Shown here in pieces: positions 1 through 64,000 of a stretch of DNA of 64,000 nt. The translations under genes were made by a program, and so were the position numbers. The notes beneath the pieces are model-generated. The model saw only the letters and a program-made list of their open reading frames with translations. It was not told the origin of the DNA and made no database searches. The number at the start of each line of letters is the position of its first letter. Position 1 is the stretch's first letter. Source of the DNA: Turneriella sp. (lineage in GTDB: Bacteria; Spirochaetota; Leptospiria; Turneriellales; Turneriellaceae); contig JABARV010000002.1 of the NCBI GenBank assembly GCA_019186965.1, forward strand, positions 316,737-380,736, written 5' to 3'.

Positions 1-94
1 GTTATGGGATTGATATTTCACGCACTAATCTTTCCAACCGCCGGGCTGTTAGCCCGAACGGCCGACTAGGTCGGCTCTGACGACTGACAGCTGG

Positions 95-1121
95 CAGATT
101 CAATTTTACGAACAGTACGATCGACTGGAGGAGCTTTTCTGGCAGGATTTACTTGCAGAGAAAGTCATCCTCGCCGACGTTCAGTGAGCGAAGCGAGCTG
201 CGCCTCTTGGCAAACCCCGTTGCAGGTTCTTAATGAAAAAGACCGAACGAATACGCAGAAGTCGTGGATGTTGGCGTTCGCGGCTGAGAGGATTCGATTT
301 TTTCAGTATCGAGAAACTCGAGCCGCAGGATTTCTTGCGGAACGCCTCCGCGGCTATGCAGGAACTCTGGCGAGCGACGGCTATAAGAGTTACGACACTC
401 TATGCAACGATTTACAGATCGCACACTCCGCATGTTGGCAGGGCGGTCACCACATCCATGTGGCCGCCTGCTCTGCGGACATCGTCGTCTGCGCCGACCC
501 GTTGCAGTCCGCGGAGGGAACACGCGCCGCAAGTTTGTCGAAGTCATGAAGCTCACGAAGGGCGAGTCTTTTACGTCGCTGATTGTCGAAGAAATCCGTA
601 AACTCTATGCGATCGAAGCGCGCTCAAGGGAAAAAGTATATCCGCCGGACAAAATTCAAGAAACGCGAAACGAGTATTCGACAAAGATCGTTGATCGCAT
701 TTTCGAACGGCTGAAATCGAAACGTGACCAGATCCCGGAAAGGCAGCCTTTGGGCGAAGCGATCCGGTACGCCCAAAGGCAGGAAACGAAGCTGCGCGTG
801 TTTCTGACGAACGGTCATGTGCCGATCGATACGAATGCGGTCGAAAATGCAATCCGGCCATTCGTCGTCGGCAGAAAGAATTGGCTCTTCTCTGGTAGCC
901 CGCGTGGCGCCGATTCGAGTGCTCTGATTTATTCTTTGATTGAAACGGCGAAAGCCAACGATCTGGAGCCTTGGATGTATTTGCGGTATTTATTCGCTAA
1001 GCTGCCGCTATGCAAGAGCGACGACGAAATGCGCGCTCTATTGCCGCATCGAGTCGAAAGGGCTACCGTCGAGAATTTTGATCCGAACGCGCATCGCTCC
1101 GGGCTCCGCGCAGTTACTTAG
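95..1121 (+). pseudogene. IS66-family transposase, decayed
   Basis: Remnant of an IS66 (DDE) transposase. Pieces of the family can be read in order but in different frames. A short piece ends in VILADVQ near 189, where the family has VLHADET. Then comes PLQVLNEKDR through LASDGYKSYD (about 210-400), then TRRKFVEV (from 518). The C-terminal part has the hallmark AIRPFVVGRKNW and SGSPRGADSSALIYSLIETA. The frame is broken after HSACW at about 438, where roughly 80 bp carrying a hairpin (444-468) separate HSACW from RRKF, which are adjacent in intact family members. A stop also follows the ADVQ piece. The reading frame is therefore dead, although the C-terminal 190 residues look well preserved. 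It lies left of the first cassette of the island. Confidence 0.85.
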
Positions 1122-1306
1122 ACGGTTACCGCCAACGATCTGGAACCATGGATGTACTTACGGTATCTGTTCGCTAAGCTGCCGCTATGCCAGAGCGACG
1201 ACGAAATGCGCGCTCTATTGCCGCATCGAGTCGAAAGGGCTACCGTCGAGAATTTTGATCCGAGCGCGCATCGCTCCGGGCTCCGCGCGGTTGCTTAGAC
1301 GGTTAC
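954..1306 (+). repeat. Two tandem copies of the IS66 3' end
   Basis: Bases 954-1129 are repeated at 1131-1306 with about ten differences in 176 bp. Most differences are at third codon positions of the transposase frame. The two copies therefore look like ends of two separately evolved IS66 elements joined by recombination, not a fresh duplication. The second copy also supplies the last 12 bases and the stop codon of the convergent DUF262 gene. Confidence 0.85.
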
Positions 1307-3490
1307 TTTATCTTCGAGAAATTGCCAGGAGTCTAGGGCCAAACTCTCATACAAAACCTTATACAAGTGGACTCGTCTGGCATTCACCGCGTTGCTGAAT
1401 GCATCGATTCTTGATTTCTTATCCCAAGATCTGTCGGAGTGCCATGGAACTTCCGCCGCCATAGATTCTTTCTTCTTGGTATGGCATGCAGTCTCCCAAT
1501 TCTTCAAAATCTCAGGATCCTCGGGTATTGCACTGGCTTGCCTAATTTCACCAATTGTCTTGAAACCAAATGGTTTGCTAGTAAGGTATGAGAGATCTTT
1601 TCCGAATGGGACTGTATCCGGTATAGAATCTTGAGAATCTCCAAGTATAAACTTTCGCCACAAATTGTCAGCTTGATCAGATCGATTCAGATGCTTCGGC
1701 CATAGTCGATAGTTACCTACACATTCCACTAAAAATGCTCTGATAGTTTGAAAATCCTCGTGGGCACTTGGCATATCCCCCCGTTGGTTGAAGCAATCCG
1801 CTGCAATTATGTGATCCCAATCGAATGGCAAGTCCTCTTGCGTGTGATAAAGTGTTGGGTCATAATTTGGATACCACTTATGTAGGTAATACCGCTGATT
1901 CCAAGTTGCGAGATTATGTTCATTGCGGTCGAGTACGCTGGTTCGTTGTCTCGTTTTCCAATTTTTAGCTTCAGTCTCGAATTCTGTTACCGTGTGGAAT
2001 CGTAGTTGTTTGCAGTATTGAGATCTCTCTCGGAGTTCACGTAGAATCTGCTTGCCTGGGAATATTTCGGACTGCGAAACCATAGCAACTTGAAATGGAA
2101 TGGTGAAATAGTCATGCACAACGCGAGTCGTCGTCAGGTGAAAATGATCTAGGAGTGCGTACCGAAGCAGCTCGAGTCGCGACTTTTGCCACACTTCTCC
2201 TTTCAGCTGACGAGTATCGATTGTGCTAAGCCAAGCTGTTGCCGTATGCCAAACGCGTTCACTGAGTTCTGCCAGCATTTGGATTGGAAATCCAACATCA
2301 TCGATATCATTCGTAGGATCATAACACAGCAGTTTCTTAGCTAGTCTGAGATTATTGTGGTACTGAGAGCTCTCTTCATTAACAGGCACTTCCAGTTGTT
2401 TTTTTAAGTTCTTCAAGAAAATAGTTTCTTCGGGTTCATCCGGTTTCACGAGCGTCCGGAAACTGGCCGCAGTAAGATTGATCAAGTCGCTATGGTCGAC
2501 CGACTCGGTTTTCGCAACGGCAATCCGAGCCACGTTGTGAACGATTTTTGTGGCAGACAGAACTTTGCCAGTCTCACTGTCTCTGTGTATGTCCCAAACC
2601 AAATTATGCGCCTCTGGCCAGACCATCTTGAGGCCTGCGAAAAATAGATCTTCTTGCGACATTGAGACGCCTTGTGAGTTAATTCGTAGAAACGCCTCCC
2701 CTAGATCCTCAATTCCATCGAGTTTGTTAATTCGAAAAACGGGCGTCTTAAAATTCATGATTTTCGTGCAGAGATCCACCAAGCTCTGCATATCAATTGA
2801 GGGTAGTCTGGAGCGGGTGCTGTTCGGTAGCCACTTGGGTACTATTGAGTCTATATTTTTCAGATCATTCGCAGCAAACAATTTCAATAAAGCCGCTAGC
2901 GAAACCGGAAGAGTTGCTTTAGCAGGCCATGTGTGATCCAATATATCGGACGTACTTCTGTCAATATCCTCCGAGAGTCCCAAACTCTTGAGCGCTTTGA
3001 CGATTGCTCCCTTTGGAGCACCGTGTCCCCATGGATGGACTATGGTCGTTAAGTAGATGTCGTAAGATCCTTTAGTATCCTTATTCTGCTCCAAATCAAT
3101 CCAAAGCCTTGATATGTCCTCTGGTTTCCATTCCCTGAACCCCATTGAAATCGCGATAATACGTTGCTGTCCATCAATAATCAGGTATTTTATGGTATCT
3201 GTCGTTGGGATTAATGGACTCGGGGCTACGGATACTCCTTGCGATTCCACATCTTTACACTGGGCGTCCTTGTAATCTTTTGCTTCAGCAAACAAGAAAG
3301 TGCCAACAGGAAATCCGCGAATCAGTGAATCCCACAGGAGTTGAATCCGACTTTCATTCCAAGCCGCATCGCGTTGAAATGCCGGGAGCTTTAAGCAGCC
3401 ATGAGCAGATAAGACCTCCTTTGCCAGACTGCCAACCGATACTACACCGAGGTCACCCTCGCTAAATAATGCTGAGAATTCTTCAGTCAT
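1295..3490 (-). CDS. GmrSD-like DUF262 / HNH (DUF1524-like) protein
   Basis: A 731-residue protein with the two-part layout of GmrSD-type modification-dependent (type IV) restriction enzymes. The N-terminal DUF262 domain shows LPAFQRDAAW (35-44) and the DGQQR nucleotide-site motif (106-110). The C-terminal part contains a DWDHI motif near residue 558, followed by an asparagine-containing GNYRLWP stretch, which fits the DUF1524/HNH nuclease pattern. Family knowledge: such proteins hydrolyse NTP and cleave modified foreign DNA. A role here in phage or plasmid defence is inferred. A strong ribosome site (AAGGAGGT) precedes the ATG. It is the last gene of an apparent minus-strand operon, 44 bp behind two small SSB genes. 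Its stop lies inside the IS66 repeat, so the natural C-terminus may have been altered. Confidence 0.8.
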   Translation of the reverse strand: MTEEFSALFSEGDLGVVSVGSLAKEVLSAHGCLKLPAFQRDAAWNESRIQLLWDSLIRGFPVGTFLFAEAKDYKDAQCKDVESQGVSVAPSPLIPTTDTIKYLIIDGQQRIIAISMGFREWKPEDISRLWIDLEQNKDTKGSYDIYLTTIVHPWGHGAPKGAIVKALKSLGLSEDIDRSTSDILDHTWPAKATLPVSLAALLKLFAANDLKNIDSIVPKWLPNSTRSRLPSIDMQSLVDLCTKIMNFKTPVFRINKLDGIEDLGEAFLRINSQGVSMSQEDLFFAGLKMVWPEAHNLVWDIHRDSETGKVLSATKIVHNVARIAVAKTESVDHSDLINLTAASFRTLVKPDEPEETIFLKNLKKQLEVPVNEESSQYHNNLRLAKKLLCYDPTNDIDDVGFPIQMLAELSERVWHTATAWLSTIDTRQLKGEVWQKSRLELLRYALLDHFHLTTTRVVHDYFTIPFQVAMVSQSEIFPGKQILRELRERSQYCKQLRFHTVTEFETEAKNWKTRQRTSVLDRNEHNLATWNQRYYLHKWYPNYDPTLYHTQEDLPFDWDHIIAADCFNQRGDMPSAHEDFQTIRAFLVECVGNYRLWPKHLNRSDQADNLWRKFILGDSQDSIPDTVPFGKDLSYLTSKPFGFKTIGEIRQASAIPEDPEILKNWETACHTKKKESMAAEVPWHSDRSWDKKSRIDAFSNAVNARRVHLYKVLYESLALDSWQFLEDKVTV

Positions 3491-3534
3491 GTAGTTACCT
3501 CCTTGTATGCAACATTAACCTTTAGCCGAAGCGG

Positions 3535-3849
3535 TTAACCCGTCGCCCTCGCCCCAAAATCAAACTGCTCCATGACAATACCGACGTCAAATACTGTTTT
3601 GCCATTTTCATCCTGATATGTGTGTTGCTCTAACCTGCCAGTAATAAAGAGTTCGGTGCCAGTTTTACTATTTTCGGCTACAATTCGACCCAGCTTGCCC
3701 CAAGCCACTACTCGGTAAAAGCCCGTTTCTTTGTTCGTGCCAAAGAATACGTCATTTGCGATAAAAATCGTGCATTTAAAATTATTGTTCTCCAATTCTT
3801 GTATTTCGGGCTCTCTTATAAGTCTGCCGTTAATCATTACTTTGTTCAT
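3535..3849 (-). CDS. ssb: Small single-stranded DNA-binding protein (copy 2)
   Basis: About 104 residues of SSB OB-fold: MNKVMINGRLIREPEIQE at the start, then FYRVVAWGKLGRIVAEN and FITGRLEQHTYQDENGK, the usual SSB signature order. It stops right after the OB fold, so the glycine-rich linker and acidic C-terminal tip that recruit repair proteins are absent. The ATG at 3849 is preferred over an upstream in-frame start at 3876 because it gives the standard SSB N-terminus MNKV, as in the neighbouring copy. It lies between its paralogue (53 bp upstream) and the DUF262 gene (44 bp downstream) on the same strand. Confidence 0.85.
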   Translation of the reverse strand: MNKVMINGRLIREPEIQELENNNFKCTIFIANDVFFGTNKETGFYRVVAWGKLGRIVAENSKTGTELFITGRLEQHTYQDENGKTVFDVGIVMEQFDFGARATG

Positions 3850-3902
3850 GATTTGCTCAATAGTCAGGGAAACCACTGTAACAGCGGCTCCCCTGATTGG
3901 TT

Positions 3903-4244
3903 TTACATCCGGATAGCCTCGCCTGCACCGATCGCTTGCCGATTACCGCTGAAATTAAATTCATCAACCACAATCTCATTATCATAGACCAATTTCCCAT
4001 TTTCATCTTCATACCGATTCTGTTCGAGATGACCCGTGACAAAGATTTCCACACCAGTCTTGAAATGCTGAGCGATTAGCTCAGCTTTTTTGCCCCATGC
4101 TGTTACCTTGTAAAAGCCGGTGGACTTTTCCGAGCCATAATAAACATCATTGGCGACAAAGATCGTGCACCTTTTGACATCGTTCTCAAATTTTTTGAAA
4201 TAAGGGTCAGTCGTAAGACGCCCTGAAAGACATACCTTGTTCAT
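3903..4244 (-). CDS. ssb: Small single-stranded DNA-binding protein (copy 1)
   Basis: A 113-residue SSB OB-fold protein (MNKVCLSGRLTTDPYFK, then FYKVTAWGKKAELIAQ, then FVTGHLEQNRYEDENGK). It is clearly a paralogue of the next gene but well diverged from it, so the duplication is old. It lacks the acidic C-terminal tip. A ribosome site AGGAAGGT sits a few bases before the ATG. It is the first gene of the SSB-SSB-DUF262 run and is probably read from the promoter at 4328-4355. A housekeeping SSB is normally longer and sits elsewhere, so these are accessory copies. Confidence 0.88.
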   Translation of the reverse strand: MNKVCLSGRLTTDPYFKKFENDVKRCTIFVANDVYYGSEKSTGFYKVTAWGKKAELIAQHFKTGVEIFVTGHLEQNRYEDENGKLVYDNEIVVDEFNFSGNRQAIGAGEAIRM

Positions 4245-4327
4245 AGTTTTTACCTTCCTATACTTAAAATCTTCTAACCACAGAACCCTGACTTCACTGC
4301 AAAATCAGTATGTCCGCGGCTGCGCTG

Positions 4328-4355
4328 AATATACTAAGAAAATCAGAAGCGGCAA
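4328..4355 (-). promoter_or_regulatory. Candidate sigma-70 promoter for the SSB/DUF262 operon
   Basis: On the minus strand a TTGCCG box and a TATATT box are separated by 16 bp, about 85 bp upstream of the first SSB start. This is a plausible cassette-borne promoter, based on pattern alone. Confidence 0.45.
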
Positions 4356-4457
4356 AATAAAATATACTTTCTAAAGATCATTGGAATTTAATTTCTTAAC
4401 CTCAGCTCTTAGCCCGACACGGATGTCGGGCATAAATCTTGCGGGCAAGGCATGTTC

Positions 4458-4818
4458 GCCCAACGCGGAATTTACCTGACGTTTGGTGACGCAAGTGTCA
4501 TTAATTCAGCCTGTAAAGTCATTTTGCGTCACCAAATGTGCCCGAAGCGCCTCCCTGAGGAGCACAAAACAAACGTCCCGCTTGTGCGACGAAGGCATCT
4601 TTGGCGCGTAGGGCCGTGACCGAAACGATTGCGCAGCAATCGTGAGGTCTCCGTCTTCGGTGCACGCGCGACGAGTCTTCGCGACCAAAGCGATTTCACA
4701 GAAATCGCGAGGTCTCTGTCCTCAGAGTCTCCGTCTTCGGCCATTGGCCTGGCGGCCACCGGCCTGACAGGTGGAGCCACGGCACCGCAGGGAGCGCAGC
4801 AGGTAAATTTTGTTCTGC
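4458..4818 (+). repeat. attC-like recombination element A (361 bp)
   Basis: Layout, left to right: inverse core GCCCAAC (4458-4464), 5-nt spacer, L'' arm ATTTACCTG (4470-4478), a perfect 13-bp stem (4482-4494 with 4524-4536), a second hairpin around a conserved CGTCCCG (4562-4587), several further short stems (for example ACGATTGC/GCAATCGT near 4624-4642), L' arm CAGGTAAAT (4800-4808), 3-nt spacer and core GTTCTGC (4812-4818). GCCCAAC fits the integron inverse-core consensus RYYYAAC. A hairpin with a CGGA loop (4413-4430) flanks the left side. It is nearly identical inside to element C. A length of 361 bp is far beyond the usual attC range, so the assignment rests on architecture and on end pairing with neighbouring elements. 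Confidence 0.65.
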
Positions 4819-4949
4819 GACGTGACTTAAGATAATGGCGGCCGGAGCCACGGATGGCGAAGGCTGGCTTCAACATCTTCAGCCGAATTATGACGTTTTT
4901 CTGCTCTGGAGGAGGTAAGAAGCCGATAATTTATGTAGGGTCTAAGTCA

Positions 4950-5753
4950 ATGAGTAAGAGTCAAGCAAATCGCCTCAGAAAGCAGCATATCAAATCCGGT
5001 GGTGGGGGCGGTACATTCGGAAAAGCAGCTAAAAAACATGATTCGGCCGTTAGCCGTGCAACTGAGATCGTTTTCGAACATTTGAAAACTGTTTTTCCAG
5101 AATTTAAGTTCAGACATCGTTCTGAGATTGAGAAGAAGGAAATTAATAAAGCCTTAAAAACCGTCGATAAGAGACTTGGAAAAACACTGTTTGTAGCCGA
5201 GGCGAGGATCAAACCAGATGGAGGGGTTATTGAAGTCCAGGATACGGCTAAGAAATGGCGTATTGTCTTAGTCGCGGAGGCAAAGCATCAGGGAAAGGAT
5301 GTCGATAACTTGAAGGCTGGCTTAAAAGTTGGCAAGAATGAAGATCAAGATTTAATGGTTGCTGGCAATGCCATAGAACGGGTACATAAGAATATTCAGG
5401 AAATTCGAAATATGATGCTCCACGAGAAACATTTTCCATACATGGTATTTTTGCAAGGTTCAAATTTTGCAACTGAGCGCCTTGTAGTAAAAACCCCGGA
5501 CGGGCGAAGAGTGGAAATTCTGCCCAACGCTGGCGCAATGAATAGAATTGATAGAGTTACTGCAGCAAGCTACAGTATGCCCATAAATACGAACTGCTGC
5601 AAAAATATCGAAGTCGCCCTTGGTCAAAGCCGAGTGCTTCTTCAAGCTGTTTCAATCTATGCACGCTGCGCACCATGGAAGCAGGATGAAATGGTTAAAG
5701 AGATGCTTAACGTCACCGAAACTGCACTCGATGTTTTATGGGATCAACTATGA
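4950..5753 (+). CDS. EcoRI/RsrI-type restriction endonuclease
   Basis: Clear homologue of EcoRI and RsrI over its whole length: 267 residues against 277 in EcoRI. The PD-(D/E)XK centre is intact, with IKPDGG giving D90 and LVAEAKHQGKD giving E110 and K112. EcoRI uses D91, E111 and K113. The DNA-contact region AGNAIERVHKN and the YSMPINTN stretch also match EcoRI. Predicted action: a homodimer cutting double-stranded DNA at GAATTC; the specificity is inference from the conserved recognition residues. The start at 4950 (MSKSQANRLRKQH) aligns with the EcoRI N-terminus; an in-frame extension back to 4854 has no counterpart. It faces its methyltransferase, leaving 44 bp between the stops. It lies in cassette 2, 132 bp after element A. 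Confidence 0.92.
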   Translation: MSKSQANRLRKQHIKSGGGGGTFGKAAKKHDSAVSRATEIVFEHLKTVFPEFKFRHRSEIEKKEINKALKTVDKRLGKTLFVAEARIKPDGGVIEVQDTAKKWRIVLVAEAKHQGKDVDNLKAGLKVGKNEDQDLMVAGNAIERVHKNIQEIRNMMLHEKHFPYMVFLQGSNFATERLVVKTPDGRRVEILPNAGAMNRIDRVTAASYSMPINTNCCKNIEVALGQSRVLLQAVSIYARCAPWKQDEMVKEMLNVTETALDVLWDQL

Positions 5754-5797
5754 CAATTCGGCAAAATACCACAGAAATCGCCAATCTTGTTTTGAAC

Positions 5798-6760
5798 TCA
5801 GGCGATTTCTCTATCTGAATTAGGGGCGGTTTCTTTCAAAAAACTCAAGAACTCATTTAGTTGCACATTCTTGACAATTTCGTGAGGTACACCAAAGAAA
5901 TCAGAATTGATCTTGGTAACGTGGGCGTTGAAATATTCAATAAATTTTGCATCATTGTCGACAAGGATCGAGTTTCGGCCCTCTTCGATGCAGACGCGGC
6001 CAGTCGTTCCAGAACCAGCAAAAAAATCCAGAACGATTGACCCAGGGTAGGATAAAGCCTTCACAAACCTTCGGATAATCTCCAAAGGCTTCTGCGTTGG
6101 ATGGCCAACGCGCTCATACGAATTAGCATTAAGTCGCCCTATTTCCCAAACATTGGTTGGATTCTTACCTTTTTCAAGACTTAAGGGATTAAGTCGCTTG
6201 TCCCGACTATAGAGCTTCTTTGTTTCCTCGTCGAAAGGAATTCTAACGGCATCCAAGTCGAAATAATATTTATTCGTTTTTGATAGCCATATTGCCTCTT
6301 CGTGACGGTTCGCAAAGAACCGGTGAGCGCTCATGCCATTGCGATAATACCAAATTACAAGATTCACAAACCTCAGCTCGGTACTATGTCGAGTATAGTG
6401 CATTATTTCCAGAAGATCGCCCTTTTTCAAGTCCTGGTACTGGAAGCCGCCAAAAATCACACAACTTCCTGTGTCCGCCAATATTCGAAAAATTTCGTCT
6501 AACCATTGCCGAGCCCATTCAAGATAGTTGGCAAATGTGTCCCAAGTGGCCAAATCCAAATTATATGGCGGGTCTATCAGAATTAGCTGGATGGAGGAAT
6601 CTGGGATGGTCTTTAAGAATGGAATAGAATCTTCTATGAAAACACCGTGATAGGTTTTTTTGGGTATTTCAAAGGACACACTGCTAGAGTGGGCCGCGCC
6701 CTCTTTTTTAAGGCGGTTCATGGTAAAATGCGCGGAATTAAAATGCGATCTGTTTGCCAT
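5798..6760 (-). CDS. M.RsrI-type adenine-N6 DNA methyltransferase
   Basis: A 320-residue beta-class DNA methyltransferase very similar in layout to M.RsrI. Catalytic DPPYNL comes first (63-68), a target-recognition region follows (MSAHRFFANRHEEAIW, then LNPLSLEKGKNPTNVWEI), and the S-adenosylmethionine site FFAGSGTTG lies near the C-terminus. The opening MANRSHFNSAHFTMN also matches M.RsrI, which fixes the start at 6760 instead of seven codons upstream. It should methylate the inner adenine of GAATTC and protect the host from the convergent endonuclease. M.EcoRI belongs to a different class, so this pair is RsrI-like rather than EcoRI-like. Both genes sit inside cassette 2 between elements A and B. 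Confidence 0.93.
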   Translation of the reverse strand: MANRSHFNSAHFTMNRLKKEGAAHSSSVSFEIPKKTYHGVFIEDSIPFLKTIPDSSIQLILIDPPYNLDLATWDTFANYLEWARQWLDEIFRILADTGSCVIFGGFQYQDLKKGDLLEIMHYTRHSTELRFVNLVIWYYRNGMSAHRFFANRHEEAIWLSKTNKYYFDLDAVRIPFDEETKKLYSRDKRLNPLSLEKGKNPTNVWEIGRLNANSYERVGHPTQKPLEIIRRFVKALSYPGSIVLDFFAGSGTTGRVCIEEGRNSILVDNDAKFIEYFNAHVTKINSDFFGVPHEIVKNVQLNEFLSFLKETAPNSDREIA

Positions 6761-6954
6761 CGGATTTACCAGCCCTTGCACAGTATGCTAACAGGCACCG
6801 CGACGGTCAAGACGTATCTGCATTATGTCACCTAGAGCGCATACCCAGCAAAGCCTGCGCAGGTAGCTACCAATTCACATGTTCAAAAAATTATCTCTGA
6901 AGGAACCCCGACAAGGATGTCGGGGGGTACGCCTCAAATTTTTTAAGTCATGTC

Positions 6955-7176
6955 GCACAACGTTGGATTTACAAGAAGTTGATGACGCGCTGCACTATAA
7001 AAGCAGGCCTTTTTCGTAAGCCGCATATTTGCGCGTCATCAATTTGCCGAACCCACAGCGTTGCGCCCGACCAAACAAACGTCCCGTTTGTCGGGCGTCA
7101 ACGACTCTTGGCGACCGAGGCCGAGGACGCGACCCAACGGAGTGGTCGTGCGCGCAGCTTGTAAATCTTGTTGTCT
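6955..7176 (+). repeat. attC-like recombination element B (222 bp)
   Basis: Inverse core GCACAAC (6955-6961), 5-nt spacer, L'' ATTTACAAG (6967-6975), perfect 12-bp stem (6979-6990 with 7031-7042), hairpin with stem CGCCCGAC/GTCGGGCG (7064-7071, 7090-7097) and inner CAAACG/CGTTTG around TCC, L' CTTGTAAAT (7158-7166), 3-nt spacer, core GTTGTCT (7170-7176). The inner stem differs from elements C and D (CAAGCG/CGCTTG) by a compensating change. A GC-rich hairpin with an AGGA loop (6906-6925) flanks the left side. Together with these flanks it accounts for most of the gene-free stretch 6761-7329. Confidence 0.65.
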
Positions 7177-7329
7177 GAAGTAATTGCGCCTGTGAGCCTG
7201 ACCACGGATGGCCGGGCGAAAACGGAAAAATGCCCAGAACTTCTCATTCTAACACCTCTAAGAACAGGCTTTACGGCCCAGAGATTATAGGTACCGTATG
7301 TCCCTGCGGGGATTAATTTCTTACTTACT

Positions 7330-7842
7330 TCAAGGAAAACTATATTTGGCGCGACCCGTAAAAGTTATGATTATTGCCGTATCACCAAAGTACGTGCCCC
7401 GCCGATCCAAGTTTTCATATTGCCGCGTCGCTTCAAAATCCACGACGCCTGCTCCTCTTGTTGAATCATCGGGGCAAGTGAAAGCAGGATATGTTGAAAA
7501 GCTGCATTGCAATGTTGTCCCCATTGATGCTGCGTTAGGGGTTACGCGGATGAAGCCTTGATAGGGACCGCTAGGCTCCTGTACTTCGAGTTGCGGCAAT
7601 GCGATATTTTTCGGTGAAGCCACGACGGGATTGCAGGGTTTCTCGGCAAATGTCATCTGGGCTGAGAGATTATTCCAGATTTTTGATGTGCCACCGGAAA
7701 ACGGATAAGTATAATAACTGAGGCTCGAACTACCCGTCTTTTCGTATTGTATCGTATATTGATTCTCGCATACCTTGCCCTCATCCCCAACAGACATGCA
7801 GCCGGCAATGGGAATTATTAGAATCCAGGCCTTTATCATCAT
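7330..7842 (-). CDS. Putative lipoprotein, unknown function
   Basis: 170 residues. A short hydrophobic leader ends in the lipobox-like IPIAGC, so it is probably lipidated at Cys15 and attached to a membrane. The mature part is polar, with four further cysteines (in GKVCENQ, KPCNP, LQCSF and FTCPD) that could pair as disulfides. No family is recognised. It is the last gene of a five-gene minus-strand cluster of envelope proteins (11571 down to 7330), 15 bp behind the outer-membrane-like gene. Gene arrangement suggests a joint envelope role, which cannot be specified. Confidence 0.7.
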   Translation of the reverse strand: MMIKAWILIIPIAGCMSVGDEGKVCENQYTIQYEKTGSSSLSYYTYPFSGGTSKIWNNLSAQMTFAEKPCNPVVASPKNIALPQLEVQEPSGPYQGFIRVTPNAASMGTTLQCSFSTYPAFTCPDDSTRGAGVVDFEATRQYENLDRRGTYFGDTAIIITFTGRAKYSFP

Positions 7843-7857
7843 TACCTCCTTAAGTTC

Positions 7858-8898
7858 TTACATGGCCGTGCCCAGCTCGAAAATAAATCCTCTTTCATTT
7901 CCGTATGACTTTTCATCTTCAATCGATCGTTGAAAATAATAGACCTTCAGGTTACGCACGCGACCCCAAGGTGAGGCTGAGGAGTCTTCTCGGGTACTGA
8001 GACGATCGAACATAAATCCGAATGCGAAACCGGGCGTAAGTCCGCTCGTTAGCTTATCGACACTGACTTTTGCAAAAAGACCGGAGACATTCAAGGATAG
8101 GCCTGCCGATGCGCGGTGCAATTTTTTTTCTGAATTCTCGAACCGGGAAAATAACTGCACATTAAACAGGTCGAACACCTCCCGGTGAAAAAAGCGCCTG
8201 TAGTCAAGATTTATCTCTTCAATGTATCTTTCCGAATCCCTGTTGTAGAGGATATTCAACAGCTGCCTGAAGCCGATGCCGAATTGGCGCAGTAGATTTT
8301 CCTCCCCGCCGATATCCAGATATCCGGAAAAATCGCTTAACAGCGCAAGGTAGATAAAGCCGGCATACTTATAGTTTGCCCTGATATCCGATCGGTTCCC
8401 GTTTGTAATCCCGGCGGCATTCAGATATTGGTCGGGTTGCGCTCCGTTGTAGTAAGAAATTACTCCGCCAGCGTGAAACGATATGATGTCGGAAGTAATC
8501 CCAAAACCTGCAAAGACCGGTAAATCGCCATAGGCATCGTTATAAGCATACCTTTGATAATAACCGCCGGCGCCAATAGAATAATTTAGGCCGCCGCCGC
8601 CGAGGCCGAACAAGGATGAAAACAGGGAAAAATTCTTTTTCAAATCGGGGGTGGCGGTATTGGCATAGCTCAGATTTGCCGTCGAAAATGCGCCTTCCGT
8701 TGGTTTTTGCTCCGGGGTATTCCACAGGAATACCTGAGGCAAAACGGTATGCCGGAAATAAAAATCGAGCACGTCGATTTTTTGATTGCCCAATGCAATG
8801 ATCTCGCGATCCTCCGCTGCGCCAGCATGCAGATGAACCGTAACATGAATATAAAGGGATATTGCAAATGTCCTTTTGATGATTTTTACCCATTTCAT
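7858..8898 (-). CDS. Putative outer-membrane beta-barrel protein
   Basis: 346 residues. The basic N-terminus and hydrophobic stretch (about 6-25) end at HAGAAED, a plausible signal peptidase I site. The rest alternates hydrophobic and polar residues, is rich in Gly, Tyr and Phe, and contains a GLGGGGLNYSIGAGGYYQR segment typical of barrel strands. It has no recognisable enzyme motif. It lies mid-cluster between two lipoprotein genes, with 38 bp to the gene upstream. It may be the surface partner of the adjacent lipoproteins, but that is inferred from position only. Confidence 0.65.
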   Translation of the reverse strand: MKWVKIIKRTFAISLYIHVTVHLHAGAAEDREIIALGNQKIDVLDFYFRHTVLPQVFLWNTPEQKPTEGAFSTANLSYANTATPDLKKNFSLFSSLFGLGGGGLNYSIGAGGYYQRYAYNDAYGDLPVFAGFGITSDIISFHAGGVISYYNGAQPDQYLNAAGITNGNRSDIRANYKYAGFIYLALLSDFSGYLDIGGEENLLRQFGIGFRQLLNILYNRDSERYIEEINLDYRRFFHREVFDLFNVQLFSRFENSEKKLHRASAGLSLNVSGLFAKVSVDKLTSGLTPGFAFGFMFDRLSTREDSSASPWGRVRNLKVYYFQRSIEDEKSYGNERGFIFELGTAM

Positions 8899-8936
8899 AC
8901 CAGTTCTAGGGAGTCGTCGCCTTAAATCGGAGTGCG

Positions 8937-9638
8937 CTAAAATTTCACGGTGAAACTAGCCGCCATCATGTTCGTATTCGGCATGTTTGCTTCATGATGA
9001 ACCTTATAACCGTTACGGTTATTATACGAGTCTATGAATTGCTCTTCAAAATAAACCATATTCCGAACCCGCGGAACTTGGAAAAAATAATACCCCGATA
9101 GTATTAAAGCAAGGCCGGCCGTTGGTATCGCTATGATGATCGGTATATCTGGGTTACTCGAAAATGCAGAAGGCATCCAGCCGGCCAGCAAGGCCGGATA
9201 ACCCACCACATACAACATCGTTTCGCCAGCAGACATGCTGCCTGAATAAGCCTGGTTCAGGAGGGTTCTTTCATTTTCCGTAAGGCTTATCCGATATCTT
9301 TTAAACTTCAAAGTTCCGTATCCTATGTATTCCGAATTCTGCATATCGTCGTAAAACAGGCATTTTTGATTCGCCGCGATTTCGCTTTCACAAAGCTGAT
9401 CGCCATATGCGTTGTTGCGATAATACGTATAGTATAAGAACCCCTTGAGCGGGCGATAGTTGTCGTGATAACTGCCGTCGCCGGTTTTGATGACCAATGA
9501 ATCATCAAAATAACCGATAGCGCCATTCGCGCTATCCTTTGTTATCAAGTAACGATCTGCGTAATAACCGCTCTGCGAAGCGCAACCGAAAGCACAGATT
9601 GCGACGATCAGAGAAATTATCAAAATAGAGAACTTCAT
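8937..9638 (-). CDS. Putative lipoprotein with one internal membrane segment
   Basis: 233 residues. The leader MKFSILIISLIVAICAFGC ends in a lipobox (AFGC), followed by a Tyr-rich region. A hydrophobic segment lies near residues 145-185 (around IPIIIAIPTAGLALILSGYY), and the C-terminus is ASFTVKF. The terminal aromatic residue is compatible with a surface-exposed or barrel-associated protein. Its start overlaps the stop of the preceding gene by 4 bp, so the two are probably co-translated. Family unknown. Confidence 0.68.
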   Translation of the reverse strand: MKFSILIISLIVAICAFGCASQSGYYADRYLITKDSANGAIGYFDDSLVIKTGDGSYHDNYRPLKGFLYYTYYRNNAYGDQLCESEIAANQKCLFYDDMQNSEYIGYGTLKFKRYRISLTENERTLLNQAYSGSMSAGETMLYVVGYPALLAGWMPSAFSSNPDIPIIIAIPTAGLALILSGYYFFQVPRVRNMVYFEEQFIDSYNNRNGYKVHHEANMPNTNMMAASFTVKF

Positions 9639-10399
9639 TTTTTCTCCATTTCCACTACGCAGAGGACATTAGCCCGGGCGGCAGGTTGAGCCTGGGGCAA
9701 GGAAGTTGGCTTCGCCACAAGCCTCACATCCTCCCCCGTTGAGATTCTGAGCCCCAGAAAATACTCTTCGCTTCTTTCCTTTACAACGCTTTCCGTAAGC
9801 CATGATTGCGGCATGACTGCGCAGCGGTCTTGAGAGTTGCCGAGACAGGTGTCGCTATAAATCAATGAGTAGGCGAACGTTGATGTCCAGATGATGTTCT
9901 TATCCCGCAGACCCGGAAAGTTTTCTTCGCCGTTAAATTTTGCCTCCGGTTTCGTACAGCTGGATATAGATTCTTCGGTTAGCCCGGGTTTCTGGAGTAT
10001 CATGCTCAGCTGCCTTTCCGATAAACCAGCGGTCGTCTTTTCTACGCGGAAATCGAAAGAACCCCCGCCACAGGTGACCAAACTCCAGTAAGCTTCATTG
10101 CGCTTCGGGAGCCTGAATTTTTTGCCCTCATAGCTTATTGCATTGCATGCAGCTTTGGCCTCTTGATAGGTTAAGAGCGAGCTATCACCGGTGCATCTGA
10201 CCGGATCAGTACCGATGACGCACTTTTGCCATACTAAATTGTTGGCTCGGTCGAAGATGAATTGATTTTCGAGCGGTACGAATTCGGGACGCCGGACCAT
10301 GGAGGAACAACTCATCAAAGCGACTAAGCTGACTAAACCGGTATACCGGTAGATTGCCCGATTTACCATACCTTTAATGTTGTGTTTTCGTTCGTTCAT
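9635..10399 (-). CDS. DUF1566 (Lcl-like) lipoprotein
   Basis: 254 residues from the ATG at 10399, which has a GAGGGG ribosome site; an upstream in-frame ATG at 10447 lacks one. A hydrophobic stretch ends in LVALMSC, a lipobox. The mature part carries the DUF1566/Lcl C-terminal pattern: VWQKCVIG, a CTGD segment, TYQEAKAACNAI, KFRLPKRNEAYWSLV and a late WTSTFAYS. Members of this family are secreted or surface lipoproteins, some with collagen-like stalks; none is present here. It overlaps the next gene by 4 bp. The 248 bp upstream, to the propeller gene, show no convincing gene. Confidence 0.75.
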   Translation of the reverse strand: MNERKHNIKGMVNRAIYRYTGLVSLVALMSCSSMVRRPEFVPLENQFIFDRANNLVWQKCVIGTDPVRCTGDSSLLTYQEAKAACNAISYEGKKFRLPKRNEAYWSLVTCGGGSFDFRVEKTTAGLSERQLSMILQKPGLTEESISSCTKPEAKFNGEENFPGLRDKNIIWTSTFAYSLIYSDTCLGNSQDRCAVMPQSWLTESVVKERSEEYFLGLRISTGEDVRLVAKPTSLPQAQPAARANVLCVVEMEKK

Positions 10400-10647
10400 T
10401 ATATTCCCCTCAAGTGTATTTTTTTTCAATTCTGTAATCGCGATCATGACGCCGTTAGCCTGTGGAGCACTTCGGGTGTCTATTTCTGCATATACTAATA
10501 GTGCCTTTAGCCCCGGAAACTTTCGCTTTTTTTGATATGCTTAAAAGATTTCGCCCTATTAGATCGAATAAATAGCCTTTAAGGGCTGTGGTTACCACTG
10601 CATGCATTTGGTGCCGCCTCAAAGACTCTTTCGACAGATTTACCATA

Positions 10648-11571
10648 TCAGAATTTAGCATCATTTACAGTCGCGCCACCCAGCCCATTCGCTGTCGTTC
10701 TATTGGAAAACGTACTTGCATAGTCATTCGATATCGACAGGCCATTACTCGTCGAAATGAGGACGACATTGCTTGAAGCGATAATCCTTTGAACAAAATT
10801 ATGCGCCAACCCATTGGTCGTGTTGCGATTCGTAAAAGTTTGACCATCGTCCGAACTTACGGAAATTCCATTATCGGTAGTCCCGATATAGAGTTTTCCG
10901 CAATTCTTGATCAACCAACTGACATTATTCGACGCAAGTCCGTTGGCTGTAGTTCTACAAGAAAACGAAGAGCCATTATCCGTGGAAATACAGACACCGC
11001 CTCCATTTGTAGCCACAAATAATTTAGTGCCATCGTGAAAGCTCGATGCTACCCAATTATTTCCAAGACCATTAGCAGTCGTCTTATTAGAGTACGTATT
11101 GCCGCCGTCAGACGAAATTGAGAGGCCACCTAAGGTAGCGGCAAATAATTTGCCTAATGCACTGGTCGCGCTTAAAACAGCGTTATTTCCTAAACCTTGG
11201 CTGGTCGTCCTATTTGAATAAGTTGCGCCACCATCCGTGGTGATTGACAGTCCGCCCGCCGTGGAAACATACATTGTGCCCCCGTTCAGCAGAACTGAAT
11301 AAACTGTGTTCGCTGCAAGGCCGTTAGCTGTCGTCTTATTTAAAAATGACGTACCTGAATCTGAGGAAATAGAAAATCCACCAGATGTAGCAGCATAAAC
11401 AGTCGAATAACTGGGATTTGCCGTACACGTAGCCACTGTAGAACCATTTCCGAGTGTACTTGAATTATCGGATGATTCAGTTGATGGGTTACGCGCAGAC
11501 TGAACCACACACCCGGAGATTATTGCCAATATCAGAATTAACGAAATGTATTTGAGCCAGTTAGACAACAT
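10648..11571 (-). CDS. Asp-box (BNR-like) beta-propeller lipoprotein
   Basis: 307 residues. The leader ends in the lipobox IISGC (Cys21) and is followed by a Ser/Asn-rich linker. Six copies of a roughly 42-residue repeat follow, each with the Asp-box form S-x-D-x-G-x-S/T-F/Y and the tail TTANGLxxNxV. This predicts a six-bladed propeller on the cell surface. Sequence identity among blades is high, so the gene may expand or contract by recombination. It is the first gene of the envelope cluster, with ribosome site AGGAGGG and a TATAAT box at 11621-11626. The ligand cannot be inferred. Confidence 0.8.
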   Translation of the reverse strand: MLSNWLKYISLILILAIISGCVVQSARNPSTESSDNSSTLGNGSTVATCTANPSYSTVYAATSGGFSISSDSGTSFLNKTTANGLAANTVYSVLLNGGTMYVSTAGGLSITTDGGATYSNRTTSQGLGNNAVLSATSALGKLFAATLGGLSISSDGGNTYSNKTTANGLGNNWVASSFHDGTKLFVATNGGGVCISTDNGSSFSCRTTANGLASNNVSWLIKNCGKLYIGTTDNGISVSSDDGQTFTNRNTTNGLAHNFVQRIIASSNVVLISTSNGLSISNDYASTFSNRTTANGLGGATVNDAKF

Positions 11572-11620
11572 AAAACCCTCCTGTTGCCAGATTCAGCCGA
11601 TGAGCACCTTCCGGCATATA

Positions 11621-11626
11621 ATTATA
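11621..11626 (-). promoter_or_regulatory. TATAAT box upstream of the envelope cluster
   Basis: A consensus TATAAT on the minus strand lies 50 bp upstream of the propeller gene. The -35 region (TTTATC, 17 bp away) is weak. It would let the antisense cassette 3 be transcribed independently. Confidence 0.4.
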
Positions 11627-11793
11627 ACACAGTGGAATGAAAAGATAAAAACTTGCGCTTTTTTTAACAGGCCATGTTGAAAATCCACATGGCGGTTTGT
11701 TAAATTGCAACACCCTAATTCAGGGTAAATGATCGCCCAAGAGTGCCTTGCGTCGCCATGGATGGCGACGAAGTACGCAGGCGCAATTATTTC

Positions 11794-12125
11794 ACACAAC
11801 GCGGAATTTACCTGACGTTTGGTGACGCAAGTGTCATTATTTCAGCCTGTAAAGCCTATTTGCGTCACCAAATGTGCGTGAAGCGCCTGCCTGAGGAGCA
11901 CAAAACAAGCGTCCCGCTTGTGCTTTGTCCGCGATCTTCTGGCGCGCAGGGCCGTGACCGAAACGATTGCGCAGCAATCGTGAGGTCTCCGTCTTCGGTG
12001 CACGCGCGACGAGTCTTCGCGACCAAAGCGATTTCACAGAAATCGCGAGGTCTCTGTCCTCAGAGTCTCCGTCTTCGGTGGAGCCACGGCACCGCAGCGA
12101 GCGCAGCAGGTAAATTTTGTTGTGC
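11794..12125 (+). repeat. attC-like recombination element C (332 bp)
   Basis: Inverse core ACACAAC (11794-11800), 5-nt spacer GCGGA, L'' ATTTACCTG (11806-11814), perfect 13-bp stem (11818-11830 with 11860-11872), hairpin CAAGCG/CGCTTG around TCC (11906-11920), further stems, L' CAGGTAAAT (12107-12115), 3-nt spacer, core GTTGTGC (12119-12125). Apart from its ends it is close to identical to element A 7.3 kb away. A hairpin with stem GTCGCCAT/ATGGCGAC (11752-11769) flanks it. The stretch 11572-12142 therefore holds a promoter, this element and no gene. Confidence 0.65.
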
Positions 12126-12142
12126 GAAGTTAATGCTTCGGA

Positions 12143-14104
12143 CTAGCCCATGACAGGTCTTGGTGCGGTTTGCCCGAAATCTCTTACGAAACGGGTCGTA
12201 GAAACCTGTTTGTTTAACCGCGGATTCGCACTTATATTCATTTTCAAAGCTACCACACCAGGCAACCATATGAATGAGCTGACGATCAACCTGCCTGGAT
12301 ATTCTGATTCCGAAGACTTACAACGTGTAATAGCAACATAAAATAACCGTCTCTGCTCCTCAATAAGCCGCTTAGTCTTTTGGGAGTCAGAACCTTCCGG
12401 AATGAACGGAATTAGCTCATCGATCATTGACATAAGTATTACAAATTTAGCACTCAGCCCTTTCGATGCATGCAAACTCATAATACGAACGTGATCAATT
12501 TCTTCCGGAGAATCTGGGAGCGCAATTTTTTCAGTCAAGGCTGACATGATTGAGGCAAACCAATCCTGAATATCATCTACATCTTTTGTTTCTGGTCTTG
12601 GCGTCGTAGCTATAAGACTTTGGTAAATGGATTTTAATTCATAAAAATCTACCTCTTGGTCGTCACTCTTAATAAAATGCTCAAATAAGGTATCCGGGTC
12701 ATCTTGGAGGTGTCCTCGAAGGGCTGTGAGATCAGCCAGTATTTTCCTGTATTCTTCAATGACGGTGGTTAAACCCGTCATACTCAAGCTACCACCTAAT
12801 AGAGAGTCTAACAGGTCTCGTACTGAAATATTCCTTGCAGATGCTTCTTGGAAAAGTTTCTTGTATTGGTTCTTCCTAAAGTCTGCAGAGCCAGCCCCAA
12901 TCAAGTATCGAAGGGAAATTTTGTCTTGCGGTGCGGAAAGTAGGTGCAACAATGAATAGGCCTTTCGGACCTCAGGATTCTTTATGACGCTTTCCCTAAA
13001 GTATGATTTCACGGGAATTTGTTCGACCAACAACCTGTCCCGGAGCTTGTAACCGATAAGACGCCTAGGGGCTAATACTAAGATGTCACCTGGTTTTACT
13101 TGGCCTTTTTGAAGTTCGTCCTTTATTCTATTGATGATACCTTCTAGTTCCTTCTTGTCATCACCCCATTGAATAATCTCAACGATGCCTTCCTGATTAG
13201 CTTCATATGGGGTTAGTTTACCTAATGAACGATTCGTGTTCTTTGAGATTAACTCTGAGGCCATCTTAGTTACTTGCTTGGGGCATCGACGAATTGTATC
13301 AAACGGTATATCAGTATGAGAGCCATAAAGTGTATCAATTTCCTTGATGCCTTCGGGGTGAGCATTTTTGAAGCTATAAATTGACTGATCATCATCGCCG
13401 ACAATCAGGATGCTCGATCGCCCTCGTATAACGCGGATGAATTCTTGCTCTGCTTTATTTAGATCTTGATATTCATCTACCAATAAATGGGAGAACTTAC
13501 CGATTTCTGTCGATGCTGGATTTTCAATTAAGTATCTCAACGCGAGATGAATTACTTCCCCCACCATGACCCCATTGTGTTCCGTTAGCCAATCAACGAT
13601 GCGCTGCTCAAATTCAATTTCTACTTCATCGCGTGGTATTGCAGGATTTTCAGATTGAAGGGTTGCCCAAGCTGCCAAGTATGATTGGAGAAGCGCCCAC
13701 CTCTCCTTCACGCCAGACCCATCGGGGAAATCTATATCCCGAATAGCTGGTTCAATTTCATGGTCAATAATCATACGCGGATTTCTTTTGGTATAATCTT
13801 TGACTTCTTGCTTTCCGAGAATAGCCATAGCGTGAGCGTGCACAGTACGGGCGATGACCTTGTCCGCACCCGTAACATTAATGCTTGAAATTTCTTTTTT
13901 CAAATCTGCGGCTGAAGTGCGCGTGAATGTAATGGCTAAAATTGTTTCCGGGTCAGTACCTTCCTCTAAGAGTCGAGTAATACGCTTCTTAATACCAAAA
14001 CTCTTCCCCGAACCAGGTCCTGCCAAAGATCGGATTACTGAATCATTGCAGCTTGCAAGCTTGTACGCTGCAGAGTCTTTTGTTAAGTTATCATCCCAAG
14101 GCAT
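12143..14104 (-). CDS. UvrD/Rep-family superfamily 1A DNA helicase
   Basis: 653 residues. Helicase motifs in order: Walker A AGPGSGKS (28-35), TFTRTSAADLKKEI (Ia), LLVDEYQDLNKAEQ (II), GDDDQSIYSFKNA (III), a central IRRCPK (IV), SLHASKGLSAKFVI (V) and RRLFYVAITRCK (VI). All catalytic residues are present, so it should be an ATP-driven 3'-5' single-strand translocase. It is shorter than housekeeping UvrD or PcrA (about 720 residues) and stands alone in its cassette. Relatives of this size occur in defence systems such as Gabija, but no GajA-like nuclease is adjacent, so a defence role is only possible. Ribosome site AGGAGATT ends a few bases before the ATG, 24 bp from element D. Confidence 0.9.
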   Translation of the reverse strand: MPWDDNLTKDSAAYKLASCNDSVIRSLAGPGSGKSFGIKKRITRLLEEGTDPETILAITFTRTSAADLKKEISSINVTGADKVIARTVHAHAMAILGKQEVKDYTKRNPRMIIDHEIEPAIRDIDFPDGSGVKERWALLQSYLAAWATLQSENPAIPRDEVEIEFEQRIVDWLTEHNGVMVGEVIHLALRYLIENPASTEIGKFSHLLVDEYQDLNKAEQEFIRVIRGRSSILIVGDDDQSIYSFKNAHPEGIKEIDTLYGSHTDIPFDTIRRCPKQVTKMASELISKNTNRSLGKLTPYEANQEGIVEIIQWGDDKKELEGIINRIKDELQKGQVKPGDILVLAPRRLIGYKLRDRLLVEQIPVKSYFRESVIKNPEVRKAYSLLHLLSAPQDKISLRYLIGAGSADFRKNQYKKLFQEASARNISVRDLLDSLLGGSLSMTGLTTVIEEYRKILADLTALRGHLQDDPDTLFEHFIKSDDQEVDFYELKSIYQSLIATTPRPETKDVDDIQDWFASIMSALTEKIALPDSPEEIDHVRIMSLHASKGLSAKFVILMSMIDELIPFIPEGSDSQKTKRLIEEQRRLFYVAITRCKSSESEYPGRLIVSSFIWLPGVVALKMNISANPRLNKQVSTTRFVRDFGQTAPRPVMG

Positions 14105-14127
14105 CGAATCTCCTAAGCATTAATTTC

Positions 14128-14351
14128 GCACAACGTGGAATTTACCCGACGTTGATGGTGCGCCACACAATAAAGCCGGGCTTATTTGAAAAGCCACATA
14201 CTAAGCACCATCAATGTGCCGTAGGCCACTCGCGGCAAAGCACAAAACAAGCGTCCCGCTTGTGCTTTGTCCGCGATCTTTGTGGCCGGAGTGCCGAGCA
14301 CGCGAGGAGCCACGGCACCGCAGCGAGCGCAGCGGGTAAATTTTGTTCTCT
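14128..14351 (+). repeat. attC-like recombination element D (224 bp)
   Basis: Inverse core GCACAAC (14128-14134), 5-nt spacer GTGGA, L'' ATTTACCCG (14140-14148), 10-bp stem (14152-14161 with 14205-14214), long hairpin CAAAGCACAA/TTGTGCTTTG (14236-14245, 14260-14269) around the CGTCCCG core, L' CGGGTAAAT (14333-14341), 3-nt spacer, core GTTCTCT (14345-14351). The perfect hairpin GCCCGGCC/GGCCGGGC with loop ATGGAG follows (14371-14392). The L'' and L' arms differ from those of A and C in the same way on both sides, so pairing is kept. Confidence 0.65.
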
Positions 14352-14430
14352 GACGTAGTTGCGCCTGTGAGCCCGGCCATGGAGGGCCGGGCGACTATAG
14401 ACGAGATCATTTATATAAAATGGCTTTTTG

Positions 14431-14462
14431 TGGACTCTGTACTATGGTACAGGCCATAGCTT
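14431..14462 (+). promoter_or_regulatory. MerR-type promoter/operator 1
   Basis: TGGACT, then the near-perfect dyad CTGTACTATGGTACAG (14437-14452), then a TAGCTT -10-like box about 20 bp from the -35. The long spacer filled by a dyad is the signature of promoters activated by MerR proteins through DNA distortion. It drives the small membrane protein gene at 14497. Confidence 0.75.
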
Positions 14463-14496
14463 CGACTCAACTCACTTTGTAGGAGGAGCATATACT

Positions 14497-14721
14497 ATGC
14501 AAACAACCAGCGAATCTAAAAAATCGAAAATCCAAGTAGCGCGGCGCATTCTACTGGGTCTGCTCTGTTGCGCGATACCCCTGTCGATACATCTCAACCG
14601 CGAGACTTCAGAGAGCGGTTTGTTGCAACTATTATCGCCGCTAAAGGGGCACATTTTAGTTTTGGGGCTTTTGCTTCTATTAGTGCTCTGGCCACGTTTG
14701 AAGTCCGGGAGAAAACGATAA
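14497..14721 (+). CDS. Small mer-operon membrane protein
   Basis: 74 residues with ribosome site AGGAGGA before the ATG. Two hydrophobic helices are predicted: RRILLGLLCCAIPLSI, which carries a Cys-Cys pair, and GHILVLGLLLLLVLWP. A cysteine pair in a membrane helix next to a MerR-type promoter suggests a small mercury transport or accessory protein in the style of MerF or MerE. The sequence is not a clear match to either, so the specific role is inference. The second MerR-type promoter begins just after its stop. Confidence 0.65.
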   Translation: MQTTSESKKSKIQVARRILLGLLCCAIPLSIHLNRETSESGLLQLLSPLKGHILVLGLLLLLVLWPRLKSGRKR

Positions 14722-14726
14722 TTTTT

Positions 14727-14759
14727 TTGGACTCTGTACCATACTACAATGTTTAACTT
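14727..14759 (+). promoter_or_regulatory. MerR-type promoter/operator 2
   Basis: TTGGACT, the dyad region CTGTACCATACTACAA (14734-14749) and a TAACTT box at about 20 bp spacing. The motif is shared with promoter 1. It lies 30 bp ahead of the MerTP gene. Confidence 0.7.
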
Positions 14760-14789
14760 AAACCAGATCAAATTTCAAAGGAGATTCGT

Positions 14790-15413
14790 ATGGAAGATAA
14801 ATCTGCATCAAACAAAACACTTTGGGCTGCTTTACTGGTCGGGACAGCAGCCTCACTCTGCTGTCTCACCCCCGTTCTGGGCATTTTAGTGGGGATTGGC
14901 GGGATCGCCTCAATATTTTCGTGGATCGAGCCGGCGAGGCCTTATCTGATTGCGCTGACGCTTGGGATACTGGCGTTTGCCTGGTATAAAAAGCTAAAGC
15001 CCGTGAGGGGCGGGGAAATCGAGTGTGCGTGTGAAACCGACGAAAAACCAGCCTTCTGGCACAGTAAAGTTTTTCTGGCGATCATTTCAGTAGCGGCAGT
15101 GCTGCTATTAACTTTCCCGTCGTATTCGGGAATATTTTTCCGATCTGCCAAAGCGACACCGCTTATAATTGAAAAGGAAAATATTGCCATGGCAACACTT
15201 TCGATTCAGGGTATGACCTGTTCCGGCTGTGAACAGAGTGTCAATAAAGCGCTGAAGGATAAACCGGGCGTGATTGAGAGCAGCTCGGACCATCTGCGCG
15301 GCCTCGCATGGGTTAAGTATGACAAATCCCGAATCGGGTTTGAGGAATTTCGTAACGCCGTCGAAAAAACTGTTGGCTACAAGGTCATAGATATTCAAGG
15401 AGGCATGAAATGA
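14790..15413 (+). CDS. merTP: MerT-MerP fusion, mercuric ion transporter
   Basis: 207 residues in two parts. The first is MerT-like: three predicted membrane helices, a Cys-Cys pair in helix 1 (C24, C25 in SLCCLTPVLG) and a cytoplasmic Cys-x-Cys (C79, C81 in IECACETD). After another helix comes a MerP/heavy-metal-associated domain with GMTCSGCE (C144, C147). The protein would hand Hg(II) from the outer face through the membrane to cytoplasmic MerA. Separate merT and merP genes are usual in proteobacteria; fusions are known in other phyla. Ribosome site AAAGGAG. It overlaps merA by 4 bp (ATGA), so the two are translationally coupled. Confidence 0.92.
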   Translation: MEDKSASNKTLWAALLVGTAASLCCLTPVLGILVGIGGIASIFSWIEPARPYLIALTLGILAFAWYKKLKPVRGGEIECACETDEKPAFWHSKVFLAIISVAAVLLLTFPSYSGIFFRSAKATPLIIEKENIAMATLSIQGMTCSGCEQSVNKALKDKPGVIESSSDHLRGLAWVKYDKSRIGFEEFRNAVEKTVGYKVIDIQGGMK

Positions 15414-17068
15414 ATCATAAAAACGTTGAAGTACAGATCGCGGGCATGACCTGCGATCATTGCGCTATCTCGATTGAGAAACTGCTGACAAAACAGGTTG
15501 GTGTAGTTTCCGCGGCTGTTGAATATCCCAGCGCTCGTGGGATTGTTACTTACGACTCGGCTAAGACTGACGAAGGTAAAATCATCGAGGCAATAAACGG
15601 CACGAAAAACTATCATGCAAATGTCGCTGTGCCCGCTACAGTGCCGTCAGACGGTTCGAAAAATTTCGATCTCATCATTATCGGCGGCGGTTCGGCGGCA
15701 TTCTCGGCGGCGATCAAGGCAGAAGAACTGGGAAAAGCCACTCTTATGATTAACGCGGGCCTCAATTTTGGAGGCACCTGCGTCAACGTCGGTTGTGTGC
15801 CGTCAAAAACGCTGATTCGGGCAGCAGAGTCGGTGCATCACGCGAATAGCTCCCGTTTTGCTGCTATAAAACCGCGCGGTGCGACCGTCGATTTTACTCA
15901 GCTTATTCGGGACAAAAAAGTGCTGGTAGCTCAGCTACAGAAGAATAAATATCTGGATGTAGTAGAGGATTTCGCCCGGCTGACGATGATAACTGGCTGG
16001 GCGCGGTTAATCGATTCCAACAGCGTTCAAGTCGACGGGAATCAGATTTATTCCGCGCAAAAAATCCTGATTGCGACGGGATCAACTACGAAAATTCCGG
16101 ATATTTCCGGCCTTGCGGAGATTGATTATCTGACGCACAGAACGCTTTTTGATCTCGAAGAAAAACCCGCAAGTCTGACCATCATGGGGGCAGGCTATAT
16201 CGGGCTCGAAATTGCGATGGCATACAATCGACTCGGAGTAAAGGTGAGGATCATCGAGTTTACCGATCGCGTGTTGAGAACTCAGAGTGAAGACATTAGC
16301 GCCGAACTTGAACAAGCGATGCGCTCAGAAGGAATTGAGATTCTCCCGAATTTCCGGGCCATAAAATTTGAGAAACGCGAGGCGGAGGTAATTATTCACT
16401 GTAAGTGCAAAGACGGCAGCATGACACAAATCAGGGAACGGGGCAGAGTTCTTGTGGCTTCTGGTACGCGCCCCAATACCGCGAAGCTCGGCATTGAGAC
16501 CGTAGGTTTAGAAACAGATGCGAGTGGTCATATAAAAGTCAACGACCAAATGGGAACGAATGTTCCGCACATTTATGCTGTGGGGGACGTCGCGAACACC
16601 CCACCCTTTGTTTATACCGCCGCCTACGAAGGGCGCCTTGCCGTAGAAAATGCTTTCACCGAAACCGTAAACCGTGCTGATTACACTGCGCTGCCTTGGG
16701 TCGTTTTCACCGACCCGCAAGTTGCCGGCGTTGGTATGGACGAAATGCAGGCAGCACAGGCCGGATTACCCTACGATGTTTCAAAGCTGGAACTCACGAA
16801 TCTACCGCGTGCGATTGTCGCAAATGATACCCGCGGCTTCATCAAGCTGATTCGCCACCGGGAAACGGATCGCTTGCTCGGTGGCCGCATTGTAGCATCT
16901 GAAGGCGGCGAGCTGGTGCAGTCTCTGGCGTTTGCAATCAAATTCGGCATTACGGTCAAACAATTATCCGAAGAACTCTATCCGTATCTGACGCTCAGTG
17001 AAGGGCTTAAGCTTGCCGCCATCGGTTTTCGCAAAGACGTGAAAAAGCTGAGCTGCTGTGCGAGTTAG
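15410..17068 (+). CDS. merA: Mercuric reductase MerA
   Basis: 552 residues. An N-terminal metal-binding domain (AGMTCDHC, C15 and C18) precedes a full flavoprotein disulfide reductase: FAD site IIIGGGSAAF (about 89-98), redox pair GGTCVNVGCVPSK (C124, C129), second nucleotide site IMGAGYIGLEIA, late FAD motif HIYAVGDV, and the MerA-specific C-terminal cysteine pair SCC (C549, C550). It reduces Hg(II) to volatile Hg(0) with NADPH in the cytoplasm. All residues needed for activity are visible. It sits directly behind MerTP, its presumed ion source. Confidence 0.97.
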   Translation: MNHKNVEVQIAGMTCDHCAISIEKLLTKQVGVVSAAVEYPSARGIVTYDSAKTDEGKIIEAINGTKNYHANVAVPATVPSDGSKNFDLIIIGGGSAAFSAAIKAEELGKATLMINAGLNFGGTCVNVGCVPSKTLIRAAESVHHANSSRFAAIKPRGATVDFTQLIRDKKVLVAQLQKNKYLDVVEDFARLTMITGWARLIDSNSVQVDGNQIYSAQKILIATGSTTKIPDISGLAEIDYLTHRTLFDLEEKPASLTIMGAGYIGLEIAMAYNRLGVKVRIIEFTDRVLRTQSEDISAELEQAMRSEGIEILPNFRAIKFEKREAEVIIHCKCKDGSMTQIRERGRVLVASGTRPNTAKLGIETVGLETDASGHIKVNDQMGTNVPHIYAVGDVANTPPFVYTAAYEGRLAVENAFTETVNRADYTALPWVVFTDPQVAGVGMDEMQAAQAGLPYDVSKLELTNLPRAIVANDTRGFIKLIRHRETDRLLGGRIVASEGGELVQSLAFAIKFGITVKQLSEELYPYLTLSEGLKLAAIGFRKDVKKLSCCAS

Positions 17069-17077
17069 GCAACCAGA

Positions 17078-17278
17078 ATGATAAAGGTGAGGCGCCTGAA
17101 CGGCAAAGTCTTTTACCTGAACCATAATCTGATCGAGACGATCGAGGACACACCGGATACAGTGGTCAAGCTCACAAATGGAACAAAGTACGTTGTGCGC
17201 GACGGTGCGGATGCATTGCTTGAAAGGGTTATTGCGTTTAATCGACAGATTTTTGCCGAAAAAATGCGGACAGAATAG
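17078..17278 (+). CDS. FlbD/SwrD-like small protein in the mer operon
   Basis: 66 residues matching the flagellar FlbD/SwrD family along its length: MIKVRRLNGKVFYLN, LIETIEDTPDTVVKLTNG, KYVVRDG, then a charged C-terminal helix. In spirochaetes and Firmicutes the gene normally sits in the flagellar operon before motA, and the Bacillus homologue boosts flagellar power. Here it lies 9 bp after merA and before merR, far from any flagellar gene in the window. It may be a captured duplicate or a family member reused in metal stress; the sequence cannot decide. The ribosome site is weak. Confidence 0.8.
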   Translation: MIKVRRLNGKVFYLNHNLIETIEDTPDTVVKLTNGTKYVVRDGADALLERVIAFNRQIFAEKMRTE

Positions 17279-17359
17279 TACCGATGGTGATGCCAACGGG
17301 TGTTATGCGGTGAAAAAATTGTTTGATTTGCCGCGCGCCTTTCACAATGGGGGATAAGT

Positions 17360-17749
17360 ATGACGACCGGAAAATTAGCCGAGAAGTTCAAGATCAATCG
17401 CGAGGCAATACGCTTCTACGAACGAAAGGGCTTACTGCCCAAACCGGAGCGCACCGCCACGGGTTACAGATTGTACGACGTGAGAGCGGAAAAAACCTTA
17501 TCGTTCATTCTAAACTCGAAAAAGCTGGGCTTCACGCTTGCAGAAATAAAATCCCTGCTATCCTTACGAATTGTAAACGGAGAGAATTGCTCGACGATCC
17601 GTATCAAAGCGCAGCGGAAGATTGAAGATATCGAAAACAAGATTCACCAACTCGGAAGTTTGAAAAAAGCCCTATCGTTGTTGGTTGAATCGTGTCTTAA
17701 AAAACAGACTTCGACTTACTGTCCAATTATAGACAACCTGGAGAACTGA
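17360..17749 (+). CDS. merR: Mercury-responsive regulator MerR
   Basis: 129 residues. An N-terminal winged helix (TTGKLAEKFKINREAIRFYERKGLL) is followed by a dimerisation helix and metal loop. Three cysteines C77, C112 and C121 have spacings of 35 and 9, the same as the Hg(II)-binding C82, C117 and C126 of Tn501 MerR. This marks a genuine mercury sensor rather than another MerR-family regulator. It should repress and, with Hg(II), activate the three dyad promoters in this cassette. It is co-directional with merA instead of divergent as in Tn501, with an 81-bp gap after the FlbD-like gene and ribosome site GGGGGAT. Confidence 0.93.
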   Translation: MTTGKLAEKFKINREAIRFYERKGLLPKPERTATGYRLYDVRAEKTLSFILNSKKLGFTLAEIKSLLSLRIVNGENCSTIRIKAQRKIEDIENKIHQLGSLKKALSLLVESCLKKQTSTYCPIIDNLEN

Positions 17750-17755
17750 AAATTG

Positions 17756-17789
17756 TTTTGGACTCTGCATTATAGTAGTCTGGTATATG
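17756..17789 (+). promoter_or_regulatory. MerR-type promoter/operator 3, no gene downstream
   Basis: TTTTGGACT followed by the decayed dyad CTGCATTATAGTAG and a TATATG box about 19 bp from the -35. It starts 7 bp after the merR stop. No open reading frame of useful length follows before element E, unlike promoters 1 and 2. Confidence 0.6.
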
Positions 17790-17897
17790 TGCCCGCTCTG
17801 CGGATGAAGTAATCAGGTTTGCACAGGCCCGAAAGGGTCGGTGTTTATCGGCAGCTACTTCGGGAAAGCCAGATAGGTCAAGTCGAAAGACATGTGA
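17790..17897 (+). ncRNA. Candidate structured transcript after promoter 3
   Basis: Outer stem GAAGTA/TACTTC (17806-17811 with 17856-17861) encloses a hairpin with stem CAC-GGCCC / GGGTC-GTG capped by a GAAA tetraloop (17822-17843). A second GAAA-capped stem follows (17878-17897). Two GNRA loops and a multibranch fold immediately downstream of a MerR-type promoter suggest an RNA gene or leader. A 5' fragment of a group II intron is an alternative. This is a reading of base pairing only. Confidence 0.3.
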
Positions 17898-17971
17898 GAA
17901 GGACATTCTTATTCGGCCGTCTAAAGTGCGCCGCCATGGAGGGCGGCGGATAACAAAGGCGCAACTATGTC

Positions 17972-18093
17972 AGAGAACTCCTTTTCTACGTATTGCGTTT
18001 AATCTTACCCGTCAAGGTAATTTTAGATTAAAGTATGAGATATTATACGTATAATGTTAGTTTACGCAATGTTTTACGTATATATTGTTGGGT
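17972..18093 (+). repeat. attC-like recombination element E (122 bp, AT-rich)
   Basis: Inverse core AGAGAAC (17972-17978), 5-nt spacer TCCTT, left arm with TACGTATTGCGT, inner stem TTTAATCT/AGATTAAA, palindrome ATTATACGTATAAT, right arm ACGCAA (then a 5-nt bulge) TACGTA, and core GTTGGGT (18087-18093). Size and form are close to a classical attC, unlike A to D. A hairpin with stem CGCCGCC/GGCGGCG and loop ATGGAG (17929-17948) flanks it on the gene side. Beyond it, 18094-18289 holds short stems but no gene. Confidence 0.6.
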
Positions 18094-18289
18094 ATGGCGT
18101 ATAAGTAGGATGTGGCTGCGTTGCAAACGTGCACATGCCCGCAGCGTTCGATCGTACCGCCTTCAAACACTTTCGCCGCGGTAATTTAAGGTCTATTCCA
18201 ACCAATAGGCTGGCGCCTCTGGGCTAACAGCCGACGGTTGACGGCGCTTGTTTCAACGCCCCACGGAAGCCACAGCTTCGTCAGAAAAT

Positions 18290-18454
18290 TTATGAATTTT
18301 GGGTAATATTTGTCGCAATTCTTTTTCCTTTATCTTCCAGGCCAAATGAGTTTTGCAGGTTGAGCCAAAATTGGGCTGTTGTTCCAAAAAATTTTGATAG
18401 TCGAAGCGCCGTATCCGCGGTAATACTTCTTTTCCTATGAATAATATCACTAAC
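18290..18454 (-). pseudogene. higA: HigA-type antitoxin, N-terminus lost
   Basis: The C-terminal half of a HigA/VapI XRE-family antitoxin: VSDIIHRKRSITADTALRLS, then KFFGTTAQFWLNLQNSFGLE. The recognition helix and everything after it are intact. The usual N-terminal half (family form PGEILREEFL through the first HTH helix) is replaced at 18455 by a structured repeat and cannot be found on its far side. No HigB toxin is adjacent. The antitoxin is therefore a remnant. Confidence 0.85.
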
Positions 18455-18614
18455 AGGCTGTTGAAAAACAGCCCATATAGCAGGGTGTTGGCCGAGCACA
18501 GCCGCAGACAGGCCATTTATGGCCGTTTTGCGAGGGGTTGCTAAGGGCAACCCCGGTCGCTGACTCGACTCGGCGAGCGTCTGCGGCGCACACGGCATTT
18601 TTCAACACCCTGCT
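18455..18614 (+). repeat. Palindromic repeat element inserted in higA
   Basis: Perfect 12-bp terminal inverted repeats AGCAGGGTGTTG/CAACACCCTGCT (18479-18490 and 18603-18614) enclose a second pair GCCGCAGAC/GTCTGCGGC and two inner hairpins, GGCCATTTATGGCC (18511-18524) and GGGGTTGC/GCAACCCC (18534-18554). A small CTGTT-GAAA-AACAG stem lies at its left edge. It has no coding capacity. It resembles a miniature inverted-repeat or REP-like element and marks the breakpoint in the antitoxin gene. Confidence 0.7.
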
Positions 18615-18653
18615 AATTCTCTTGGGGTCAAATCTTGTTGTCTGCACCGTGAC

Positions 18654-19646
18654 TTATTCGATGCCAATAATTTTGGGACGAAATACTTTGTGGAGTAGTT
18701 CGAGGTGGGTGTGTAACCATTCATAATCGTTAGGCCAATTTGATTCATTTGAAATATTTGTCGATTGCCGGAGAAAAAGTCTCGCTGATTTAATGGTTTC
18801 TGGATTGTGCCAATGTAGTTTTATGGGGAATTGAGCATCAATGGCCGATTGATCTTTCTGTAGTTCGCGGAATACTTGCTTGGCATCTGCGGTGTCGATT
18901 TGAAGTTCGGCGCGCACTTCGTTAGATTCATAATTATCTTGCTCGGAATCGTAGAAAGAAGCGATTGCAGCTAGTTTATAGCCACTCTTTCCAATGCTCA
19001 TATTCATCCACGCCTGCGGCAAGGGTTTCGTCGGTCGTAGCACTTTTGAATTTTTGGTCAAGTAGTCTGCGAAACCTTGCCAAAACTTCTGCTGAATTTG
19101 CTTACTTTCTGAGACTTCTGGGCTACCAATGCGTTTTGCCCCTTGATTTACAGATTTCGACCATTCGTTGGGCTTCGATATAACATGGAATTTCGGAGCA
19201 ATTTCGGAGGTACCGATTTGCCAGAGTTCGATTTGGACACCAAAAAAATTGAAATCAGGTAAAGTATTTTCGTTTAACCAGTCAATGGCAGCACGGTGTT
19301 CCTCGGTAAATTCTTTCGTTATCCAGACTATTGTTTTAGCATTTAAACCAGCTGCATAAGTTATTATCTGCCCTAAATGCGTATGGTCTGTCTTTTCCAG
19401 CTGATTCTCGATCAAGACATTGGATTCTGTCGAAAGATCTTTGCACAATAAATCAGCAGAAAAAGGCCCAACATTTTTTTCGCGGGCAACAAACTCAAGG
19501 TCTAAGCCAAGTTCCCGACCAAGTAATTGAAGATTTTCTTCTTGAGCAAGCCACGGTGTAAATGAGCCCGCTTCGGAAGCAAACGCCTTTCTCAAATCAA
19601 TTTTTTCTATTCTACTTAATTTCGGTATCATTACACTTAAAGTCAT
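18654..19646 (-). CDS. DUF4268 / PD-(D/E)XK-type protein
   Basis: 330 residues from the ATG at 19646; an earlier in-frame start would overlap the neighbouring gene. The N-terminal half has the features of a PD-(D/E)XK nuclease-like fold found in DUF4268 proteins: FSADLLCKD, then VLIENQLEKTDHTHLGQII, where the D...ENQ pair occupies the catalytic positions, and WITKEFTEEHRAAIDWLNE. The C-terminal half is the DUF4268 region. Family members are widespread in mobile regions; the substrate is unknown. It is the main gene of cassette 6, with an AAC-ending half-site just upstream. Confidence 0.8.
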   Translation of the reverse strand: MTLSVMIPKLSRIEKIDLRKAFASEAGSFTPWLAQEENLQLLGRELGLDLEFVAREKNVGPFSADLLCKDLSTESNVLIENQLEKTDHTHLGQIITYAAGLNAKTIVWITKEFTEEHRAAIDWLNENTLPDFNFFGVQIELWQIGTSEIAPKFHVISKPNEWSKSVNQGAKRIGSPEVSESKQIQQKFWQGFADYLTKNSKVLRPTKPLPQAWMNMSIGKSGYKLAAIASFYDSEQDNYESNEVRAELQIDTADAKQVFRELQKDQSAIDAQFPIKLHWHNPETIKSARLFLRQSTNISNESNWPNDYEWLHTHLELLHKVFRPKIIGIE

Positions 19647-19650
19647 GTTC

Positions 19651-19657
19651 ACCCAAC
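19651..19657 (+). other. Half core site closing cassette 6
   Basis: ACCCAAC is the exact complement of the core GTTGGGT at 18087-18093 and fits the integron inverse-core consensus RYYYAAC. The L arms and the rest of an attC are missing; the C45 gene ends 6 bp away. It probably marks the right edge of the cassette array, worn by deletion. Confidence 0.45.
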
Positions 19658-19662
19658 ACCTT

Positions 19663-21372
19663 TTATGCGGCGTCGAGTATTGCAAAATTTACTACAACAT
19701 CGCTAAAGTCGCGGCGGGGGAAAAGGCGCCGTGTGTCTTTTTCTGCCTGACGTTTAAGATTCTCGACCGACTCGTGTTGTATTTGGTTTAGCCTATTTCG
19801 TAATTCAGTAGCTTCTTTTTTGGAACCCATCGCATCTGCAGCACGAGACGCCCACAGTAAATTTTGCGCAATATGGAAAGGGGAACCTTCTATAGCAAGT
19901 GCATTTGTAAAATGCTCTAACGCCACACTAAAATTATTTTGTTCAAGCGAAAGCACACCCGAGATAAATGCAAGCGAAGGATCGTCTTTAGCTACGGTAC
20001 GCGCACGCTCTATCGATGCATACACCGTTTCGACAGGCGCTCCTTGGAACTCTTGTAGATACGCATTTTGAAAATTTTTGTATGCTTCGTATTTTTTTCC
20101 TAAACGGTACGGTGCACTCACTTCCGATTTAGCAATTTTCTCTATACCGATAACTTCGGCGGTGTTTCCAGACCAGTCGATTTGGTGTTCTATATACGGC
20201 CCAAAACCTGTGGGAGCTTCTCCGATAGAAAGTGAAATTATGCCAGATTGCAATTTGAACACCACCGACTGCACAGACATGACATGCCCCACAAGAGAAC
20301 CTGCAACGCGGCTTATATGGGGAGAATCAATTTCGTAATCGCTACCCAAAAAATTTTGCATATCTTGTACTGTTGCGCCTCCGCGTTGCTTTACCGAAGT
20401 AAAAAAGGATTGCGCAAGCCGTAAGCGGTCTTTTGTATACGCTGTCCATCCGCCATTAGTTGCTATTTCGCCTTCTTGTAAATCGGGGTGTATATAGTGG
20501 TTCGTTTGCGCAAGGTGTCCATCTTTTGCCCAAGTCACGCGGCATTTTTTTGCGGTTGTTTCGATAAGCGCAGCGTTCTTTTCTTTTGCCGAAGTCACAA
20601 TAATTCCCCATGTTGACGCGATACGTTGCGATGCGACAAGCTCGATTGCATCTGCAATTGTACGCGACTTCTGTATAATTTCATGCCCAAGGTCAATTAC
20701 GCCAAGCGATTTAAAATCCACATCGCGGTGGAATCGTGTATGGAACGCAACGCTCAACCCTTCGGCGTTAAATGCTGTAATTCCGGGTACATCCGCGCCG
20801 CGTGCCCCAATATAACCGTACGGAATGCCTTTATCGGGAGTACAGTAAACTAGTGTAGGATTTTTATCCCATACGCTAACTCCAGGAAAATCAAAATTAC
20901 GCGCATGCATTAGTTCGCCGTCTTTGGAATATGCATTCCACACGGCGGCCGACGTACACGCAGGGATTGCATTTAACCATGCTCGCTCGTTAACATGGAG
21001 CGCTCCAAGGCGTCCTAAAACTCCGATACTGTTTTGGAAAACATCCATGATAAATAGTTGATTGATACCCGTTTTGGGGAGTTTTGCAGCGTCAAGAAGC
21101 GCGGCCTGTCTTTTTGCGTATTCTTCGTTACGGTATTTTGCAAGCGAACCCAAGGCAGATTTCATGAGGTTTGCGGCTAAAAATCGCGCAGGGGCTTTAC
21201 GCGCACGCCGTGGCAATCCACCAACAAGAAGCGATTCTGCCATGCGGGGATAAAAATCGAATAAATCTTTAAACCCACCTACTTGGGATAAAATTTCTCC
21301 ATACTGTGCTCCCATTTGCTGCTGTGTTCCTTTAAGGCGTAAAACAAGCGGCGCATTCATAGAGTATTCCAT
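19663..21372 (-). CDS. C45-family autoproteolytic acyltransferase/hydrolase
   Basis: 569 residues. The central domain matches the peptidase C45 / acyl-CoA:6-aminopenicillanic-acid acyltransferase family. The presumed nucleophile Cys139 in IPACTSAAVWNAYSKDGE is followed by MHARNFDFPG, the usual Asn/Asp-containing motif. In this Ntn-hydrolase fold the chain is cut before the cysteine to expose its amino group. About 150 C-terminal residues form TPR-like helices (ALEHFTNALAIEGSPF). The true substrate is unknown; most such genes are not penicillin-related. The start may be 21372 or the ATG at 21360. It is the first core-like gene right of the island. Confidence 0.82.
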   Translation of the reverse strand: MEYSMNAPLVLRLKGTQQQMGAQYGEILSQVGGFKDLFDFYPRMAESLLVGGLPRRARKAPARFLAANLMKSALGSLAKYRNEEYAKRQAALLDAAKLPKTGINQLFIMDVFQNSIGVLGRLGALHVNERAWLNAIPACTSAAVWNAYSKDGELMHARNFDFPGVSVWDKNPTLVYCTPDKGIPYGYIGARGADVPGITAFNAEGLSVAFHTRFHRDVDFKSLGVIDLGHEIIQKSRTIADAIELVASQRIASTWGIIVTSAKEKNAALIETTAKKCRVTWAKDGHLAQTNHYIHPDLQEGEIATNGGWTAYTKDRLRLAQSFFTSVKQRGGATVQDMQNFLGSDYEIDSPHISRVAGSLVGHVMSVQSVVFKLQSGIISLSIGEAPTGFGPYIEHQIDWSGNTAEVIGIEKIAKSEVSAPYRLGKKYEAYKNFQNAYLQEFQGAPVETVYASIERARTVAKDDPSLAFISGVLSLEQNNFSVALEHFTNALAIEGSPFHIAQNLLWASRAADAMGSKKEATELRNRLNQIQHESVENLKRQAEKDTRRLFPRRDFSDVVVNFAILDAA

Positions 21373-21428
21373 ACTTTATAATCGCTACAAAGGTTTACAG
21401 AGTGTCAATTCTTTAGAAAAATTTTAGT

Positions 21429-22211
21429 TTAATAGTAGTCAGAAAGTAATTGTTCGGCTTCGTTGCGGACCATCGCGCTTTGGCTACGGGTAAGCGTTTT
21501 TAAACGCACCTGCGCTTCGCGTGTTTTTGTACGCGCTAGTTCGCGCATTACAAGTATCAACTCCGAAACTGTTTTACAATGGTAACTACGTTTGTTCAAG
21601 TACGGCCAGGCAACCGCGTCGTCGTACCAGACCAAAGTCCGGTAAATTTCCACAACAACTTGTGGATTTTTTTCGTTAAGCTTAAAGAGAACGGGATAAA
21701 AATATTTTTTCTCGCTACGCTCTTTTTTATAATTGCGTAGTGTACGAAAAGCCGCTTCACGTACCATCCACTCTGTATCGCCCAGCATTGAAGCGACATC
21801 GTCCCTAAAGCTATCGTCTGTACCTAGTTTTTCAATAACTAAAAGTGCCCGCCAACGGATTATTGGGTCTGGATATTTTAAAAAATGACGTGCCTGCGGT
21901 AAAAACTCATCGAGCCCTAACTGGTTTGTAGCAATGAGTGCGCTCACAATAACGGCAGTATCGTCGTCGGCAAGTCCTGAAGCGATTATTTTTTCATCTT
22001 CGCTTGTTGAATTTCCTTTTGCGATATTTTCTATAGTCTCGACCTGGCGTTGCCAATCGAATGAATTATACTCTTCCAGAGTTATTTTGTGGAATTTTTC
22101 ATCTTCGTTGGTTTGCGTCGATTTGCAGCCAAAGGCGTTCATGGCGGTAAACAGCGCCAGCAAAATTGCGTGCGCGACTGTTAAAAAATATCTTTTTTTA
22201 GAAAGTTGCAT
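21429..22211 (-). CDS. HEAT-repeat lipoprotein
   Basis: 260 residues. The leader ends at NAFGC, a lipobox (Cys29). The mature protein is a chain of HEAT-like helical pairs (DPIIRWRALLVIEKLG, TEWMVREAAFRTLRNY, SAMVRNEAEQLLSDYY). It is probably a periplasmic-side scaffold. It lies 56 bp upstream of the C45 gene on the same strand, so co-transcription is likely. Another HEAT protein lies at 24.2 kb. Confidence 0.75.
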   Translation of the reverse strand: MQLSKKRYFLTVAHAILLALFTAMNAFGCKSTQTNEDEKFHKITLEEYNSFDWQRQVETIENIAKGNSTSEDEKIIASGLADDDTAVIVSALIATNQLGLDEFLPQARHFLKYPDPIIRWRALLVIEKLGTDDSFRDDVASMLGDTEWMVREAAFRTLRNYKKERSEKKYFYPVLFKLNEKNPQVVVEIYRTLVWYDDAVAWPYLNKRSYHCKTVSELILVMRELARTKTREAQVRLKTLTRSQSAMVRNEAEQLLSDYY

Positions 22212-22279
22212 TATCTTTTGTTAAATTAAGGTTTCCACACTGACACGAATTGAGGCTTTCCTCCTAAACAATAAACCTT

Positions 22280-22918
22280 ATGTCAATTCAAACTCCACGC
22301 TTTATCGACCAACTGGAACGAAAATACTACCGTTTTGGTATTGAAAACTTGGGACTTATTCTTGTTGTTATGCAAGCTTTCGGGTTTCTTGCGTTCCAAA
22401 TTTCTCCAGATGCGGTATTTAAGTTTGCTTTAATTCCAAAGGCGCTGCTTGCAGGCGAAATTTGGCGGGCAATTACTTTTATAGCGCTCCCTTTAAGTAC
22501 AGGCTTTTGGATTATCATCGTCCTTTTCTTTCTTTATTGGATTATGCAAATTATAGAAGAAGCGTGGGGGCCTTTTAAAACTACGCTTTATTTTTTCATT
22601 GGCCTTGTTTTTTCAATTATTTATTCAATTGCAACAGGATATCCTATCACAACATTTATGCCCTTAGAAATGTCTCTTTTTTTTGCAGTAGCGGCGCTCT
22701 ACCCCACAACGCAAGTGCTCTTGTTTTTTATTATACCCGTACCTCTATGGATTTTAGGAGTTTTCCAAGCGGTCATCGTCATTTTTATTATGCTCTCGAG
22801 CGACTGGTTAACGCGAGGATATTACGCTGTTGTCTATTTAAATTATTTTCTTTTTTTTGGATTACACCACTACAAACAACTACAACAACGGATGCGCCGT
22901 AACACGTGGCGGGGTTAA
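22280..22918 (+). CDS. Rhomboid-like membrane protein lacking the protease motif
   Basis: 212 residues with five or six predicted membrane helices. The GEIWRAITFIALP segment and EEAWGPFKTTLYFF match the first loops of rhomboid and derlin-type proteins. The catalytic GxSG serine motif and the partner histidine are absent: LEMSLFF occupies the serine region. If it belongs to the superfamily it is a pseudoprotease, perhaps a membrane chaperone. It is divergent from the HEAT lipoprotein and overlaps the YceI gene by 13 bp. Confidence 0.6.
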   Translation: MSIQTPRFIDQLERKYYRFGIENLGLILVVMQAFGFLAFQISPDAVFKFALIPKALLAGEIWRAITFIALPLSTGFWIIIVLFFLYWIMQIIEEAWGPFKTTLYFFIGLVFSIIYSIATGYPITTFMPLEMSLFFAVAALYPTTQVLLFFIIPVPLWILGVFQAVIVIFIMLSSDWLTRGYYAVVYLNYFLFFGLHHYKQLQQRMRRNTWRG

Positions 22919-23520
22919 GCTTGAAATTTGTGCGACAACTCGTAAAAACCAACATATTTGTTATTTTTCTTTTCTCTACCGCTCTTTTTGCGCGTGTCGA
23001 ATGGTACGATATCGACTATACAAAATCGCAAATTACTTTTTTGGGAAAATCTCGTGTAAGTAGCGCAAACGGCATTTTTCGTAAATGGAATTTTTCTGGA
23101 AAAATCACCTCCAGTTTTCACGTCTCTGGAGATATTCTCATCGATTGCGCGTCGATTGATACCGACAACGAACGGCGCGACAAACACCTTAAAAGTTCCG
23201 ATTTTTTTGATTGTGAAAAATTTCCACAGCATACCTTTCGCATCCGCTCTGTTACGCCCAACGATAAATCGGCAAAAACTGCCACCCAGTTTATTGTCGT
23301 TGGCGCTTTAACGATGCACGGCGTTACGCAGAACGTCGAACTTACCCTACAGCGCGACGAAAACGGCAACAGTATTACACTCTCAGGAAGCGTAATGTTA
23401 AACCGTGAAGATTTTGGTATAACCTACAACAGCCTTCTTAACCCCATCGAAAAAAATATCCGTGTACGTGTAGTACTCAACATAAAACTGCGCACCAACA
23501 AAACTCCTTATGGCCCTTAA
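22906..23520 (+). CDS. YceI-family protein
   Basis: 204 residues from GTG. A hydrophobic leader (about 14-30) precedes a YceI lipocalin-like domain: WYDIDYTKSQITFLGKS, FSGKI, FDCEKFPQHTFRI, LTMHGVTQNVELTL, REDFGITYN. Family members bind polyprenoid or other amphipathic ligands in the periplasm. It overlaps both neighbours on the plus strand (13 bp upstream, 11 bp downstream), so a three-gene operon is likely. A start a few codons later (TTG at 22921) is also possible. Confidence 0.82.
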   Translation: MAGLSLKFVRQLVKTNIFVIFLFSTALFARVEWYDIDYTKSQITFLGKSRVSSANGIFRKWNFSGKITSSFHVSGDILIDCASIDTDNERRDKHLKSSDFFDCEKFPQHTFRIRSVTPNDKSAKTATQFIVVGALTMHGVTQNVELTLQRDENGNSITLSGSVMLNREDFGITYNSLLNPIEKNIRVRVVLNIKLRTNKTPYGP

Positions 23521-24208
23521 GAATCGTGCACTGCGCTATGTAGCCTCTTTAATAGTTGTTCTTGCGGTTATCGCGTATTGGGTGCTACGCCCTATACGCA
23601 ATACAGATTTTTCCTTAGGCGAATTTACTGTATTACGCGACGATGTACTCGCCGCAAAGTACGCACCACGCATTCTACCGCATGCCACGTATGGCGCTCC
23701 GACGCGCCTTTTTTATCGCATGGGAAAAAATAGCGAAAACAGAGTGTTTATCGCATACCATCCCTTTTTTGAAGACGAAATAAATCCGCATTCGGGCTTT
23801 GGAGCAACTATCAATCGCCTTGTTTACACAGGCGGGCTACGGCTCAAAGATTTTATTTTTGGTGCCGCCGACATTGAACTTATCGAAGTTATTTTGGATA
23901 AAAATTTATACCCCAAAAAAATCGCTTGGGAAGGCGCCGAAAATTATCAACCGAAAAATTTTGGCGTAAAGCATAAACCCGAAGCAAAAGACAACCCTAC
24001 AGTGCCTTTTTGTTTTGCAATTACAACATGGAACCACATGTTTAAAAACATGGATAGCTCCGCATGCAGCAACACCCAACCTTTAAAAGTCGAATACTTT
24101 AGCACACCCCTTTGGGAAAAATATTCTATGACGAAAGAAACCGAAGCAATTTTACGCCGCAACCGTGCGCACCGTATTTACGAACGTGTCGCGGTAAAAA
24201 ATGAATAG
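23510..24208 (+). CDS. Membrane-anchored protein of unknown function
   Basis: 232 residues. One N-terminal membrane segment (YVASLIVVLAVIAYWVL) is followed by a mainly beta-looking soluble domain with YGAPTRLFYR, FIAYHPFFEDEINPHSGFG and FCFAITTWNHMF. No family is recognised. Its start overlaps the YceI gene by 11 bp, so translation is probably coupled. It converges on the HEAT gene, with 3 bp between them. Confidence 0.65.
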   Translation: MALKNRALRYVASLIVVLAVIAYWVLRPIRNTDFSLGEFTVLRDDVLAAKYAPRILPHATYGAPTRLFYRMGKNSENRVFIAYHPFFEDEINPHSGFGATINRLVYTGGLRLKDFIFGAADIELIEVILDKNLYPKKIAWEGAENYQPKNFGVKHKPEAKDNPTVPFCFAITTWNHMFKNMDSSACSNTQPLKVEYFSTPLWEKYSMTKETEAILRRNRAHRIYERVAVKNE

Positions 24209-24211
24209 TTA

Positions 24212-24886
24212 TTATTTTTTATCTGGAACGCGAATCGCCTGCAGCGCTTCTTGCGCCGCTTCTTTTACGCTATCGTCGTAACGCGATTGCAAAACTTTAA
24301 GAAGCGGAATAAACGATTTACGTTCTTTTACCACCGCTAATGTAAGGCAAATTTCACGCAAAGCTTTTTCGTTTTTATTATCGTTTTGGAAGTTTGCCAA
24401 ATAGCGATTTACCTGTGCGATTAGTGCAGGGGCAATCAATGTTGTTTCACTCTCTTTGGTAAAAACGCGTAAAGAGTGTGCGCAGGCAAAAACTACAGAA
24501 GGCATAGTTTCGTCTTGGAGTTTTTTAGTAACCGCCAACACAAGGTGTGGTGCCATTTGCGATTCGTTAAAAACAAAAACCGCCTTACAAGCAGCTTCGC
24601 GTACATCTGGAGCTGGATGGAGAAGCCCTTGCTGAATGCCTTCGAGAAATTTTGGTGACACCAATTCTGCGTCTTTGGGAGACTGTTTATATAAAACAGC
24701 CATTTTTTCGAGTGCACGTACTTTTGCATAGCGCAACGTTTCGCTATCGCGCACTACTTTAACGAGTAAATCTGTATGGCGTAAATCGTAATCGCGAATG
24801 CGGTCTAAAATTTCTGGCCTTGCGGAATCGGCATAGAGTGCGCTAAAAGTAATAGCGCACACGAAAATAGTTAATATTTTTTTCAT
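24212..24886 (-). CDS. Secreted HEAT-repeat protein
   Basis: 224 residues. A cleavable signal peptide ending at SALYADS precedes helical repeats (AKVRALEKMAVLYKQ, APDVREAACKAVFVFNE, DDSVKEAAQEALQAI) of HEAT type. It is probably a periplasmic protein-interaction scaffold. Its start overlaps the stop of the two-helix membrane protein by 4 bp, which suggests joint translation. Confidence 0.72.
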   Translation of the reverse strand: MKKILTIFVCAITFSALYADSARPEILDRIRDYDLRHTDLLVKVVRDSETLRYAKVRALEKMAVLYKQSPKDAELVSPKFLEGIQQGLLHPAPDVREAACKAVFVFNESQMAPHLVLAVTKKLQDETMPSVVFACAHSLRVFTKESETTLIAPALIAQVNRYLANFQNDNKNEKALREICLTLAVVKERKSFIPLLKVLQSRYDDSVKEAAQEALQAIRVPDKK

Positions 24887-25488
24887 TCGCTCAAATTTTT
24901 TTCTGTATCTTGCTTATTTTCGCGGCGGTGCATTGCACGGTTTATGAGTATCGCAAGATCGTCGAAGTTATCGTTTTTGCGCAACTTAATATCGGTAAAT
25001 TCTCCTGTTGCAAGATACTGGTTAAGAAGTTTTTTTATTTTAAACACGGGGCCTGCCATCTTGTGTGAAAAAAACAAACTATAAATTAAAATAATGAGGA
25101 TATTAAGTACAGTAATAACAACCACTGGCCAAATATAGAGGTTGAACGCGTTGTAAAATTTGTACCCCCCTGAGGCGACTTTTAGCGGAAAATATTCTTC
25201 TCCTTCGCCATCGGGAACAACCACCCATTTTCCATTATTATCTTTTTTTAGGTTCTGGTGGTTGTCTACATCCATTTGCGCCAAAACCGACGCGCCATCG
25301 GGAAGAAGGCTATACGCTTTGTTTTTTAGCGCAAAAAGAGCGCAGATAATGATAGTTGCCGACAATGCGACAATTATAGAATAGCGTAGCATAAACTTAC
25401 TTTGGAAGCGCTTGTCGATAAAATACTTACGCTGCCAAAAGTGTGGTTTTTTACCTTCGGTTTGTTCGCCTGCTGCCATAGGGTGCAT
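24883..25488 (-). CDS. Two-helix membrane protein with HAMP-like tail
   Basis: 201 residues. Helices at about 35-55 (YSIIVALSATIIICALFAL) and 118-140 (WPVVVITVLNILIILIYSLFF) flank a 60-residue extracytoplasmic part. The cytoplasmic stretch SHKMAGPVFKIKKLLNQY, ending in a DDLAILINRA helix, resembles the HAMP linker that joins sensor domains to their outputs. No output domain follows, so it may relay signals by dimer interaction. It lies 22 bp downstream of mqnA on the same strand. Confidence 0.65.
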   Translation of the reverse strand: MHPMAAGEQTEGKKPHFWQRKYFIDKRFQSKFMLRYSIIVALSATIIICALFALKNKAYSLLPDGASVLAQMDVDNHQNLKKDNNGKWVVVPDGEGEEYFPLKVASGGYKFYNAFNLYIWPVVVITVLNILIILIYSLFFSHKMAGPVFKIKKLLNQYLATGEFTDIKLRKNDNFDDLAILINRAMHRRENKQDTEKNLSE

Positions 25489-25510
25489 TCCTAAGCGACA
25501 AATGTGCCGG

Positions 25511-26293
25511 TCAAATGTTTTTGGTAATATCGCTAAAACCGCACTCGCGTGCGAAAAAGACCAAATCCTCTCTGCGCTCCTTTGTCAGCTGGTGCTGGAT
25601 AATGCGCGTAAGGTACTCCTCGGTAAAATCAGCAGAAAAGCCAAAACGTCGCTTTGCCGCTCTGCGTAGTGCAATCCCGTTTTGTGTATAGTTTACGTAT
25701 GCCTCTTCAAGAAGCGTGTCCAGGCGTGGCTTTAGCTCTTCGCGGTACACCCAAATTGCATATACAAACCCCCTATTAAAGAGGGAATAGTAAATACTTT
25801 GTAAATCGTAAGAAGGGCGAGTACGGTGGCGTAGTGCGGTATCTCCAATCGCAAGCAAGGCTTCCCCTGTACCCAACAGGGGAATTTTTTCTTCTGCTTG
25901 ATTAACTTCGTGGAGGGATAAATCTGACTTGAGTTTTTTAAGAATTACCCGAAGCTGCGCCACAGAACTACGCGACGCAGCATCGGTGTAAATAACCCGT
26001 ATCTTTGAAAGCACTTCTTGGAAAGAAAGCGTAGAGTCCTCGACGAAAAAGCGGATCGATTCAACCTTCTTTGCTGCGCCTACACACACGTGCGGATGGT
26101 ACGTAAAAGGCTTACCCAAACGAAAAAATTCAATCGACGAAATAAGCGCAGCGTCAACCCTACCTTCCTCTAAAAAAGTAACTAACCGCGACGGAATATC
26201 GGGAACGAGGGTTACACGCGCATCGTTTTCAAGCGAACCCCAAAGCGGATACGCGTTCAAAAAATTGACGACGCCCAACCTTAACGCGCTCAT
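25511..26293 (-). CDS. mqnA: Chorismate dehydratase MqnA
   Basis: 260 residues of the MqnA family (two-lobed, periplasmic-binding-protein-like fold): start LRLGVVNFLNAYPLWGSL, then PSRLVTFLEEGRVDAALISSIEF, ALLAIGDTALR and FVYAIWVYR. It turns chorismate into 3-enolpyruvylbenzoate, the first step of the futalosine route to menaquinone. A UbiX-type gene at 62.6 kb may belong to quinone metabolism too. The other futalosine genes are not in the window. It is divergent from ligA, with 86 bp between the starts. Confidence 0.9.
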   Translation of the reverse strand: MSALRLGVVNFLNAYPLWGSLENDARVTLVPDIPSRLVTFLEEGRVDAALISSIEFFRLGKPFTYHPHVCVGAAKKVESIRFFVEDSTLSFQEVLSKIRVIYTDAASRSSVAQLRVILKKLKSDLSLHEVNQAEEKIPLLGTGEALLAIGDTALRHRTRPSYDLQSIYYSLFNRGFVYAIWVYREELKPRLDTLLEEAYVNYTQNGIALRRAAKRRFGFSADFTEEYLTRIIQHQLTKERREDLVFFARECGFSDITKNI

Positions 26294-26379
26294 AAGCCGT
26301 TACACGAATGTGAAACGCACAGTAACTCCAAAATGTACCCGCTTTACGGCGTATTGCGTCGATGGTAATTCGGCAATGC

Positions 26380-28419
26380 ATGGCAAAGCGTGTCACAAAA
26401 AATTCTAACAAGGCAGATTTCTCCCGTAAAGATTATATTGAACTGGTCGATAAAATTTATTACCACAACCGCAAATACTATTTAGAAGATTCTCCCGAAA
26501 TTTCCGATGCCGATTTCGACGATTTAATGCGCCTTTTACTCAGCGTTGAAAAAGAACATCCCGATTGGGTTCTACCCGATTCTCCGTCTTTGAAAGTTGG
26601 TGGTGAAGTACGCAGCGAATTTGCCGAAGTGCCGCACGAACCTCCCATGATGAGTTTAGACAACGCGATGGATGTAAAAGAACTTACCCAATTCCATGAT
26701 AGACTTCTTAAAGCAGGGTTAAAAAATCCGCTCTACCACGTGGAACCCAAGTTCGATGGTTTAGCTGTCGAGCTTTTGTATATCGATGGAGTCCTTAAAA
26801 TAGGTTCGACGCGCGGCAACGGAGATATTGGTGAAGATATCACGCACAATATTCGCACAGTTGCAAACGTGCCGTTGCGTTTAGCTCTTAAAAATCCACC
26901 CGAAGTCGTGAGCGTTCGCGGCGAAGTTATCATTAAACTTTCGGATTTTGCAAAGTTAAATGCGCGGCAAGAAAGCGAAGGGAAAAAACTTTTTGCCAAC
27001 CCGCGTAACACCGCCTCTGGCGCACTACGGCAACAAGACTCAAAAGAAGCGTACGATAAAATGCTTTCTTTTTTTCCATATACTTTAGGTAAAATCGAAG
27101 ATAAAAAAAATCGATTCGCTGGTGCTTTACGCGCACAAAATACAATTTGGCTTGAAGTTTTTCCTGCACTGGGATTTAAAATTTCTGAATACCACTTAAC
27201 AACGCCTTTTTCGGGTATCGAAAAATACTATAACGACACAATAGAAAAACGTTCTACCTTGCCCTACGATCTCGACGGGCTCGTGATAAAACTTAACGAC
27301 ACCAGCGAATGGAAAGATTTTGGAGCAACAGCTAAAGCTCCACGTTGGGCGATTGCTCTCAAATTTCCTGCGCGTTCTGGAATTACAAAACTTGAAAATG
27401 TCGCCTACCAAGTAGGGCGCACAGGCGTCGTTACTCCTGTAGCCGAGCTAACCCCAATTAACTTAGGCGGTGTTGTTGTGCAACGCGCCTCTCTCCACAA
27501 CGCAGATGAAATGAAACGCCTCGATTTGCACACGCACGATATGGTTGAAGTTGTGCGCTCAGGGGATGTTATTCCCAAAGTCGTGCGCGTCCTTAGCGAA
27601 AAGCGCGGCAAGGGCGAAAAACCCATCGCGTTTATCCAAGCGTGTCCTTCTTGTGGAAAAAAACTTTTACGCGAAGATGTTTTTTTCCGCTGTGTAAATC
27701 CGGCTTGCCCTGGAATTAACGAAGCGGGTTTACAATTTTTTGTTTCAAAAAATGGTTTGGATATCGAATTTTTAGGCGCTGAGTGGGTTTCTAAACTCTA
27801 CAAAAAAGGTACTGTAAAAGATTTTTCTGATTTTTTTAAGCTAACACAAAACGACTTGCTTATGTTTGACGGAATGGGGGATGTACTCGCAAATAAAATC
27901 ATAAATTCGATTGATGCAAAACGAAAAATTCCTCTTGCAACTTTTTTGACCGCCATAGGTATTGCAAACGTTGGCGAATATATCGCATCCATTCTTGCAG
28001 AAAATTTCGTCTCTTTGAAGAATTTATCTAGCGCAAATGCACAAGCGTTAATGCAAGTACACGAAATTGGCGAAACAACGGCAAATTCTGTCGTCGATTG
28101 GTTTAGCGACAAAAAAAACCAAGAGCGCGTGCAGAGGCTGATAGATAACGGCGCTCAAATTTTGGATGCTACAATAGTACGCATTTCTGATATTTTTCAA
28201 GGAAAAACTTTTGTGTTCACGGGTACCCTTACCCACTTCACGCGAGAGAGCGCAGAAAAAGAAGTTACCTCACGTGGCGGCCGTGCATCGTCTTCGGTAA
28301 GCAAAAAAACAGATTTTGTCGTTGTGGGCGAAGAAGCGGGTAGCAAAGCGCAAAAAGCGAAAGAACTTGGCGTAAAGATACTTAGCGAAGAAGAATTTGT
28401 CGCACTTTTAAAAATGTAA
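26380..28419 (+). CDS. ligA: NAD-dependent DNA ligase
   Basis: 679 residues from MAKRVTKN (an in-frame ATG at 26362 is less likely). Domains in order: the Ia region with YYHNRKYYLEDSPEISDADFD; adenylation domain with KxDG lysine K124 in EPKFDGLAVELLY; OB fold; four-cysteine zinc finger (CPSCGKKLLREDVFFRC then CPG); helix-hairpin-helix repeats; C-terminal BRCT (GKTFVFTGTL). It seals nicks in replication and repair using NAD. Length and motifs are those of a normal bacterial LigA. Confidence 0.97.
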   Translation: MAKRVTKNSNKADFSRKDYIELVDKIYYHNRKYYLEDSPEISDADFDDLMRLLLSVEKEHPDWVLPDSPSLKVGGEVRSEFAEVPHEPPMMSLDNAMDVKELTQFHDRLLKAGLKNPLYHVEPKFDGLAVELLYIDGVLKIGSTRGNGDIGEDITHNIRTVANVPLRLALKNPPEVVSVRGEVIIKLSDFAKLNARQESEGKKLFANPRNTASGALRQQDSKEAYDKMLSFFPYTLGKIEDKKNRFAGALRAQNTIWLEVFPALGFKISEYHLTTPFSGIEKYYNDTIEKRSTLPYDLDGLVIKLNDTSEWKDFGATAKAPRWAIALKFPARSGITKLENVAYQVGRTGVVTPVAELTPINLGGVVVQRASLHNADEMKRLDLHTHDMVEVVRSGDVIPKVVRVLSEKRGKGEKPIAFIQACPSCGKKLLREDVFFRCVNPACPGINEAGLQFFVSKNGLDIEFLGAEWVSKLYKKGTVKDFSDFFKLTQNDLLMFDGMGDVLANKIINSIDAKRKIPLATFLTAIGIANVGEYIASILAENFVSLKNLSSANAQALMQVHEIGETTANSVVDWFSDKKNQERVQRLIDNGAQILDATIVRISDIFQGKTFVFTGTLTHFTRESAEKEVTSRGGRASSSVSKKTDFVVVGEEAGSKAQKAKELGVKILSEEEFVALLKM

Positions 28420-28496
28420 CATCCGAACCGGGTTTCACGTAAAAACAATCCTTTTTCTTGCCAGCATGAAACGCTCAAGTAACGTACCCATACTCC

Positions 28497-29003
28497 ATGC
28501 GCCGCTGGATTTTTCGCAACGAACAAACCCACCTCCCGAGAATCGTCTCGGAAAATAAAGTTATTAGCGATACGCTTTGGAGCGAAAAGGATGCGTTAAA
28601 TTATAAAGTTACGCAATTTGATGCAACGGACGATTGCATCCGCGTGCAATTAGACGGCAAAGACCAAAAAGCATATTTCCACATTACTACCGAAGGTATC
28701 GACGTTGTGGTCGATGGTTTTTTTTACCGCTTTACTAAAGAAACATTCCGTGGTGCAGCAAATAGCGATGCACGGCAAACTGAGTTACGCGCAGAAATCC
28801 CCGGACGCATTGTAAAAGTCCTCGTCCGTGCAGGCGATACCGTTGAAGCTGGAACACCTCTTCTTATCCAAGAAGCAATGAAAATGGAATTAACGCTTGC
28901 TGCGCCTTTCCGCGTAAAAATTCAAGAAGTTCTTGTCGAAGAAAGCGCACAAGTCGACGCAGATGCGCAGCTTATCCGTTTTGAGGCGGCAAACGGGGTA
29001 TGA
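28497..29003 (+). CDS. Biotin carboxyl carrier-type protein
   Basis: 168 residues. The C-terminal half is a biotinyl domain with GRIVKVLVRAGDTVEAGTPLL and EAMKMEL, where Lys129 is the biotin site. The N-terminal half is a short beta-rich region resembling that before the biotin domain in acyl-CoA carboxylase alpha subunits. It would carry carboxyl groups in a propionyl- or methylcrotonyl-CoA-type carboxylase whose other subunits are encoded elsewhere. That fits the acyl-CoA dehydrogenases in the window. It overlaps the Nudix gene by 4 bp. Confidence 0.85.
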   Translation: MRRWIFRNEQTHLPRIVSENKVISDTLWSEKDALNYKVTQFDATDDCIRVQLDGKDQKAYFHITTEGIDVVVDGFFYRFTKETFRGAANSDARQTELRAEIPGRIVKVLVRAGDTVEAGTPLLIQEAMKMELTLAAPFRVKIQEVLVEESAQVDADAQLIRFEAANGV

Positions 29004-29467
29004 GCAATACAAATTTTTTTGGTGCACGCCCTACGATTCGCCACCGTATAGCCGGAATTTATAAACGGAACCAAGAGATTCTTTTGGTAAAACACCGTAA
29101 GGCCGGACGCGAATATTTTTTGCTTCCAGGGGGTGGGCAAGAGTTGGGCGAATCGGCGGTAGATGCTTTAAAACGCGAATGGCACGAAGAGCTTAATTTG
29201 CGCGTCGAAGTTGGGCGCTTTCTTTTTTGCGGCGAATCTGTGCCAAAAGAGGCAAAGCGTACACAGGTTTTCCAAATGGTTTTCCAAATTGATTCTATCG
29301 ACGGTAATATTTCGGTTAAACGCGAAGGCGCTCTGGCGGGGTATGCATGGATTTCTCTAAACCATCTCAATAACGTTGCTTTCTTTCCAGATTGTTTGCC
29401 GCAAATTAAAGCATTTTGTATGGGAGAAAATTTTGCCGCGTACCAACGCTACCGCTGGCTCACTTGA
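29000..29467 (+). CDS. Nudix hydrolase
   Basis: 155 residues with a full Nudix box, GGGQELGESAVDAL then KREWHEELNL, fitting Gx5Ex7REUxEExGU. The metal-binding glutamates are present. It hydrolyses a nucleoside diphosphate linked to another moiety; the substrate cannot be told. It is coupled to the biotin-carrier gene by a 4-bp overlap. Confidence 0.88.
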   Translation: MSNTNFFGARPTIRHRIAGIYKRNQEILLVKHRKAGREYFLLPGGGQELGESAVDALKREWHEELNLRVEVGRFLFCGESVPKEAKRTQVFQMVFQIDSIDGNISVKREGALAGYAWISLNHLNNVAFFPDCLPQIKAFCMGENFAAYQRYRWLT

Positions 29468-29473
29468 TGCACT

Positions 29474-31591
29474 ATGGCACGGAGTTTTCTTTTTGCAGCG
29501 CTCGCTATACTTTTTGCAGCGCTTGCTTTTTTTGCCGAACGTTACGCGTTTATAAGCCGCGTCTCTTCACTTTTAGAAGTACGTTTTAAAAATTTACAAG
29601 ACGACCTTGAACGTTTAGATAAAGAAACGTCGGAAAGTTTGACGCAAAAAAAGGTTGTACACTATTTTGAAAAATTGCCATCGACGAAAATAGCAAGGAG
29701 AGAAACGAAAGGTGTCCAAGAAGTATTCTCTAACCCTAACACCGACCTTGTAGAGTCGGCAATACTTACCGATGTACGTTTTTCGACGCTCACCCGCACA
29801 GGGCGTGATTTAACTTTGGATGAACGGATGCGCTTGCAGCGTAACGAAGAAGATTTTATTCTTTCCGAAGAAGGGTTGTTGCGCCGCTATACTGTCAAAA
29901 ATAGCATGGGAAAACCAATCGGCTACATTGTTTTTGCTCTCCGCCCAGATACGAAAAGATCAGCTTCGGCTCTTTTTATGGCGTCTTTTGATTTTAGAGT
30001 AATCACTCCCTTCTCGCGTGATGCATTCAATGGCGAAGAAAAAAAGCTTATTGAAAGTACGCTTAAAACATTACCCAAAAAACAAGAAACATTTTCGCTG
30101 CGTTCAAAAGAATACATCGTACTTCGTCAAACATGGTTTCGCCTAAACGCTATCCTTTTTCAAGTATCCGAAGCTGCCCCGCTTTATACGTATTGGAGTA
30201 TTTACTTTTCTTTTCTCCTTTTTATACTTGTCTTAGTAAGTTTTGTACGTGTTATTCGCGCCCAAGCCGCGACAAACCGTGAACTTTCAGAACGTACACT
30301 ATTAAACCACGGCCAGGCGCTCGCAGCACAAAGTAGTGCACTTGATATTTTAAGCAACCTCGAAAAGGAAAGCCTTGAGAAAGAAATCAACGCAAACTTT
30401 GCTTCCGCAACGGTTGCCGACCCTATGGATGCAATAGACGAAAAAATTCGTCGAGGGCTTGCAAACAACCCGCCACCGCGTGAAAAAAACATAGAAACAA
30501 TCGTTATCGATGTCGGCAAAGAAAAACGTGCGTTTAAATTTATGAATCCAGCGCTCACCGAAAGTGCAAGACCTTCGCAACGTACCCACTTAACGGTAAA
30601 AGAATCGCGGATACGTGAAAAGGCGCTTAGCGATGAACTTAAGACACTCATGGCTTCAGTCACCTCTCCTGTGGAAGGCGCCGAAGCTTCGCAAGTTGTA
30701 CCGCACGATTTATTAAAAGCGCTTACGGATTTTGAAGAAAAACACCGCTATCCTACAATCGATCAATACCTCTATTATTTAAACGAACTTTATTTTGACG
30801 ACGTTACACAAGAAGAATTAGCCGAAGCGTTACGCGTTGCCGGTGAAACAGTACAGTCCTCTGCATTCGCGGTGATGCTATACGAGCCTGCAAACGCAGT
30901 ATATAAAACAGGATTTTCGCAAGGTGTACCTAAAAATTTTAAAGATTATTTTTATCTTTTGCCTAAGGACACAGTGCTTGAATTTTCAAACGAAGAGTAT
31001 GCGTACGTGGAGTTTTCCCAAAAACTCCAAAAAAGCTCGTTCTTTACAAAAAGATTTCCGGCAGGGTTTGTACAAAAATACAAGGGAATGCATCTTTTTT
31101 CGCTCACAGAAAACTTTCTTAAAGCACGGCTTGTTTTTTTCGACGAATCACGCGGCGGTGGAATCGAATCGGTAGAAATAGTCCGTAATGTTAAAGACTA
31201 CTTAAAACAAATTGCGCCTGCCATTAAAATGTATTTTATCGAAGTGGACGCAAAAAAAGCAAATGCATACCGCCTCGAAGAAAATGCGGTACGCGAACTC
31301 AAAGAGGCTTTGGCGGCGGCAGATTTTGTTTCTCCTTTAATTTCACAGTATGTTTTTGAGCGAGCACTGTCTTTACCCGAAATAGAAACACTGGTAGATG
31401 AAATCGCTATTCGCCTTTCTGTGCGTGAAAAAGTAATCCTCATGAGTCCGTCGCACCTTATTGTGCTTCAAGAAGAGGCGAGCACAAATACCGTCGAAGA
31501 GGTCATCCGTAGCCGCAATGTAGAATTCCTTATTAAAGAAAGCAAATTTGGGGTAAAATCGCGTAATTTGTTTACATTTATTGAATTTTAG
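29474..31591 (+). CDS. Large two-helix membrane protein of unknown function
   Basis: 705 residues. An N-terminal helix (FLFAALAILFAALAFFAERYAF) and a second near 235 (YWSIYFSFLLFILVLVSFVRVI) bound a probable extracytoplasmic sensor-like region of about 200 residues. The cytoplasmic part begins with a helical linker and a low-complexity acidic/basic region. It ends with an alpha/beta domain (430-705: YLNELYFDDVTQEELAEAL, VMLYEPANAVYKTG, KARLVFFDESRGG) that looks GAF-like, but no motif is decisive. It is probably a signalling or envelope protein of spirochaete type. Confidence 0.6.
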   Translation: MARSFLFAALAILFAALAFFAERYAFISRVSSLLEVRFKNLQDDLERLDKETSESLTQKKVVHYFEKLPSTKIARRETKGVQEVFSNPNTDLVESAILTDVRFSTLTRTGRDLTLDERMRLQRNEEDFILSEEGLLRRYTVKNSMGKPIGYIVFALRPDTKRSASALFMASFDFRVITPFSRDAFNGEEKKLIESTLKTLPKKQETFSLRSKEYIVLRQTWFRLNAILFQVSEAAPLYTYWSIYFSFLLFILVLVSFVRVIRAQAATNRELSERTLLNHGQALAAQSSALDILSNLEKESLEKEINANFASATVADPMDAIDEKIRRGLANNPPPREKNIETIVIDVGKEKRAFKFMNPALTESARPSQRTHLTVKESRIREKALSDELKTLMASVTSPVEGAEASQVVPHDLLKALTDFEEKHRYPTIDQYLYYLNELYFDDVTQEELAEALRVAGETVQSSAFAVMLYEPANAVYKTGFSQGVPKNFKDYFYLLPKDTVLEFSNEEYAYVEFSQKLQKSSFFTKRFPAGFVQKYKGMHLFSLTENFLKARLVFFDESRGGGIESVEIVRNVKDYLKQIAPAIKMYFIEVDAKKANAYRLEENAVRELKEALAAADFVSPLISQYVFERALSLPEIETLVDEIAIRLSVREKVILMSPSHLIVLQEEASTNTVEEVIRSRNVEFLIKESKFGVKSRNLFTFIEF

Positions 31592-31611
31592 CCTTTTTCT
31601 TGTATGTAATC

Positions 31612-31822
31612 GTGGGTAGACCGGAACTCGCGAAGCCAAGATAGAAAGCAAATTTTTCGCACATTTTGAAGCGCGGTTCGTTCAAAAATACGAAATTTTG
31701 CACGAATTCGGGCGTCTTCGCCCCGTGCAGAGCAAATCGGCAACGATTTGCGGAGGAATTTGTGCAAAATAGCGATTCAAAATGTGCGAAAAATTTGCCT
31801 CAGCGAGTTCCGGCCTACCCAC
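31612..31822 (+). repeat. 211-bp nested palindromic element
   Basis: The outer arms, GTGGGTAGACCGGAACTCGC (31612-31631) and its complement at 31803-31822, match in 19 of 20 positions. A second pair of arms (31648-31670 and 31776-31798) matches in 23 of 23. Inside are ATTTTGCAC/GTGCAAAAT (31695-31703, 31762-31770), a GGGCG/CGCCC hairpin (31710-31723) and GCAAATCG-GCAA-CGATTTGC (31732-31751). It has no coding capacity. It fills the gap between two plus-strand genes and could act as a strong transcript hairpin or be a miniature mobile element. Confidence 0.85.
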
Positions 31823-31893
31823 AATCGGCTTGCCTGACTGACTAACGATGAAACAGCGACAAAAGAAATTAACTTACTTTTAGAGAGGAAACT

Positions 31894-33075
31894 ATGTCAA
31901 AATACGAAGGCTTGATGGATTTTACCATTACCGATGAAATGCAAGAAATGCTCGAAATGGCGCATGAGCTATGCCGCAACGAAGTGGTGCCTCGCCGCGC
32001 CGAAATGGATGAGCACGAAAAATTTCCACACGAAATTTTCCAAAAATTTGCGCAGGCGGGTCTTTTTGGAATTATGTTCGAAGAGAAATATGGCGGCTTA
32101 GGTCTCTCTCCATTCCTCACCGTTCTTGCAATTGAAGTTATGAGCGAGTACTGCTTGGGTGTAGCCACCAGCGCGGGTGCAATTAAACTGGGTGCGCTTC
32201 CCATTGAGCACGGCGGTACCGAAGAGCAAAAGCAAAAATATTTAACCCCACTTGCAAAAGGCGAAAAAATTGCTGCGTTTGCGCTCACAGAACCCGGCGC
32301 GGGCTCAGACGTGCCCAACCTTAAAACTTTTGCAGAGAAAAAAGGCGATCGCTATATTTTAAACGGCACCAAGCAGTGGATTACCAATGCAGGTGTCGCC
32401 GACATCTATACCATCTTTGCTCTCACCGACAAAACAAAAGGGCCACGCGGTATCTCCTGCTTTATTGTCGAAAAAGGAACTAAAGGACTTTCGTTCGGTA
32501 AGCTTGAACAAAAAATGGGCATCCGTTGTTCGCATACACGCCAAGTCATTATGGAAGATGTGGAAGTGCCTGCCGAAAATATTGTGGGCCTCAAACCCAA
32601 CGCGGGGTTCATCCACGCAATTAAAACACTCATTTCATCGCGCCCTTTTATCGCCACAATGGGAACGGGAATTGCAACCGGAGCATACAAAGAGGCTCTC
32701 AAGTACGCACGGCAACGCGAGCAGTTTGGTAAAAATATCATTAACTTCCAGGCGGTGCAGCACATGCTCGCCGACATGGTGACGAAAATTGAAGCGTCGC
32801 GCCTTTTAGCATACCGCGCAGCAAAGTATTCGTTAAATGGCCACCCCGAAGCGGCGCGTTACTCGGCGATGGCGAAACTTATGGCTTCTGAAACAGCGGT
32901 GCAAGTTTGCAACGACGCGTTACAGCTCCACGGGGGGTATGGTTTTACGAAGGATTATCCTGTCGAAAAAATGTACCGTGATGCGAAAATTTTGACTATC
33001 TACGAAGGAACAAGCCAAATCCAAAAGAACGAAATTGGCGCGTATGCAATTAAAGATGCAGCGCAGTTGAAGTAG
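31894..33075 (+). CDS. Acyl-CoA dehydrogenase (short/medium-chain type)
   Basis: 393 residues of the FAD acyl-CoA dehydrogenase family. FAD/substrate stretches are [11 protein letters not shown] and WITNAG, followed by [10 protein letters not shown] and QLHGGYGF. The catalytic base Glu371 lies in IYEGTSQIQ, the position used by short- and medium-chain enzymes. It oxidises acyl-CoA to trans-2-enoyl-CoA and passes electrons to electron-transfer flavoprotein. Ribosome site GAGAGGAAAC precedes the ATG. Confidence 0.93.
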
Positions 33076-33085
33076 ATATATCTGG

Positions 33086-33631
33086 ATGCACTTCTTTCAA
33101 AAAGTAACGGCTGCTGTAACAGACTACTTAGTCCTCTACGGCGAAGTAGGCGCCGTTATTTTTGAGAGGGGTGTAAGTTTTGTAAAAAACCGCTGGAAGC
33201 GTTTTCAGGCAATGCTTCTTTACGAGAGGATACACATAAGCTTAACGATTCTCATTGCATTTTTTACATTCTTGCCATGGCGTGCGTATACGATTACTTT
33301 TACCGATGGTCCAGAACGCCGCCACGGGATTTATAGCGACGATTTTGCGCTTGTTCTTATAGGGTGCCTTTTGGTAATTTTGCCCCTTCTATGGCGCTTA
33401 GCGCCAGAGACACCCTCTACGCTAAAGCATACGCGGTACTACCGTTTTGCAGGGCTTTTTCTTGTTGTTCTTCTTGCTTTTACAAACTGGGTTTATCCAG
33501 CCCGTATTGCTGCTACAACAGAAGCCTCGTTTACGTGGGCTTTTTTTGTTTTCCAAACACTTGTATTTTTATGGACAATTACAGGGGTATTGGGCGTAAA
33601 AGATTACGCCCAATACCCTGATAAAAATTGA
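33086..33631 (+). CDS. Membrane protein of unknown function
   Basis: 181 residues with about four hydrophobic helices (ISLTILIAFFTFLPW, FALVLIGCLLVILPLLW, FAGLFLVVLLAFTNWV, FFVFQTLVFLWTITGVLGV). No family is recognised. It lies 10 bp after the dehydrogenase. A 15-bp terminator-like stem is embedded in its last codons, where it overlaps the convergent small gene. Confidence 0.6.
   Translation: MHFFQKVTAAVTDYLVLYGEVGAVIFERGVSFVKNRWKRFQAMLLYERIHISLTILIAFFTFLPWRAYTITFTDGPERRHGIYSDDFALVLIGCLLVILPLLWRLAPETPSTLKHTRYYRFAGLFLVVLLAFTNWVYPARIAATTEASFTWAFFVFQTLVFLWTITGVLGVKDYAQYPDKN
33585..33618. terminator. Bidirectional terminator-like hairpin inside two coding ends
   Basis: Perfect 15-bp stem, GGGTATTGGGCGTAA with its complement and a 4-base loop. 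It lies within the last codons of the plus-strand membrane protein and covers the stop of the convergent minus-strand gene. A short A-rich tract follows on the plus strand. The symmetry suits termination from both sides. Confidence 0.6.
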
Positions 33632-33876
33632 GTCGTTTCTGGATCGCTTGCACGGTTTGCCGAAGCACCGTTGGGCTTTCCAGACACCCTCACCTTTAAT
33701 TCTCTTTCGAGAATTTCACGAAAGCTTAGCGCATTCTTTGCAGTTTGCGCTGTGTCGCGACGATGGCTATGCGCCAAAGAAGCAGCACTCTTTCGCTGAT
33801 AGCCCCACGCGCCCCTCTGCTGGCTTGTGGAAGTCGATAGTACGACAAATCGGTTGTTAATTGTAGCTGTTTTCAT
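33604..33876 (-). CDS. Small protein of unknown function
   Basis: 90 residues from the ATG at 33876 (MKTATINNRFVVLST). It has a GGAG ribosome site and a good promoter (33911-33939) at the right distance, which makes it credible despite no recognised family. It is basic and Ser/Ala-rich, with one likely helix (NALSFREILERELKVRV). Its base composition matches the core genes, not the AT-rich methyltransferase upstream. It overlaps the convergent membrane protein gene by 28 bp. Confidence 0.5.
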   Translation of the reverse strand: MKTATINNRFVVLSTSTSQQRGAWGYQRKSAASLAHSHRRDTAQTAKNALSFREILERELKVRVSGKPNGASANRASDPETTQFLSGYWA

Positions 33877-33910
33877 AGTCTCCACAGAGACAACCGCTCA
33901 GCTATACGAC

Positions 33911-33939
33911 ATAATACTATAGTCGCGATTATTTGGCAA
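33911..33939 (-). promoter_or_regulatory. Sigma-70-like promoter for the small gene
   Basis: TTGCCA (33934-33939) and TATTAT (33911-33916) on the minus strand are separated by exactly 17 bp, about 35 bp before the ATG at 33876. It lies just after the methyltransferase stop. Confidence 0.6.
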
Positions 33940-33953
33940 TAAAAAAACGTATT

Positions 33954-35531
33954 TTATTTTAAATGGAAGATAATTTCTGAATATGCATTTTTATCTTTTT
34001 CGGTTCTATTGAGTACCGGCCTTTTGTATTGGTTGACAATTTTCATTCCAGATTTTTCGGCAATTACAGGATATAGATTATATTTGTCGTTTGCAACCAA
34101 AAACACATCATAATCGTCTACTAAATATTTTTGTGAATTGATTAGTACATCAGAAATTCCTTTAGCATAGCTTTCACGCGCCTCTTTGCCCTGTCCCATG
34201 TAAAGACGTCCTATCTCAAGATTATCACGCCTGTTAAATCCAAATAAGTCATACGCGTAGGCATGCTGTTCGTGATAATCAATAAGTCCTACATAAGGCG
34301 GCGAAGAAAATATACCATTAATTTTATTTTTTTTAACTATTTTTGAAAATTCTATATTATTAGCTTCGAGTTCGCTAATAATATCAATATTGCGACTATC
34401 GCCAGTTATACAAAATTGAAAAGTATCCGTTCTTAATTTACTATATTGAACTAATCGAGTAACGGTATCATCTGAATAAGTTTCCCACCATTTAAGAATT
34501 GAAAATAATGGTTTGCAAATTTTTCCATGTTTTGAGCAGTAATATGTTGTGGTAATTGGCTCATAAATAGTTGCAAGGTCAGCGTGTGTTGTAGCTCGAC
34601 AGCTTCTAATCGTTCTACTTAAAACCAATTTAGCTATTTGGTTAGTTTTTGAATCTTTAATTTTTTCAATTTCATCAAAAACAAAATCTATTTCGTTGCG
34701 TACGTGCTGCGAGTACCACTTATCTAAAAATGTTTTTTCTTTATCTTGTTTTAATTGAACATTATACTGTGCAACAAGCCTTTTGTATATAGACAAAAAC
34801 TCGCTTTCTTTTTCGGCACCATATTTTTTTTCATTGATTTCGCCGTTTCGTAACCTGTATTTATATTCAGGTACAGGAAAATATTTTGAGTTATAAGCAT
34901 ACAGTTCTTTTAATAGAGTTTCCTCAAATTCAATGGTCTTAGAATTTGTTAAAAAATTTCTTAAAGCAGTAGTAACTTTTTTCAATTCTATCTTAACTTG
35001 CTCAATATCGTAATTACCCACCTTGCTGTTTGCAATAAATGAATTAAATTCAGAGATATCAATTCCAATAGCATGTATTCCTAATTCTGATGCCTGAACC
35101 ATTGTCGTACCACTTCCAGAAAAGGGATCAAGAATAATATCGTTGGGCTTAAAAAAAGTTTGCTTTTTAAAATTATCAATATGGTCGTCCAAAAAATATT
35201 CAACCAATTGAGGAATAAACTTTCCTTTATAAGGGTGTAAGCGATGCACATGCTTCGTGGTTTCCGCTTCTTTATACTGGTCAAATGATAACGTCCAATT
35301 TAAATCATCACCCAATTGTTCTCGCCAATTAGTTTCCCTTTGCCCATTGTAAGAATCATAATATTTTTCTAACTCTTTTTTTGAGACTAAAGTACTTCCA
35401 TTTTCGCCATACTTTCTTATTCTACCATACTGGATTAAATAACTAATATTGGATGTAGTCACATTTTTTCCCAAGTATTTAGTTGCAAATTCACTAGCTT
35501 CTTTAATGTTTAAAAATTCTGTTGTGCTCAT
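33954..35531 (-). CDS. Orphan DNA methyltransferase with N-terminal HTH
   Basis: 525 residues. An excisionase/MerR-like helix-turn-helix (about 8-57, KEASEFATKYLGKNVTTSNI) precedes the methyltransferase core. S-adenosylmethionine motif I is ILDPFSGSGTTM (about 133-144), and catalytic SSPPY lies near residue 412. An SPPY motif favours N4-cytosine methylation, though adenine cannot be excluded. The long middle is a probable target-recognition region. The gene is strikingly AT-rich compared with its neighbours, a sign of recent transfer, and no restriction partner is adjacent. It may be an orphan or an anti-restriction methylase. Confidence 0.87.
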   Translation of the reverse strand: MSTTEFLNIKEASEFATKYLGKNVTTSNISYLIQYGRIRKYGENGSTLVSKKELEKYYDSYNGQRETNWREQLGDDLNWTLSFDQYKEAETTKHVHRLHPYKGKFIPQLVEYFLDDHIDNFKKQTFFKPNDIILDPFSGSGTTMVQASELGIHAIGIDISEFNSFIANSKVGNYDIEQVKIELKKVTTALRNFLTNSKTIEFEETLLKELYAYNSKYFPVPEYKYRLRNGEINEKKYGAEKESEFLSIYKRLVAQYNVQLKQDKEKTFLDKWYSQHVRNEIDFVFDEIEKIKDSKTNQIAKLVLSRTIRSCRATTHADLATIYEPITTTYYCSKHGKICKPLFSILKWWETYSDDTVTRLVQYSKLRTDTFQFCITGDSRNIDIISELEANNIEFSKIVKKNKINGIFSSPPYVGLIDYHEQHAYAYDLFGFNRRDNLEIGRLYMGQGKEARESYAKGISDVLINSQKYLVDDYDVFLVANDKYNLYPVIAEKSGMKIVNQYKRPVLNRTEKDKNAYSEIIFHLK

Positions 35532-35590
35532 TTATGACTCCGTGCGGACAGCTTGTCATAACCAATATTAGGATTTATCCTTGAACAATA

Positions 35591-35617
35591 TATTTTACGC
35601 ATACGACGCGTAAAATA
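35591..35617. terminator. 10-bp perfect hairpin upstream of the methyltransferase
   Basis: TATTTTACGC and its complement with a 7-base loop (ATACGAC). Part of it, TAAAATACGTT (35611-35621), recurs inverted at 33946-33956 on the other side of the methyltransferase gene. It could be a regulatory hairpin or an insertion end; termination is only one possibility. Confidence 0.35.
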
Positions 35618-35722
35618 CGTTCAAATGAATTTAGATACTCCCTAAGGCAAATACTACGATTTGCTTTGCGCTCTATCTTGCTTACGCGGCGTGTCGTTGT
35701 TATCTATACATAGGAATTTTAA

Positions 35723-36775
35723 ATGAAGGAAAAAATCGAAAAATTACTCAAAAGAATACAAAATCCACTTACCAAAAAAATGATTGTTGACGAGAAACTC
35801 ATCGTCTCAATTTCAAATGATGCAAAGCCCGTTATTGAAATTAAATCGGGTGGTGACGAAAAATGGCGCCAAGGTATTGAAGGCCAAATGCGGGTTATTG
35901 GAAACCGTGAAGGAATCAAAACAGACGATTACGTTATCCAATGGAGCGATATAAAGCCCGAAGTTGCAAAGCAAGGTCCAGTCTCTCGCCCACAGTTAAG
36001 TATTCCAGGCGTTAAAAGGGTTATCGCGGTCGGTTCGGGAAAAGGCGGTGTAGGTAAATCTACCGTTACCGTCAATATCGCTTCGACACTCGAACAGATG
36101 GGGCACCGCGTAGGGATTATGGACGCAGACATCTACGGCCCCTCTGTAGGGAAAATGCTCGGCATCGACGGAAGACAAAAAATGGACGTACAAAAAGACC
36201 GTATCATGCCCATCGAAAAATATGGCCTTAAAGTAATGAGTTTTTCATTTCTTATTGCAGAGGGCGAACCTGTTATTTGGCGCGGTCCAATGTTGGGTAA
36301 AGCGATGCAACAGTTCCTCTACGACACACAGTGGGGTGAGCTAGATTATCTTATTATCGATTTACCCCCTGGTACAGGTGACACACAGCTTTCTTTAGCA
36401 CAGCTTGTGCAAACCGACGGTGCGGTAATCGTCACTACGCCGCAGAGTGTGGCTCTTCTTGATGCGGGGCGTGCAGTTGCGATGTTCGAAAAGGTAAATA
36501 TTCCCATTTTAGGCGTTGTTGAAAATATGAGCGAATTTATTTGCACACATTGTGGTAAACCTAACCATATTTTTGCAAAGGGCGGAGGTTCGCGTTTGGC
36601 AGCGAGTTCTAAAAGTATTCTTTTAGGGCAGGTGCCGCTTATCGAAGACGCGATGCTTGCTGCAGAAAAGGGAGAAATCCCTGTTTATAAAAATAAAAAT
36701 AAAAAGCTTGAACCCATTGTCGATGCATTCACGCACATTGTGCAAAATTTGGGTTCTGTTTTAGAAAGAAATTAA
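35723..36775 (+). CDS. mrp: Mrp/NBP35-type Fe-S carrier ATPase
   Basis: 350 residues. A short N-terminal domain with an unusual sequence precedes the P-loop ATPase: VGSGKGGVGKST (about 103-114, deviant Walker A), MDADIYGPSVGKMLG, IDLPPGTGDTQLS, and CxxC (C274, C277) that bridges a labile Fe-S cluster in the dimer. It delivers Fe-S clusters to apoproteins in the cytoplasm. It lies 18 bp before dcd. Confidence 0.93.
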   Translation: MKEKIEKLLKRIQNPLTKKMIVDEKLIVSISNDAKPVIEIKSGGDEKWRQGIEGQMRVIGNREGIKTDDYVIQWSDIKPEVAKQGPVSRPQLSIPGVKRVIAVGSGKGGVGKSTVTVNIASTLEQMGHRVGIMDADIYGPSVGKMLGIDGRQKMDVQKDRIMPIEKYGLKVMSFSFLIAEGEPVIWRGPMLGKAMQQFLYDTQWGELDYLIIDLPPGTGDTQLSLAQLVQTDGAVIVTTPQSVALLDAGRAVAMFEKVNIPILGVVENMSEFICTHCGKPNHIFAKGGGSRLAASSKSILLGQVPLIEDAMLAAEKGEIPVYKNKNKKLEPIVDAFTHIVQNLGSVLERN

Positions 36776-36793
36776 AAACGAACGGAGTCCTCT

Positions 36794-37315
36794 ATGATAC
36801 TCTCAGGTAAAGAGATACAAAAACGGTTGGGAACGGACATCATTATCGAACCGTACGACGAAAAACGCCTTAACCCTAATTCGTATAATTTAACCCTGCA
36901 CGATGAGCTCCTCGTGTACAAAGAGCGTGTTCTCGATATGAAAAAACCTAACGAGGCAGAGCTTATCAAAATTCCTCCCGAAGGTTTTGTAATTGAGCCA
37001 GGGCGTCTTTATTTAGGGCGCACACGCGAACTTACCGAAACAAAAAATATTGTTCCCATGCTCGAGGGGAGAAGCAGCGTTGGGCGCTTAGGGCTTTTTG
37101 TGCACATTACCGCAGGGTTTGGCGATATTGGTTTTCGTGGATTTTGGACACTCGAAATTTCTGCCATCCAGCCAGTGCGAATTTACGCAGGTGTAGAAAT
37201 TTGCCAAATTTTCTACCACACAATTTTAGGAGAGTTTACCGAATACGTAAGCGGTAAATACCAGAGGAATACGGGGATACAACCAAGCCTTCTTTACAAA
37301 GATTTCGAAAAGTGA
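36794..37315 (+). CDS. dcd: dCTP deaminase
   Basis: 173 residues: NPNSYNLTLHDEL near the start, then MLEGRSSVGRLGLFVH with the conserved arginine and serines, AGFGDIGFRGFWTLEI (family catalytic glutamate), and QRNTGIQPS. It converts dCTP to dUTP for thymidylate synthesis. Whether it is the bifunctional dCTP deaminase/dUTPase form cannot be told. It overlaps the convergent cca gene by 22 bp. Confidence 0.93.
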   Translation: MILSGKEIQKRLGTDIIIEPYDEKRLNPNSYNLTLHDELLVYKERVLDMKKPNEAELIKIPPEGFVIEPGRLYLGRTRELTETKNIVPMLEGRSSVGRLGLFVHITAGFGDIGFRGFWTLEISAIQPVRIYAGVEICQIFYHTILGEFTEYVSGKYQRNTGIQPSLLYKDFEK

Positions 37316-38589
37316 TTAGCTAAATTAAGCAGAACGCCGCGTTCGTTTTTTTTAGGGTCTTCGAGAACATTTTCGAGTAAATGGTGCAGCACATGACCAA
37401 CCGCACGGCCAGTTATCCCTAAGTGTTCAATATCGACGCCATTTACGGTGAGGTCTGCAAAGTCGAGGGGATCTTTTAAAAGCCGGATAGATTTATAAAA
37501 GCCGACGATTTTTTTTCTAAATAAAGTTATTTCATCCGCGCTTTTTACCTCTCCACGCATTTTTCCTTCACGCATCGCGAGAAAAAAACGTATATGGTGT
37601 ATACGCTCCGCCTTGGCTATTTTTGCGAGTTCTTTTTTGAACGCAAACCTTTCTAAATTTTCTTCAAGCGTAAAAAGTGGAGAGCTAAGTAAAGAAATCG
37701 CAAGGCGCATTTGCAAGGTAGGAAATTTTGTTTCAAGAAGAGTTTGTTTTTGTATATTGGCGTCGGTTACGCGCAAAAGATAAAAAACCGATGCGGCGTA
37801 AGAAGCCATATTCCTTTGGCGGTAGCTATCAATTTCACGAAAAAAATTTTGGTTTAAGTTTTGTGTAGCATAATTTTCGATACTCGGCAAAAATGCGCCA
37901 ATAATTCCCGCTTGGAAAATATTTTTCCAAAATGCCGATTTATTTTTAAGGGTTAGTGTTTTTCGCCATTCGTCGTAAAACCTTTCAGGAGCAACGCGTG
38001 CCGTAACGTGCCTACAAGCGTACATCGCTTCACGCGTTTTATCTTCTATTGTGAAACGGTGTTTTGCAGCAATACGGCAACCGCGTATGGGGCGAAGTCC
38101 GTCTTCTGTAAAGCGTGCCATCGGATCGCCAATTGTACGCAAGATTTTTTTTTCAATATCATGAAGCCCACCGCAGTAGTCTTTAAATTCGCGCTTCACT
38201 ACAGAATACGCAAGGCCGTTCACCGTAAAATCGCGCCTTTTGATATCTGTGGCCAAATCTTTTGCAAAAATAACTTTGTCGGGGCGCCTTCCATCGGTGT
38301 AGTCAGCATCGGCGCGGTACGTGGTCACTTCTACTCTTTGTCCTTTGTAGAGAACAAGTACTGTACCAAATTTAATCCCAACGGGCACCGTACGAGGAAA
38401 AATTTTTTGGACATCGTCGGGGGTTGCGTTTGTTGTGTAATCGACATCGGCGAGGGTGCCGTTAAGTACAAGGTCACGTACACTCCCCCCTACAAGATAC
38501 CCTTCAAAACCATGCGCCGCAAGGGCATTTTCCACATAAGTACAAAGCGAATAAAAAGGTTCGGGAACTGTTATAGTCTCTTTTCGCAC
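37294..38589 (-). CDS. cca: CCA-adding tRNA nucleotidyltransferase / poly(A) polymerase family
   Basis: 431 residues of class II nucleotidyltransferase. GYLVGGSVRDL (30-40) and the metal pair D48, D50 in ADVDYTT define the catalytic core. RRDFTVNGLAY and GDPMARFTEDGLRPIRGCRIA form the nucleobase-recognition neck. The helical tail binds tRNA. It adds or repairs the 3' CCA of tRNA; the related PcnB activity cannot be excluded from sequence. It lies 9 bp downstream of the sugar nucleotidyltransferase on the same strand. Confidence 0.9.
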   Translation of the reverse strand: MRKETITVPEPFYSLCTYVENALAAHGFEGYLVGGSVRDLVLNGTLADVDYTTNATPDDVQKIFPRTVPVGIKFGTVLVLYKGQRVEVTTYRADADYTDGRRPDKVIFAKDLATDIKRRDFTVNGLAYSVVKREFKDYCGGLHDIEKKILRTIGDPMARFTEDGLRPIRGCRIAAKHRFTIEDKTREAMYACRHVTARVAPERFYDEWRKTLTLKNKSAFWKNIFQAGIIGAFLPSIENYATQNLNQNFFREIDSYRQRNMASYAASVFYLLRVTDANIQKQTLLETKFPTLQMRLAISLLSSPLFTLEENLERFAFKKELAKIAKAERIHHIRFFLAMREGKMRGEVKSADEITLFRKKIVGFYKSIRLLKDPLDFADLTVNGVDIEHLGITGRAVGHVLHHLLENVLEDPKKNERGVLLNLANHFSKSL

Positions 38590-38598
38590 TTGGGCTGA

Positions 38599-39582
38599 TT
38601 AACTGTGTAACCGTACCTGTGCGTCGTCACCTACGATTATTTCTCCACTAACATTTTCTAAGATGGCGTTACGCCCAACAAGAGAATTTTCGAGATTACA
38701 ATTTTTTAGGATTGCGCCTCTATCGATAATTGAATTTTTGAGGGTTGATTTTTCTATACGCGCACCGGAAGACACGCTTACGTTTTCGGTAGTGTTAGAG
38801 TCGATAATTTTTGCATCACCCGCAATTGCAAAATTTTTACCTTTTCCACGGCGCTCTAAAATAGCCTTGTTTGTTTCTAAAATAGCGTCGAGGGTTCCTG
38901 CGTCATCCCACGCGGTAAGTTTTTGCCATGTAAAAACAATTTTTTGTGTTTGGAGCATATACTGGAATGCGTCGGTTGCTTGGTATTCGTTTTTTGTGCG
39001 TATATTGTTTGTAATGATGTGTTCGAGCGCAGAAAATAATTGAGTGGCGTCGGGAAAAAAATTAACACCAGGAATTGCCAAATTGGAAACAAATTTTTCA
39101 GGTTTTTCAACGAGGCTTTTAATTTTTTGCCCTTCGCCTTTTTCAATAACACCAAAACGGCGTGGGTCTTCTACTTCGTAAACGCCGATAACCGGTTCTT
39201 TAGATTTCATCATCTGCTCAATGTCGCCTTCAAAAAGTGTGTCGCCGTAGATAAGGAACATCGACAACGCCTCGGAGGTTTTATTTTTAAGAAATATATC
39301 TTTGGCGGTATAAATTGCATGCCCCAAACCAAGCTGTTCTTTTTGTTCGACAAATTCGATATTGAGCTTTGGATACGCCGCTAAAATTTCGTTTTCCATA
39401 AGCTCGCGTAAATACCCTGTAATGATAACAAAGTCGTTTACGCCCGCCTTATGCGCTCGATCAATAATATGGAAAATTGTTGGTTTGCCAGCGACGGGCA
39501 GCATTGCTTTGGGGAGCGTGTGCGTTAGCGGACGCATGCGAGTGCCTTTTCCGGCAGCGGGGATTAAACATTTAACAGCCAT
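38599..39582 (-). CDS. Sugar-1-phosphate nucleotidyltransferase
   Basis: 327 residues. The N-terminal pyrophosphorylase domain has the signature PAAGKGTRMRPLTHTLPKAMLPV, shown in pieces as AAGKGTRMRPLT and PKAMLPVAGKP, then GLGHAIYTAK and VEKPEKFVSN. The C-terminal left-handed beta-helix starts at about 265 (ARIEKSTLKNSIIDRGA). It makes an NDP-sugar from NTP and sugar-1-phosphate for surface polysaccharide or peptidoglycan precursors. The helix is too short for GlmU acetyltransferase, so a UTP- or dTTP-glucose type enzyme is more likely. Confidence 0.87.
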   Translation of the reverse strand: MAVKCLIPAAGKGTRMRPLTHTLPKAMLPVAGKPTIFHIIDRAHKAGVNDFVIITGYLRELMENEILAAYPKLNIEFVEQKEQLGLGHAIYTAKDIFLKNKTSEALSMFLIYGDTLFEGDIEQMMKSKEPVIGVYEVEDPRRFGVIEKGEGQKIKSLVEKPEKFVSNLAIPGVNFFPDATQLFSALEHIITNNIRTKNEYQATDAFQYMLQTQKIVFTWQKLTAWDDAGTLDAILETNKAILERRGKGKNFAIAGDAKIIDSNTTENVSVSSGARIEKSTLKNSIIDRGAILKNCNLENSLVGRNAILENVSGEIIVGDDAQVRLHS

Positions 39583-39678
39583 GGGGCTTTTTCAACAAGG
39601 TACAGAGTAACGCAAGCATTTCCCAAGTTTTTAGCGGCTTTAGCTTGACGGCACTGCATTAGTACAAATTTGAGTACA

Positions 39679-40131
39679 ATGGCTGAGTTAAGTAAAGATA
39701 TTGTTGGCCGCAAAATGGATCCGTTTACGTTTACTGTTGAACGCGGTAAAGTAAAGGAGTTCCTTTTAGCGATTGGCGAAAAAAGTCCAGTATATTGGGA
39801 CGCATCTGTAGCAAAGGCGGAGGGTTTTAAAGACACCCCTATTCCTCTTACCTTTCAAACGGCATTTACTTTTTGGGGATATGGCGAAAAATTCTGGAAA
39901 GATATGGACGATTTTGGAATCGACACCAAGCGCCTTCTCCACATGAAAGAAGAATACACGTATGTAAACCCCATCTATCCGGGGGATACCGTTAGCTGCA
40001 ATGTAGAAGTTGTGGATGTTAAAGTCGGTAAAATGAACATGGTAACTTTCAAAAATACCATGACAGACGGCAAAGGCAAGGTTTTTATCGAAGCGGAAAT
40101 GGCGATTGTTATACGCCCAGAGGGTATGTAA
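39679..40131 (+). CDS. MaoC-like dehydratase, N-terminal subunit type
   Basis: 150 residues from the ATG at 39679. A hot-dog fold of the FAS1-like / HadA type is indicated: VERGKVKEFLLAIGEKSPVYWD and EEYTYVNPIYPGDTVSCNVEV. The catalytic Asp-His motif is absent here and present in the next gene. The two probably form a HadAB-like (3R)-hydroxyacyl-ACP/CoA dehydratase, the first chain being structural. There are 31 bp to its partner. Confidence 0.82.
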   Translation: MAELSKDIVGRKMDPFTFTVERGKVKEFLLAIGEKSPVYWDASVAKAEGFKDTPIPLTFQTAFTFWGYGEKFWKDMDDFGIDTKRLLHMKEEYTYVNPIYPGDTVSCNVEVVDVKVGKMNMVTFKNTMTDGKGKVFIEAEMAIVIRPEGM

Positions 40132-40162
40132 CAAAAAGTATGCACTCTTCCGGAGGAAAAAA

Positions 40163-40582
40163 ATGAAACGAATTCAATTTGCACAAATCAACGAAGGGGA
40201 AGACATCCCAGAATTGCGCGTTGGTCCAATTAACCAAATGGATTTAGTACGCTACGCGGGGGCGTCGGGCGATTTTAACCCAATACACAACGACACCGAT
40301 TTTGCAAAATCAGCAGGGCTTCCAGGGACAATTGCGCACGGTATGTATATTATGGCGCTTATGGGGCGTTCGGTAACAAATTGGGTTACGCCAGCGCAGG
40401 TAAAATCGTATGCGGTTAAATTTAAAGGAATGAGCCTTCCCGGCGAAACAATGGTCTTTACAGGTAAAGTTAAAAAGAAAAAAGAAGACGGTGGTGAAAA
40501 ATTAGTAACCGTTGCACTTACCGCAGCCAACGATAAAGGCGAAGTTAAAGTAAGCGGAGACCTAATCGTTAAAGCAGACTAA
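40163..40582 (+). CDS. MaoC-like (R)-hydroxyacyl dehydratase, catalytic subunit
   Basis: 139 residues from the ATG at 40163, which has ribosome site CGGAGG. The hydratase-2 motif is complete: YAGASGDFNPIHNDTDFA (catalytic Asp and His), then GTIAHGMYIMALMGR. It dehydrates 3-hydroxyacyl thioesters in fatty-acid metabolism. The gene pair with the preceding non-catalytic subunit matches HadA/HadB. Confidence 0.88.
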   Translation: MKRIQFAQINEGEDIPELRVGPINQMDLVRYAGASGDFNPIHNDTDFAKSAGLPGTIAHGMYIMALMGRSVTNWVTPAQVKSYAVKFKGMSLPGETMVFTGKVKKKKEDGGEKLVTVALTAANDKGEVKVSGDLIVKAD

Positions 40583-40600
40583 ATCTATCTGGAGTAAACT

Positions 40601-40930
40601 ATGGATATATCGTTCGGTGATGTTGGAAACCACAAAGTCGTACGCGTAATTGGCGATGTCGACCTCTATAACGTGGGCGATCTTAAGCGCTCCGTCTTTG
40701 AACTTATCGATGAAGGCGATACTAACTCGCTTGTTATCGATATGGCAAACGTTAATTATATCGACTCCTCAGGTGTGGGAGCGCTGGTCGCTGCGCATAA
40801 AAAAATGAAAACACAGGGCGGTAAATTTGGCCTCTTGGGCCTTACCGAAGACGTACTCAATATTCTTAAACTAGCGACGCTCGACCAGTTCTTCAAAATC
40901 TACCAGAGTGAAGCAGAGTTACCCCAATAA
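40601..40930 (+). CDS. STAS-domain anti-sigma factor antagonist
   Basis: 109 residues of SpoIIAA/RsbV type. The phosphorylation loop YIDSSGVGALVAAHK contains Ser57, the expected site of kinase attack. It would bind or release an anti-sigma kinase according to phosphorylation. The SpoIIE-type phosphatase at 54.0 kb is the kind of enzyme that reactivates such proteins, though a partnership is inferred. Its end overlaps ddl by 23 bp. Confidence 0.9.
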   Translation: MDISFGDVGNHKVVRVIGDVDLYNVGDLKRSVFELIDEGDTNSLVIDMANVNYIDSSGVGALVAAHKKMKTQGGKFGLLGLTEDVLNILKLATLDQFFKIYQSEAELPQ

Positions 40931-42023
40931 TCTAGAGGGAGATAACCCAGTTCCCATACAAAAAGTCGCCCTCATTTACGGAGGCCAGTCGGGAGAGCAC
41001 GAAGTTTCGTGTGTTTCTGCAAAATACCTTGAAGAGACAATACATGCGGCTGGTTTTTTTCCCGTTGCAGTCTATGTAGACCGCCAAGGGGTGTGGCATT
41101 GGCAGGAGAGCGTCTCTCGGCTTGCCAATGAAAATGTAGTGAACCCCTCGACGCTCGTGCGGTTGGGGGATGGGGTTATTCTACGTTCGCAATCGAACTC
41201 TGTAAAAATTGATTTTGCCTTCCCTATTATACACGGCCCTGCAGGTGAAGATGGATCTTTGCAAGGCTATTTTGAAGTTTTGGGTATTCCTTACGCAGGT
41301 ACCGGCGTTGCTTCGTCTGCTGTGTCGATGGACAAGGCGCTTATGCGTGCTGTTTTTGCGTCGGTAGCTTTACCGCAGGTTAAATACTTTGTTATCGAAA
41401 ATCCTGAGCAGGCGCCTGTGGATGAAATCGATGCGCGTATCCACAAAACAATGCAGTATCCTGTTTTTATTAAGCCTTGCAACATGGGTAGTTCTGTTGG
41501 AGTGCATAAAGTCAACGATAGAAATAGTTTGCGTTCTGCACTTGCCGATGCCGCACGTTTCGACGACCATCTTCTTTGCGAAGAGGCTCTTAACGTACGC
41601 GAGCTTGAAATTGCAATCGCAGGTAACTTTCCCAATTATATAACTTCTGGCGTAGGGGAAATAAAAGTGCGCCACGAATTTTATTCGTACGAAGCGAAGT
41701 ATATAGATCCCCAAGGCGCAGATTTACTCGTGAACGCGCCCATCGACTCAAAAACAAGGGCACACATACAAGACTTGGCAAAGCGTGCATTTGCTGCGGT
41801 GCGGGGAGAGGGCTTTGCACGCGTTGATTTTTTTCTCGATAAAAATTCGGGGACTATTTATTTAAACGAAATAAACACGCTCCCGGGGTTTACGCCCATA
41901 AGCATGTTTCCACAACTTTTTGCAGAAGCGGGAAAATCGGGCGCAGAAATTACGCGCCTTATTATTGAACTAGGTTACGCACGGTGTGCACGCCTACAAA
42001 AGCTGCGTGCATCGTCGCGTTAG
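40908..42023 (+). CDS. ddl: D-alanine--D-alanine ligase
   Basis: 371 residues of the ATP-grasp Ddl family: IYGGQSGEHEVSCVSA at the N-terminus, FPIIHGPAGEDGSLQG, GTGVASSAVSMDKALMR, KPCNMGSSVGVHKV, and metal-binding LNEINTLPGFTPISMFPQL. It makes D-Ala-D-Ala for peptidoglycan. GTG at 40908 is the listed start. A good GAGGGAG site lies at 40934, but no normal start codon stands at the right distance, so the N-terminus is uncertain by about 15 residues. Confidence 0.93.
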   Translation: MKQSYPNNLEGDNPVPIQKVALIYGGQSGEHEVSCVSAKYLEETIHAAGFFPVAVYVDRQGVWHWQESVSRLANENVVNPSTLVRLGDGVILRSQSNSVKIDFAFPIIHGPAGEDGSLQGYFEVLGIPYAGTGVASSAVSMDKALMRAVFASVALPQVKYFVIENPEQAPVDEIDARIHKTMQYPVFIKPCNMGSSVGVHKVNDRNSLRSALADAARFDDHLLCEEALNVRELEIAIAGNFPNYITSGVGEIKVRHEFYSYEAKYIDPQGADLLVNAPIDSKTRAHIQDLAKRAFAAVRGEGFARVDFFLDKNSGTIYLNEINTLPGFTPISMFPQLFAEAGKSGAEITRLIIELGYARCARLQKLRASSR

Positions 42024-42025
42024 GT

Positions 42026-42346
42026 ATGCGCGGCGATTTTACCCTCTCGTACCATTTTTTTAAGCAAAAAGATTTGCGTAACCACTTAGAACTATTTTTA
42101 GATAAAGATGGGTTATCTCTACTAGAAACGTGGCGTTCTTTTCGAGAAAAAGTAAATCCGCCTTTTGCAAAAAATACGCGCATACGCCGCTTTGTTGCAG
42201 CGCCAGAACACAGGCGTGTATACCTTTCTTTTGCTGGACACGTTAGCGGGCACAGGGGTAAGCTGCGTACATTGCGGCGAGGAAAATTTGTGGATAAAAG
42301 AACTCTACAAAAAAAAGGTGCGCAAACAATAAAGGTATTCCTGTGA
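42026..42346 (+). CDS. Small conserved-looking protein, unknown
   Basis: 106 residues from the ATG at 42026, 2 bp after ddl, so probably coupled. It is rich in Arg, Lys and Phe (FFKQKDLRNHLELFLDK, RRVYLSFAGHVSGHRGKLRTLRRG) and may bind nucleic acid. No family is recognised. It overlaps the next gene by 4 bp. Confidence 0.65.
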   Translation: MRGDFTLSYHFFKQKDLRNHLELFLDKDGLSLLETWRSFREKVNPPFAKNTRIRRFVAAPEHRRVYLSFAGHVSGHRGKLRTLRRGKFVDKRTLQKKGAQTIKVFL

Positions 42347-42726
42347 GTGATTTACGTATACCAGAAATTCCGTTACCGCCTAACTACATTCGCGTCGTGG
42401 CCGAAGAAAAAGTAACTAAAGAAGATGTCGAACGTGTACGCAAAACGTTGCAACAGCGTATCGACTCTTTGGAGGGTGAATTAAAACTCGAAAAAGATTT
42501 AGTGCGCCGCTTTGGTAAATCAGGCGAAGTGCTCCAAGAAATTTTAGCCTCTCCTAGTTTTCATGGAGTAAACCTTGCTGCAAAGGAACGTACAGGGGCT
42601 ACCGATGCGCCGCTATCACTTGCGCAAATAAACGAACCCCCTGTTGAGTACGTCGAAGTTGTTGAAATAGAACTTTCCGACGATGTTGTAAAAGCGCAAG
42701 AAGAGAGCGCAAGACCAAATACATGA
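42343..42726 (+). CDS. Small coiled-coil protein, unknown
   Basis: 127 residues from GTG. A heptad-like helix at about 22-70 (EEKVTKEDVERVRKTLQQRI, then DSLEGELKLEKDLVRRF) is followed by an acidic low-complexity tail. No family is recognised. It has 4-bp overlaps on both sides inside the ddl-to-dus run. Confidence 0.6.
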   Translation: MSDLRIPEIPLPPNYIRVVAEEKVTKEDVERVRKTLQQRIDSLEGELKLEKDLVRRFGKSGEVLQEILASPSFHGVNLAAKERTGATDAPLSLAQINEPPVEYVEVVEIELSDDVVKAQEESARPNT

Positions 42727-43448
42727 AAGGAAAAACATGTGCAAAAATTATCTTTATTGTTTGCGCATTTTCTTTTGCATTCCTTTATGCACAGCCCGCG
42801 CCTCCCATTCCCGATGAAATGGCCGAAGATGGATATTTGGGGCTGGAGGCCGGTTTTGGGTATAACACATACCCAACAAATGAGTATTTTAAAATGCCCA
42901 TTGTATTTACCGGAGGCTCGCCCATACGCGAAATTAGCACCCGTATTGTTCTTGTTTCCGACGCTTTGCACGCCACAGAATATTTCTCGGGGCGTAATGG
43001 GTTTTTAAAACCAAATTCTATTTATCTCTACAATTTTGGACTCATCGACATCGACTATCTTTCGTGGTATGGAAAATTTTGGTCTTTTGGATTTGGGATG
43101 GGGCTTGCGCACCAAGGTTTTCTTATTGCAGATGCAGATAAAAGCGCACACGCTTTAACGCTTAGGCTACGTGCGCAGGGCTACCTTTATTGGACAGACT
43201 ATTTTGCAACACAGGCCAACATTACTTTGCCTGCGGCGCTTTACCAAAGCGCGACCGACCACTTTAATATGTTCCATGGCGAATTTAATATTTTATTCGA
43301 CTTCAAAGGCCAGGTGCGTAAACCCGAGGCACAGTCCTTTTTGTTTTCTCTATCATTGCAATGGGATAACGTACGCATACACCACAAAGTACGTAACTAC
43401 GCACAGGCAGAGCTAACGCCAATTTTTAAAGTGACGATGGTCTATTAA
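42723..43448 (+). CDS. Putative exported outer-membrane protein
   Basis: 241 residues. The signal peptide ends at FLYAQPAPP. The mature part is rich in Tyr, Phe and Gly with alternating strands (GYLGLEAGFGYNTYPT, FWSFGFGMGLAHQGF) and ends in TPIFKVTMVY, a barrel-like terminus with an aromatic last residue. It overlaps the preceding gene by 4 bp and pyrF by 1 bp. Confidence 0.65.
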   Translation: MKGKTCAKIIFIVCAFSFAFLYAQPAPPIPDEMAEDGYLGLEAGFGYNTYPTNEYFKMPIVFTGGSPIREISTRIVLVSDALHATEYFSGRNGFLKPNSIYLYNFGLIDIDYLSWYGKFWSFGFGMGLAHQGFLIADADKSAHALTLRLRAQGYLYWTDYFATQANITLPAALYQSATDHFNMFHGEFNILFDFKGQVRKPEAQSFLFSLSLQWDNVRIHHKVRNYAQAELTPIFKVTMVY

Positions 43449-44131
43449 TGCTTCCTCCTGCACACGAACAACTTATCGTCGCACTCGATGTTCCAACCGG
43501 CAAAGAAGCTCTGCAACTGGTTTCCACTTTAAACACCACCGTTAGTTTTTATAAAGTAGGAATGCAACTTTATTTTGCCGAAGGAAATTCTTTTATAAAG
43601 GAACTTAAAAACCAAGGGAAAAAAATCTTTCTTGATTTAAAAATAAACGATATTCCCGAAACGGTTGCAAAAGCAGTTGAGGTCGTGTCTTCTCTTGGCG
43701 TAGAATACCTTACGCTATTTTCGGGAAAAGCACAAATAGAAGCTGCGCGGAGTGTAATTACAAAAAATGGCTCTGCGCTTAAATTACTCAACGTGACCGT
43801 ACTTACGAGTGAAAGCTCCGATTTTTTAGCTGTTGAAAGTCGCGCAAAACTTTCTTTCGACGCAGGTGCGCACGGGCTTATATGCTCAGGGTTTGAAACA
43901 CAAGCGCTACGCGAAAAATTTGGAAAAGACGTTGTTTTAATAAACCCTGGAATTCGTCCGCTTGGTGCAGATGTAAACGATCAGGTGCGGATAGTTACTC
44001 CAAAAAAAGCAATCCAAAGTGGAGCAACGCATTTGGTCGTGGGGCGTCCCATTTCACAATCGGCAAACCCAAGGCTTGCTGCCGAAGCGATACAACGCGA
44101 AATTGCGGATGCACGCGCTCTTTTTGTGTGA
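43448..44131 (+). CDS. pyrF: Orotidine 5'-phosphate decarboxylase
   Basis: 227 residues. LIVALDVPTGKEAL at the start, catalytic FLDLKINDIPETV (the Lys-Asp network), then LNVTVLTS, NPGIRPLGADVNDQ and ATHLVVGRPIS, the phosphate site. It makes UMP in pyrimidine synthesis. It is a normal-length class I enzyme and overlaps dus by 4 bp. Confidence 0.95.
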   Translation: MLPPAHEQLIVALDVPTGKEALQLVSTLNTTVSFYKVGMQLYFAEGNSFIKELKNQGKKIFLDLKINDIPETVAKAVEVVSSLGVEYLTLFSGKAQIEAARSVITKNGSALKLLNVTVLTSESSDFLAVESRAKLSFDAGAHGLICSGFETQALREKFGKDVVLINPGIRPLGADVNDQVRIVTPKKAIQSGATHLVVGRPISQSANPRLAAEAIQREIADARALFV

Positions 44132-45072
44132 AAACCCTTATAGACAAAATTGGTAGTTCGCGTGTGGTACTTTCTCCCATGGCGGGCTATTCCGATTCGC
44201 CGTACCGAAAAATTTGCAGGCAAATGGGTTCGGCGTATAGCATTACCGAATTTGTTTCGACCGAGCATCTTTTTAGATCGAACCCCAAGGCGATTGCGCT
44301 TTTTCGGTACGAAGAAATTGAACGCCCCCTTGTGTTCCAAGTTTTCGGTAAAGATCCCGATATTGTGGCCAAAGGGATAAATCGGGTACTCCATTTAAAC
44401 CCCGACGGTATAGACTTGAACATGGGGTGTTCGGTGCGGACTGTTTCCGCCTCTGGCTCTGGCGCAGGGCTTTTAAAAACACCCGAGGTTGCGCGTACAA
44501 TTATACGGCGCCTTACCGCAGAGACAAATCTGCCAATTTCGGCAAAAATCCGTTTGGGGTGGGATAGTGGTAACTTAAACTATAAAGAAATTTCTGCAAT
44601 GCTCGAAAGCGAAGGGGTTTGGTCAATTGCCGTACACGGGCGCACAAGACAAATGGGCTATTCGGGACGTGCAAATTGGGATGCGATTGGCGAAATCGCA
44701 GAGGCGTGCCGTATTCCTATTTTTGGTAACGGCGATGTTACAAGTTACGAAGAAGCACACCAGAAAATACAAGACTATGGTGTATACGGTGTTTTTATTG
44801 GGCGGGGAGCTATAGGAAACCCATGGCTTTTTGCAGGAAAAAATCGCGAATTTCTTAACTACGCTGAAAGATTACCCACTATTTTGGAGCATGTACAGAG
44901 TATGGCAAAATTTTACGGAGACCAAGCTGCAGCAATACTTATGCGTAAACACTTAACACAGTATTTGCATGGCTTGCCCGAGTGGAATAGAATGCGCAAA
45001 GTGGTGCACCACTTAACCTCGGCTCGTTTATTGGAGGAGTATTTATCGACAGGTATGGCTGTGCCTACTTAA
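44128..45072 (+). CDS. dus: tRNA-dihydrouridine synthase
   Basis: 314 residues of FMN TIM-barrel type. SPMAGYSDSPYRKICRQ comes first, then LNMGCSV with catalytic Cys101, KIRLGWD, VHGRTRQMGYSG and GNGDVTSYEEA, and IGRGAIGNPWLF. It reduces uridines in tRNA. The Dus subclass cannot be decided. It ends 4 bp from the convergent rel gene. Confidence 0.93.
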   Translation: MKTLIDKIGSSRVVLSPMAGYSDSPYRKICRQMGSAYSITEFVSTEHLFRSNPKAIALFRYEEIERPLVFQVFGKDPDIVAKGINRVLHLNPDGIDLNMGCSVRTVSASGSGAGLLKTPEVARTIIRRLTAETNLPISAKIRLGWDSGNLNYKEISAMLESEGVWSIAVHGRTRQMGYSGRANWDAIGEIAEACRIPIFGNGDVTSYEEAHQKIQDYGVYGVFIGRGAIGNPWLFAGKNREFLNYAERLPTILEHVQSMAKFYGDQAAAILMRKHLTQYLHGLPEWNRMRKVVHHLTSARLLEEYLSTGMAVPT

Positions 45073-45076
45073 ATGT

Positions 45077-47113
45077 CTACCCCATCCTCTCTTCAACGGA
45101 CTGGACACCTTCGACTGTCATCAGCTCTTCTAAAATATTTGCCAAATGTTCTTCGGAATCAACTTCGATAACAAAAAGATCTTGTATATGCCCCACCTGT
45201 GTCGTTGTTGCATTGGCTTCTAAAATATTGGCGCCGCTTTGCGCAAGCTGCTTTACAATATCCAAATAAATTTGTGCTCTATCGACGCCATTTATTTCAA
45301 TAGCCGCTTGGCGTCCAGTTTTGTGCCCCACCCATGTGAGTGGAATAATGCGCTCCGCCTGTTCGGGGTGCGATGCCAAATCGACAAGAGAAGGACATGC
45401 CTTTTTGTGTATAGAAACAACTCCCAAGCGCGAAATAAAACCCGAGATGGAATCGGGAGGGGAAGGATTGCAGCATTGCGCGTATTTTACTTGAACATCG
45501 CTTTCGCCCTTCCAGTCGATTTTTTTAAGCGAAGGCTGTGTTGCAACTGACGCACCCAATTTTTCATTGCGCTGGGTTCGAGGTTTTGCCTCTGGAGAAG
45601 ATTTTTTTTCGTTTTCGAGTAATCTTTCGGCAATGGACGCGTCTTGCTTTCTAAAATAACTTTTGAGCTTTGCACGCGCATGTGGCGTTTTAAGAAAATT
45701 TAACCAATTGAGTGAAGGTTTAACAACGCTATTCGTGATAATTTCAATTTGGTCGCCATTTTTTAAAGGGGTACGTATACTTACCAACCGCTCGCCAATT
45801 TTTGCTCCAGCGCATTTAAGGCCAATGTCGGTGTGTATACGGAAGGCAAAATCGAGAACGGTTGAATTTTCGGGCATGGCAAAAATTTTTCCCTTGGGAG
45901 AAATAACAAACACCTCGCTTGTTTGGCTAAGGTTAGAAACAAGCTCTTGTAAAAACTCTCCCGAATCGGCTTCCTCGTCCGAGATAGCCATGTTCTGTAG
46001 CTCAAAAAATTGTGAATCGTAAGTGCGAGGAACTTGGCTTTTTTCTTTGTATGCCCAATGCGAAGCAATTCCAAATTCTGAAATACGGTGCATTGTCCAA
46101 GTACGTATTTGCACTTCAAGGCTTTGTCCACCGGGAATGATTACTGTTGTGTGCAAGCTTTGGTAACCGTTTGATTTTGGAACAGAAATATAATCTTTGA
46201 ACCTTCCGGGTACAGGAGTCCACAGTGTGTGTACAAGCCCCATGACAGTGTAGCATTCTTGAGGCTCTTTGACAAGAACGCGTACTCCCGTTAAATCGTA
46301 AATATCCTCAAAGTCTTTTTTCTGTTCTTGCATTTTGCTGTAGATGGAATAAAAATGCTTAGAGCGACCTTCAACCTTGGCTTTAATTTTTGCGTCTTTA
46401 AGCGCAGTGGTCAACTGCGACATCACCATGGAAACACGTTCGTCACGCTGTCCCTTTTTTTCCGCAACCCTATCTTTAATACTTGCGTAAGCAGTTCTAT
46501 CCAAGTGGTAGAGGGCCAAGTCTTCAAGTTCGGATTTAATTTTATAAATACCCAACCTTCCAGCAAGCGGCGCATAAATTTCTAAAACTTCCCTTGCGAT
46601 GTGCATTCCCTTCGTTGTCGGTTGAAACCCAAGCGTACGCATGTTGTGCAATTTGTCTGCGAGTTTAATGAGTATTACACGGTTATCGCGCACGGTTGCC
46701 ATAATCATTCTGCGGATGTTTATCGCCTGCTTGCTTTCGGCTGATTGGTTTTTTAACTGGGAAATTTTGGTGACCGATTCGACAAGATACGTAATTGTTT
46801 CACCAAATTCTTGCCGCATGTAATCCGGCTTAATAAACGTATCTTCAAGGACATCGTGGAGTAACCCTGCACAAATAACTTCGTGGTCAAGGCCAAGCTC
46901 TGCCAATGTATGCGCGACGGCAAGCGGATGGATGATGTACGGTTCTCCCGAGAGGCGTTTTTGGAACTTATGCGCATCTTCAGCAAGAAGATATGCCTTT
47001 TTAACCATTGCTCGCTCAGCGCGTGTAACGTAAGGCGGCAAAAGGGCAAGCAAAGAGTTTAGGCTTTGGACTTCTTTTTTCGGCTTGCTACGTAGTAGAG
47101 AAGGCATGGCCAT
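45077..47113 (-). CDS. rel: Bifunctional (p)ppGpp synthetase/hydrolase Rel
   Basis: About 678 residues. The hydrolase HD domain (HPLAVAHTLAELGLDHEV, LLHDVLEDT) is intact. The synthetase has GRFKDYISVPKSNGYQSLHT; its RxKD form marks bifunctional enzymes. TGS follows (ISPKGKIFAMPENSTVLDFA) and then a C-terminal ACT domain (ATTTQVGHIQDLFVIEV). It balances the alarmone in starvation. Two ATGs (47113 and 47107) could start it; an upstream TTG at 47152 is less likely. Confidence 0.94.
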   Translation of the reverse strand: MAMPSLLRSKPKKEVQSLNSLLALLPPYVTRAERAMVKKAYLLAEDAHKFQKRLSGEPYIIHPLAVAHTLAELGLDHEVICAGLLHDVLEDTFIKPDYMRQEFGETITYLVESVTKISQLKNQSAESKQAINIRRMIMATVRDNRVILIKLADKLHNMRTLGFQPTTKGMHIAREVLEIYAPLAGRLGIYKIKSELEDLALYHLDRTAYASIKDRVAEKKGQRDERVSMVMSQLTTALKDAKIKAKVEGRSKHFYSIYSKMQEQKKDFEDIYDLTGVRVLVKEPQECYTVMGLVHTLWTPVPGRFKDYISVPKSNGYQSLHTTVIIPGGQSLEVQIRTWTMHRISEFGIASHWAYKEKSQVPRTYDSQFFELQNMAISDEEADSGEFLQELVSNLSQTSEVFVISPKGKIFAMPENSTVLDFAFRIHTDIGLKCAGAKIGERLVSIRTPLKNGDQIEIITNSVVKPSLNWLNFLKTPHARAKLKSYFRKQDASIAERLLENEKKSSPEAKPRTQRNEKLGASVATQPSLKKIDWKGESDVQVKYAQCCNPSPPDSISGFISRLGVVSIHKKACPSLVDLASHPEQAERIIPLTWVGHKTGRQAAIEINGVDRAQIYLDIVKQLAQSGANILEANATTTQVGHIQDLFVIEVDSEEHLANILEELMTVEGVQSVEERMG

Positions 47114-47184
47114 GGTGTTAAGGTAACTACGGTAAGATGCCACAGTCAACAAAAATTCCGTTAAAGCCGATAATAAGGTAGGCC

Positions 47185-48732
47185 ATGCTATACGCCGTTA
47201 TTGTTGGAATTATTACACTCGTGGCCGCTCTTATATGGTTGCTGACCCTGCGTAAAAGTAATCCGTTCCATATAGCGCAAAGGCTTATGGACGAGGGAAA
47301 CTACGATGAAGCAATTACACGGCTAAAAAATATCGCTGAAAACCCCGAAGATTTTCCTCGCGCAAATGTGTATTTAGCCGAATGCTATGAACAAACGGCT
47401 TCTCGCGACTTAGCGCGGCTGCACTACCGTAAAGCTATAGACACCGGCGCCTTTGACAGTATTGAACGTACCGTTGAAGTCCTTTTTAAAATTTTGGAGC
47501 TATACCGAATAGATAGCGATATCGAGGGCGTTTTTGAAACATGCCTTGAAATCTTGAGGCGTGATCCCTCAAACGAATTGGCCAGCCAAGAAGTGGGGTT
47601 ACTCGCATTAGGCGATGGCCAATTTTCTATCGCCGAAACATACCTTGCGCAGGCGGCAGAAGTATCCGACGATGGGCAGATACAACTTGCGTACGCAGTT
47701 GCGCTTTGGCAACAAGGCAAAGCGGAAAATGCGTTAAGCACTATTGAAAAAATAATTGAGAACGACAGCGATAACCAATTAGCAAAAATTTTATGCGCGA
47801 CAATGGCAACGCAAGGGCCACGCCTTGTGCAAGGAAAAAAAATTGCGCTCGAACTAATTAACGCAGCAAACGACGCAAACTTACAAACAACGCTTATCGA
47901 TTTATATTTATACCAATGCTACCAAGCAAAAGCCTGGCGCGAAGCGTTAGAATTTTTGCGTACACGTAACGAAAATAATGCATTTCCCGAAGATAAAAAA
48001 ATTGAATACCAATATTTTCTTTTAGTCCTCTATTTGCTCGAAGAGATGTTTTTGGAAGCCTCGCGCATGTTTCGTGATTTGGACGACGGTGAGCAAACCT
48101 ACCGCGACATGAAGTATATTAAAATTTGTATCGACCAAATCGATTTGAAGCCACACGCGGAAAATATGAAACCTTTTAAACAAATCGTAAGCGATACCTT
48201 TGACCCGCTTTTACCCGAAGATTTAACGTATTCGCTTTCCGGTTTTAGAAAAAACCGTAATATCCCATTTTTAAAATATTTTAACTTCACAAATGGAGTT
48301 GCTTCGTTGCGTATCGAATACGATGCCGTGACGCCAGAAAAAGGCACGAGCCTTTTTCAACAGATGCCTCCCGAAGAGTTCCAAAGGTTTGTTCTTTATG
48401 TAATTACGCGGCTTGAATACAACGAACCTGTAAAAGAAAGTTCAGGAGAAAAAGATTTAGTCTTGTACTCGGCAATTGCGTCAAAGAATAAATCTGTACG
48501 TGCGCTATTCGCCTTTTATAGATTGCGCGGCGACGCGCATATTAGCGATATTTCTCTGCACAACCTACAAACAAAAATGCAAGCGTTGAAAGCAGATAAA
48601 ACGTACGTCATCTCAGGAGCGCAAATGACCGAAGGCGCACAAAAGGTGTTGGAGAACCAAAAAGTAATAAAACAATTTAGCGGCGTTGAACTTGCCGAAT
48701 GGCTGCAAGACTTTTATAAAGCGCGGCGATAA
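47185..48732 (+). CDS. TPR membrane protein with degenerate Mrr-like tail
   Basis: 515 residues. An N-terminal membrane helix (AVIVGIITLVAALIWLLTL) precedes TPR-like repeats over about 30-300 (AQRLMDEGNYDEAITRLKN, NVYLAECYEQTASRDLARLH). The last 60 residues (LQTKMQALKADKTYVISGAQ, TEGAQKVLENQKVIKQFSGVELAEWL) read like the end of an Mrr/restriction-endonuclease-like fold. That fold uses the form K-A-x-x-T-x-F-T...A and I-x-L-I-D-G-x-x-L. Catalytic Asp and Gln-x-Lys residues are not evident, so it is probably structural or binding. Ribosome site AAGGTAGG. It is divergent from rel. Confidence 0.65.
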   Translation: MLYAVIVGIITLVAALIWLLTLRKSNPFHIAQRLMDEGNYDEAITRLKNIAENPEDFPRANVYLAECYEQTASRDLARLHYRKAIDTGAFDSIERTVEVLFKILELYRIDSDIEGVFETCLEILRRDPSNELASQEVGLLALGDGQFSIAETYLAQAAEVSDDGQIQLAYAVALWQQGKAENALSTIEKIIENDSDNQLAKILCATMATQGPRLVQGKKIALELINAANDANLQTTLIDLYLYQCYQAKAWREALEFLRTRNENNAFPEDKKIEYQYFLLVLYLLEEMFLEASRMFRDLDDGEQTYRDMKYIKICIDQIDLKPHAENMKPFKQIVSDTFDPLLPEDLTYSLSGFRKNRNIPFLKYFNFTNGVASLRIEYDAVTPEKGTSLFQQMPPEEFQRFVLYVITRLEYNEPVKESSGEKDLVLYSAIASKNKSVRALFAFYRLRGDAHISDISLHNLQTKMQALKADKTYVISGAQMTEGAQKVLENQKVIKQFSGVELAEWLQDFYKARR

Positions 48733-48813
48733 AATACAGGGGGTACCCAATTGGCGGCGCCTCTCTTCGCGATCACCTTTTTAGAACCCCCTAAATACCT
48801 CGCAAACGAATAA

Positions 48814-49971
48814 CTAAGCGGTCAAAAGCCCTAAATTTTTCGAAACGATTTCACGCATAATTTCGGATGTCCCCGCATAGATGGTTTGCACGCGTGAGTC
48901 GATATACGCCTTTGCAATGGGGTACTCCATCATATAACCGTAGCCACCGAAAAATTGCAAACACTTCGAGGCATGCGCCTGCAAAAGTTCTGAACATTGC
49001 AACTTAACAGCAGATGCCTGCGCGGGGGTTGCTTCACCTTTCATGTGTAACTCAACAACGCGGTCGAGGTATTGCCGCGCTGCCTCTTGCTCAACGTACA
49101 TATCGACAAGGCTAAAGCGCGTGTTTTGGAATGCACCAATGGGTTTTCCAAACGCCCTGCGTTCGTTGCAGTATTTAACTGTCTGGTCCAAAACAATTTC
49201 TGCGGAAGCAATGTTTGAAATAGCAAGCACAAGGCGTTCTTGCGCCAAAGACTGCATCAAATAACGAAAGCCCGCGTTTAAGCGTCCAATCACGTTTGCC
49301 TTTGGAACTTTCACGTCGTTAAAATGTAGTTCGGATGTATCCTGCGCGTGCAAACCAATTTTTTTAAGCTTGCGCCCACGTTCAAACCCTTCCATACCGC
49401 GCTCGACCATAAGAAGCGAAATACCGCCTTGGCCGTCGCCTGTACGCGCAACGACAATGCATAAATCGGATAGATACCCATTCGAGATAAATGTTTTAGA
49501 GCCGTTGAGTAAATAGTGGTCGCCTTTATCCACCGCCTTCGTCGTAATTGCGGCTAAATCCGAACCTGTTCCAGGCTCTGTCATCGCGATAGAAAGAATT
49601 TTAGTTCCGTTGATGACTCCGGGTAGCCAACGCTTTTTCTGCTCTTCGTTCGCATAGTGGAGGATATAAGGCGCAATTACGTCTGCGTGTAGGGAGATAA
49701 AAAATCCTGAGGAACCCGCTTTCGCAAGCTCTTCAATAACAACAACGTTATAAAGAAAATCGAGTCCCATACCACCGTACTCTTCAGGAAAGTTGGGGCA
49801 AATCATGCCGAGAGAACCCGCTTTTTCCCAAACATCGCGAGTTACTTCCCCCGCTTTTTCCCATTCTTCGTGGCGGGGAACGCACTCTTTTGCAATAAAA
49901 TCCGCGACTGTTTTGCGGAATTCCTCGTGTTCGGCCGTAAAAGGCAACGTACGCTTTAATCTTTTTACCAT
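48814..49971 (-). CDS. Acyl-CoA dehydrogenase (long-chain/isovaleryl type)
   Basis: 385 residues. AMTEPGTGSDL and FISNG are the FAD/substrate motifs; RAFGKPIGAFQNTRF and FGGYGYMMEYPI complete the fold. The usual YEGT glutamate is replaced by alanine (YAGTSEIMRE, A366). An alternative glutamate, E245 in SLAQERLVLA, sits where long-chain and isovaleryl-CoA dehydrogenases keep their catalytic base. This suggests a long- or branched-chain substrate, in contrast to the enzyme at 31.9 kb. A weak AGGGGGT/ACCCCCT hairpin (48738-48792) lies between it and the convergent TPR gene. Confidence 0.92.
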   Translation of the reverse strand: MVKRLKRTLPFTAEHEEFRKTVADFIAKECVPRHEEWEKAGEVTRDVWEKAGSLGMICPNFPEEYGGMGLDFLYNVVVIEELAKAGSSGFFISLHADVIAPYILHYANEEQKKRWLPGVINGTKILSIAMTEPGTGSDLAAITTKAVDKGDHYLLNGSKTFISNGYLSDLCIVVARTGDGQGGISLLMVERGMEGFERGRKLKKIGLHAQDTSELHFNDVKVPKANVIGRLNAGFRYLMQSLAQERLVLAISNIASAEIVLDQTVKYCNERRAFGKPIGAFQNTRFSLVDMYVEQEAARQYLDRVVELHMKGEATPAQASAVKLQCSELLQAHASKCLQFFGGYGYMMEYPIAKAYIDSRVQTIYAGTSEIMREIVSKNLGLLTA

Positions 49972-50064
49972 ATTTTCTCCTTAACGCAATGTGTGTGTAG
50001 TGTTTGTTACAATCGTCGAGTGGCTTGTGGCAACATAAAGACGTAGCGTAAACGGGAAAAATAT

Positions 50065-50094
50065 TTGACAAAACAAAAAGCTAATTAGTATGAC
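50065..50094 (+). promoter_or_regulatory. Candidate sigma-70 promoter before the TonB receptor
   Basis: Consensus TTGACA (50065-50070) and TATGAC (50089-50094) with 18 bp between them; TAGTAT at 15 bp is a second option. The predicted start of transcription falls on or just after the GTG at 50098, so the receptor mRNA may be nearly leaderless or start from a different codon. Confidence 0.45.
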
Positions 50095-50097
50095 TAA

Positions 50098-52668
50098 GTG
50101 TCACAAAAATTTTTCTTGATTTATGTCGCATCTTTAAGTCTTGTGTTTCCGCTTTTTGCGGCCGATTACAACTTCAACATCGACGATAACTCTCAAACCA
50201 CAAAGCCAGACAAAAAAAGCTATAGCGAATCTACCCGCAGTAGCGATAAAGATTCGTCGCGCACTTTTTCTACCAAAAAGGATACGGTGTCGAGTGCGGA
50301 TGTTTTTGCGCTTTTTAAAGGCGAGCAAAAAGTTACCATCGTGTCAAAAAAAGAAGAGCGTGTGCAAGACGCTCCTGCGACAATTTACGTCATCACCGAC
50401 AAAGAAATCCAAGAGCGCGGTTATCTTTTTTTACACGATGCACTGCGCGACGTGCCGGGGATTGATTTTAGCAATGACTTAGGTACGTACGGCGAAATAG
50501 CCATGCAGCGCGGTATGGACACCGCTGAAAATAATAGGACACTCATTTTTATCGATGGAATTCCCACCAACAACCCGTCGCAAGGGGTTAGTTACATGTC
50601 GTACCAGTTTGCGCTGCACGATGTAAAGCGTATCGAAATTTTATGGGGGCCTGCGTCGGCGCTTTATGGAGCGAACGCTTTTGCTGGTATCATTAACATC
50701 GTGACAAAAAACTCAAAAGACCTTGAAGCCGAGGGCAAGCTGGGGCACGTAAGCGCAGGTACTCTTATTCCCAAACTTACGCAGACGCCAACTCCTGCGG
50801 GCGCATACTTTGATTTCCTCATGGGGAGTAAAATGTGGGACGATAAAGACGCAGCACGCGTCACCGTCTCTGGGCATTACATACGTTCGGATACAGGGCC
50901 AAACTATGCACGAAAGTATTCCCCTGTTTATAGCAATCCGCCCCTTAGCCCCACTTCGGCAGTATACATTCCTGACAATGTACCAGGTATGCCGATTTTG
51001 GGTGATTACCAAGCACACTTGCGATTTGAATATAAAGACTTCACTTTAGGTGCGCGGGCATGGCATATTAACTCGCGGCAAGGCGCATTTTCGACGTACT
51101 ACAAAACAGCGTACGAGCTTACGAACTGGGGATTCCAAGGCCAAGACCTGTACGCAAAGTGGAATCCTAAAATTAGCGATTCCCTTTCTTTTTTTTCGCA
51201 GATTGTTTTTCGTGCAGGACAGAAACCCGACGAAGGGTATGGCAACCATAGCTACGACGCCGACAGGTCTTCTGATTTAGGGCCTGGCAAGCTCCTCTGG
51301 TATAAACGCGACGATTACGCGCTTTCATGGGACAACCAGCTTACCGCCGACTGGTCTTTGGGAACAAGTAGTTTGGGGGTTTTTGCTGAATACGCTAAAG
51401 TTTCTAACTGGAACACCAACGACGAAAATTATAAAATTTGGAACGGTAGCACCTTTGTACAGCGCTATCCCCGTGAAGCGATGGGAGATTTTGACGCCAA
51501 CGGCAATATTGTCGGTCCCAACTACCAAGGGTTTGAACCGCAAGACGACAAACCCGAAATCTTTTACAACCAATACGACTTCGCTGCGTATTTACAACAC
51601 CGCAAAGATTTACTACAAAATTTATCGCTCACGTTGGGTGCCCGTGGTGACGTACTTATGCTTAAAGGCGTCGAAGGTCCAGAGGTCGTCGGTACAAATG
51701 CAAATTGTAGTGGTTGTAGTATTCCTACTAATCCTCGGGTCTTTGCTACCGATGCCGATGCAGCGGCGGCTGGTGCAGAACTTTTTATTAAAGGTATTTA
51801 TTTTGCGCGTAAGCCAGTCGATCAAGTAACCATTTCATTAAACCCGCGTATTGGTCTTGTCTACAACCCCACGCCCAACCAAACGATAAAAGTGTTGCAT
51901 GGCTGGGCGTTTAGAAACCCCACTGTGCGTGAGCGGTATTCGTATACGGGAAGTCGAATTCCAATCGGTAACGATTTAAAGCCAGAGCAAATTAAAACGA
52001 CCGAAATTGGGTATTCTGTAAGGCCCATCCCTATTTTACGCGCCGAAATCGACGGCTTTTGGTCCGAGGTAAGTGACGTTATCCAGCTAACAAGTTCCTC
52101 TTGGGGACGCCCTGGAAAATCGACGCTCCTAAACCAATTCCAAAACGTGGGTTCTGCACGTCTTTTAGGTTTTGAACTTAAAGGCGACCTTGCGTTGATG
52201 CGTACCGAGCCTTTAAGTATCTTGGTATTTGCAAACTATTCGTTCCAACATAACCGCTACACTGAAATTTTGGATGTTGCAAAAAACACCTTGAGCCACG
52301 ATTTAAGTACACCAGGAGATAAAAAAGAATCGTACGCGATGCCACGCGTCTCGACGCATAAATTCAACTTAGGTTTCACTTTTTATATACAGCGGTATTT
52401 TTCGCTTTCGCCAATTGCACATTTTGTAGGCGCTCGGCCAAACGTCGTTACAAACCCCATCGAAGAAGTTCCCAGTTATGTGCTTATGAATTTGAGTGCG
52501 GCGTACCGCAACCCGCAAAACAATTGGGAAGCGTCGCTTTTTGTTTTCAATATATTAGACCAGCTCATTGACGAACCCGGGCGGCGCGATGCCAGTGGTG
52601 CATACTATGCGCAATTACACCCCATTGAGCGGCTTACTGTTTGGGCAAGGCTAACGTATAAAATATGA
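50098..52668 (+). CDS. TonB-dependent outer-membrane receptor
   Basis: 856 residues from GTG. The signal peptide ends at VFPLFAADY, followed by a Ser/Lys-rich stretch. Then comes the plug domain (APATIYVITDKEIQERGYLF, DALRDVPGIDF, IFIDGIPTNN, IEILWGPASALYGANAFAGI, INIVTKN) and a 22-strand-type barrel ending WARLTYKI. It takes up a scarce ligand such as a siderophore, metal complex or cobalamin with TonB energy; the ligand is not evident. It overlaps the following binding-protein gene by 4 bp. Confidence 0.93.
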   Translation: MSQKFFLIYVASLSLVFPLFAADYNFNIDDNSQTTKPDKKSYSESTRSSDKDSSRTFSTKKDTVSSADVFALFKGEQKVTIVSKKEERVQDAPATIYVITDKEIQERGYLFLHDALRDVPGIDFSNDLGTYGEIAMQRGMDTAENNRTLIFIDGIPTNNPSQGVSYMSYQFALHDVKRIEILWGPASALYGANAFAGIINIVTKNSKDLEAEGKLGHVSAGTLIPKLTQTPTPAGAYFDFLMGSKMWDDKDAARVTVSGHYIRSDTGPNYARKYSPVYSNPPLSPTSAVYIPDNVPGMPILGDYQAHLRFEYKDFTLGARAWHINSRQGAFSTYYKTAYELTNWGFQGQDLYAKWNPKISDSLSFFSQIVFRAGQKPDEGYGNHSYDADRSSDLGPGKLLWYKRDDYALSWDNQLTADWSLGTSSLGVFAEYAKVSNWNTNDENYKIWNGSTFVQRYPREAMGDFDANGNIVGPNYQGFEPQDDKPEIFYNQYDFAAYLQHRKDLLQNLSLTLGARGDVLMLKGVEGPEVVGTNANCSGCSIPTNPRVFATDADAAAAGAELFIKGIYFARKPVDQVTISLNPRIGLVYNPTPNQTIKVLHGWAFRNPTVRERYSYTGSRIPIGNDLKPEQIKTTEIGYSVRPIPILRAEIDGFWSEVSDVIQLTSSSWGRPGKSTLLNQFQNVGSARLLGFELKGDLALMRTEPLSILVFANYSFQHNRYTEILDVAKNTLSHDLSTPGDKKESYAMPRVSTHKFNLGFTFYIQRYFSLSPIAHFVGARPNVVTNPIEEVPSYVLMNLSAAYRNPQNNWEASLFVFNILDQLIDEPGRRDASGAYYAQLHPIERLTVWARLTYKI

Positions 52669-54002
52669 GATTTCTAAAACCATCTGCGCTAGCGCTCTTT
52701 TTAACTACGCTTTTTTCGCTGCCGCTTTATGCGGCGGGGGAAGTACGCATCGTTTATGAGAAAGGCTCACGCTTCCAAGAAATAACCCTCGACGGAATAC
52801 AAAGCCGCCTTACACACGCTAAAGCATTTGCGTTGGGCGACGATGCCGCGTTCAACAATTGCGACGGCGGCGGTGTTGCCGTGCTTATCGCCATTGGCAA
52901 ACCTTCTTTAGATAGAGCAATGGCTGCGTGCAAAGAAACACCTGTTGTTTTTTCTCTCGTTTCTGCGCCGCGCTTGGGAGATATAAAATCGCACTCCAAC
53001 GTAACTGGAGTGAGCTTCGATCTTTCTTTTCGTCTTTTTTTAGCGGAATTCCAAAAAATTTTAAAACCAGGAGCGCGTATCGGTTTTATTTATAGCTCCC
53101 CTGAGAACGAGTTTTTAGCGACAGAAATCGACTACGTTGAAAGCGAGTTTAACTTTACAGGAATTAGGCTACACGCCGAAAGCCGCGACGAGTTGGGTGC
53201 AAAAATCCAACAGCTCATGGAAAAAGATAAAGTAAGCGCTATTTGGGTTTTGCCCGACCCCCTCTACAACCAAGCAATTTTTCGTAAACTCGCCGATTTA
53301 TGCGCAGAAAAAGGAGTACTCCTTGTCACCAATTTCGAGGTATTGGTTTCCGACGCGGGGGCTGCAATTGCTCTCGCGCCCAGCTACTTTGATACGGGAG
53401 TACAAACGGCAGAGGTTGCGCAAAAGGTTTTGGAAGGTACTCCCCCCTTTGATATTTCGTACCAAAGGCCGCGCACCTCGGGTGTGTATCTCAACTTACC
53501 TCTTTTTGAGAGGCTTAAAATCAACCTACCGAACGATTTACGGTACAAAGAAAAAGTGACAACGCTGCTCAACGAAGCGCAAGATTTACAAAAAGCAGGG
53601 CAAGTGCAACAAGCGCTGCCAAAATTCCGCGAAGTCTTGCGTTACGATAAAAAAAATACAACGGCGCATTACTTTATAAATTCAATTGAATCCAAAAACC
53701 ATTATAACACCGCACTCAAACGCATTAACGCGGGTAATAAAATCGGCGCTATTGGGCTTCTTATTGCATCGAGTCCATTTTTACCCGAGGCACGCACACG
53801 TTTAACGTCGCTACGGGCCGAACTACGCGGTCAGGTACCGGGAATTTTTCGCCGAGGAGTCGCTCAGTTTCGGGGCAAAAAATACCGCGACACCATAAAC
53901 ACGATGAACCTTGTCCTCATGATTGAACCAACACACCACGAGGCACAACTTTATAAGGAGAAAGCAGAAAAGCGTGCAAAAGCTGTTTCTGCGATACGCT
54001 AA
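52665..54002 (+). CDS. ABC-type substrate-binding protein with helical repeat tail
   Basis: 445 residues. A signal peptide ends at PLYAAGE. Residues 24-300 fit the ABC_sub_bind family (VLIAIGKPSLDRAMAACKET, PVVFSLVSAP, GARIGFIYSS, IWVLPDPLYN, LLVTNFEVLVSDAGA). About 130 C-terminal residues are TPR-like helices (AQDLQKAGQVQQALPKFREV). No ABC permease or ATPase is adjacent. Between a TonB receptor and a SpoIIE phosphatase it may act as a periplasmic sensor rather than as part of a transporter; this is inference. Confidence 0.78.
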   Translation: MRFLKPSALALFLTTLFSLPLYAAGEVRIVYEKGSRFQEITLDGIQSRLTHAKAFALGDDAAFNNCDGGGVAVLIAIGKPSLDRAMAACKETPVVFSLVSAPRLGDIKSHSNVTGVSFDLSFRLFLAEFQKILKPGARIGFIYSSPENEFLATEIDYVESEFNFTGIRLHAESRDELGAKIQQLMEKDKVSAIWVLPDPLYNQAIFRKLADLCAEKGVLLVTNFEVLVSDAGAAIALAPSYFDTGVQTAEVAQKVLEGTPPFDISYQRPRTSGVYLNLPLFERLKINLPNDLRYKEKVTTLLNEAQDLQKAGQVQQALPKFREVLRYDKKNTTAHYFINSIESKNHYNTALKRINAGNKIGAIGLLIASSPFLPEARTRLTSLRAELRGQVPGIFRRGVAQFRGKKYRDTINTMNLVLMIEPTHHEAQLYKEKAEKRAKAVSAIR

Positions 54003-56143
54003 TGTTCAATAAAATTTCGGTAAAACTGGCTTTAACGGTCCTTGTGGTATCCATTGTCGCGGCGATTCCGCTTTCTTTTTATATACTTAAAAAACAAGAA
54101 AAAGAGAAAATTGAATCAACCATTGCAATTGGGCGCGGCAACACAAAGCTTTTGGGAAAAACGATGCTCGACGTGTTTTTAAAAACAGGCGGAGAGCCCG
54201 CGTCGATGCGTATCGATGCCGAAGAGGCGATAAGCACATACCGCGACCAGTTTGAGTTGGGCCTTGTGTACGGGCAAACTTTGATGCTCAACAAAAAGCA
54301 CCGTGGGCTTATTATGGCAACCCTCGATAAGGATGCGCCTATAGCGGGGGATAAAAACGGCGTAAATGGTGCCAAGCCCGTGGCAAAACTACAAACTGTG
54401 CGCACAGAAACCGAAATTACCAATTTTCTTAACTACGAAAACCCTCACACAGGCCCATGTTTTAATAATGCGAAAGCGCAATGCTACAATTTTGCGTTTG
54501 TTGCTAAGTACGAAAAATCCCCAGTTGTGCTGTCGGTACTTTCCATCTCTGAAGCGCATGTATTAAAGCCCATCCAGCAATTGCGCGGACTTATTTACGT
54601 TAGCGCAGGTATTGCCGTTATTCTTGCGCTTCTACTTGGTATCGGCGTTTCTCGATTTATCACTGGCCCCATTACCGCGCTTGTCGAAGGGGTTAAACGC
54701 TATTCGCAGGGTGATTTAGATTACAAAGTCGACATCCGCGTTAAGGACGAACTTAAAACTTTGGGTAGCGCGTTTAACGATATGGCCGAGCAAATAGCTA
54801 TCAAAATTAAAGAAATCGAAGACCACAGAGACAACCTTGAAGTGAAAGTACAAGAGCGTACGTCGGAATTACGTACGGCACTTACCGAAGTATCACGCTT
54901 AAAGGAGCAACAAGACGCGGATTATTACTTAACGACGTTTTTGTTTAAGCCGCTTTGTATTAACCGAAACTCTTCCGAGTATATCAAAACCGAATTTTTC
55001 TTGAAACAGAAAAAGGAGTTTTCGTTCCGCGACAAAAAAGGCGAAATTGGCGGTGATATTTGTATTACCGCCAATATTCTTTTTCGCGAAGAAAGCGGCG
55101 TAGTAAACCGCTATCTTTTTGCGACAAACGCCGACGCAATGGGTAAATCGATCCAAGGCGCTGGTGGTGCAATTGTGTACGGCACTGCGATAAACACGAT
55201 TCTTGCGTCGTCGACAGCGAATAACCGCGTACTTGAAACCAGCCCCCGCGACTGGCTTATGCGTATGTACAAAGAGTTACATAATATATTCCTTTCGTTC
55301 GATGGCTCGATGCTTGTCTCTGGAGTTTTTATGCTCTTAAACGAGCACAACGGTAACGCGTACTACATCAACGCCGAACACCCGTGGACGATTCTTTTCC
55401 GCAACAACCAATCTGAATTTATCGAAACCGACTTAATGCTCCGTAAATTAGGCGCCGACATTCCAGGCCATCCACTTACTGTTAAAGAATTCTCGTTTAA
55501 AACCGGCGATGTTTTATTCCTTGCCTCTGACGGGCGCGACGATATTGTTCTTAAAGAAGCAGATACAAAGTCAGACCGTGTAATTAACGAAGACGAAAAA
55601 GCGTTCTTGAATGTTATTTTGCGTGGGCAAGGCGACTTGCAACAAACTGTAGAAAATTTGCGAAAAACAGGCGGCCTTTCAGACGACCTATCCATCATCC
55701 GTGTCGAGATATTGGGCTTTAATAGCGAACCCATTTCCCGAGAAAAAAAAGCGCTTAAAGAAACAGTACGTGAACGGCTCGTCGCAATTAAAGCATTAAT
55801 TAGTAAAAAAGATTATTCTGGCGCCGCTAACGCGCTACAGCATGTCTCTGCGGAACTCAATATCGAAAATGTGCCTGAGTACTACATCCTCTTAAGCCGC
55901 ATCCAACTGAACGACGGACAATTGCAAATGGCGCGTGAGAGTTTAGAAAAAGCGCTGCGCTTGGGACACGAAGTTGCTCCTACGTACAAATCCCTCGGCA
56001 ACATTTTTTATAAATTAAAGATGCGTAAAGAAGCGGTAGACGCTTGGGAAAAGGCGCTTATGCTTAATCCAGACGATAAAGCGCTACGCCACCTTATAGA
56101 AGATATTGAGGCTCAGGAAGCACAGTCACGTGACGCAATATAA
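54002..56143 (+). CDS. HAMP - SpoIIE (PP2C) phosphatase - TPR signalling protein
   Basis: 713 residues. A membrane helix near the start (LALTVLVVSIVAAIPLSF) and a second at about 195-220 enclose a periplasmic sensor region. HAMP follows (RFITGPITALVEGVKRYSQG), then a coiled coil and a SpoIIE-type PP2C domain with metal-site aspartates visible in GEIGGDICI, ATNADAMGKS, FLASDGRDDI and LSDDLSIIR. TPR repeats end the protein. It would dephosphorylate a STAS antagonist such as the product of 40601-40930 and so alter sigma-factor activity. It overlaps the preceding gene by 1 bp. Confidence 0.88.
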   Translation: MFNKISVKLALTVLVVSIVAAIPLSFYILKKQEKEKIESTIAIGRGNTKLLGKTMLDVFLKTGGEPASMRIDAEEAISTYRDQFELGLVYGQTLMLNKKHRGLIMATLDKDAPIAGDKNGVNGAKPVAKLQTVRTETEITNFLNYENPHTGPCFNNAKAQCYNFAFVAKYEKSPVVLSVLSISEAHVLKPIQQLRGLIYVSAGIAVILALLLGIGVSRFITGPITALVEGVKRYSQGDLDYKVDIRVKDELKTLGSAFNDMAEQIAIKIKEIEDHRDNLEVKVQERTSELRTALTEVSRLKEQQDADYYLTTFLFKPLCINRNSSEYIKTEFFLKQKKEFSFRDKKGEIGGDICITANILFREESGVVNRYLFATNADAMGKSIQGAGGAIVYGTAINTILASSTANNRVLETSPRDWLMRMYKELHNIFLSFDGSMLVSGVFMLLNEHNGNAYYINAEHPWTILFRNNQSEFIETDLMLRKLGADIPGHPLTVKEFSFKTGDVLFLASDGRDDIVLKEADTKSDRVINEDEKAFLNVILRGQGDLQQTVENLRKTGGLSDDLSIIRVEILGFNSEPISREKKALKETVRERLVAIKALISKKDYSGAANALQHVSAELNIENVPEYYILLSRIQLNDGQLQMARESLEKALRLGHEVAPTYKSLGNIFYKLKMRKEAVDAWEKALMLNPDDKALRHLIEDIEAQEAQSRDAI

Positions 56144-56231
56144 AAGCAGTACCACCCGGCAAAAACTATACCGTTTTATATAGTTTTATATTGACAATCT
56201 ATGCTCCCTGCTTTCCAAGGTAGGGGTGGGC

Positions 56232-57833
56232 ATGGCAGTAAAAAAATACGATTTCATCATCATCGGCGGTGGACACCAAGGGCTTGCTGTTGGCGCTTAC
56301 CTTGCAAAGGCGGGCATGAAGACGCTTATTCTCGAACGGCGTAATGAAATGGGCGGAGGGCTCTCAACCGAAGAGGTGACGTTGCCGGGCTTTTACCACA
56401 ACCTACATTCGAACTTTCACGGCATGATACCTTTGATGCCACAGTACAACGACCTCGAACTTGAAAAGGTTGGCGTGCGCTATTACCATCCTGAAGCGAA
56501 CCTGGGTATGCCACTTAAAGACGGTCGCTGCCTCGTGCTCTACGTCGACGAAATTAAAAGCTACGAGTCGATTGCGCAATTCTCAAAAAAAGACGCCGAT
56601 GCGTACGCAGATTTCAAATCGAAGGTAACCGAGCATACGGATGCCATGCTGCGCTATATCTATTCTCCACCGACGCATGAATCGATACAAAATACGCGAA
56701 AAATACTCACTAACCTTATGGGCGAAGAAGTTTTTAAGATAAGCGCATACGACTGGGTGAAGAGTTACTTTGAAAATCCGCATGTGCAGGCGCTCGCGCT
56801 TTTCCACATGTCGATTGCCGGTTACGATATTACGCAAAAGGGGCTTGCACACCCGGGCATCGGTTATCTTGCATTTGCGACGAACTGGCAGCTTTGCCGA
56901 GGTGGTTCACATTTTCTCGCGCATGCTGTCGGCGGCGTTTTTGTGCGGCACGGCGGCGACCTTGTTGAAAATTCACCCGTTAAAGAAATTATCCTCGAAG
57001 GCAAGCGTGCTGTCGGTGTCAAAACGCAAGACGGGAAAAGCTATTTTGCGGACAAGGCAGTTATCAGCGCAATCGATCTCCACCAAACATTTCTCGACTT
57101 TATTCCAGAAAAAGCGCTCGATGCGGATTTTAGGCGCAAGGTACAAAATCTTGTCTACGGGAGGGGGGACTCGCTTTTCGGTATCCACCTCGCGTTGAAG
57201 AACCCACCGAAATACACTTCGGCAAAATTTAATCCCGATATCGATACGACGTTTAACCTCAATATCGGCTACGAGACACCCGAAGATGTGCTTGAACACT
57301 TTGAAGAAACGAACCGTAACGAATTGCCAAAACACCCACGCCTCAACGTATCTGTCAATACGCTTTTTGATCCAACGCAGGCGCCAAAAGGATTCCATAC
57401 GGGGCTCATGTGGCAATTCGCGCCGTATGAAATAGGCGATGCAGGTAGCGAAAAGTGGGATGAGATTAAAAATGATTTTGCAGAAAAGTGTATCGCCGTA
57501 TGGCGCGAATACGCTCCGAATATGGACGCCGATAATATTCTTGCGGTATACCCTTACACTCCGCACGACATTGGCCAAAAAATGGTGAATATGCGCCGTG
57601 GCGGATTCCATGCGCTTAGCCTAACGCCCGAGCAATTTGACGACAACAGGCCGCTACCAGAACTTGCAAATTTCCGTACACCGTTTGAAGGCCTGTACCT
57701 TGCTGGGTCGTCGCAGCATTGCCACGGCGGTATCGTCGGTTCGCCCTCGTACAATGCGTTGCAAGTAATCGGGAGAGATTTTGGCTTCTTAGATAAAATG
57801 CCCATCGGTAACAAATTTTGGGAGACGGCATGA
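56232..57833 (+). CDS. CrtI/PYROXD2-like FAD oxidoreductase (copy 1)
   Basis: 533 residues from MAVKKYDF. The N-terminal dinucleotide site is FIIIGGGHQGLAVGAYLAKAG, and the C-terminal FAD motif is LYLAGSSQHCHGGIVGSPSYNA. The family includes phytoene desaturases and PYROXD2-type proteins. Neither product nor substrate is indicated, and no phytoene synthase lies nearby. The next gene is its paralogue (shared MGGGLSTEEVTLPGFYHNLH region), so the two may act as a pair. Confidence 0.82.
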   Translation: MAVKKYDFIIIGGGHQGLAVGAYLAKAGMKTLILERRNEMGGGLSTEEVTLPGFYHNLHSNFHGMIPLMPQYNDLELEKVGVRYYHPEANLGMPLKDGRCLVLYVDEIKSYESIAQFSKKDADAYADFKSKVTEHTDAMLRYIYSPPTHESIQNTRKILTNLMGEEVFKISAYDWVKSYFENPHVQALALFHMSIAGYDITQKGLAHPGIGYLAFATNWQLCRGGSHFLAHAVGGVFVRHGGDLVENSPVKEIILEGKRAVGVKTQDGKSYFADKAVISAIDLHQTFLDFIPEKALDADFRRKVQNLVYGRGDSLFGIHLALKNPPKYTSAKFNPDIDTTFNLNIGYETPEDVLEHFEETNRNELPKHPRLNVSVNTLFDPTQAPKGFHTGLMWQFAPYEIGDAGSEKWDEIKNDFAEKCIAVWREYAPNMDADNILAVYPYTPHDIGQKMVNMRRGGFHALSLTPEQFDDNRPLPELANFRTPFEGLYLAGSSQHCHGGIVGSPSYNALQVIGRDFGFLDKMPIGNKFWETA

Positions 57834-57888
57834 AAAGATTCCCAATCCGCCGTTTTCTCGATGCATCCACACATCTTAGAGGAAGAGC

Positions 57889-59460
57889 ATGAATAGCGAA
57901 AATCCGGATTTCATCGTCATTGGCGCAGGGCATAACGGCCTTATCGCCGCGAATTATCTTGCACGCACGGGTGCGAGCGTTCTTATCTACGAAAAACGTC
58001 TCGAAGCAGGTGGTGGGCTTTCGACCGAAGAGGTAACGCTTCCCGGGTTTTACCACAACTTACATTCTTTTTTTCACGACACCATCGACATAATGCCGGC
58101 GTATCGAGATTTAAAGCTCGACGAATGCTACGCGGAGTACATCAAGCCGCCCGTACAGCTCGCGCTCCTGACTCCCGACGGGCGTGCGCTCACATTGCAT
58201 ACAGATATTAAAAAAACTTTGGCGTCTATTCGGAGGTTTTCTGAAAACGACGCGCAGGCGTATGCCGATGCGCACAGCGAATACCGCGAGTATATAGAGA
58301 CTGTCGTCGTTCCGGCGCTCTATTCACCGCCCTCTGAACCCTCGGAACAAATTGAGGCGATGCAAGAAACACCCGAAGGTTTGGAGTATTTGCGGCTCAT
58401 GCGGCTTAGCCCTACCGAGGTTTTGGATGAAATGTTTGAGTCAGAAGAGCTCAAGGCGGCGATCCTCTACCAACTCGCAATTCCACGCGGGGCAATGTAC
58501 GATTACGCAGGTACGGGATTTTTTATTCCGATGATTCTATCGCACGTTGAAGAATCACAAATCTGCCGAGGCGGTTCGCACCGTATGGCGCATGCGCTTT
58601 GGAAGGCGCTCCTTCGAGGCGGTGGCGGCATTCGCGGCACGCGTGAAGTTGAAGAAATTATAATCGAAAAAAATCGCGCTGTCGGAATTCGCCTTGTCGA
58701 CGGCGAAGTCATTCGCGCTAAAAAGGCCGTTATTTCTTCGGTCGATCTCGACCAGACATTCACCCGATTTGTCGGCGAAAAAAATATGGAAAAAAATCTT
58801 GCGCGTGCTGTCAAAAATTACCAGCTTGACGATTTTTCGATTTTTAGCGTGCATTTGGCGCTCAACGAACCGCCGCGCTACAGCGCAGCCGCTTTTGACA
58901 AAGGTGTAAACGAGGCATTAAAAATTAATATTGGTTTCCATTCAACCGAAAGCTTTCGCGAACACTGGAACGATATCCGTGCCGGTAAAATTCCTACTCC
59001 ACGCATGTATTGCTCGACCCCGACTCTCTTTGACCCCGGGCAAGCTCCCGAAGGCAAGCATACCGCTTTTTTATGGTTCCCTGTCCCGTACAAACTCGCT
59101 GAGAAAAATTGGGAAGCGGTTAAAAACGAGGTTGCAGATATGTGTATGGCCGAATGGCGCAAATACGCGCCAAACCTCGACGGTGAAAATATCCTTGCGC
59201 GTAAAGTGATGACGCCCGAAGAGATTGATAAAAAATTTATTAACATGCGTAACGGCAGTATTTTCATGGGACGGCTTAATGCCGCGCAAATGGAGTACTT
59301 TCGGCCGCATCCGCTTTTGTCGCAGTACCGTACGCCCATCGAAGGCCTTTACCTTTGCGGTGCGTGCACGCACCCAGGCGGCGGCATTATTGGCGGCGGT
59401 GGATACATTGCGGCTGGTGTTGTCGCCGACGATTTTGGGCTCGATAAGTGGTGGGAATAA
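57889..59460 (+). CDS. CrtI/PYROXD2-like FAD oxidoreductase (copy 2)
   Basis: 523 residues, paralogue of the preceding gene: FIVIGAGHNGLIAANYLART at the start, GGGLSTEEVTLPGFYHNLHS, RGGSHRMAHALWKALLRGGG, and LYLCGACTHPGGGIIGGGGY at the end. The copies have diverged throughout apart from these motifs, so the duplication is old. Heterodimer formation or consecutive oxidation steps on one lipid are possible. It lies 18 bp before the CoxG-like gene. Confidence 0.82.
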   Translation: MNSENPDFIVIGAGHNGLIAANYLARTGASVLIYEKRLEAGGGLSTEEVTLPGFYHNLHSFFHDTIDIMPAYRDLKLDECYAEYIKPPVQLALLTPDGRALTLHTDIKKTLASIRRFSENDAQAYADAHSEYREYIETVVVPALYSPPSEPSEQIEAMQETPEGLEYLRLMRLSPTEVLDEMFESEELKAAILYQLAIPRGAMYDYAGTGFFIPMILSHVEESQICRGGSHRMAHALWKALLRGGGGIRGTREVEEIIIEKNRAVGIRLVDGEVIRAKKAVISSVDLDQTFTRFVGEKNMEKNLARAVKNYQLDDFSIFSVHLALNEPPRYSAAAFDKGVNEALKINIGFHSTESFREHWNDIRAGKIPTPRMYCSTPTLFDPGQAPEGKHTAFLWFPVPYKLAEKNWEAVKNEVADMCMAEWRKYAPNLDGENILARKVMTPEEIDKKFINMRNGSIFMGRLNAAQMEYFRPHPLLSQYRTPIEGLYLCGACTHPGGGIIGGGGYIAAGVVADDFGLDKWWE

Positions 59461-59478
59461 TTTTTTAAGGAGGCTTCC

Positions 59479-60114
59479 ATGCGCGGAGTAAGGATTGTAA
59501 ACCATCTTAACATCAAAAAACCGGTTCAAGATTTGTGGAGTTTTTTTTCGAATATTGAAAAATTTGCGTCGATTGTTCCCTCTGTCATTGAGTACCGCAT
59601 GGTCGACGAGACGACTTTTATCGGCAAGGTTGGCGTTACCTTGGGTAAAATTCCCGTACGTAGCAAATTAACATTCAATATCACAAAGCGCGAAGCTCCC
59701 CTTTTTATGGCCGCCGAGGGTGTTTCGTATCTTGGCGAGGCAGTCGTCAGCATGAAAAAGAGCGGTAAAGAAACGGCCGAAGTAAATAAAAAATCGGTAG
59801 GGCGTATCACGACTACACTCAATTTGATTGTAATTTCGGATTCTGAGACACGTGTAGAATTTGTTGCCGATGTATTTGCAGAAGGGAGGCTACGCAAGAT
59901 TTACGAAAGTATTATAAAATTTAAAGTTCCATTATTTAAACGGCAATTTTTCGAAAGCCTAACAACCGAATTGGGGACGCCAATCGAGCAATTACCCGAG
60001 CCCGAGGCAGTCGTTCCAGAAATGAAAACCGACGAACCCCAAAAGCGTAAATTGAAAAATTTTTTTAAACGTAAAAACAAAGAGCCTATCGTCGAAAGTG
60101 CGGGAGAAAAATGA
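59479..60114 (+). CDS. CoxG/SRPBCC-family protein
   Basis: 211 residues. The SRPBCC fold is indicated by KPVQDLWSFFSNIEKFASIVP and FIGKVGVTLGKIPVRSKLTF. A basic low-complexity tail (KRKLKNFFKRKNKEPIVE) follows. CoxG members help CO-dehydrogenase-like enzymes associate with the membrane, but others bind lipids. With FAD oxidoreductases upstream and no CO dehydrogenase, a lipid-binding partner role is more likely. It overlaps the next gene by 4 bp. Confidence 0.75.
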   Translation: MRGVRIVNHLNIKKPVQDLWSFFSNIEKFASIVPSVIEYRMVDETTFIGKVGVTLGKIPVRSKLTFNITKREAPLFMAAEGVSYLGEAVVSMKKSGKETAEVNKKSVGRITTTLNLIVISDSETRVEFVADVFAEGRLRKIYESIIKFKVPLFKRQFFESLTTELGTPIEQLPEPEAVVPEMKTDEPQKRKLKNFFKRKNKEPIVESAGEK

Positions 60115-60338
60115 AAGTAACGAGTAAATTTCTTACGGGCGATGTACGCGTAACTACGATAGAGCCTGTTGGCGATAAAATACGCATATCGGGTCTCATC
60201 AAAGAAACTTTTCCCATTGAAATTGAACTTACGAGCGCAGACTTCGCGGATATTTTTCCGCTAATGCTAAAGCCCACGCCGCTTGTTTCTGTAGCAAAGT
60301 TATCTCTCGAAGGTATTTTCGCATCTCTAAAAAAATAG
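60111..60338 (+). CDS. Small protein, unknown
   Basis: 75 residues, mixed alpha/beta (FLTGDVRVTTIEPVGDKIRI, ADFADIFPLMLKPTPLVSV). ATGA overlap with the CoxG-like gene implies coupled translation. No family is recognised. Confidence 0.6.
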   Translation: MKVTSKFLTGDVRVTTIEPVGDKIRISGLIKETFPIEIELTSADFADIFPLMLKPTPLVSVAKLSLEGIFASLKK

Positions 60339-60360
60339 ATCGCATACGCGAATTTTTCCG

Positions 60361-60591
60361 ATGCTCCTCTATGTACACGCGAAAGCGGGCTCCAAAAAAA
60401 CTGGAATTGAACGGGTAACTCCAAGTGAATGGATAGTCCGTGTACACGAACGTGCGATTGATGGAAAAGCAAATACGGCCATTATAAAGGCTATTGCAAA
60501 AGAATTACGAATTGCGCCATCTTGTATACATCTGGTGTCGGGAGAAAAAAGTAAGCACAAGAAGTTTGAAATCCATGAAAGTCCTATTTAA
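60361..60591 (+). CDS. DUF167 (YggU) family protein
   Basis: 76 residues with the DUF167 pattern: LYVHAKAGSKKTGIE, WIVRVHERAIDGKANTAIIK, LVSGEKSKHKKFEI. Function in the family is not established. It overlaps the following lipoprotein gene by 17 bp. Confidence 0.85.
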   Translation: MLLYVHAKAGSKKTGIERVTPSEWIVRVHERAIDGKANTAIIKAIAKELRIAPSCIHLVSGEKSKHKKFEIHESPI

Positions 60592-61222
60592 GAAAGTAAT
60601 TTTTTTTATATTTTTTCTTGCGCTAAGTTGCGCGTCGCGTTGGAATACGATACGGACAAGCCAGAATAAAGAAGCGAATAACACTGTGGCAACCGTTGAA
60701 AGCGAGCTTTATGTAAACGTCGACGGTAATCGTATGCGAGAGATGCAAAAAGGCGAACGCAGCCTGATTGTCTCGTTCAAAAAAACACTTCCCCTAAAAG
60801 AAGAAACTCCCCTTAATTTCACGCTCAAACTTTACCCTACAGATACCGCCCCAGCCACGCGGCTTCTACTTACTTGCGCGGCAAAAAAAACAAAACTTCC
60901 TCTTACACTCGTAAAAAATGAAGCCCGCGAAGAAACAGTAGCAGTACTCGACACCAACGACAGGGATGACGACGATCCTAATTTATCGGCAAGTTCCATT
61001 TCACAAACAGGCTACATCAACTTTGGAAAACCTGTTACCGCAGTTGCTGTCGATCGCAATTGGGTCTTGTACACGTTACAGCTCCACAGCGAAAAGCTTT
61101 GGCTCGATGCTTTAGAAGGATGTAAAAACGCGAGCATTGAACTTTTTTTAGGAGATAGAACTGCTACTGCGAATGTGGGCGAAAAAGAAATCGCGGCGTG
61201 GATGGAATATAAAAAGCTTTAA
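60575..61222 (+). CDS. Putative lipoprotein, unknown function
   Basis: 215 residues from the ATG at 60575, chosen because it begins the signal peptide MKVLFKKVIFFIFFLALSC, whose last residues form a lipobox. Earlier in-frame starts would place about 27 residues before the signal. The mature domain is beta-rich, with TLPLKEETPLNFTLKLYP and an acidic DTNDRDDDDPN loop. No family is recognised. It converges on the propeller gene with 4 bp between stops. Confidence 0.65.
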   Translation: MKVLFKKVIFFIFFLALSCASRWNTIRTSQNKEANNTVATVESELYVNVDGNRMREMQKGERSLIVSFKKTLPLKEETPLNFTLKLYPTDTAPATRLLLTCAAKKTKLPLTLVKNEAREETVAVLDTNDRDDDDPNLSASSISQTGYINFGKPVTAVAVDRNWVLYTLQLHSEKLWLDALEGCKNASIELFLGDRTATANVGEKEIAAWMEYKKL

Positions 61223-61226
61223 ACGC

Positions 61227-62576
61227 TTAGTCTTGCGGAGTTATTTTCAAAACCACTGCATTTTGGTACGGCATCTGTGTGTGTTTGTTGGGAAGCGAGC
61301 CATAGCAGGTATACACGTTACCTTCTTTATCGAACACCACTGTTCGCGTAAAAGTGCCTCGGCGCGGCATACGGTAAACCCGAACAGCGCGTGTCTTTGG
61401 ATCGATGCGGTAAAGGCTATCTGAGCCCGAACCTGTTGCCCACACGTCGCCGTTATACGGATTGATGCGGATTGCGTAGATATAGTCCCCCTTAATGGGA
61501 AGTTCAATTTGTCCCGCGATTTTTTCTGTGCGCGTATCGTAGAGCGTAATTTTTCCGGTTGCTAATTCTGGAATCCATAGCATGTCGTTCTTGTCGATGG
61601 AAAGGCGCTTAGGGCCTGCCCAAGTAAGCGCCATCGGCTTTTCCCATGTTTTGCCGGTTGCGGGGTCTAAGAACCCCATGTGGTTGCCGTGTGTTTCGGT
61701 ATACCACAAACGGCCTTTGCTATCGGCGACGGCGGCGTAAAGGTGTACAGCTGCTTCGTCCATATTTTTTGTGCGGGTTGTATTGAAGACACGCGTTTTT
61801 CCCGTTGCACGATTTACTTGCGTCAAAATTTCTTTTGAAAAGTGAGAAACCCAAAAATTTCCCGATTTATCTTCGAAGACATCACGGTTTGCGTCGAGGA
61901 CAAAGTACTGCACGTTACCGCCGGGGGTAAAGCCGTGGTATTCGCGAAATTTATTTGTCGTAGGGTCAAATTCCATCACCTGTTCCGACTTTGTAAACGT
62001 AATCCAAATTTTTCCATCGTGCGTTTTGTCGATAGCGTGTGCGCCGCCAGGTTTTCCCGGTTTTACATTCACAGGAATATCAAAGGTTTCAGTTTTTCGT
62101 GTTTTTAAATTAATTGCGTAAAGTTTGTTACCAAAATAATCGGCGACAAATGCACGGTCATCCGCAAGCGCCATGTCGTGGTAAAACCCGTTTGCGTACC
62201 CCAAAGGAAATTCTTCGTATTTAGCTTTTGCAACAGGTACATCGCTATAGATGGTGGTATTCCTTTTTTCGATGGGACCGCTACCGTGTTCGGTGAGCCA
62301 GTTGACCAAATCTTCCTTAGTAAGCGGTATAAGATGTAATTTTAAATCTTCGTCGAGTTTGAGCATCTTGGTAATTGTAGCATCCCATTCGGCCTTGGTA
62401 TTGCGTATTGCAACGGGAACTCCCATCTGGTGGCACGAGGTACATCCCATAATGAGCTTTCGCTTCACTTCGCCTTCGGGTAGCGAGGCCATATAGTCCG
62501 ATGAACGCACAGGTGGTTTTTCTTTGCAGGCAAAAGTTACAAGCGCAACAAGCAAAGTTAGGAGTAATTTTTTCAT
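61227..62576 (-). CDS. Haem-binding beta-propeller lipoprotein (Vgb-like)
   Basis: 449 residues. The leader ends at VTFAC (lipobox, Cys17). A c-type haem site CTSCH (C45, C48, H49) in MGCTSCHQMG comes next. The rest is a streptogramin-lyase-like propeller with repeated blades (DGKIWITFTKSEQVMEFDP, SGNFWVSHFSKEILTQVN, KGRLWYTETHGNHMGFLDP, NDMLWIPELATGKITLYD). The haem-plus-propeller layout points to an electron-transfer or sensing role outside the inner membrane, not antibiotic inactivation. Confidence 0.82.
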   Translation of the reverse strand: MKKLLLTLLVALVTFACKEKPPVRSSDYMASLPEGEVKRKLIMGCTSCHQMGVPVAIRNTKAEWDATITKMLKLDEDLKLHLIPLTKEDLVNWLTEHGSGPIEKRNTTIYSDVPVAKAKYEEFPLGYANGFYHDMALADDRAFVADYFGNKLYAINLKTRKTETFDIPVNVKPGKPGGAHAIDKTHDGKIWITFTKSEQVMEFDPTTNKFREYHGFTPGGNVQYFVLDANRDVFEDKSGNFWVSHFSKEILTQVNRATGKTRVFNTTRTKNMDEAAVHLYAAVADSKGRLWYTETHGNHMGFLDPATGKTWEKPMALTWAGPKRLSIDKNDMLWIPELATGKITLYDTRTEKIAGQIELPIKGDYIYAIRINPYNGDVWATGSGSDSLYRIDPKTRAVRVYRMPRRGTFTRTVVFDKEGNVYTCYGSLPNKHTQMPYQNAVVLKITPQD

Positions 62577-62628
62577 GGCTCACACTTACAGGACGTATAA
62601 GGTGTCAATCTATACAAGATAAATTTAT

Positions 62629-63279
62629 CTATATATCTTCTTTCCAAGGAGTAATTGTGCGTACCCCTAAACTTAAGTGTTGCAAAATACGGTCTGCCAT
62701 AAAATCGTATAGGGCGTTAAGGGTTTGTGGTTTATGATAATACCCAGGCATAAGCGGCATTATTGTTGCGCCCATTTGGCTCAACGAAAACATATTTTGT
62801 AGGTGGATTGTACTTAGCGGAGTTTCGCGGGGGCATAAAATGAGGGGACGCTTCTCTTTAAGCGATACATCTGCCGCACGCTCAATGAGGTTTTGGCTTA
62901 AACCGTGCGCGATCGCTGCGAGGGTTTTCATACTGCACGGTAAAACAACCATTGCCGCATAATGTGCAGAGCCGCTTGCAGCGCGTGCGCCGATATCGTT
63001 GTGGGGTATGGAGGAAAAATTGTGCACCGGTTTTCTTTTTCCATAGCGCTCTTCTATAAGCTCCCAAATTTTTTCCCAAATGGAGTTGGGTGTTTTTATC
63101 TCCTGTGTGTCGAGAGAGAGAGTTGTCTCTTCTGCAAGAACTTTAAAAAAATTAGGAGAAAAAATAATATCGCTTTCCCCTTCCAGTGCGGCAAGGTGCC
63201 ACAAAAAACGGAGCGCGTACTCTGTACCCGAAGCGCCGGTAATTGCGACAATAAAACGCCGATTTATTTTTGGTTCCAC
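62629..63279 (-). CDS. ubiX: UbiX-type flavin prenyltransferase
   Basis: 216 residues: FIVAITGASGTEYALRFLWH is the flavin-binding start, followed by IGARAASGSAHYAAMVVLPCSMKTLA and RPLILCPRETPLSTIHLQNM, all UbiX hallmarks. It makes prenylated FMN for a UbiD-type decarboxylase, which could serve the menaquinone pathway begun by MqnA. No ubiD gene is in the window. It lies 4 bp after the stop of the cyclic-nucleotide-binding gene. Confidence 0.9.
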   Translation of the reverse strand: MEPKINRRFIVAITGASGTEYALRFLWHLAALEGESDIIFSPNFFKVLAEETTLSLDTQEIKTPNSIWEKIWELIEERYGKRKPVHNFSSIPHNDIGARAASGSAHYAAMVVLPCSMKTLAAIAHGLSQNLIERAADVSLKEKRPLILCPRETPLSTIHLQNMFSLSQMGATIMPLMPGYYHKPQTLNALYDFMADRILQHLSLGVRTITPWKEDI

Positions 63280-63283
63280 AAAA

Positions 63284-64000
63284 TTAGAATTCGTATTGGA
63301 GTTTCATCTTGACCCCCGGATTACGATCAAAAAACTTAAGCGCATCTTCGCGGCTAATTGAATAAAGCGATACAGGTGCTTCGTTGCGAAAAGTGTATGA
63401 AAAAGTTTCACGCCCTGTTTTGAGCAAGTCTGCATGGATAACAACATCGCCACGCGAAAGTTTTCCCAACGATTCGTTACCATCGGTTACGGTGATTTCT
63501 CCTGCGCGAATAATATAAAAGTATTGGGGGCTTGAATTTGCGGGGTAAATCAACCCTGCGTCGTTTTTTTCCTCTTTTATTAACATTGATTCAAGCCATG
63601 TCTTTTGCGTTGAGGTTAAAAAGTTAAGATGTCGACTTTCTGAAATAATGTTCCACGACTCTGCATCGCGCACACGCGCTAAACGGTGTAAAATTTTTTC
63701 AAATTCCGACCCCGCGATAAAATTTAAAAATTTTTCTTTTTCGATAGAAAAAAGCGTCACCTCGGTTTCTGCAATCACATCCGCTGTGCGTAATTGGTTT
63801 GTTACGAGAGCAACTTCTCCGAAATAATCGTATGCACCGTAAATTTTTCGCGATTGCAAATCGTGTGTGCGTACAGAGACCGAGCCAAAATAAATAATGT
63901 AAAACCTATCGCCCGGTGTTCCTTTTTGTATAATGATGTCGTCTTTTTTATATTTTTCAATTTGTACAATGTCGATAAATTCTTGCGCACGCGAAATGGG
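63284..64000 (-). CDS. Cyclic-nucleotide-binding domain protein (5' end beyond window)
   Basis: The frame stays open to the window edge, so about 239 residues are visible and the start is missing. Two cNMP-binding domains can be read. In the first, KKDDIIIQKGTPGDRFYIIY and GAYDYFGEVALVTNQLRTADVIAE form most of the phosphate-binding cassette. The second (YFYIIRAGEITVTDGNESLG) is weaker. No HTH follows, so it is not a CRP-type activator; it may regulate another domain lost beyond the edge. Confidence 0.8.
   Translation of the reverse strand, partial: PISRAQEFIDIVQIEKYKKDDIIIQKGTPGDRFYIIYFGSVSVRTHDLQSRKIYGAYDYFGEVALVTNQLRTADVIAETEVTLFSIEKEKFLNFIAGSEFEKILHRLARVRDAESWNIISESRHLNFLTSTQKTWLESMLIKEEKNDAGLIYPANSSPQYFYIIRAGEITVTDGNESLGKLSRGDVVIHADLLKTGRETFSYTFRNEAPVSLYSISREDALKFFDRNPGVKMKLQYEF

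Follow-up and report, generated by a model that had tools for sequence, protein, structure and literature searches.

The analysed window, a 64-kb stretch of a 3.08 Mb Turneriella sp. genome, carries a mercury resistance operon enclosed in an integron-type gene cassette (Table 1). Its products include MerA, MerT/P and MerR, the first two scoring over the cut-offs of their family models and the third finding its best family under the cut-off. The search for relatives gave one distant locus (40% identity) of no help for MerA among the genome contigs and, beyond the two cassette copies described below, 43% at best for MerR among 393 genomes of the phylum. The FlbD-like gene (PF06289, 17078-17278) lying between merA and merR is an unusual component of such an operon.

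Table 1. Features of the mer cassette, its surroundings and the related arrays (window coordinates unless a contig is given; C1 and C14, contigs of the source genome; G005, second Turneriella-type genome).
Feature	Position	Strand	Remarks
Integron-like arrays	source genome C1:300000-334714 (window 1-17978), C14:3000-36497; G005:C1 about 3470000-3668000		attC-like sites about 185-217 bp
Integron-type gene cassette with mer operon (whole mobile unit)	14131-17978		3848 bp; genes opposite to cassette direction
attC-like site of mer cassette	14132-14347	-	R''/L''...L'/R' order on minus strand; AAC..TTTACCC...GGGTAAA..GTT; imperfect palindrome fold
Promoter P1	14431-14461	+	perfect dyad CTGTAC-TATG-GTACAG
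74-aa ORF behind P1	14498-14721	+	start ATG 14498; no Pfam match
Promoter P2	14728-14758	+	
merTP fusion	14790-15413	+	NF033556, 240 bits, over cut-off
merA, mercury(II) reductase	15410-17068	+	TIGR02053, 491 bits, over cut-off
FlbD-like small protein	17078-17278	+	PF06289, 93.5 bits
merR	17360-17749	+	TIGR02051, 118 bits, best family, below cut-off of 151
Promoter-like P3	17756-17789	+	-35-like TGGACT 17759-17764; 19-base spacer with decayed dyad; -10-like TATATG 17784-17789
Non-coding cassette end behind P3	17790-17926		137 bases up to element E; no gene or RNA family
Element E	17927-17978		outer arm of the cassette's attC-like palindrome plus small hairpin; 25-nt arm pairs with 14345-14369
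attI-like site	17979-18016		no adjoining recombinase gene; same exact 20-mer only here and by the C14 recombinase

The whole unit was found in the second Turneriella-type genome with a single mismatch over 3848 bp (position 17667, in merR; 99.97% identity). The identity ended at AAC on both sides, which places GTT borders at the two cassette ends, and the flanks were unrelated between the two genomes apart from shared attC-family repeats. Other loci shared by the two genomes, sampled from window positions 18000-27000, were mostly only ~66-71% identical; hence the mer unit moved recently. In the window the canonical cassette direction runs on the minus strand; the mer genes are therefore reversed and need promoters of their own.

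Element E, proposed in the sequence-only reading, proved to be real, with five further copies in the genome. Its part at 17954-17978 is complementary to 14345-14369 (inverted repeat, 92%), and in the fold predicted for the joined cassette ends, which correspond to an excised circle, both arms lengthened the attC-like palindrome to one continuous stem. The sequence TCCTTTTCTACGTATTGCGT to the right of 17978 has one other exact occurrence in the genome, on contig C14, between the end of another array and a gene pointing away from that array, which encodes a tyrosine recombinase of 408 aa; no recombinase gene was present beside the copy in the window. Because TCCTTTTCTACGTATTGCGT also separates the array from the recombinase on C14, the mer cassette is the attI-proximal cassette of its array and presumably the latest one acquired. 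An origin of the attI-like site in the window by misassembly from C14 was rejected, the flanks being only ~83% alike. Further to the right (18451-18615) lies a short palindromic MITE-like repeat with the ends TAACAGGCTGTTGAAAAA/TTTTTCAACACCCTGCTA, of which contigs C2 and C3 hold 96% identical copies, less similar ones being present elsewhere.

The array of G005, which includes the mer unit, comprises ~151 junctions of the AAC..TTTAC...GTAAA..GTT type with a median spacing of ~1.0 kb, and the R''-L''-L'-R' palindrome is shared across it. The end arms belonging to the same cassette matched each other at 16.5 of 25 positions on average, compared with 11.3 for the arm of the neighbouring cassette. 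Within the genus, five of the seven genomes contained attC-like sites, as did one genome from a different genus in the family. On C14 the recombinase gene lies ~70 bp from the attI-like 20-mer, i.e., recombinase, attI-like site and array are adjacent there; the G005 homologue (42%) is encoded 10-15 kb beyond the end of its array, and homologues occur in other members of the genus too. The recombinase scored 178 bits with the integron-integrase model TIGR02249, below the cut-off of 265, and in its alignment to IntI4 (2a3v) a segment of 69 residues in IntI4 was matched by 28, so that it appears to lack the IntI-specific insertion. The arrays are thus integron-like in their sites, yet by this test not an IntI integron, and recombination by this enzyme is predicted: they seem to be run by an Xer-like recombinase devoid of the IntI insertion. 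Among the neighbouring genes, the cassette next to the mer unit in the window encodes a UvrD/GajB-like helicase in the normal cassette direction (12143-14104, minus strand), and the G005 array near the mer cassette encodes a reverse transcriptase with the best match to the PADLOC RT_III-A class (L018:5941-7053).

Behind merR, six bases after its stop codon (17747-17749), the 12-mer TTTTGGACTCTG (17756-17767) opens the promoter-like segment P3. The 12-mer occurs four times in the genome, twice inside the mer cassette (P2 and P3). P3 was the top match to P2 on either strand of the window, with 24 of 30 positions identical (background for such 30-position matching across the window: mean 7.8, sd 2.4), and both segments start only a few bases past the stop codon of the gene before them. 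The mer-type motif at this place is therefore real. Mer promoters of the MerR type have a 19-base spacer, and the hexamers TGGACT and TATATG of P3, weak in themselves, are separated by exactly this distance. The core between them reads CTGCAT-TATA-GTAGTC. Its half-sites agree with the CTGTAC-N4-GTACAG dyad at four and three of six positions, respectively, and are complementary to each other at one position out of six, in comparison to six in P1 and four in P2. The description of P3 as a third MerR-type promoter thus held for the overall likeness and the spacing but not for the operator dyad, which has decayed.

The claim that P3 is followed by no gene was confirmed: between P3 and element E no ORF with a ribosome-binding site was found. 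A Shine-Dalgarno sequence and an ATG are located 62-67 bases downstream of TGGACT at P1 and P2; P3 has neither. The open frames behind it, on both strands, matched no protein family and no peptide family. The mini-ORF MCPLCG at 17787 was rejected, as it overlaps the -10-like hexamer and would not be transcribed from P3; the 59-codon minus-strand ORF (17727-17906) and the open plus-strand frame at 17779-18051, neither with a family match, were taken as chance. Inspection of seven loci with MerR relatives revealed no gene-less mer operator behind merR. The stretch behind P3 had no other copy in its own genome and was absent from 99 other genomes except for the copy transferred with the whole mer cassette; searches against plasmids gave short chance matches only, and the exact motif was absent from viral contigs.

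The sequence-only reading also saw in this region a GNRA-rich structured stretch with an outer stem and two GAAA-capped hairpins, and asked for a search of structured-RNA families. The folding analysis gave a different picture. The predicted energy for 17783-17900 was -33.0 kcal/mol versus -30.5 in shuffles (z -0.74), and the neighbouring intervals 17783-17897 and 17796-17926 gave z of -0.6 and -1.4, so the full stretch gains no stability over its shuffled versions; no fold signal was seen on the opposite strand either. The subregion 17806-17860 reached z -2.5, a weak value given that it had been picked by eye, and z -2.8 obtained on extension to 17978 probably reflects the strong hairpin that element E contains. 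The predicted fold did not show the described outer stem with its two GAAA hairpins; only the hairpin GGCCC-GAAA-GGGTC was stable. Two GNRA hairpins with stems of at least three pairs arose in ~3% of shuffles (P = 0.03), which is a marginal enrichment. Rfam returned no relevant family at the gathering thresholds or at E <= 10 with lax filters.

These data bear on several alternative readings of the stretch. A group II intron 5' fragment, which GTG at 17788 together with the GNRA hairpins might recall, is extremely improbable, since the Rfam group II models gave no match even under the lax settings, the 5' end GTGCC departs from GUGYG, and the genome contains no second copy. It is unlikely that P3 drives a mercury-induced small RNA of ~130-180 nt that ends in or near the hairpins and has its target in trans or in the mer mRNA. 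The preserved left half and spacing of P3, the one stable GAAA hairpin with its weak terminator-like tail and the slight GNRA excess would suit such an RNA; the unexceptional fold, the lack of an Rfam match or of any diverged homologue, the decayed P3 dyad and terminator-like sites no commoner than in shuffles argue against it. The same hairpin, when followed by GGTGTTTATC, scored as terminator-like, in agreement with the stretch being simply where a merTP-merA-merR transcript ends, with a 3' untranslated region and a weak terminator, the likeness of P3 to a promoter being incidental. We consider this improbable too: such sites show no excess over shuffled sequences, and the 24/30 match between P3 and P2 stands far above the background.

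The position of P3 raised another question, since it points at the cassette border. In the excised circle the order on the strand of P3 is element E, attC and P1, and P3 might act as an outward promoter across the border, either through attC towards P1 in the circle or into the neighbouring site, affecting recombination or the expression of neighbours. This, too, seems unlikely: no convincing plus-strand gene was found within 4 kb downstream in the window, and the neighbour differs in G005, which leaves no fixed target. Still more doubtful is the specific case of a working mercury-responsive promoter whose transcripts cross the border at which the mer cassette recombines (in the excised circle, through attC). 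If P3 did work in this way, mercury itself would alter how an integron-type cassette is transcribed, and perhaps how it recombines, the cassette being moved by an Xer-like recombinase that is not an IntI.

Altogether, P3, which resembles P2 most, is probably a decayed mer promoter copy without a gene, left on the attI side at the edge of the mobile mer cassette. Among the three options offered in the sequence-only reading (small RNA, broken former cassette gene, intron fragment), the lack of a Shine-Dalgarno sequence and ATG and the decayed dyad agree best with a broken former gene, or with a promoter copy that had no gene from the outset. The cassette borders, the attC/attI-like context, the similarity of the promoters, the decayed dyad and the absence of a gene or RNA family were seen directly in the sequence. 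A gene that once stood behind P3 may, as we infer, have disappeared as the cassette end arose, or a promoter segment may have been duplicated without its gene. The 137 bases between P3 and element E would then be ordinary non-coding sequence of a cassette end. MerR presumably no longer activates P3. Some activity, MerR-dependent or constitutive, is possible in view of the -10-like TATATG and the largely retained left half-site, and any transcript would be short, running through element E into the attI-like site, probably with no specific function. Against the relic speak the slightly enriched GNRA hairpins and the z value of the subregion chosen by eye. Both known copies of the stretch, from two genomes, are practically identical, and sequence variation does not separate drift from constraint.

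The gene-less P3 is probably a relic, and greater weight attaches to its setting. As judged from the borders and arms, the whole mer operon travels as one cassette of an integron-like array: a complete inducible mercury-resistance operon packed as a single mobile cassette, passed nearly intact between two Turneriella-type species and sitting in arrays of up to ~150 cassettes for which an Xer-like recombinase without the IntI insertion seems to be responsible. If confirmed, this would mean that cassette capture of the integron-like type is possible without the IntI-specific domain. A paper from 2013 singled out Treponema as the sole clade of spirochaetes in which integrons had been found (PMC3607928). 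A later study modelled attC sites of Spirochaetes, its main text naming neither Leptospira nor Treponema (PMC8352920), and the paper on the Turneriella parva genome is silent on both integrons and mercury (PMC3746428). The large integron-like array in Turneriella-type spirochaetes is apparently undescribed. No description of a mer operon as an integron cassette was found in the open-access literature, where absence is not proof of novelty.

Compared with the operator/promoter of the Tn501/Tn21-type mer systems, P3 shares the -35-like TGGACT, the 19-base spacing and the CTG half-site, but its right half-site has decayed and it serves no gene. The operon also differs from that type by three tandem sites and by merR being co-directional with merTPA instead of divergent. 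The R''-L''-L'-R' palindromes, the GTT borders, the stacking of cassettes at an attI-like site and the recombinase gene read away from the array resemble the chromosomal integrons (superintegrons) of Vibrio and Treponema. Unlike these, the system described here relies on a predicted Xer-like recombinase without the IntI-specific insertion, has attC arms reaching ~25 bp into the cassette, and carries a whole mer operon reversed with respect to the cassette direction. The Tn21-type mercury transposon likewise combines mer genes with an integron in a single region. There, however, the operon is located next to the integron, whereas here it is itself a cassette.
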